A stretch of 21,088 nucleotides of DNA from a virus, in IMG/VR virus record IMGVR_UViG_3300037296_000205, positions 1 to 21,088 of that record; one strand, 5' to 3'. The notes beneath the pieces were generated by a model. That model saw only the letters and a list, made by a program, of their open reading frames with translations. It was not told the DNA's origin and did no database searches. The position numbers and the translations under genes were made by a program. This document shows positions 1 to 21,088 of the stretch, in pieces. Numbering within the stretch: the stretch's first letter is position 1; each line of letters opens with the position of its first letter.

Positions 1-50
1 GCTGTATCGCGCATAACGCTCCTGTGAGAAGTAAAATTGCTCGCAACTGC

Positions 51-127
51 GGTCCCGTAGCTCAACTGGATAGAGCACCTGACTTCTAATCAGGATGTTG
101 GGGGTTCGAGTCCTCCCGGGATCGCCA
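51..127 (+). tRNA. tRNA-Arg (anticodon UCU)
   Basis: A complete cloverleaf is visible. The acceptor strands GGTCCCG and CGGGATC pair with one G-U. The anticodon stem CCTGA/TCAGG encloses the loop CTTCTAA, giving anticodon TCT, and a GGTTCGAGTCC T-arm follows. The 3' CCA is encoded at 125-127. The last 15 nt are also the recombination core used by both downstream elements, so the intact tRNA marks the attachment site and its function is preserved after integration. Confidence 0.97.
113..127 (+). repeat. Left attachment core (attL of element 1)
   Basis: The 15-bp sequence CTCCCGGGATCGCCA forms the tRNA 3' end and recurs exactly at 10337-10351 and 20916-20930, in the same orientation. Tyrosine integrases commonly use tRNA 3' ends as attB. 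An integrase gene ends 10 bp away, supporting a real site. Confidence 0.93.
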
Positions 128-129
128 AA

Positions 130-147
130 CATGATATTTAATCCTTT
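130..147 (-). promoter_or_regulatory. Shine-Dalgarno and ATG pointing into the element 1 core
   Basis: On the minus strand AAAGGA (147-142) is followed 9 nt later by an ATG at 132-130, directly beside the core and just past the int stop codon. In the integrated state the frame runs antisense into the tRNA and is meaningless. In the predicted circle it reads in frame through the core into the gene whose integrated remnant is 9895-10131. Element 2 has the same AAGGA...AATATCATG arrangement at 10379-10364. Confidence 0.6.
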
Positions 148-1271
148 AGTTTCAGTGGGTTATTTGTTTTTTTGGCGAACATTGTTGGTAGGTTCACCAC
201 GGTTTGTTCGCCGTTCGGTCTCGCCAGCAACAGCGCCATGCCATCGCCAGCCATGCTTTCGCGGTTTGCCGCTTCAACATATCGTTGCACTTCGGACAGC
301 GTTTTGTGTCCGGTGATCGCGCCGATTTGGCTTGCAGATGCCCCAGCTTCAGCCAAACGCCTTGCAATCGCCTTGCGCAATCCATGCGGTGTGCAGTCTG
401 GCAATCCAGCTTTATCGCACCACTCGCGCATGTCGCCTGTCACTGATTTGGGGGATCTCTGTTTGCCGTGGATGGTTTGCAGAAACGTGCCTGCATTGCG
501 GTCGCAGGTGTCCAGCATTGCGCGCAGATCATTAGCGATAGGGATGCTCACCAGAACAGGCTTTTTGTGTCGCCGGGTTTTTTGGCGACGGTATGTAATG
601 CGCGGCCCGTCTGCGGTTTCTTTAATGCTAAACCAGCCCAGCTTCACTGCATCAACACGCGCGGCCCCTGTCCATAACATCAGGGTCATTACGCGGTGGG
701 GTAGGGTGCCTGCTTCATGCTTCCGGTAGAATCGGGCAATATCATCCTCAGACCATGTGTGGATGCCGCCGCCCTCAATCTCTAGCGGCTTCGTTTGCCG
801 TACCGGATTCGTCGCCAGCCATTCCAGCTTAACCGCATAGTCTAGTAACTGGCTAAGACGTTTGCGGAAGTTGTTTGCAGCATTTGGCGTTGCCGCTTTT
901 TTGGCAATCAGGGTCTCAATGATGTGAGATTTTAGAGTTCCGACGGGACGGTGCCCATGTTCTTCTCTGAATTTTTCGATAATTCCGCGATAGCTTCGCT
1001 TAGTGCTGTCCGCCAATTTATCGCCCGCAAATGCGACGACATAGTACCGGGAAACAAGATCGTTGATTGTCCCCGGTTGAATGCGGTCTGAGCCGATCAT
1101 TCCCTTTACCTTAGCGCCATGAACAGCCGCTTCATAACGGCGCACAAATTCCTCGGACCCATAGTCAGTTCCAAGTTCAAACGCCCTTCCGCTCTTGCGA
1201 TAGCGCCAGCGCCTCTTGCCACGCGCATCGGTGTAGGGTGTCGCGCCGGGATACTGTTTGCGGTGCTTCAT
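138..1271 (-). CDS. int: Tyrosine recombinase (integrase) of element 1
   Basis: The gene encodes a site-specific recombinase of about 377 residues that should integrate and excise element 1 at the tRNA-Arg 3' end. The catalytic set is visible: Arg about 205 (TGAARVDAVKLG), His 296 and Arg 299 (HGLRK), His 322 (TGHKTLSE) and the nucleophile Tyr about 331 (QRYVEAA). The start at 1271 is chosen because GGAGGA lies just upstream; the in-frame ATG at 1283 has no ribosome binding site and lies inside the preceding gene. The gene overlaps the preceding 58-aa gene by 4 nt, so it is translated in that operon. Its stop lies 10 bp from the attachment core, and its last codons contain the Shine-Dalgarno of the attP-spanning frame. 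It differs clearly from the second integrase, although both use the same core. Confidence 0.95.
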   Translation of the reverse strand: MKHRKQYPGATPYTDARGKRRWRYRKSGRAFELGTDYGSEEFVRRYEAAVHGAKVKGMIGSDRIQPGTINDLVSRYYVVAFAGDKLADSTKRSYRGIIEKFREEHGHRPVGTLKSHIIETLIAKKAATPNAANNFRKRLSQLLDYAVKLEWLATNPVRQTKPLEIEGGGIHTWSEDDIARFYRKHEAGTLPHRVMTLMLWTGAARVDAVKLGWFSIKETADGPRITYRRQKTRRHKKPVLVSIPIANDLRAMLDTCDRNAGTFLQTIHGKQRSPKSVTGDMREWCDKAGLPDCTPHGLRKAIARRLAEAGASASQIGAITGHKTLSEVQRYVEAANRESMAGDGMALLLARPNGEQTVVNLPTMFAKKTNNPLKLKD

Positions 1272-1444
1272 ACGTCCTCCCATCCGGTCGCGCTGCCAGT
1301 CGCTACGCTGGCCTTGCCAACGATAATTTCGTGAGTGCCATCAGTCCGCACCACCACGCGATACTCCACAACATCAGCCGCCCGCATAGCTTTCGCGTAG
1401 CGGGTTAGGTCAGACTGTTTGAGTAGGGCAGCGCGATTTTTCAT
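1268..1444 (-). CDS. Small conserved-type protein overlapping int (possible excisionase or directionality partner)
   Basis: A 58-residue frame fits exactly between its neighbours. It starts with an ATG overlapping the upstream stop (TAATG) and ends in TGA overlapping the int ATG (ATGA). The N-terminal half (LLKQSDLTRYAKAMRAA) is helical and basic, like a small DNA-binding module. The C-terminal half looks like beta strands (VVEYRVVVRTDG). Element 2 has a gene of similar size in the same place (11437-11628) with a similar helix-then-strand layout. The location suggests a recombination directionality factor, but no family is recognised with certainty and the function is inferred from context. 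Confidence 0.7.
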   Translation of the reverse strand: MKNRAALLKQSDLTRYAKAMRAADVVEYRVVVRTDGTHEIIVGKASVATGSATGWEDV

Positions 1445-1878
1445 TAGTCCTCGCCAACGATCTGATTTTCGCGCTCAAATTCGAGGTGTGCGATGACTTC
1501 TTTGCGCAGGTCTTGAATGTCGAACAGCATGGCAAGGCGGGGCAGGTCTTTGCTCATACTGTCAGCAGAAAATGCCAACATATGCCACGCGCCGTTGCGC
1601 ATATTGCTATAGACCAACATCGTGTAATCCTCGCGGCCATTATATAGCCCGTATGCCTCGCAAGCGATGTAGCCCGCGCGTTCTGCCGAAAGGCTTAGGC
1701 CAAGCAAAACGCCGTAAATGCGCAGAGCGACGATCTGATCAACATCATACACGCGGGACGAACCGGGGCGCGTTTCGGGGGCGCAAGGATAGAACCCGGC
1801 ATGAATTGCCTCATTGAGGCGCAAAGGGTCAATCCTTGCGATTTCGCAGGCGGTTTTAGATTTAGCACGCAGTCCCAT
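1444..1878 (-). CDS. Helix-turn-helix (MerR-like) regulator
   Basis: The product has 144 residues. The N-terminal 70 residues resemble a MerR/AlpA-like winged helix: an EIARIDPLRLNEAI helix pair followed by a basic loop and a YDVDQIVALRIYG segment. The C-terminal part is of unknown type and ends in a charged helix (DLRKEVIAHLEFE). The element 2 gene at 14979-15503 shares the layout and similar C-terminal phrases, so the two look homologous. AAAGGA lies before the ATG. An inverted repeat with a possible promoter lies upstream at 1916-1948. It may control int and excision, as AlpA does in other satellites, but that role is inferred. Confidence 0.75.
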   Translation of the reverse strand: MGLRAKSKTACEIARIDPLRLNEAIHAGFYPCAPETRPGSSRVYDVDQIVALRIYGVLLGLSLSAERAGYIACEAYGLYNGREDYTMLVYSNMRNGAWHMLAFSADSMSKDLPRLAMLFDIQDLRKEVIAHLEFERENQIVGED

Positions 1879-1915
1879 GATTCAGGATTCCTTTAAAGCT
1901 ATTGCCATTCCCCAC

Positions 1916-1948
1916 AGCCTAACAAAACCTATTGAAAATGACAATAGG
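1916..1948 (-). promoter_or_regulatory. Possible promoter with inverted repeat upstream of the HTH gene
   Basis: CCTATTG (1928-1934) and CAATAGG (1942-1948) form a perfect 7-bp inverted repeat with a 7-bp spacer. On the minus strand TTGTCA (1944-1939) lies inside the repeat, and TAGGCT (1921-1916) follows 17 bp later as a poor -10. The repeat could be an operator over the -35. The -10 match is weak, so this is tentative. Confidence 0.35.
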
Positions 1949-1953
1949 GCATT

Positions 1954-2169
1954 TCAAGCGGTGGCAGATCCCGCCGCCCGCTCCAACGCCTCGATCTCGT
2001 CAATCAGTTCGCCCATCATCTTTTCCGCGACTTCAAGCGTCCGCTCGATACCATCATCGCCATTCCATTCTGCAATCGTAGACATTGGATCGCAGGCCAA
2101 AATGCAGGTGCGCAAGATCCCGTTGATTTGGTACGCCTTGCCGCTCACGTCTCTTTTGCGCTCGGTCAT
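1954..2169 (-). CDS. Small hypothetical protein in the regulatory operon
   Basis: The product has 71 residues and no recognised family. It is acidic and helical towards the C terminus (ERTLEVAEKMMGELIDEIEALERA), suggesting a coiled coil or helix bundle. Its ATG overlaps the stop of the upstream gene by 4 nt, so it is co-translated with it. A similarly placed element 2 gene (15667-16023) also ends in a helical stretch of comparable pattern, which may be distant homology. No function can be assigned. Confidence 0.65.
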   Translation of the reverse strand: MTERKRDVSGKAYQINGILRTCILACDPMSTIAEWNGDDGIERTLEVAEKMMGELIDEIEALERAAGSATA

Positions 2170-2381
2170 ACCAGTGCATCCAGATCATTGGCGAGATTGT
2201 TCGCCATGCGCTCGATCGTCACCATCAACGCGCCAGTGCCTTGGAAGGCTTGCGGGGTCGTGCTGCCCTGTAATTCTTCCATAGCCTGAACCAGCCCGTG
2301 CAAAATGAGCGCATCAGTGTGGCAATCGCTAAGGGTGGCGCGTGAAGGTACAGGCACCCTTAAGGTGGAAATATCGACCAT
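2166..2381 (-). CDS. Small hypothetical protein in the regulatory operon
   Basis: The product has 71 residues. The start at 2381 is preferred because GGAG lies 6-7 nt upstream; the longer frame would need a TTG at 2393 without a clear binding site. The sequence is mostly helical (HGLVQAMEEL, LMVTIERMANNLANDLDAL) with no motif I recognise. It lies 14 nt downstream of the Arc-type repressor gene and overlaps the next gene by 4 nt, so it is probably transcribed from the Arc-controlled promoter. Confidence 0.65.
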   Translation of the reverse strand: MVDISTLRVPVPSRATLSDCHTDALILHGLVQAMEELQGSTTPQAFQGTGALMVTIERMANNLANDLDALV

Positions 2382-2395
2382 ATTGTTCTCCAATG

Positions 2396-2551
2396 TTATG
2401 TTGTTGGGGTTTCGGTGCGTTCCATCCGTTCGCGGATCGCCCGGATGATTTCGCTGTTTTGGCTGGATACGTTCGCCGCCGCCTGTGCAGCTATCCAGTC
2501 CTTGAGGTCAGGGGGCAGACGCATTTGAAATTGTATGCTCGTTGCTCTCAT
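2396..2551 (-). CDS. Arc-type ribbon-helix-helix repressor (minus-strand partner)
   Basis: A 51-residue DNA-binding protein of the Arc/MetJ fold. The strand SIQFQMRLPP is followed by the helix DLKDWIAAQAAAN and the helix QNSEIIRAIRERME, the standard ribbon-helix-helix order. GGAGGAG lies 6 nt before the ATG. The element 2 counterpart (16375-16530) is nearly identical over the first 45 residues. Its promoter overlaps a palindrome that is a likely binding site for this or the divergent repressor, so autoregulation is expected. It is the first gene of the minus-strand operon that runs to int. Confidence 0.88.
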   Translation of the reverse strand: MRATSIQFQMRLPPDLKDWIAAQAAANVSSQNSEIIRAIRERMERTETPTT

Positions 2552-2650
2552 GCCTATCTCCTCCATATCACAATGCGACTATCGCAAAATGATATTATTG
2601 CGTCAAGTGTAAAATAGTATCAAACAGCGATGATCGCAAAGGGATATGAA
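2552..2650. promoter_or_regulatory. Divergent promoter/operator region of element 1
   Basis: The minus-strand promoter is clear: TTGACG (2606-2601), a 17-bp spacer and GATAGT (2583-2578). The -10 lies inside the 13-bp palindrome TGCGACTATCGCA (2574-2586). A second palindrome of the same type, GCGATGATCGC (2627-2637), lies just upstream of the plus-strand Arc gene. Element 2 keeps the same promoter and the first palindrome with matching spacing, although other bases changed. Repressor binding at the first palindrome would block polymerase. The plus-strand promoter is not obvious. Confidence 0.75.
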
Positions 2651-2932
2651 ATGAGTGAAGCGTCAGCCAAAAAACAAGATCAATTCATTGTTCGTTTTCC
2701 AGACGGTATGCGCGACAAGATTAAGGAATCTGCTGAGCAAAATAACCGCAGTATGAACGCAGAGATTATAGCGGCGCTGGATGAATGGATTACTAAGCCG
2801 AATGCAGACGATGCACAGCTTGAGAAGCTGCGGACTATGGCAAGAGATATGAACGCAGAGAGGCAGGTAGTTAATCATCGACTAGCTGAGATTCTTGATA
2901 AAATAAGTAGTTTGGAATCTGTTAAAAAATAG
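2651..2932 (+). CDS. Arc-type ribbon-helix-helix repressor with coiled-coil tail (plus strand)
   Basis: The product has 93 residues. The strand QFIVRFPD (11-18) is followed by helices around MRDKIKESAEQ and SMNAEIIAALDEW, a textbook Arc-family domain. Residues 55-93 form a charged helix, probably a coiled coil for tetramer formation. The start at 2651 has AAGGG upstream and matches the element 2 paralogue (16632-16901), which shares the QDQFIVRFPDGMR segment. It is the only plus-strand gene in element 1 and diverges from the other Arc gene. It is probably the master repressor of the satellite operon. Confidence 0.88.
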   Translation: MSEASAKKQDQFIVRFPDGMRDKIKESAEQNNRSMNAEIIAALDEWITKPNADDAQLEKLRTMARDMNAERQVVNHRLAEILDKISSLESVKK

Positions 2933-3279
2933 GCCAGCCCCGGCGCAGGATCGCGGGGAAGTCGCAAAGGTTGGGAACCCCTCAATCGTTGGAGGCGTCA
3001 ACGATAGGGCAACAGCGGCTCACTGTCATCCGATGACACTCCACGCCTGAATGGCAAGTTGCCACTCAAGCCCTCAATTGAAACAAATTCAAGTGAGCCG
3101 CGCGCGCGAGGGGTTTGCCACTTCGCATCATGTGACCGATCACAAGATAGGTTTCCACTGTGCAGCGCGCGGCTCGTCACTGCGTTCCGTGCGCAGTAAT
3201 CGGGGATCGGCGCAACATCCCGTTGCCCTCCGATCCCCTAGACCGGGGGGAGATACACCCGGCCCTAGCTGGCCCTACC
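2933..3279. other. Non-coding stretch with many inverted repeats between convergent genes
   Basis: No convincing gene is seen. The inverted repeats are ATCGTTG/CAACGAT (2985-3005), TGTCATC/GATGACA (3024-3038), TGGCAA/TTGCCA (near 3053-3065), GAGCCGCGCG/CGCGCGGCTC (3095-3175) and the nested hairpin GGGGATCGG...CCGATCCCC (3202-3238) enclosing GCAAC/GTTGC. The motif GCGGCTCAC recurs in both orientations at 3015, 3093 and, with one insertion, 3169. Position between the ends of two convergent units fits terminators. The density of repeats also allows a replication origin, a packaging site or a structured RNA. Confidence 0.55.
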
Positions 3280-3426
3280 TCACGATATGCCAGCCTGCGC
3301 CGCGTCCTTGGACGGGACCGCGCCTTGACGGGGTTTGGCACTATCAAGCCGGGTACTCGCCGTCTTACCCCTTGCAGTTAGGCCCAAGAACAAAAGGCCA
3401 GCGACTGCAAACGCTATTCCTTCCAA
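3280..3426 (-). CDS. Possible small single-span membrane protein after the portal gene
   Basis: A 48-residue frame starts with TTG at 3426, overlapping the end of the portal gene. Residues 3-18 (GIAFAVAGLLFLGLTA) are a credible membrane segment, followed by a basic, polar tail. The start codon is weak and no good Shine-Dalgarno is present, so it may not be translated. If real, it would be the last gene of the head operon; a holin-like or membrane-anchor role would be guesswork. Confidence 0.3.
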   Translation of the reverse strand: MEGIAFAVAGLLFLGLTARGKTASTRLDSAKPRQGAVPSKDAAQAGIS

Positions 3427-4484
3427 TCTACCAGATGCAGCGCCGCCGCCGGATCTACGCCAGCCGCCTTTGCCGCTGCCATCGCTTCGATGATTGTTTT
3501 CATGGCCCGCGCCCGTCCGCTCACGTCGAACGCTTGCAGGTTGCGCATGGTGTCGATCGTGACGGTGCCGCCCAGCTTGGCGGTGGCTTCCTCGGCCATC
3601 AGGTCCGCAATGGGTTGCAGCGTCCATACAGCGAGCGCGCGCTGGCTCTCGCGTATGGTATTTCCTTGTGCGGATCGTGTCAGCATTGAGGGGAGAACCC
3701 CAAAGGCCAGCGCAACGCCGTCCTGTGCAGCTCCTAGCGCCTCTACATGGGTCGCTTTTTGCAGATCCGGTGACAGTTGGTCAGGCTTTTGACCTAACTG
3801 CGGATTCAGGCCCGCCGCCGTCGACTGCGCCACGCCCTCGATCACAAGGGTAGATCCCCGCTTACCACGGAACGCCGCGCGCATCTCCTCCATATCCTCG
3901 GCGGAACTATCGGGCAGATGCACGATTTGGGAACCGATCGGCGCGTCTCGGAACACGTCACGCAAGGCGGTTTCGACTTCTTGCAGCAAGGATGCCGACA
4001 GCCCCGAACGTGTCAAAGGTGCCTGCCCGGTCCACGGTGTGACAGCATCAGAGCCAATGCGGAAATGCAGGATCTCGCCAGCCAATGCCGTCTCGGAACG
4101 CCCGCCGCCCGCCTCGGATATGCTCACGCGGTAGGCGCGCGGGATGCCGTTGCGGGTGCTAATATCCCAGTCAGACGCAGGGACAATGCCGTCCCCGGTA
4201 ATCAGCGCCACGAACTCGCCACGCAAGGCCAGAGAACGCCCCGCCAGCGCCATCGTGCGTCTGTCCAGCATGTCGGTGCCGATCACGTCAGACGCCGCCA
4301 GAGCGCCTTCCCAGAGCGATACACAGCTTTGCACGGTGCTTGTCAGCTCCGCCAAGCCCGATTGCCCAGAGAACCAGCTTTCACGCGCTGCCATGATTTG
4401 CGCCGTGTAGCCCGTGCCGCTCGATCGGGTTTCGTTTATAACGTTCCCGCCCGGAACGGTTACTTTGTTCTTAAAAGGCCACAT
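3414..4484 (-). CDS. Portal protein, HK97 family
   Basis: About 356 residues forming the dodecameric ring at the capsid vertex through which DNA is packaged and to which the neck attaches. The N-terminal MWPFKNK, the LWEGALAASDV and ALRGEFVALITGD stretches, and the GVLPSMLT...TIRESQRALAVWTLQPI region near the C-terminal third are typical of HK97-type portals. The start at 4484 has GGAGGG 7 nt upstream; the longer frame would begin with TTG. It lies 2 nt after the protease stop codon. It is slightly short for the family (often about 400), mainly at the C terminus. It is transcribed after capsid and protease, the reverse of the usual HK97 order. Confidence 0.92.
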   Translation of the reverse strand: MWPFKNKVTVPGGNVINETRSSGTGYTAQIMAARESWFSGQSGLAELTSTVQSCVSLWEGALAASDVIGTDMLDRRTMALAGRSLALRGEFVALITGDGIVPASDWDISTRNGIPRAYRVSISEAGGGRSETALAGEILHFRIGSDAVTPWTGQAPLTRSGLSASLLQEVETALRDVFRDAPIGSQIVHLPDSSAEDMEEMRAAFRGKRGSTLVIEGVAQSTAAGLNPQLGQKPDQLSPDLQKATHVEALGAAQDGVALAFGVLPSMLTRSAQGNTIRESQRALAVWTLQPIADLMAEEATAKLGGTVTIDTMRNLQAFDVSGRARAMKTIIEAMAAAKAAGVDPAAALHLVDWKE

Positions 4485-4486
4485 GC

Positions 4487-5044
4487 TCACGCCCTCCAAC
4501 GGTTAAGGGTGCGGTGCAGGCCATCGGGGCGAACGTTCCCGTCGAGAACATTCGACCACGCCCGCGCTTCGATCTGTGCCGCCGGATACGCTGGCCGGGT
4601 CACAGCAGATAATTCGTACAGATCCGCCTTGCCGATGGTGCGCAACATTCCAGCCCCGCGCCGCTCGATACGCTCGCCGCCAGATGCCACGCGAAAGCCC
4701 GGTGACAGCCCTTTGATAAGCCCCGAACCATGCGCCGCAAGGAAGTCCCGCGCCCAGCTCGTGCCATCGTCGAGGGTGGCCTCGATTTGCAAGGCTTCGT
4801 CGGTGTCAGTCAGATGCAAAGTGCCGGCTGATCTGCTTGCCAATGGCTTGTCATAGCTATGCCCTGCCAATAGGTGGATTTCATCGCCGCCGTTGATACG
4901 ATCGGCAAAGGCGCGCGGGGCGATAACTTCCAGCCGCCCCGGTGCCAGCTCGGTTTCTGCACCATAGGGGAACGTGGCACGAAGGCGGGTTGTACCGCCC
5001 TCGGCCCTGATCTCCAGCGTGCCTTTGTTACCGCCCCAAAGCAT
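4487..5044 (-). CDS. Prohead maturation protease, HK97 U35/S78 type
   Basis: A 185-residue serine protease that cleaves the scaffold-like delta domain of the capsid protein during head maturation. His about 62 lies in LLAGHSYDKPLASR, Ser about 114 in KGLSPGF, and the segment ELSAVTRPAYPAAQIEA closes the core fold; these are the hallmarks of the family. The ATG at 5044 overlaps the capsid stop (TAATG), giving coupled translation. The longer frame to 5299 is only an upstream extension inside the capsid gene. Confidence 0.92.
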   Translation of the reverse strand: MLWGGNKGTLEIRAEGGTTRLRATFPYGAETELAPGRLEVIAPRAFADRINGGDEIHLLAGHSYDKPLASRSAGTLHLTDTDEALQIEATLDDGTSWARDFLAAHGSGLIKGLSPGFRVASGGERIERRGAGMLRTIGKADLYELSAVTRPAYPAAQIEARAWSNVLDGNVRPDGLHRTLNRWRA

Positions 5045-6279
5045 TATGCTGCCGCCAAGTTGGTCAGGATACGGGTTTGCAGGCCACGCGGTGCCACAAA
5101 GTCCGCAGTGACAAGGCCAGTCAAAACGAGCTGCCCAGATCCCGCCTTGGTGTAGGGGTCGCGGATAAGATCCACGCCGCCATACAGGCCCATGTAACCC
5201 GGCGCGATGCCTTGCACGTTGGCCGTCATGATCGCCGTTTCGGTCGGGATCACATTGCTGATCGCCGGGGTGCCAACGTGCTTTGTCAGGCGGTCCCATT
5301 CGCTCACGGCGGTGCCGCTGATAAGCGTGTCGTCGAGGTCCGCCCAGATCGCAGGATCAAAGGCCAAATTGACTTGGCTTGCGCTTGTGATTGCGTTGGC
5401 TTCCATAAACGCCACGATCTCGGCACGGAACGCCGCCCATGTTGCCGCTGCGCTCACGTCCTCCACAGCAATGCCATAGGTTGCCGCGCCGGGGATGAAC
5501 CCCAAAGGCTGGCCCGCCGCGCCGCTGCCGTTGATAACCACGCGGTCCAGCTCGGTGCCGATCGCCGCGTTCAGATCCCGGCGGATAGCAGCTTCCAAAC
5601 CTTCGCCAGATTGTTTCAGCGTCTTGCGGCTGATAACCATTTGCGCGCCGCCCGTGTAATCCGGTGCCAAACTGCGCTCACTGGTGGCGTAAGCAGCAGC
5701 AGCGCCAACGTCACCAAGCTCGGTTGTCTGCCATCCGAACACAGCGCCAGCCGTTGCGACAGGGAAAGCAACAGAACCTTGCGCGATGTTGATACGTTGG
5801 ACGCCCAGACGCTCGGCCACGCTGCCGGGAAAGATCCGGTCGATAATGGGCCGGATCATTTCAGGCGATGGTGTCCCGGTTGATACGGTTTCGCCCGCGC
5901 GGGTTTCCAGTGCCGCATAGGGGATCGGGATGCCCTGATAGCCTCCAGCGCTCCGCATTTCTTCCACGATCTCGGCGGTGGCCCCGCTCATTGCCTTGCC
6001 TTCGTCGATCGCAAAAGCCACTTGCCGCAGCTCGAACTTGCCCATCATCTCGGCCCATTCTTTGCCGCTGCGGGTTTCCAGCTCGCCCTTGGCTTCGTCG
6101 CGTTGTTCGTCCTCGGATACCAGCGCCGCGCGGAACCGCACTTCGTTGTTGCGGTACTCCTGATCCAGCTTATCCATGCTGCGGGTTTCGTCCTCGGTGG
6201 GTGTCGGTTTGCCTACCAGCTCCGCAAGGTTCTGGCGGATCTCGGATTGACGGCGGGTAATTTTCAAAGATTCAAGCAT
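5044..6279 (-). CDS. Major capsid protein, HK97 family
   Basis: A 411-residue HK97-fold shell protein. Residues 1-110 are a charged, helical delta domain (LESLKITRRQSEIRQNLAELV...). The capsid core follows, with the typical RIFPGSVAERLGV start, SRKTLKQSGEGLEAAIRRDLNAAIG helix, GAAGQPLGF loop and C-terminal YGGVDLIRDPYTKA. AAGGA lies 7 nt before the ATG. The start overlaps the end of the HNH gene and the stop overlaps the protease start. Its presence shows that element 1 can in principle build its own small head instead of remodelling a helper's. Confidence 0.95.
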   Translation of the reverse strand: MLESLKITRRQSEIRQNLAELVGKPTPTEDETRSMDKLDQEYRNNEVRFRAALVSEDEQRDEAKGELETRSGKEWAEMMGKFELRQVAFAIDEGKAMSGATAEIVEEMRSAGGYQGIPIPYAALETRAGETVSTGTPSPEMIRPIIDRIFPGSVAERLGVQRINIAQGSVAFPVATAGAVFGWQTTELGDVGAAAAYATSERSLAPDYTGGAQMVISRKTLKQSGEGLEAAIRRDLNAAIGTELDRVVINGSGAAGQPLGFIPGAATYGIAVEDVSAAATWAAFRAEIVAFMEANAITSASQVNLAFDPAIWADLDDTLISGTAVSEWDRLTKHVGTPAISNVIPTETAIMTANVQGIAPGYMGLYGGVDLIRDPYTKAGSGQLVLTGLVTADFVAPRGLQTRILTNLAAA

Positions 6280-6604
6280 GGTGTTTTCCTTTTTGCTCGG
6301 TGGTTTCGCGCATCATTGCGCTGATAGAATCCCGCCACGCTTGGCGGTCGGGTGGTGTCGGTTTGTGTCCGCACTCAATTCTGGTTTTTTTTGTATGGCA
6401 CGATGCACAAAGCGTCTGGCATTGCGCCGGGTCGAAACTGTGCTGCGGGTGGGTGCGTACCGGATGGATATGGTCCACCTCCAGCCGCCGCCGATCGCCG
6501 CATTTAACGCAGGCCCATTCATCGCGCTCTAGCACGGCATGGCGAACAGCCTGCCAACGCTTCGTCGAGGTCACGCGCTTGCTATGGCGGAAATGCTCTT
6601 TCAT
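6272..6604 (-). CDS. HNH endonuclease associated with packaging
   Basis: The product has 110 residues. Cys pairs (C32-C35 in CVKCG and C66-C69 in CASC), the DH dyad (D44-H45 in EVDHIHPV) and the final His70 in SCHTKKT form a zinc-supported HNH nuclease. Small HNH proteins of this kind lie next to terminase genes in HK97-like phages and are needed for DNA cleavage at cos by the terminase complex. The start at 6604 overlaps the upstream stop (ATGA) and has GAGGAA before it; the longer frame to 6685 lacks a signal. Here the gene sits between head closure and capsid. Confidence 0.92.
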   Translation of the reverse strand: MKEHFRHSKRVTSTKRWQAVRHAVLERDEWACVKCGDRRRLEVDHIHPVRTHPQHSFDPAQCQTLCASCHTKKTRIECGHKPTPPDRQAWRDSISAMMRETTEQKGKHHA

Positions 6605-6942
6605 CCGTTGTTCCTCGCGGTCGCGCTCAATTCGAGGAATTGCAAACGCCCGTCTGCGCTTTCCTTGATCCCGGTGATATTCCAATCAAGGCCCGCGTGC
6701 TGGACCCGGTCCGCTGCCGTGATCGCCCGCGAAAATGCCGAACTGCGAACCGTTAACCGGGTTTGCAGGTCAGACGTGACAGATCCCGCCAATACCTTTT
6801 CGCCGTCCTTAATGTCGGAACGGTGCGCCCAGATGGTGCCGATCGGTTCAAATTCGCCCGTCACGTTGCCGTAACCATCGTCTATCATTTCGGCCCGCGT
6901 GATCACGATACGGCGGTCGAGTTTGCTTGCACTCATGCCCAT
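6601..6942 (-). CDS. Head-tail joining (head closure) protein
   Basis: The product has 113 residues. The N-terminal LDRRIVITRAEMIDDGYGNVTGEFEPIGTIWAHRSDIKDGE is the recognisable pattern of the SPP1 gp16/HK97 gp10-like head-tail joining family. The rest forms the beta-barrel expected (TRLTVRSSAF, DWNITGIKES). It should plug the filled portal and offer the docking surface for a tail, here presumably a helper's. ATG at 6942 and at 6936 are both possible; both overlap the terminase end. The stop overlaps the HNH start. Confidence 0.88.
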   Translation of the reverse strand: MGMSASKLDRRIVITRAEMIDDGYGNVTGEFEPIGTIWAHRSDIKDGEKVLAGSVTSDLQTRLTVRSSAFSRAITAADRVQHAGLDWNITGIKESADGRLQFLELSATARNNG

Positions 6943-8462
6943 GCCAAACGCGCCTTTTTGTTGATTGCCGCCTTACGCCTCATGCCCTCGGCAACAGCAA
7001 GAACAGCCGCCGCCGCCGCGTCGATACGGCCCAAGGAACGCGCCTTCGCCAGCTTGTGATTGTTCGCCGGGTCAACAAGCGTGATCGCGTCAGAGAACGC
7101 AGAACGCAGCAGCAGGGAAGGAGTGGTCAGGATCTCGCCATCAAACAGCGCGCGCCGGAACCGCTCAATATCTTCGCTGCCATCTTTCCAGCCAAAGCCC
7201 CGCCAAATGAAGGGAACCCGATCAAGGCCCGCCGATTGCATGGCCTCGCTAAATTCAGCATGGCGGAACCGATCGCCCACTATGCAAGCAATGTCTGCCC
7301 CGTCTGCCAGCTTCACAATCTCCGACAGCCATAGACCAGGGGGAACGGTGTTTTCGCCCAGGACAGACAATTCGCCCCGATCGTGCATTTCGGTATAGCG
7401 CCCGCTCACGCCATCCGCCGCGCCTCGATCCGCAAGGGAAGGCTTTGCAGGGAAGGTGCCGACAGCTTCCAGCCGTCCGGTGTCAGGCCAGAACAGCGCC
7501 GCCGCACTCATTGAACGGGAACCGCCCAGATCCACGCCAAGGATGCACGGCCCGTCACGCGCTGGCATGTCATCCGGCCCGACTTCGCAGGTCATCCATT
7601 CGTCGAGGGTGACAAGAACAGACCTATCGTCAGACGCCACGCGCTCGTTGCGGTTTAGGTTTCTGAAGCTGGATAGGGCAGATCCGCCCCGTGCAATCGC
7701 CCGTTGTGCCTGTGCCTGTAGCCATTCAGCAGTTGGCCCGATGCCCTCTTTGCTGCCGGGGTTTGCTATGAGAAGGCTTGCCAGATCGTCAGCAGGTTGC
7801 CCCATGTCCGGGCGATGCTCTTGAACGTAGGTGCCGTTTGGTGGCTCGTCTAACCAGCGTGAAAAGGTGTTCGCATCATCCGGCGCGCTCGTCGAGATAA
7901 TCAGCGCCCGCCCGTCACGTTTGCCAAGCCCGGACAGAATAGCGTTTTCGAGGTTGTCGCCCTTGTCCCGTTCCCACGCCGCCCGCTCGTCGAGGATCGC
8001 CAGCGTAGGCGCGCCGCCCAGAATAGACTTGCCATCCGCTGCGATAACACGCGCCAGCCCGCCGCCGTTTAGGTCGGTTTCGACTTCCAGCTTAGAGCCG
8101 CGCCGGATGGTGAATTGCTCTTGTTCATCCTCCGGTAGCCCTTGGATAAAGCCCACAAGGAACGCAAACGCCGTGCGCGCTTGATCTCGGTTGCGCGCGC
8201 AGAATATGATTTCGCGTTTAGGCTGGCACTCGATTTCGCCCAGCAGATGCCCCAAGGCAAGGCCAGCGGATAGGGCAGTCTTAGCGTTGCCCCTGCCAAT
8301 GCTTAGACAGGCGACAGACGTGCCCTTAGAGAACGCGCCCCGCACGAAGTCTTTTTGGAATTTTGCCAGCTTCAGCTTTTTGCCAGCCAAACGCCCTTCG
8401 GGAACGATCAACGTTGGCAAGAACCGCAGCGCCGCCGTGGCCTCTTTGCTTGCCCTAGTCAT
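6933..8462 (-). CDS. terL: Terminase large subunit, HK97/Terminase_1 type
   Basis: A 509-residue packaging motor. The ATPase shows Walker A GRGNAKT (56-62), Walker B LAILDE (about 154-159) and the coupling motif STSAP (about 190). The nuclease half has ILGVDLGGSRS with Asp about 311 and a late Asp in GRIDAAAAAVLA (about 479). The order and spacing match HK97-like large terminases. Only a weak GAG precedes the ATG, and a 9-bp hairpin (8474-8500) lies close upstream, so translation may be controlled or coupled to the small frame at 8455-8586. No intact small terminase gene is recognised in element 1. Confidence 0.94.
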   Translation of the reverse strand: MTRASKEATAALRFLPTLIVPEGRLAGKKLKLAKFQKDFVRGAFSKGTSVACLSIGRGNAKTALSAGLALGHLLGEIECQPKREIIFCARNRDQARTAFAFLVGFIQGLPEDEQEQFTIRRGSKLEVETDLNGGGLARVIAADGKSILGGAPTLAILDERAAWERDKGDNLENAILSGLGKRDGRALIISTSAPDDANTFSRWLDEPPNGTYVQEHRPDMGQPADDLASLLIANPGSKEGIGPTAEWLQAQAQRAIARGGSALSSFRNLNRNERVASDDRSVLVTLDEWMTCEVGPDDMPARDGPCILGVDLGGSRSMSAAALFWPDTGRLEAVGTFPAKPSLADRGAADGVSGRYTEMHDRGELSVLGENTVPPGLWLSEIVKLADGADIACIVGDRFRHAEFSEAMQSAGLDRVPFIWRGFGWKDGSEDIERFRRALFDGEILTTPSLLLRSAFSDAITLVDPANNHKLAKARSLGRIDAAAAAVLAVAEGMRRKAAINKKARLAWA

Positions 8463-8586
8463 TTGGCGTCTCGATCAAGTTGTAAAGTTGGCAACTTGAT
8501 TTCCTGCCCCGATTTTTTGGGAGAGAGAAAAGAACAGCCCAATCAACGGTCCGGTGGGTACTTAAACATTGGCCTATTGGGACCAT
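8455..8586 (-). CDS. Possible 43-aa leader or remnant of a small terminase gene
   Basis: A short frame begins 1 nt after the connector stop and ends 8 nt inside terL, a spacing typical of coupled genes. The stretch NRGRKSSCQLYNLIETP resembles the RGRKS...L start seen in many P27-like small terminases, but the frame stops there. It may be a leader peptide for terL, a relic of a deleted terS, or chance. There is no clear Shine-Dalgarno. Confidence 0.25.
   Translation of the reverse strand: MVPIGQCLSTHRTVDWAVLFSLPKNRGRKSSCQLYNLIETPND
8474..8500 (-). promoter_or_regulatory. Hairpin just upstream of terL
   Basis: ATCAAGTTG (8474-8482) and CAACTTGAT (8492-8500) are perfectly complementary over 9 bp with a 9-nt loop. 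The loop contains a second AAGTTG copy, so alternative pairings are possible in DNA. The hairpin ends 11 nt before the terL start and partly inside the 43-aa frame. It could modulate terL translation or be a protein-binding operator. Confidence 0.45.
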
Positions 8587-8587
8587 T

Positions 8588-9139
8588 CTACGCGCCCGCC
8601 TTCACACGACGATAGCGCGCGCAGATCCGCGCCGTGGCCGCTGGCATTGTCGCCGCCTTCTCACTCGCTCGGTAATCGTACAGCCGTGCAGCAAGGTCAC
8701 AGATCGCCATGCGCAGATCCGCCGGAACGTCTGCCGATGTATCGCCATAGCCTGCGGTGTAGGTGATCCGAAGTCGCCCGCCGGGTTCTCCCTCAGTGAA
8801 ACGCAGCGCCGGGTATAGCCCGCCTTCCAGCCAATAGCCTTCGTCGGGGACAAGCGTTGTGCTGCCGTCCAGCTCTATCAGGTGAACCGTGATGTCTGCA
8901 TCAGGGGCGACAGGCCCGACAGGAAGGCGGATGTCTCGCCCCGGCAATGTGCCAGTGGTGACGGTGATTGTCTGATCCAGCAAGGCCAGCGCGCAGTAGC
9001 CCTCTACCTCCGCCGATGCCGCTTGGACGTATGCAGTCGAACCCGCCACAAGATCCGCGTCTAGGCGCATATGCTCTTGCAGGTCAGCCGCGTCCACGGT
9101 GTCGCCCGTTGCTATCGGTGTGCGCTCGATCGTCAGCAT
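8588..9139 (-). CDS. Head-tail connector, gp6/phiE125 gp8-like
   Basis: About 183 residues. The pattern DAADLQEHMRLD...LVAGSTAYVQAASAEVEGYCALALLDQTITVTTGTLPGRDIRLPVGPV matches the helical adaptor that binds under the portal in HK97-like heads, followed by a beta-rich middle and a C-terminal helix (DLRMAICDLAARLYDYR). The start at 9139 is set by AAGGGG 5 nt upstream; longer frames run into non-coding DNA. It is the first of the tightly packed head genes and follows a structured non-coding stretch, so expression may be controlled there. Confidence 0.85.
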   Translation of the reverse strand: MLTIERTPIATGDTVDAADLQEHMRLDADLVAGSTAYVQAASAEVEGYCALALLDQTITVTTGTLPGRDIRLPVGPVAPDADITVHLIELDGSTTLVPDEGYWLEGGLYPALRFTEGEPGGRLRITYTAGYGDTSADVPADLRMAICDLAARLYDYRASEKAATMPAATARICARYRRVKAGA

Positions 9140-9178
9140 CATATCCCCTTGCGGTTTTGTGATAGTATAACAGTAATG

Positions 9179-9216
9179 CGTTACAAAGTACATAGATGTA
9201 ATGTTATTCTGTAACG
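9179..9216. promoter_or_regulatory. Nested palindromes upstream of the connector gene
   Basis: CGTTACA (9179-9185) and TGTAACG (9210-9216) form a perfect 7-bp inverted repeat, with the palindrome TACAT-AG-ATGTA (9189-9200) between them. The AT-rich stretch downstream on the minus strand includes TATACT, a possible -10, about 25 nt before the connector gene. This looks like an operator for a head-gene promoter, but a matching -35 is not clear. Confidence 0.4.
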
Positions 9217-9235
9217 TATTATTCATTGGACGTAC

Positions 9236-9343
9236 CCGGCCCCCGCTACTGTCCCCCTCCTTAGACAAGGACTACTTCCTTGCTTGGGTGACAGTCCTAC
9301 CTTCCTAGATCGTATCCACGCGATGCCCGGTATCGGGGGCCAG
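9236..9343 (-). ncRNA. Candidate structured RNA or packaging site upstream of the head genes
   Basis: A long-range stem pairs CTGGCCCCCG (9343-9334, minus strand) with CGGGGGCCGG (9245-9236), nine Watson-Crick pairs and one G-U. Inside it ACTGTC (9295-9290) pairs with GACAGT (9253-9248) next to CCC/GGG, and CAAGGA pairs with TCCTTG inside that. Further hairpins lie 5', for example GAGCGG/CCGCTC and CCAGC/GCTGG within 9343-9470. The G-U pair favours the minus-strand transcript, the direction of the operon. The 498-nt stretch 9140-9637 holds no credible gene. It could be a regulatory RNA or a cos/pac site; I recognise no known RNA family. Confidence 0.45.
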
Positions 9344-9637
9344 CCGCTGTCCCGCTGGGTATTCTCCAGCCCCGTCCTTTGCAGTCTTGCTTCGGTACGG
9401 TCCCCGCACTGAGGCGGTGGGTTCTGTGTCGCGTTTCTGAGCGGCCTAGTAGGCACTGGTTCCGCTCGGAGTGGGGTAGTTCCCGATCTATATCCCCGCC
9501 GATATTGCTCGACGGTCAAAAGCTAGAGCGTGGCCCGCGTTCTGTGATATGCTCCTTCTCAGGATCTGCTCACTATGAACGCAGGCCGATGCTTCACCCG
9601 TTACGCCGCAGCCGCTCAACAGCAGCGCAACGGGCAA

Positions 9638-9898
9638 TCAGCTTTCGATCGGGTCAAAATCTCCATCATCATCGCCAGCGTATGCGAACAGGTCAGCGAC
9701 CAGTGACCGCATCATCGACAGTTGCTTAGGGGATGGTTTCCAGTTTCTGCGCCGCGCCTGCTTTGCAACAGACAGTGCGAAGCCCTTGGCCCATGTGTTT
9801 TCTGCGCGTTGGGCAACCACAGGCATATGATGCAACAGACGCTCGATTTCGTCAGGTGTCGCTGAGCGTACAATCGGCTGGCCGTCGATATAGCTCAT
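9638..9898 (-). CDS. Conserved small protein of the right-end pair
   Basis: The product has 86 residues. A basic centre (SVAKQARRRNWKPSPKQLSMMRSLV) matches the element 2 gene at 20200-20454 (SILRQAKNPKWKPTARQQPIIEKLI), sharing the pattern of a helix, W-K-P and a second helix. The tail is acidic in both. The start overlaps the stop of the preceding gene by 4 nt in both elements, so the pair is a conserved unit. The W-K-P-x-x-x-Q pattern occurs in phage proteins that bind nucleic acid, but no function is claimed. Confidence 0.78.
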   Translation of the reverse strand: MSYIDGQPIVRSATPDEIERLLHHMPVVAQRAENTWAKGFALSVAKQARRRNWKPSPKQLSMMRSLVADLFAYAGDDDGDFDPIES

Positions 9899-10131
9899 GC
9901 CAGCACCTCGCCGTCCAGAACGCCGAACAGCGCCGCCGATGCCGTGCGATAGGCGGTATCATCGTCCAACGTGACCAGAGCGGCCATCGCCAGCGCCTGC
10001 CGTTCGCCCGTGGTCAGCCGCGCCTTGAGGATCAGCACGAAGCCCTCCCAAGCGTCCGGCGTTCCTGCTGTCAGGACGTAGCCCAGCGACTTAGACGCGC
10101 GCTTATGGCGGTCCTTGGCATACAAAGACAT
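9895..10131 (-). CDS. C-terminal part of an attP-spanning gene (153 aa predicted in the element 1 circle)
   Basis: From ATG 10131 the frame gives 78 residues (MSLYAK...), strongly similar to the element 2 protein at 20451-20687 over its whole length (LYAK-RHKRA, VLT-GT-AW, ARL, LVTLDD-AY). That ATG has no Shine-Dalgarno, and the frame is open upstream to the core at 10337 with similarity continuing there (AKEN, KRR/QRR-NA). I therefore infer a longer protein whose start lies at the other end of the element (ATG 132-130) and is joined only after excision. In the present array the upstream in-frame codons contain no ATG, GTG or TTG before a TAA inside element 2. Function unknown; the mature region is helical and basic at its start. 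Confidence 0.8.
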   Translation of the reverse strand: MSLYAKDRHKRASKSLGYVLTAGTPDAWEGFVLILKARLTTGERQALAMAALVTLDDDTAYRTASAALFGVLDGEVLA

Positions 10132-10336
10132 TGCATTTGCGCGGCGCTTCGGGCTATCGTTGCCGGAAGAAATGTCGCGTTTCTTATGCTTTTGAACGCC
10201 GTTGACCTTTGCCGAGGTCGCGGCGTTTTCTTTTGCGTAGATGTTCGCCAGACACTGGTTTTCACCAATGTTTTCAATGGTAGGTTTTTGGTGGTTCGCC
10301 AGCTTAAGCGGCTGATAAGCCTCAAACTGTGCCGTT
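10132..10336 (-). other. Open 5' part of the attP-spanning gene, detached from its start by integration
   Basis: The frame of the 78-aa gene stays open over these 205 nt. One nt completes the codon split by the core, then 68 codons follow. The segment encodes stretches such as AQFEAYQPLK and NIYAKENAATSAK, and parts align with the equivalent stretch of element 2 (20688-20915). No start codon occurs in it. With ATG 132-130 joined at the core the product would begin M-F-G-D-P-G-R and total 153 residues. Confidence 0.7.
10195..10234 (+). terminator. Plus-strand intrinsic terminator at the right end of element 1
   Basis: AACGCCG (10195-10201) pairs with CGGCGTT (10221-10227), with an inner GACCT/AGGTC stem, followed by a T-rich tract (TTTTCTTTT). 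It lies inside the minus-strand open frame. Element 2 has an unrelated hairpin with the same tract at the same codons (20753-20790), so position and form are conserved while the stem sequence differs. Confidence 0.6.
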
Positions 10337-10351
10337 CTCCCGGGATCGCCA
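10337..10351 (+). repeat. Middle attachment core (element 1/element 2 junction)
   Basis: An exact copy of the 15-bp tRNA core. It is the right end of element 1 and the left end of element 2. Flanking bases on either side match neither the tRNA flank nor each other, as expected for a junction of two different elements. Confidence 0.92.
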
Positions 10352-10363
10352 TTGTTCTTTCTG

Positions 10364-10379
10364 CATGATATTTTCCTTT
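10364..10379 (-). promoter_or_regulatory. Shine-Dalgarno and ATG pointing into the element 2 core
   Basis: On the minus strand AAAAGGA precedes AAATATC and the ATG at 10366-10364. Reading M-Q-K-E-Q it enters the core as W-R-S-R-E. Joined to the right end of element 2 it stays open into the gene at 20687. Joined to element 1, as it now is, the frame ends at TGA 13 codons into the frame. The leader AAGGA...AATATCATG matches that of element 1. Confidence 0.6.
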
Positions 10380-10401
10380 TCTTTACAGCTAGTTACGTTT
10401 C

Positions 10402-10431
10402 TGTGTCCCGCTTCTGGATAGGCGTGTCCCA
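10402..10431 (+). repeat. Putative integrase arm sites, left arm of element 2
   Basis: TGTGTCCCG (10402-10410) and the close copy CGTGTCCCA (10423-10431) lie 21 bp apart, about two helical turns. Two exact TGTGTCCCG copies lie in the right arm (20807-20815 and 20862-20870), all in the same orientation. Repeats flanking a core on both sides are what arm-type sites of tyrosine integrases look like. Confidence 0.6.
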
Positions 10432-10432
10432 T

Positions 10433-11440
10433 TTAGGCCACCCCTAAAAGTAATTTAACCATACGCTCTCGGTCGGCGGCGCGGGTGTACCGCTCGACTT
10501 CTGAAAGGCTCATGTGACCAGCCATCGCGGCTATCTGGTGGGTAGATGATCCTTTTTCAGCCCAATAAATACAGAACGCTTTGCGCAACCCATGCAGTCG
10601 GGCTGTCATTTTCGCCTTAACCGCTGCATCGCGGAATAGGTTGCCAAGACTTTCGGCGGTGTATGGTTTGCCGCGCTCAGTTAGGATAAAGGCCGGGGAA
10701 ATGTCGGGGGTCCGATCAATCACTTCCTTCAATTCTGGCGTAATTGGAACGCGGGCGGTTGTGCCGCTTTTCTGTCGATCATAGACAAGTAAGTCACCCT
10801 TGATATTGACCCTACCCAGCTTTGCCAGATCAGCTCGTGCGGCCCCAGTGTACAAGGCAAGGTCAAAAACTAGCCGCTCGCGCGTAAAAATAGGCCAACG
10901 CGTTTGAAACATTGCAATTTCATCTGCCTCAGCAACAGGAAAACCCTCAATCTTTGGGCGGTCTAATTCAATGCCCGTAAGCGGGTTCTTTGTGATAAAT
11001 CCAAGTCGGCGCAAATGCTCAAAAACCGGTTTGAGCGCCTTATATTCATTAACGGCGGCCCATCCACCTTTGGCGTAAAGTGCGCGTTCAATAACAGGTC
11101 CGGTAATTGTCGAGACTGGACGCGTGCCTTGTGCAGCGCGATAGCGGGCAAAGATCGCAGCGCGACTGTTTTTTGTGTTCTTGGAAAACTTTGACCACTT
11201 TTCGTTACCAGACGTGTAGAGGTCCAATGCCCAAGCAAACGTGCCTGCATCCGGCGTTTCTGTGCTTGGTGGCATGTCCTGCCAACGGGCATGTTCTGCC
11301 GCCCACGCTGCCAACACTTTCGGGTCAGTAGGGTGCAATCCGTGAACGCCCAAAGAGCGCTCTACATCGCCACGGCGATAGGTATGAAACCAGCGGCCAC
11401 GCCGTTGCTTAGAACGAAGGTGAGGGATTTTTGTTTTCAC
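10433..11440 (-). CDS. int: Tyrosine recombinase (integrase) of element 2
   Basis: The product has 335 residues. Catalytic residues: Arg 202 (TGAARADLAKLG), Lys 224 (DRQKSG), His 283 and Arg 286 (HGLRK), His 309 (AGHMSLSE) and Tyr 318 (ERYTRAA). A GTG start at 11440 overlaps the stop of the preceding gene (GTGA) with AGGTG upstream. It shares the general plan of the first integrase but is clearly divergent. It is the last gene of an operon that also carries portal, capsid and gpW, so recombinase and head proteins would share a transcript. Its stop lies about 80 bp from the core, with arm-like repeats between. Confidence 0.95.
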   Translation of the reverse strand: MKTKIPHLRSKQRRGRWFHTYRRGDVERSLGVHGLHPTDPKVLAAWAAEHARWQDMPPSTETPDAGTFAWALDLYTSGNEKWSKFSKNTKNSRAAIFARYRAAQGTRPVSTITGPVIERALYAKGGWAAVNEYKALKPVFEHLRRLGFITKNPLTGIELDRPKIEGFPVAEADEIAMFQTRWPIFTRERLVFDLALYTGAARADLAKLGRVNIKGDLLVYDRQKSGTTARVPITPELKEVIDRTPDISPAFILTERGKPYTAESLGNLFRDAAVKAKMTARLHGLRKAFCIYWAEKGSSTHQIAAMAGHMSLSEVERYTRAADRERMVKLLLGVA

Positions 11441-11628
11441 TTTGCATCACCTGAAAAGGGTTTGCCTTCCCACTCACCACTCGCAGTCCCCTTATCAGGG
11501 TACTCAAATATCACGCCATCCGGCCCGACGCCCTTAATGCGGACACCCGGGCACAAATCGCGGGCAATCTCATAGGCGTCCGCAATCTGGCGCTTTGTCG
11601 GCATGGAAGGGGAGCGCGGGCTTGGCAT
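11437..11628 (-). CDS. Small protein preceding int (possible excisionase or partner)
   Basis: The product has 63 residues. A basic helical first half (PTKRQIADAYEIARDL) is followed by a strand-rich second half (GVRIKGVGPDGVIFEYPD). It sits where element 1 has its 58-aa gene, with the same overlap with int. AAAGG precedes the ATG, which overlaps the gpW stop (TAATG). The helix-strand layout and location suggest a DNA-binding directionality factor. No confident family assignment. Confidence 0.7.
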   Translation of the reverse strand: MPSPRSPSMPTKRQIADAYEIARDLCPGVRIKGVGPDGVIFEYPDKGTASGEWEGKPFSGDAK

Positions 11629-11843
11629 TACAGACCTTTCGAGCTGCTGAATTTGATTTTAGACGGGCGGCGGCTGGTCAGGGCGCGCAGGCGGGCTTCG
11701 AGGTCCGCAATAGCGGCACCCATTTCGGCATCGGTGCCGAAACGGATACGCTCGTCACCTATCTGCGCTTCGCGGATGCCCTTGGCGCGATTCATGATAA
11801 GGGTATCGCGCCAAGCTTCCAGCTCTGTGGCTGTGATCGCCAT
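11628..11843 (-). CDS. gpW-like head-tail joining protein
   Basis: About 71 residues beginning MAITATELEAWRDTLIMNRAKGIREAQIGDERIRFG. Length, the two helices around a short beta hairpin, and the position next to capsid and portal fit the lambda gpW family, which completes filled heads before tail attachment. The start at 11843 overlaps the capsid stop (TGATG); the longer frame to 11885 lies inside the capsid gene. No gpFII-like partner is seen nearby, so the helper may have to provide the rest of the neck. Confidence 0.82.
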   Translation of the reverse strand: MAITATELEAWRDTLIMNRAKGIREAQIGDERIRFGTDAEMGAAIADLEARLRALTSRRPSKIKFSSSKGL

Positions 11844-13606
11844 CAGCCGACCCGGTGCCAGCCGCGGTAGTCTACCCAGCCGCACCCAAAGTCTAGGCGG
11901 ACCTTCATCTGCACCCCATCCACCTCGAAACCTTGGCGGGTCTCGATCTGCGGACCGGGCGCGCCTTCGAGATAGGCATATTCCAGACCGTCGATCATGG
12001 CGGGATCAGCCGCAATGTACCATTGTTCGTCTTCGGTTAGCCGCGCTTCGGTCAGCAGTGTCAGGTTCTCGAACGGGTTGTGATCTGCGGTCTTTGTCGC
12101 GGCGATTTCGGCCAGCGCCTGTTCCGCGACTGTTTCCAACTCCGCAGGCACCAGTACGAAGCGCGGGGTGGCTTCGATCAATTCACCCGCAAGGCCCTTT
12201 TGCTTGCGCATGGCCAGCCGCGCCGCTGCAAGGGTGGCAAGCGCTGGCGCGCCGTAGGTGGCGGTCAGGTTGGCGTGATCGGCATGGAACACGCCGGTGC
12301 CATCGCTCATTGCGGGGTTTGCGGTGATCTTTTTGACAAGCTCTGCATTCTCGAAAGCCCGCGCGGCGTTGCCCAGCTTCGCGGGGATCTGCATGAAGGC
12401 CCCTACATCGTCGTTGATAATCGCCTGCCGTGAAATGGCAAAGATGCGCCCGAACGTCTCAACGCTGTAGGTCTCTGCGCTTTCCTCGATCGTGCCGTGC
12501 GTAAATTCGCCGCCTTCGTTCACCTTCTCCAGCTCGGGGCCTTCACCGAATTGCAGCGCGCGCTTTGCGCGGAAGTCGCGGGCCGTGGTCTGCCGTGCAA
12601 GCTGTCGCGCGCCGGACGGTGCAGCGGCATAGGCACGGCGCAGCTCGCGGCCCGTGGCATCGCCAAGGATCAGCGAAAAGTCGGACGTGGTGTGCAGGGC
12701 GCGTGTCGTGAGGGTATCGACTGACATGGCCGTGGTCGAGACGCCCGCGCGGGTCAGGCAATCGCGGGCCAGATCGGGCAGTGTCAGGCCCGCGTATTGC
12801 CGCGCCGGTGCAGAGATTTCATGCGTGGGGTTATGACGCGCGAACAGCGCCTCACCTGCGCGTGTCACAATCACGGCGGGGTCGGTGTTGTCTGCCCCTA
12901 CTGTGACGCGGGTTGTGCGTGTGGCGGTGCTGGCGCTGCGCTGTTGCATCGCCTCAAATGCAGCGGCACGGGCTTCGTCCGCCGTTGCATCTGCATCAAT
13001 CTGCGCGTCTGCCCAAGCGCGGGTCAGGCCAGCGGTGTCCGCCATGGTGCGAATTGCCGCGTTTGTATCTGCGCGGGTCGCTGTGACGGGCGCGGCGTCT
13101 GTCGTCTGGATCGTGGTTTCGTCGTTTGGCATTTCGTTTTCTCCATTGCGAAAATGCGCCCCGGCATCAGCAGGGACAGGGACAAGGGAAACCTCTACGG
13201 GCTTCCATTTGATTGCGGTACGGACGCGGGTTTGGCCGCGCATTTCGTCTTTCCACGCGGACACCTGATAGCCGATAGACAGGCCGCGCAGGGTGCCTTC
13301 CCCAACATCTGCCAGCACGGATTGCGCCGCCGTGTTGTTGCGGAATTTCAGGCGCGCCCAAAGGCCCTCGGGGCGCAGCTCTACCGCCTCGATCACCCCC
13401 AACTGGTCGCGGGTGCTGGTGCTGCGGTGCGCGTCCAGAACGGGCGCGCCCACCAAAGCGGACAGATCAGCGCCGGAAAGGTCCAGCCGCTCGATGTAGC
13501 CGGGGCGCTGTGTCTCTGCCCCGGTCGAGATAATCGCCTCAACGGTGCGGGCGTCCAGATCAACGCTGTTTGGTGCGGGTGTCAGGGCGCGGATATGTAG
13601 GCTCAT
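11843..13606 (-). CDS. Prohead protease-major capsid fusion protein
   Basis: The product has 587 residues. Residues 1-150 are an HK97-type prohead protease: His about 60 in LDAHRSTSTRDQLG, Ser about 110 in RGLSIGY, and the VEVSLVPVPADAGA segment. A low-complexity Ala/Thr-rich linker (about 160-235) may act as scaffold. The rest is a capsid shell domain (RALQFGEGPELEKVNEGGEF, FGRIFAISRQAIINDD, GTGVFHADHANL). Protease-capsid fusions of this kind are known in lambda/Mu-like heads of proteobacteria. GAAGG lies upstream; the start overlaps the portal stop (ATGA). It must release its own shell domain during maturation. Confidence 0.92.
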   Translation of the reverse strand: MSLHIRALTPAPNSVDLDARTVEAIISTGAETQRPGYIERLDLSGADLSALVGAPVLDAHRSTSTRDQLGVIEAVELRPEGLWARLKFRNNTAAQSVLADVGEGTLRGLSIGYQVSAWKDEMRGQTRVRTAIKWKPVEVSLVPVPADAGAHFRNGENEMPNDETTIQTTDAAPVTATRADTNAAIRTMADTAGLTRAWADAQIDADATADEARAAAFEAMQQRSASTATRTTRVTVGADNTDPAVIVTRAGEALFARHNPTHEISAPARQYAGLTLPDLARDCLTRAGVSTTAMSVDTLTTRALHTTSDFSLILGDATGRELRRAYAAAPSGARQLARQTTARDFRAKRALQFGEGPELEKVNEGGEFTHGTIEESAETYSVETFGRIFAISRQAIINDDVGAFMQIPAKLGNAARAFENAELVKKITANPAMSDGTGVFHADHANLTATYGAPALATLAAARLAMRKQKGLAGELIEATPRFVLVPAELETVAEQALAEIAATKTADHNPFENLTLLTEARLTEDEQWYIAADPAMIDGLEYAYLEGAPGPQIETRQGFEVDGVQMKVRLDFGCGWVDYRGWHRVG

Positions 13607-14982
13607 GTGTCGTCGCCTTCTTCGTCGGTTTCGGGTTGTTCTGTCGGTGCTGGCGCGGGTGCCTTGGGCGCGGGCGCGCGGCTGGCATCACGGGCAATCT
13701 CGCGGTCGAGCTGGTCAATGTCGCGGCCCCGGCCTGCAACAACTTCCTCGCGGGATTTCAACCCGACCTCGATAGCGCGGGCGTCCGCCTCTACCTCGTT
13801 TTTCGGATCAACCCACTGCCACCCCGGCGGGACAAAGCGAACGCCGGTAAAGTCGCCGGATGCAGCGCCGCCCGCCTCGATCTCGCCAGAAAGGTCCAGA
13901 ACCTCGATCCAGCGCGCCCAAAGCGGGCGCAGCAACTTGCCCTCGATCAGATATTTTTGCAGCATTTCGGCGCGGCGGCGGAACTCCAACAACCCCACGC
14001 GGGCCGAACTGTAATTCGTCTGTGTCAGATCGCCTGTCAGGGCCTCAAAGGTCAGACCGGCACCCGCCGCAATCTCTCGATCCTGCGCGCGCAGAAACTC
14101 GTTTGCCTGTGCCACCCCTTGCCCCGGCTGTGAAAAGGTCACATCGGCGTTGCCCGGAAGGATGCGCATTGCACCCGGCTCTAGCGCCACATTCAGCGCG
14201 CCACCCTCTTGCTGGCCTTCAAAGCCTGCGAAACTGCCGTCAGGATCACGGACAAAGCCGGTCAGCAGGGCGGCGGTTTTGATCTGCATCAGCAGGGCGT
14301 CGGACGCTTCGTCACGGTCGCGCAGTTTCAGCAGGACGGGTGCCAGCCATGAGAGGCCGCGCACCTGCCCTGCGAAAAGCTGGTCAAAGATGTGCAGCAC
14401 GTCCCGCGCAGGGACGCGCACCGCCGCGCCGTAGGTGACGAAGGGGGTGCCGGGGGCTTCGGGCAGGATGTGATAGGCGGTCACTTCGTCGTCGGCGTCG
14501 AACTCGATACCGGCCACAATGCGCGCGCCGTTGCCCAGATCGCGGTTTATCGTTGGGTCTACCTGTTCGGCTGGCACCAGCCGCAGGCGGATCGCGCCGC
14601 CCCGCGTGATGTGAATGCGGATGAACGCTTCACCATCGCGCACAAGGCCGCGCACGGCGGTCAGCAGGACGGGCAAAATCAACGCCTCGAACTGGTCATT
14701 CAGCATCGCGGCGGTGTCTGTGTTGGGGTGCTCCGCGCGCACCTGCCATCCCTTGCCCACCAGTGCGGACCCCCACGTCTCTACCAGCCGGTTGCCGTAG
14801 GGCGTGTTGAGGTATTGCGCAGCGGCGCGCACCTGCGCAGGGCCGCGCGCCGCAAGAGTCGAGGTTTGGGGCGAGGTCAGGACAGATGCACCATCCCAGC
14901 GCCGCCCGCCGCCGCCTGCGTCAATCTGGCGTTTACGGATCGGTTTTCCGGTGTGGTCGAGAATTTCAAAGGCTTCGCTCAT
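13603..14982 (-). CDS. Portal protein, lambda gpB family
   Basis: A 459-residue portal ring subunit. The features AAAQYLNTPYGNRLVETWGSALVGKGWQV, VRGLVRDGEAFIRI, RLRLVPAEQVDPTI, DVLHIFDQLFAGQVRGLSWLAPVLLKLRDRDEASDALLMQIKTAALLTGFV and SSARVGLLEFRRRAEMLQ are diagnostic of lambda-type portals. The C-terminal 40 residues are Pro/Ala-rich and acidic. The start overlaps the HTH gene stop by 4 nt. It is unrelated to the HK97-type portal of element 1. Confidence 0.95.
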   Translation of the reverse strand: MSEAFEILDHTGKPIRKRQIDAGGGGRRWDGASVLTSPQTSTLAARGPAQVRAAAQYLNTPYGNRLVETWGSALVGKGWQVRAEHPNTDTAAMLNDQFEALILPVLLTAVRGLVRDGEAFIRIHITRGGAIRLRLVPAEQVDPTINRDLGNGARIVAGIEFDADDEVTAYHILPEAPGTPFVTYGAAVRVPARDVLHIFDQLFAGQVRGLSWLAPVLLKLRDRDEASDALLMQIKTAALLTGFVRDPDGSFAGFEGQQEGGALNVALEPGAMRILPGNADVTFSQPGQGVAQANEFLRAQDREIAAGAGLTFEALTGDLTQTNYSSARVGLLEFRRRAEMLQKYLIEGKLLRPLWARWIEVLDLSGEIEAGGAASGDFTGVRFVPPGWQWVDPKNEVEADARAIEVGLKSREEVVAGRGRDIDQLDREIARDASRAPAPKAPAPAPTEQPETDEEGDDT

Positions 14983-15503
14983 TCTTCACCACCCATGGCA
15001 ACTTGAACCTCTAAAATGGCGATTAAGGTTTGGGCTAGAATGGTGCGCAGATTGACAATGCAAAAAGCGGGGCTGGCGCTATAGCTGTCCTCAAACCGCT
15101 TGTTTGTCGCTTCACTCGTTGCCGCGATACTGTCGAAAATATCAGCGGTCCAGCTTCCCGAATTATCACGCCAAAAGATCAGGAAGCGTTCAGCCTCAAA
15201 GGTTGACCGTTGAAAATATGCATTGCCGTCTTCGTCTTCAATCCATTCCTCTACGAGCTTTTTGCCGCACAAGAGCATCCCGACACGGGCCAGATCATCG
15301 CTTTCGGTTGCACGTTTCAGGCGGGCGTGAACGCTCACAAGGATTGTCTCAAAGTCCGAAAACCGCTTCCATCCTTTGACTTGCATAAAGTCAAACAATC
15401 CGGGCTGTCTCACTCTCGTGCGGATTGTCTCGCGGGGTTCACCAGCGATTTCCGCAACTTCGCGGATTAGCATCGGCTTAAACCGCAATCCCTTATCAGT
15501 CAT
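14979..15503 (-). CDS. Helix-turn-helix regulator (homologue of the element 1 gene at 1444-1878)
   Basis: The product has 174 residues. The N-terminal IREVAEIAGEPRETIRTRVRQPG is a helix-turn-helix, followed by a wing-like segment (WKRFSDFETILVSVHARL). The C-terminal half includes FLIFWRDNSGSWTADIFDS and NLRTILAQTLIAILEVQ, comparable in pattern and position with parts of the element 1 regulator. The start at 15503 is set by GGAGA 6 nt upstream; the longer frame begins with TTG. It heads the portal-capsid-gpW-int gene run and a large dyad lies directly upstream, so it may control those genes. Confidence 0.75.
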   Translation of the reverse strand: MTDKGLRFKPMLIREVAEIAGEPRETIRTRVRQPGLFDFMQVKGWKRFSDFETILVSVHARLKRATESDDLARVGMLLCGKKLVEEWIEDEDGNAYFQRSTFEAERFLIFWRDNSGSWTADIFDSIAATSEATNKRFEDSYSASPAFCIVNLRTILAQTLIAILEVQVAMGGEE

Positions 15504-15666
15504 AACCGTCTCCAAAAGTGTTGGTGCGCCACCTGTTTAATCTCTTTTAACAGAATTTAGGTGATGCGCAACCTTTTTTCACGATCAGACCACCGGCACC
15601 TCTGTGTCACCCGACAACGCGCGGTAAAGATTGAGCAAAATGAGGTTTGGGAGCGTCATTCACAGA
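15504..15666. promoter_or_regulatory. Intergenic dyad upstream of the HTH-portal-capsid operon
   Basis: The arms TGCGC-CACCTGTTTAA (15525-15540) and TTTTAACAG...AGGTG..TGCGCA (15545-15570) form an imperfect dyad with matching blocks CTGTT/AACAG, CACCT/AGGTG and TGCGC/GCGCA. It lies 22 nt before the HTH start codon in AT-rich DNA, a good place for a promoter and operator. No confident -35/-10 pair is seen. The rest of the interval holds nothing I can identify. Confidence 0.4.
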
Positions 15667-16023
15667 TCAGGGTTCCATCGCCATGAGCTTTTCGACCTCA
15701 ACGGCAACGGCTTCACTCACTCCGACCAACGCGCTGCGATATTCTTGGCAGTTCGGTGATGCGTTGCAATCATCCACAACCATTTCCAGTGCTTTGACCA
15801 AGTTATTCAAATGAAGAACGGTTAAGTAAAAAGGCTCAAGGTCTTTTCTCTTTGGCGTATGTGATTGCTGTGGGTTGGTCGGCGCGGCGGATTGGTCCAC
15901 ACCATCTGAGGTTATGAACAACGGCTCACCCCGCGCCAGCGCTGTCGCAGGGTCATAGAGCATATTCAGGTTGAGCCGCATTGTTGTGGCGTCTTGCGGT
16001 GTCGGCATTGTGTAGTTTTTCAT
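15667..16023 (-). CDS. Small hypothetical protein of the regulatory operon
   Basis: The product has 118 residues. The start at 16023 is chosen for GGAAG upstream and the 4-nt overlap with the preceding stop. The first 70 residues are polar; the last 50 are helical (EPFYLTVLHLNNLVKALEMVV, SALVGVSEAVAVEVEKLMAME). The position and helical tail resemble the small genes of element 1 (1954-2381). No function assigned. Confidence 0.65.
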   Translation of the reverse strand: MKNYTMPTPQDATTMRLNLNMLYDPATALARGEPLFITSDGVDQSAAPTNPQQSHTPKRKDLEPFYLTVLHLNNLVKALEMVVDDCNASPNCQEYRSALVGVSEAVAVEVEKLMAMEP

Positions 16024-16352
16024 TGCTTCCGCGCCCCCATGATGGTTTCTTCCTCGCGGTTGAGGCCCCAATCAAAGCCATCCACGATGGTTTCAATCTG
16101 CGCGTCAACTTCTGTTGAATAGGTGGACAGAATTGACCAAAGCGCGCCGTTGAAACCGGCACTTGGTACGCTGCCCCCATTGTTCTGGAACAGTACCTCG
16201 CGGCAATCGTCGATCCTTTCCATGAGCGCAATCTTCTCTTGCGCCCGCGCCATCCACTCGCGTTCTGTCAGGCTTTCAACGGGTGAAAGCGTCTTCATGT
16301 ATTTGATTTCAGGCAAGCCGGTATCGGCCCCTGTCTCGGGGGTGTCTGTCAT
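16020..16352 (-). CDS. Small hypothetical protein of the regulatory operon
   Basis: A 110-residue acidic protein without recognised motifs. AAAGGAT precedes the ATG, 22 nt after the Arc-type gene. Predicted mainly helical (TEREWMARAQEKIALMERIDDCREVLF). It occupies the first slot after the Arc gene, like 2166-2381 in element 1, but no clear similarity is seen. Confidence 0.68.
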   Translation of the reverse strand: MTDTPETGADTGLPEIKYMKTLSPVESLTEREWMARAQEKIALMERIDDCREVLFQNNGGSVPSAGFNGALWSILSTYSTEVDAQIETIVDGFDWGLNREEETIMGARKQ

Positions 16353-16374
16353 GGTCTATCCTTTCGAGGTTGAT

Positions 16375-16530
16375 TTAAGCCGTTTCGGCTTCGTCTAGGC
16401 GCGCCATCCTTTCGCGGATCGCGCGGATGATTTCGCTGTTTTGAGAGGATGCGTTTGCCGCCGCCTGTGCAGCAATCCAGTCCTTTAGTTCAGGCGGCAA
16501 GCGCATTTGAAATTGAATGTTCGATGCCAT
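16375..16530 (-). CDS. Arc-type ribbon-helix-helix repressor (minus-strand partner)
   Basis: The product has 51 residues. NIQFQMRLPPELKDWIAAQ is followed by ASSQNSEIIRAIRERM, almost identical to the element 1 protein at 2396-2551 and different mainly at the C-terminal tail. The order strand-helix-helix is that of Arc. AGGTG lies 5 nt before the ATG. It is transcribed from the conserved TTGACG/GATAGT promoter. Near-identity with element 1 suggests that each repressor could act on the other element's operator. Confidence 0.88.
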   Translation of the reverse strand: MASNIQFQMRLPPELKDWIAAQAAANASSQNSEIIRAIRERMARLDEAETA

Positions 16531-16631
16531 TTTTTCACCTCATCATATCATATGGCGACTATCGCCATTTGATATGATTGCGTCAAGGGTAAAAGCATAT
16601 CAAAAAGCGATGATCTCAAAAGGATATGCGA
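16531..16631. promoter_or_regulatory. Divergent promoter/operator region of element 2
   Basis: The minus promoter is TTGACG (16586-16581), a 17-bp spacer and GATAGT (16563-16558), the -10 lying within the palindrome GGCGACTATCGCC (16554-16566). A second, imperfect site GCGATGATCTC (16607-16617) precedes the plus-strand Arc gene. Compared with element 1 the palindrome arm changed on both sides (T..A to G..C), which preserves symmetry and supports function. Confidence 0.75.
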
Positions 16632-16901
16632 ATGACTGATTCACCAAGTAGAAAACAAGATCAATTTATTGTTCGTTTTCCAGACGGTATGCGAGAGGCG
16701 GTCAAGGAACGCGCGGCAAAAGATGGACGTAGTATGAACGCGCAGATCATTCACGCCTTGGATTTTTATTTTTTGTATGGGCCTGAAGAAGGAAAAGATG
16801 CAAACCAGTCAATCCATGGTATGGACACAACTTCTAGGGCAATTCTGAAAGATATTCAGAAAAGACTGATAGCCTTAGAAAATCGCTTTGAAAGAAAATG
16901 A
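16632..16901 (+). CDS. Arc-type ribbon-helix-helix repressor (plus strand)
   Basis: The product has 89 residues. QDQFIVRFPDGMREAVKERAAKDGRSMNAQIIHALDFYF is the Arc-type domain, followed by a helical tail (RAILKDIQKRLIALENRFERK) suited to oligomerisation. The start at 16632 has AAAAGGA upstream; an ATG two codons earlier is too close to it. The paralogue at 2651-2932 shares the core. It is the only plus-strand gene of element 2 and presumably holds the satellite silent. Confidence 0.88.
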   Translation: MTDSPSRKQDQFIVRFPDGMREAVKERAAKDGRSMNAQIIHALDFYFLYGPEEGKDANQSIHGMDTTSRAILKDIQKRLIALENRFERK

Positions 16902-17073
16902 TGTATGGCCCGTCCTGCGGGGCCGTGTCCAGTTTCTGGACATGGCTTTGTAAAATTTGTGCGCCACGCTCCACAAAGGATCAAAGCCGCGCACTGTCGA
17001 GGTTTACCCACTCACCGACTAACGGGACCATATTTCGCGAACAAGGAAGCGAGGGCATGGCCTGCCCTGTCTC
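16902..17073. other. Non-coding gap between convergent genes, with a hairpin
   Basis: TGTCCAG (16926-16932) and CTGGACA (16936-16942) form a tight 7-bp hairpin 25 nt after the plus-strand Arc stop, but without a T-run. It may end that transcript or the terL transcript from the other side. Nothing else is recognised. It corresponds in position to 2933-3279 of element 1, without sequence likeness. Confidence 0.4.
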
Positions 17074-18852
17074 TTATCGTGCCATCCAGCTTGATTTCAG
17101 GACCGGCGCGGGGGCCTTCACCGGACCTTCGGCACGGGCCAGCGACACGCGCAGGGCGTCCCAATCGGGCCGGATGATCTGGCGCGCGGCCAATGCGTAG
17201 ACCAGGCAATCCAGACCTTCGGCGCGCCGCCCTGGTATCCGCTCGAAACTGCGCACCGGCTGGCCCCGCTTGTACCGCAGAACCGCCTTTTCGCTTGCAA
17301 CTTGCTCGTACCAGACGCGGGGCAAATCATCAGACACGCGAATTGACCCGCCGCGCGATAAGCGGGCAAATAGCTGCGATTTTGCGGTGTCCACCCCGAC
17401 AATCCAAAGCCGCGCGCCGGTCTTTGTCTTTGAGCCTGCGCGCTCGATCAAGGGCCGGTTGCCAGCGGCCCCCTTGATCGCCACCACCTTGCGGCGGGTG
17501 CGCGGCATAGCGAAAGCGGTAACCCGGTGCATGGTCGTACCGTCGCCAGCATCCACCGCCAAGGCGTCGACCCCGATTTTGCCGCCCAGATCGTGCGGGA
17601 ACCGCTCGCGCAGGGATGCATCAAGGCTGGCCCATGTGGTATCGTCGTCCCACTCGCCCCAGATCACACGATGCCCCAGAACGTAGGCTGTGCCGCTCTC
17701 TGCCCAGCCTATATAGGTCAGCTCTAGGCGGTCGTGCTGCACGTCACAGCCTACGGACAGGGCCAGCACGTCCGCAGGCACCGCGTCCAGCCCGAACGCC
17801 TCGCCCCGCTGCGCTAGGCTTTCGTCGTCCAGCTCCTCGCCCTCGCCACGCCAGCCCTCGCCCAGAATGGTATTCACGAAGGTTTGCAGCGTCGAGGGAT
17901 CATCCTTGGCGCCTATAAATTCAATCGCCAGCCGCGCCCAGCTTGCGTTGAGGTGCAGCGACACAAGCGCGTTCATCTTGAACCCGGCATGGCCCTTGAT
18001 TTCGGGCCGTGTGGCGCGCCACTCGCCCGCCTCTACCATCGCCGGTTTGCAGGTCTCTGCAATCTCGGCCGTGCAATGCGGACAGCGCCAGCGGGCCGTT
18101 TCCGGCGCGCCATCATCCCAGATAATCGCGTCCCAGAGGATCTCCGAAAAGGTGCCGCATTCCGGGCAAGGCACCTCGAAAATGCGCATATCGGATTGCG
18201 CATAGGCGCGCAGGACGTGGCTTGTATCTTCATGCACGGGCGTAGACCCCAGCACAATCTTGCGGTCTGGAAAGGACAAGGTGCGCCGCTCTGCCAGCAC
18301 AATGGGCGAACCTTCAGCCGTTGCGGCCATCCCGTCCGCTTCGTCGATGAACAAAATTCGTACGTTGTGCCTGCGCAGGTTGCGCGGGGCCTTTGCCGCA
18401 ACCACTTTGAGCGAACCGCCCGGGAAGCGCCGCGACAAAAGCGTGTTGCGATCGCCGTCCTCTCGATCATCTGACAGCGCCTTGGCAACCACTGGTGATT
18501 CCGCAAATATCGGCTCAACATCGCTCACCACATAGTCGCGGCAATCGGATTCAGCGGGCAGCAGGCACAGAATAGGCGCAGGCTCATTAGCGACGAAGGA
18601 CGCCACCGCCGATGTGAGAAGGGTTGTGAACCCTACGCGAACCGGCTTCACCAGCGTCACCCGCTCTAAATCAGGGTCGCCAATGGCGTCCGCTATCTCG
18701 CGTTGAAAGGGCCAGAGCTGCACCGGCCCCGGCTGTGCGCTCACCCCTTCGGGCAGGACCACATGGCCCTCGATCCATTCAGACAGGCGCAGGCGGGGTG
18801 CGGGGATCAAAGAGCGCAGGGCGTTGCGCGATACCTGTTCAATCGTCGGCAT
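17074..18852 (-). CDS. terL: Terminase large subunit, lambda GpA family
   Basis: A 592-residue packaging ATPase-nuclease. The variant Walker A is KPVRVGFTT (69-77), Walker B ILFIDEAD (166-173) and the coupling motif LGSTP (about 201). A zinc ribbon (C229, C232, C257, C260) lies between the halves. The nuclease has SVGCDVQHD with Asp about 370 and ALAVDAGDG later, and GRRAEGLDCLVYALAA near the end. ATG 18852 has GGAG 7 nt upstream and overlaps terS by 14 nt; an upstream in-frame TTG is less likely. It is the last gene of the far-end operon, convergent with Arc(+). Confidence 0.95.
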   Translation of the reverse strand: MPTIEQVSRNALRSLIPAPRLRLSEWIEGHVVLPEGVSAQPGPVQLWPFQREIADAIGDPDLERVTLVKPVRVGFTTLLTSAVASFVANEPAPILCLLPAESDCRDYVVSDVEPIFAESPVVAKALSDDREDGDRNTLLSRRFPGGSLKVVAAKAPRNLRRHNVRILFIDEADGMAATAEGSPIVLAERRTLSFPDRKIVLGSTPVHEDTSHVLRAYAQSDMRIFEVPCPECGTFSEILWDAIIWDDGAPETARWRCPHCTAEIAETCKPAMVEAGEWRATRPEIKGHAGFKMNALVSLHLNASWARLAIEFIGAKDDPSTLQTFVNTILGEGWRGEGEELDDESLAQRGEAFGLDAVPADVLALSVGCDVQHDRLELTYIGWAESGTAYVLGHRVIWGEWDDDTTWASLDASLRERFPHDLGGKIGVDALAVDAGDGTTMHRVTAFAMPRTRRKVVAIKGAAGNRPLIERAGSKTKTGARLWIVGVDTAKSQLFARLSRGGSIRVSDDLPRVWYEQVASEKAVLRYKRGQPVRSFERIPGRRAEGLDCLVYALAARQIIRPDWDALRVSLARAEGPVKAPAPVLKSSWMAR

Positions 18853-19345
18853 TGCCAAGCTCCGTCAGGGTGTCACGCAAGGCGCGGTCAAAGGCTTGCA
18901 CGGTGCTGGCCTCGATCAACGGCAGATCGGCGCGGATGCGCGCAGGGATCGCCATGAGACGCGCGCGAAGCTGGCGCAGAATGTCGGACCACGCCCGCTC
19001 CACCTCGCCCGCCTCTACCAGCTCACCGCGCAGCTTTTGGTTCTTGATCGCCATGCTATCGGCTTGCTCTTTCGCCAGCCGCGCCCGCTCCGTTGTCAGG
19101 GAGGTCACTTGATCCTCACCGCCGCGCCCGGATGCGGTGCCGCGCAGGTGTGTGACATAGGCACGGACAGTCGCGGCGAGGTCATAGGCGTCTTTGCTGT
19201 AATGCACCGCGATGCCCCGTTTTTTCAGCTCCGAAAGCATGGCGGGCGAGATGCCCAGCAGGTCACAAAGGTCAGCGCCGCCGATGCGGTGGACCATCTG
19301 CCCACCATCGCCCAACGGAAGCTCGTTCAAAATTCTCAATTTCAA
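18839..19345 (-). CDS. terS: Terminase small subunit, Nu1-like
   Basis: Up to 168 residues. A winged-helix segment (GGADLCDLLGISPAMLSELKKRGI) is followed by the Nu1-type helix TTERARLAKEQADSMAIKNQKLRGELVEAGEVERAWSDILRQLRARLMAIPARI. It should recognise the element's cos site and guide TerL. The start is uncertain: TTG at 19345, another TTG two codons in with AAGGGG well placed, or ATG at 19297 (152 aa). It overlaps terL by 14 nt. This gene type is missing or relic in element 1. Confidence 0.88.
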   Translation of the reverse strand: MKLRILNELPLGDGGQMVHRIGGADLCDLLGISPAMLSELKKRGIAVHYSKDAYDLAATVRAYVTHLRGTASGRGGEDQVTSLTTERARLAKEQADSMAIKNQKLRGELVEAGEVERAWSDILRQLRARLMAIPARIRADLPLIEASTVQAFDRALRDTLTELGNADD

Positions 19346-19425
19346 CCCCTTGTATTTACTTGCAAAGCCCGAACTCTCGGGGTGCGAATTACCCGCGCAC
19401 GGGGGGTGCCGGAAGGACCCGCGAC

Positions 19426-19704
19426 CTATGCGCTGCCCTCGGGCGGTGTGAATGCCAGAGAATAGGCGGAAGCGGATGGAAGGTTGCGCACCATATCGGC
19501 GGCACCTTCTAGGCGCAGTGCAGCCATGCGACCACCCAACGAAGCTGCCATCTCGGATGCGACCTGCGCACTCGCACCGGCGAGCACAGCCTGAAGGTTA
19601 GCGCCCGTCTCTGACATGGCGTAGAGCATGGCCTGTGCAACATACGATGCGGCCAGCTCTGCGGCTTTCTGGTCGCGGTCCATATTGTCTTTGTTCGGCT
19701 TCAT
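19426..19704 (-). CDS. Small Ala-rich helical hypothetical protein
   Basis: The product has 92 residues. GAGGAG 6 nt before ATG 19704 sets the start; the longer frame begins with TTG. A helical, alanine-rich centre (KAAELAASYVAQAMLYAM, AQVASEMAASLGGRMAALRL) lacks charged DNA-binding features. It stands just upstream of terS and downstream of a 54-aa frame. Not recognised. Confidence 0.6.
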   Translation of the reverse strand: MKPNKDNMDRDQKAAELAASYVAQAMLYAMSETGANLQAVLAGASAQVASEMAASLGGRMAALRLEGAADMVRNLPSASAYSLAFTPPEGSA

Positions 19705-19718
19705 TCTGTTCTCCTCTC

Positions 19719-19883
19719 TCAAATTCGGCTGGCAATCTGGTCCAGCTCGTGCGCTATCTCGCTCTTTTCCTCGTGGAACCTATGCGGATCGCGGTGGCAC
19801 ACTGTGAGGCAACGGACGCGATGGACTATCTCGCGGATGCGCTCGCCAATGTGTTCGAAGTCGTCTCTCTTTTTTTCTTTCAT
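19719..19883 (-). CDS. Small charged hypothetical protein
   Basis: About 54 residues from ATG 19883 (MKEKKRDDFEHIGERI...), with a purine-rich GAGAG upstream. The frame is open further to 19961 but with weaker starts. The sequence is rich in His, Arg and Glu (VHRVRCLTVCHRDPHRFHEEK) with two Cys. It might bind metal, but no family is recognised. Confidence 0.5.
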   Translation of the reverse strand: MKEKKRDDFEHIGERIREIVHRVRCLTVCHRDPHRFHEEKSEIAHELDQIASRI

Positions 19884-19947
19884 CTCGCGTCTCTCTATAT
19901 CTACCCCCTGCTCAATGGTGAGGGTTTGAGCTGAGGGCATAGGGCGA

Positions 19948-20136
19948 CTAAGGCCGGGCAATGCCCAACCCGTCCCCAGCCCTCAACGTGAAGTCCTTGC
20001 TCAACGGAGCCGGGCCATCGCATTGGGCGCACAGGTCGCAGCGTTCGCGCCTGTGCTTGCTCACTTCTTCACCGCTGAACGCAGCGGCAGGACCTAAGGG
20101 ATTGAGCTTTCGGGCTCCCTTTGCGCTTTGGTCCAC
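19948..20136 (-). CDS. Uncertain small frame with clustered cysteines
   Basis: A 62-residue frame starting with GTG immediately after an in-frame TGA, without a good Shine-Dalgarno. It contains RRERCDLCAQCD, a possible small zinc site. Without a binding site or a counterpart in element 1, it may be non-coding. The interval 19884-20199 otherwise holds nothing I can identify. Confidence 0.25.
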   Translation of the reverse strand: MDQSAKGARKLNPLGPAAAFSGEEVSKHRRERCDLCAQCDGPAPLSKDFTLRAGDGLGIARP

Positions 20137-20199
20137 TCAAGATAACGCAGATACATGGGGTGCCTCTCCAGTCGTCCGAAAACACCGCACGGACGCGGA

Positions 20200-20454
20200 T
20201 TAGGCGGCGTCTGCCCCTTTCGTTGTTTCGATCAATTCAATGTCGTCTGGCCCGGTGTCGGTATCGTCACCAAACCGGCTCTCATTTATCAGCTTCTCAA
20301 TGATCGGTTGTTGACGTGCTGTAGGCTTCCACTTCGGGTTCTTGGCTTGGCGCAAGATCGAACGGGCGAAGTTTACGCTCCACTGATCACCGTGACCTCG
20401 TGAGACGTGCTTTAGATGGTAGAGCTGTTCTTCGAGCTGGGCTTCGGTGATCAT
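20200..20454 (-). CDS. Conserved small protein of the right-end pair
   Basis: The product has 84 residues. The centre WSVNFARSILRQAKNPKWKPTARQQPIIEKLI aligns with the element 1 protein at 9638-9898; the tail is acidic (DDTDTGPDDIELIE). Its ATG overlaps the stop of the preceding gene by 4 nt, exactly as in element 1. Conservation of this pair between elements with different heads shows that it belongs to the chassis, not to the head module. Confidence 0.78.
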   Translation of the reverse strand: MITEAQLEEQLYHLKHVSRGHGDQWSVNFARSILRQAKNPKWKPTARQQPIIEKLINESRFGDDTDTGPDDIELIETTKGADAA

Positions 20455-20687
20455 CGGACCGGCTCCCCCTCATAGATACCGTAGAGGGCAGCGTTGGCGA
20501 TTTTGTAGGCTTGTTCGTCGTCGAGGGTTACAAGCGAGGCATAGGCCAGCTTGGCTCGTTCCTCCGGTTTGAGGCGCGCCATCAGTACGATGATCAAACC
20601 ATTCCAAGCCTCAGACGTGCCGAGGGTGAGGACAAAGCCCAATGCTTTAATAGCGCGTTTGTGGCGGGTCTTGGCATACAAAGACAT
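20451..20687 (-). CDS. C-terminal part of an attP-spanning gene (164 aa predicted in the element 2 circle)
   Basis: From ATG 20687 it encodes 78 residues closely matching the element 1 protein (MSLYAK-RHKRA-K-LG-VLT-GT). There is no Shine-Dalgarno before this ATG. The frame continues open upstream for 76 codons to the right core, with no ATG, GTG or TTG, and then into chromosomal DNA where TGA soon follows. Joined at the core to the left end of element 2 it gains ATG 10366-10364 and a binding site. I infer that the full protein is made only from the excised circle. Function unknown. Confidence 0.8.
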   Translation of the reverse strand: MSLYAKTRHKRAIKALGFVLTLGTSEAWNGLIIVLMARLKPEERAKLAYASLVTLDDEQAYKIANAALYGIYEGEPVR

Positions 20688-20752
20688 TGCGTTGCGGCGC
20701 TGTTTTGCTGTATTGTTCTCGGAAAGCTGTGAGGCTTTTTTTAAAGACTTTG

Positions 20753-20790
20753 CCCCGGATGCGCCCGCCAGCGCTTCGGGGTTTTCTTTT
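20753..20790 (+). terminator. Plus-strand intrinsic terminator at the right end of element 2
   Basis: CCCCGGA (20753-20759) pairs with TTCGGGG (20775-20781), with an inner GCGC/GCGC stem and one bulged T, followed by TTTTCTTTT (20782-20790). It overlaps the codons of the conserved AKEN segment in the minus-strand frame, as in element 1. It would stop plus-strand transcripts before they reach the attachment site. Confidence 0.62.
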
Positions 20791-20806
20791 GCCGAAATGT
20801 AAGATG

Positions 20807-20870
20807 TGTGTCCCGTTTGCGTTTCTAACCCATTGATCTGATTAGGCCCGAAACAGGTTATTGTGTCCCG
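20807..20870 (+). repeat. Putative integrase arm sites, right arm of element 2
   Basis: Two exact TGTGTCCCG copies (20807-20815 and 20862-20870) lie 101 and 46 bp from the core, in the same orientation as the copies in the left arm (10402-10431). They are candidate high-affinity sites of the second integrase. Confidence 0.6.
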
Positions 20871-20915
20871 TCCACTTACTTGTTTTGTTTGGGAAATTTG
20901 GGGATATTGGCTTTT

Positions 20916-20930
20916 CTCCCGGGATCGCCA
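20916..20930 (+). repeat. Right attachment core (attR of element 2)
   Basis: The third exact copy of the 15-bp tRNA core. Chromosomal sequence follows; 20931-21088 holds no gene I can recognise, only a short palindrome CTCCTAGGAG near 20981-20990. Confidence 0.92.
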
Positions 20931-21088
20931 TTTCTCTACTCAATGACTTTGCGTCGCTTTCTTTCTTGCTGAATGATCTCCTAGGAGGTCACGTCAGAGT
21001 GCATAGTAGACGAAAGCGCCTGGAGTGCATCCATTGCCCAGCAGGTGCATGCGAAACATGCTGCCGAGAGGAGCGTAATGCCCCAGTT

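Follow-up and report, generated by a model that had tools for sequence, protein, structure and literature searches.

A reading frame that spans attP links the integrase end to a conserved gene in rebuilt circles of Rhodobacterales integrative elements

The window, by which we mean the whole 21,088-nucleotide stretch analysed (IMG/VR record IMGVR_UViG_3300037296_000205), holds two tandem elements of ~10.2-10.6 kb, here called E1 and E2, at a tRNA-Arg(tct) gene that ARAGORN places at 51-127 on the plus strand. A 15-bp att core, CTCCCGGGATCGCCA, occurs three times (positions given without strand): on the int side of E1 (113-127), between the elements as a copy common to the gene A end of E1 and the int end of E2 (10337-10351), and at the gene A end of E2 (20916-20930). 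Each element carries a tyrosine integrase gene (int) at its left end and a 78-aa minus-strand gene, gene A, at its right end. The integrases, also on the minus strand, lie at 138-1283 in E1 (Pfam Phage_integrase, 4e-15; stop codon TAA at 140-138) and at 10433-11440 in E2 (Pfam, 6e-13), and the minus-strand gene A bodies at 9895-10131 in E1, where the protein begins MSLYAK, and at 20451-20687 in E2. The stop of gene A in E1 is overlapped by a further minus-strand gene, gene B (9638-9898), which is conserved in the relative L004.

Both elements also encode a packaging and head module on the minus strand, co-directional with gene A and, in E1, downstream of it. The E1 module (3414-8462) comprises TerL, a head completion protein, HNH, an HK97 capsid, an S78 protease and a portal, and the E2 module (11843-19345) a Nu1-like TerS, a gpA TerL, a lambda-type portal and a protease-capsid gene. 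The two modules thus differ in terminase (TerL_ATPase type versus gpA), portal and capsid types; gene A and the Arc genes are common to the two neighbours. The Arc-like regulators form divergent pairs (2396-2932 in E1, 16375-16901 in E2) between the late module and the int operon, of which they are likely the control point. We recognised no tail or lysis genes in either element. In their length of ~10 kb, an integrase, their own terminase, portal, protease and capsid genes, HNH in E1 and the lack of a tail module, E1 and E2 resemble capsid-forming PICI-like satellites (cf-PICIs), from which they differ in that no AlpA or primase was recognised in them. Gene A itself had no match in Pfam or PHROGs, and its predicted fold, which is all helical (AlphaFold pLDDT 85.7), had no Foldseek match in PDB or BFVD. 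The recognisable regulators, which are the Arc-like ones, lie away from gene A, and the position of the gene before replication and packaging genes suggests that it may serve to multiply the circle.

When the ends of each element were joined in silico at the core, an uninterrupted reading frame was obtained that starts beside the integrase, crosses attP and enters gene A. For E1, joining 132-113 to 10336-9895 gives 153 aa starting ATG-TTT-GGC-GAT, with the peptide MFGDPGRTAQFEAYQPLK... across the core; for E2, joining 10366-10337 to 20915-20451 gives 164 aa starting ATG-CAG-AAA, the crossover points being resolved only to within the core. These are the two continuous frames that a preliminary description of this DNA had proposed, and they were reproduced here. 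Its AAGGA leaders were also found, with the SD-like motif 7-9 nt before the int-side start in both elements: the E1 leader (130-146, minus strand; AAGGA at 146-142, ATG at 132-130) overlaps the 3' end of int and points into the core, and the E2 leader occupies 10364-10378 on the minus strand, with its ATG at 10366-10364. In the integrated state the attP-side extensions of gene A (minus strand; 10132-10351 in E1, 20688-20930 in E2) are open, and from core to body they contain no ATG, GTG or TTG in the gene A frame except the body ATG, which lacks a Shine-Dalgarno sequence in both elements, as had been stated. For E2 the frame continuity stood, and the chosen start became uncertain: the int stop TAA is directly followed by an earlier in-frame ATG (10432-10430; feature 10430-10435, minus strand), and the peptide MGHxxPxxGH encoded from it recurs in the relative G161. 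For these two reasons, the true E2 start may lie 22 codons upstream of the one first chosen.

attP was reconstructed for a non-redundant set of 25 Rhodobacterales elements whose cores lie in seven kinds of tRNA gene. To find the cores we looked, without regard to frame, only for repeats common to the tRNA (or the end of the contig) and the stretch upstream of gene A. The frame of gene A crosses the core from an int-side ATG or GTG in 21 of the 25, at tRNA genes for Arg (several core types), Cys, Glu, Met and Phe, and all three frames are represented in the core-to-body offset. The int-side starts mostly abut or overlap the int stop, as ATGA, GTGA or TAATG. In the other four (tRNA-Thr, Phe and Leu), a leader ORF from the int side passes through the core and ends in an overlap with the ATG of gene A. 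The stops or frame breaks that the preliminary description had named as evidence against its proposal were therefore absent from all 21 spanning elements, each open with an int-side start, and in the four remaining elements a leader ORF spans the core and is coupled to gene A. The integrase gene ends before the core in E1, E2 and most relatives; in G004 and G568a, which are the same element, only the last codons and stop of int lie inside it. The gene A ATG of G568a is itself inside the core, so that this provirus keeps the ATG and loses only the SD sequence of the element.

Two natural contigs show a frame that leads from int through the core. L242 (IMGVR_UViG_3300045993_000611, 9848 bp) has no detectable tRNA, and its capsid gene is split over the contig ends, with residues 1-335 of the E1 capsid at the right end and 351-408 at the left; it is therefore a circle or a head-to-tail repeat opened within the capsid gene. 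Here int overlaps, through ATGA, a 180-aa ORF that runs through the tRNA-Cys core into gene A, which is followed by an AAA ATPase, TerL and HNH, so the frame is intact in a naturally assembled circle-like contig. In L271, a leader ORF joined to int by GTGA passes through a tRNA-Cys core and is then ATGA-coupled to an HTH protein, which resembles replication initiators in our own reading, with no database match behind the likeness.

The antisense strand of a tRNA frequently has more than one open frame, and one could suppose that any two ends would seem joined by chance or through an annotation artefact. An open frame with a start was indeed found in about half of swapped pairs. When int ends and gene A ends were re-paired at random, success averaged 11.2 and reached at most 18 of 21, and the observed 21 of 21 was attained in none of 5000 permutations. 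The two other frames succeeded in only 1 of 42 cases, and under a Markov null 5.3 of the 21 frames would be open from core to body. The 21 elements do not amount to 21 independent events, as some of them are related (E1 and G568a 89%, G403 and G463 82%, over parts), with integrases of several divergent types. Chance joining of ends is ruled out by the swap test and, given also the ATGA-type coupling to int and the circle-like contig, we regard the artefact explanation as scarcely credible. The attP-spanning arrangement is confirmed and general.

A further explanation is that the provirus makes gene A protein from an internal ATG or from starts supplied by the host, the attP-spanning ORF being a harmless by-product of a gene that lies next to att. 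E1, E2 and close relatives have the internal methionine (at MSLYAK), and its ATG, although without an SD sequence, could yield a short product from integrated E1 and E2 and some relatives; a few proviruses have an in-frame ATG or GTG on the host side. Against this, the internal methionine is missing in most relatives and is without SD in E1 and E2, and the match in frame between gene A and its own int end lies far above random re-pairing. We therefore consider this explanation very improbable.

Selection acts differently on the two parts of the spanning frame. Between related pairs, dN/dS is ~0.1-0.5 for the gene A body and ~0.35-1.2 for the extension; the body is under purifying selection and the attP-derived extension is near neutral. 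The peptide encoded by attP therefore hardly matters, and its openness and frame do: what is kept across attP is the frame and not the sequence. Peptide conservation in the extension was accordingly dropped as an argument. The preliminary description had taken the AKEN similarity between the upstream parts as a sign of translation, and this did not hold up. The motif is overlapped by a strong hairpin that is terminator-like on the strand opposite gene A, GGCGTTTTCTTTT; in E1 the hairpin (10194-10228) and its U tract lie within the gene A extension (10194-10235, plus strand; fold -21.8 kcal/mol, z -3.9), and E2 has an equivalent hairpin and U tract (20752-20792, plus strand; -23.0 kcal/mol, z -2.7). 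Because it is confounded by this hairpin, AKEN by itself is no evidence of translation. The A-rich side of the hairpin reads K-E-N in many relatives. In L008 and L009 the hairpin lies outside the frame of gene A, and it was from these loci that the hairpin alone was first suspected as the cause of the upstream similarity, an idea that was not retained; L008 looks like the leader-ORF type found in L141 and G221.

Profile searches placed gene A in 40 of 397 genomes of one family and in 66 of 393 genomes of its order, with Oceaniglobus and Roseobacter (Rhodobacterales) among the named carriers, and at 68 further loci in IMG/VR. A class-level profile search of 385 genomes found no gene A outside the centre genome, phage and plasmid record collections held no homologue, and the exact attP pattern of E1 had no match in IMG/VR. 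The relatives fall into two architectures. Class I has int, an alpA-like gene and gene A in the same direction, with int upstream and gene A having its own start; this start is in frame in 25 of 26 cases and mostly in an ATGA overlap with the stop of the preceding gene. In class II, to which the elements of the window belong, gene A and int lie at opposite ends, mostly ~10 kb apart, with int beside an antisense tRNA. AlpA is found in L003 and an AAA ATPase in L242.

In tandem insertions the integrase directly before gene A belongs to the neighbour. The chromosomal junction between the E2 int and the E1 gene A (10432-10131) is out of frame, as is the leader of the foreign int in all eight tandem-type junctions (E2/E1, G392, G403, G486c, G486d, L109, L132 and L146), a count that takes the upstream int of the incomplete contigs L109 and L146 as the neighbour's and would hold two more exceptions if it were their own. 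With three frames, eight mismatches of eight are only suggestive ((2/3)^8 = 0.04), and they may stem from the different int types of the neighbours. A further tandem arrangement is a four-element array in G486 (C1:2774512-2918835; loci L192, L247, L185, L248, L189, L245, L246 and L249) at one tRNA-Cys, in which elements of 28-41 kb are each bounded by the same core and three of the four carry gene A. Elements c and d match in frame with their own int ends; in element e, which is of prophage size, the int/gene A pair of the element is mismatched and has no ATG or GTG, so that two of the three array prophages agree and one fails. The switch had been described as lying in a satellite, which fits the ~10-kb elements and is too narrow as a limit given those of 28-41 kb in G486.

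From this anatomy we consider it probable that integration strips gene A of its initiation region and that excision reconnects the gene to int. Gene A would be the first gene of the replication and packaging operon and would contain attP in its 5' end. As the cistron that directly follows int in the circle, it would be read in a frame running through the tRNA-derived core. Recombination in the core on integration would keep the start codon and its ribosome-binding site next to the tRNA, on the int side, with the headless gene A body left at the far end of the element. Gene A would be silent in the provirus because its start codon and ribosome-binding site remain at the int end, and the co-directional genes behind it plausibly would be silent too. 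Excision, or entry as a circle, would rejoin int to gene A, so that int-operon transcription, with translation coupled to it, would continue into the late module; the purpose may be that no replication or packaging begins before excision. A broader version, in which a translational, circle-only switch is widespread in Rhodobacterales satellites and prophages, its frame is re-fitted whenever the integrase or tRNA changes and int-type-specific frames spare the gene A of tandem neighbours, leaving each gene A to be turned on by excision of its own element, is conceivable, and we put it forward tentatively, at a little under an even chance.

The switch might instead act on transcription only, with the late operon coming under the int promoter and the open frame merely preventing Rho-dependent termination, the N-terminus and start being incidental. 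In E1 the arc-int and late blocks point the same way once the element is circular, the end that carries gene A showed no sigma-70-like promoter, the amino acids of the extension are barely constrained, and Tn916 works in this manner: its transfer and replication genes lack a promoter when integrated and are expressed only once excision has placed them behind one from the opposite end (PMC11658703). On the other hand, the starts are coupled to the int stop, and 9 of the 21 integrated gene A copies have no in-frame ATG or GTG at all, so that the int-side start is needed for protein and not for message alone. We thus judge a purely transcriptional switch unlikely, and the transcriptional and translational readings are compatible and can both hold. 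In Tn916 the switch is transcriptional, through Porf7 and canT antitermination of T1 (PMC11658703). The gene order and direction of the elements studied here would fit late genes brought behind an int-side promoter by excision, and their genes too would be silent until then; they differ in that the start codon and reading frame cross the junction too.

A comparable attP is known from mycobacteriophage BPs and its relatives, where it lies inside the repressor gene 33 and gives integration-dependent immunity: integration removes the 3' end of the repressor with its degradation tag, and the repressor is ON in the provirus (PMC4557955). E1, E2 and their relatives likewise have attP within an ORF adjacent to int, circle and provirus encode different products, and integration would act as the switch. 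Here it is the 5' start that is removed and the gene would be expected to be OFF in the provirus, which is the opposite end and the opposite sign. Further, gene A is no recognised repressor, several integrase types and tRNA targets share the arrangement, and the C-terminal trimming of BPs to an active shorter protein has no counterpart, no SD-preceded start being left in integrated E1 or E2. In archaeal suicidal (SSV1-type) integrases the att site lies within the integrase gene, which is broken by integration, and recombinases that disrupt their own gene have been described as exclusive to archaea (review PMC8371274). The likeness is a gene that is complete in the circle alone and is cut at an internal site by integration; the differences are that in E1 and E2 the att site lies outside an intact int, that it is the next gene that loses its start, and that the elements are bacterial.

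In the literature searched we found no description of an attP-spanning first gene, or of any attP-spanning gene, in satellites, cf-PICIs included, which does not prove its absence. The arrangement would extend integration-dependent control from mycobacteriophage repressors to a switch of the 5' start. If the proposed mechanism is true, it is a switch built from recombination and without a repressor, in which the leading gene of the multiplication module receives its start from the act of excision, and by which small phage-like parasites of marine bacteria keep genes silent while integrated. It could explain how satellites, while integrated, escape the harm of replicating in place. The arrangement is repeated across several integrase types and seven kinds of tRNA target, which makes the switch accessible to tests by simple genetics and comparative genomics. 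It would also account for provirus annotations that cut gene A short or miss it. Provirus records in IMG/VR (L095, L104, L127, L137 and others) often stop at a predicted gene boundary next to int or gene A, a truncation that removes the att sites and the true start of gene A.
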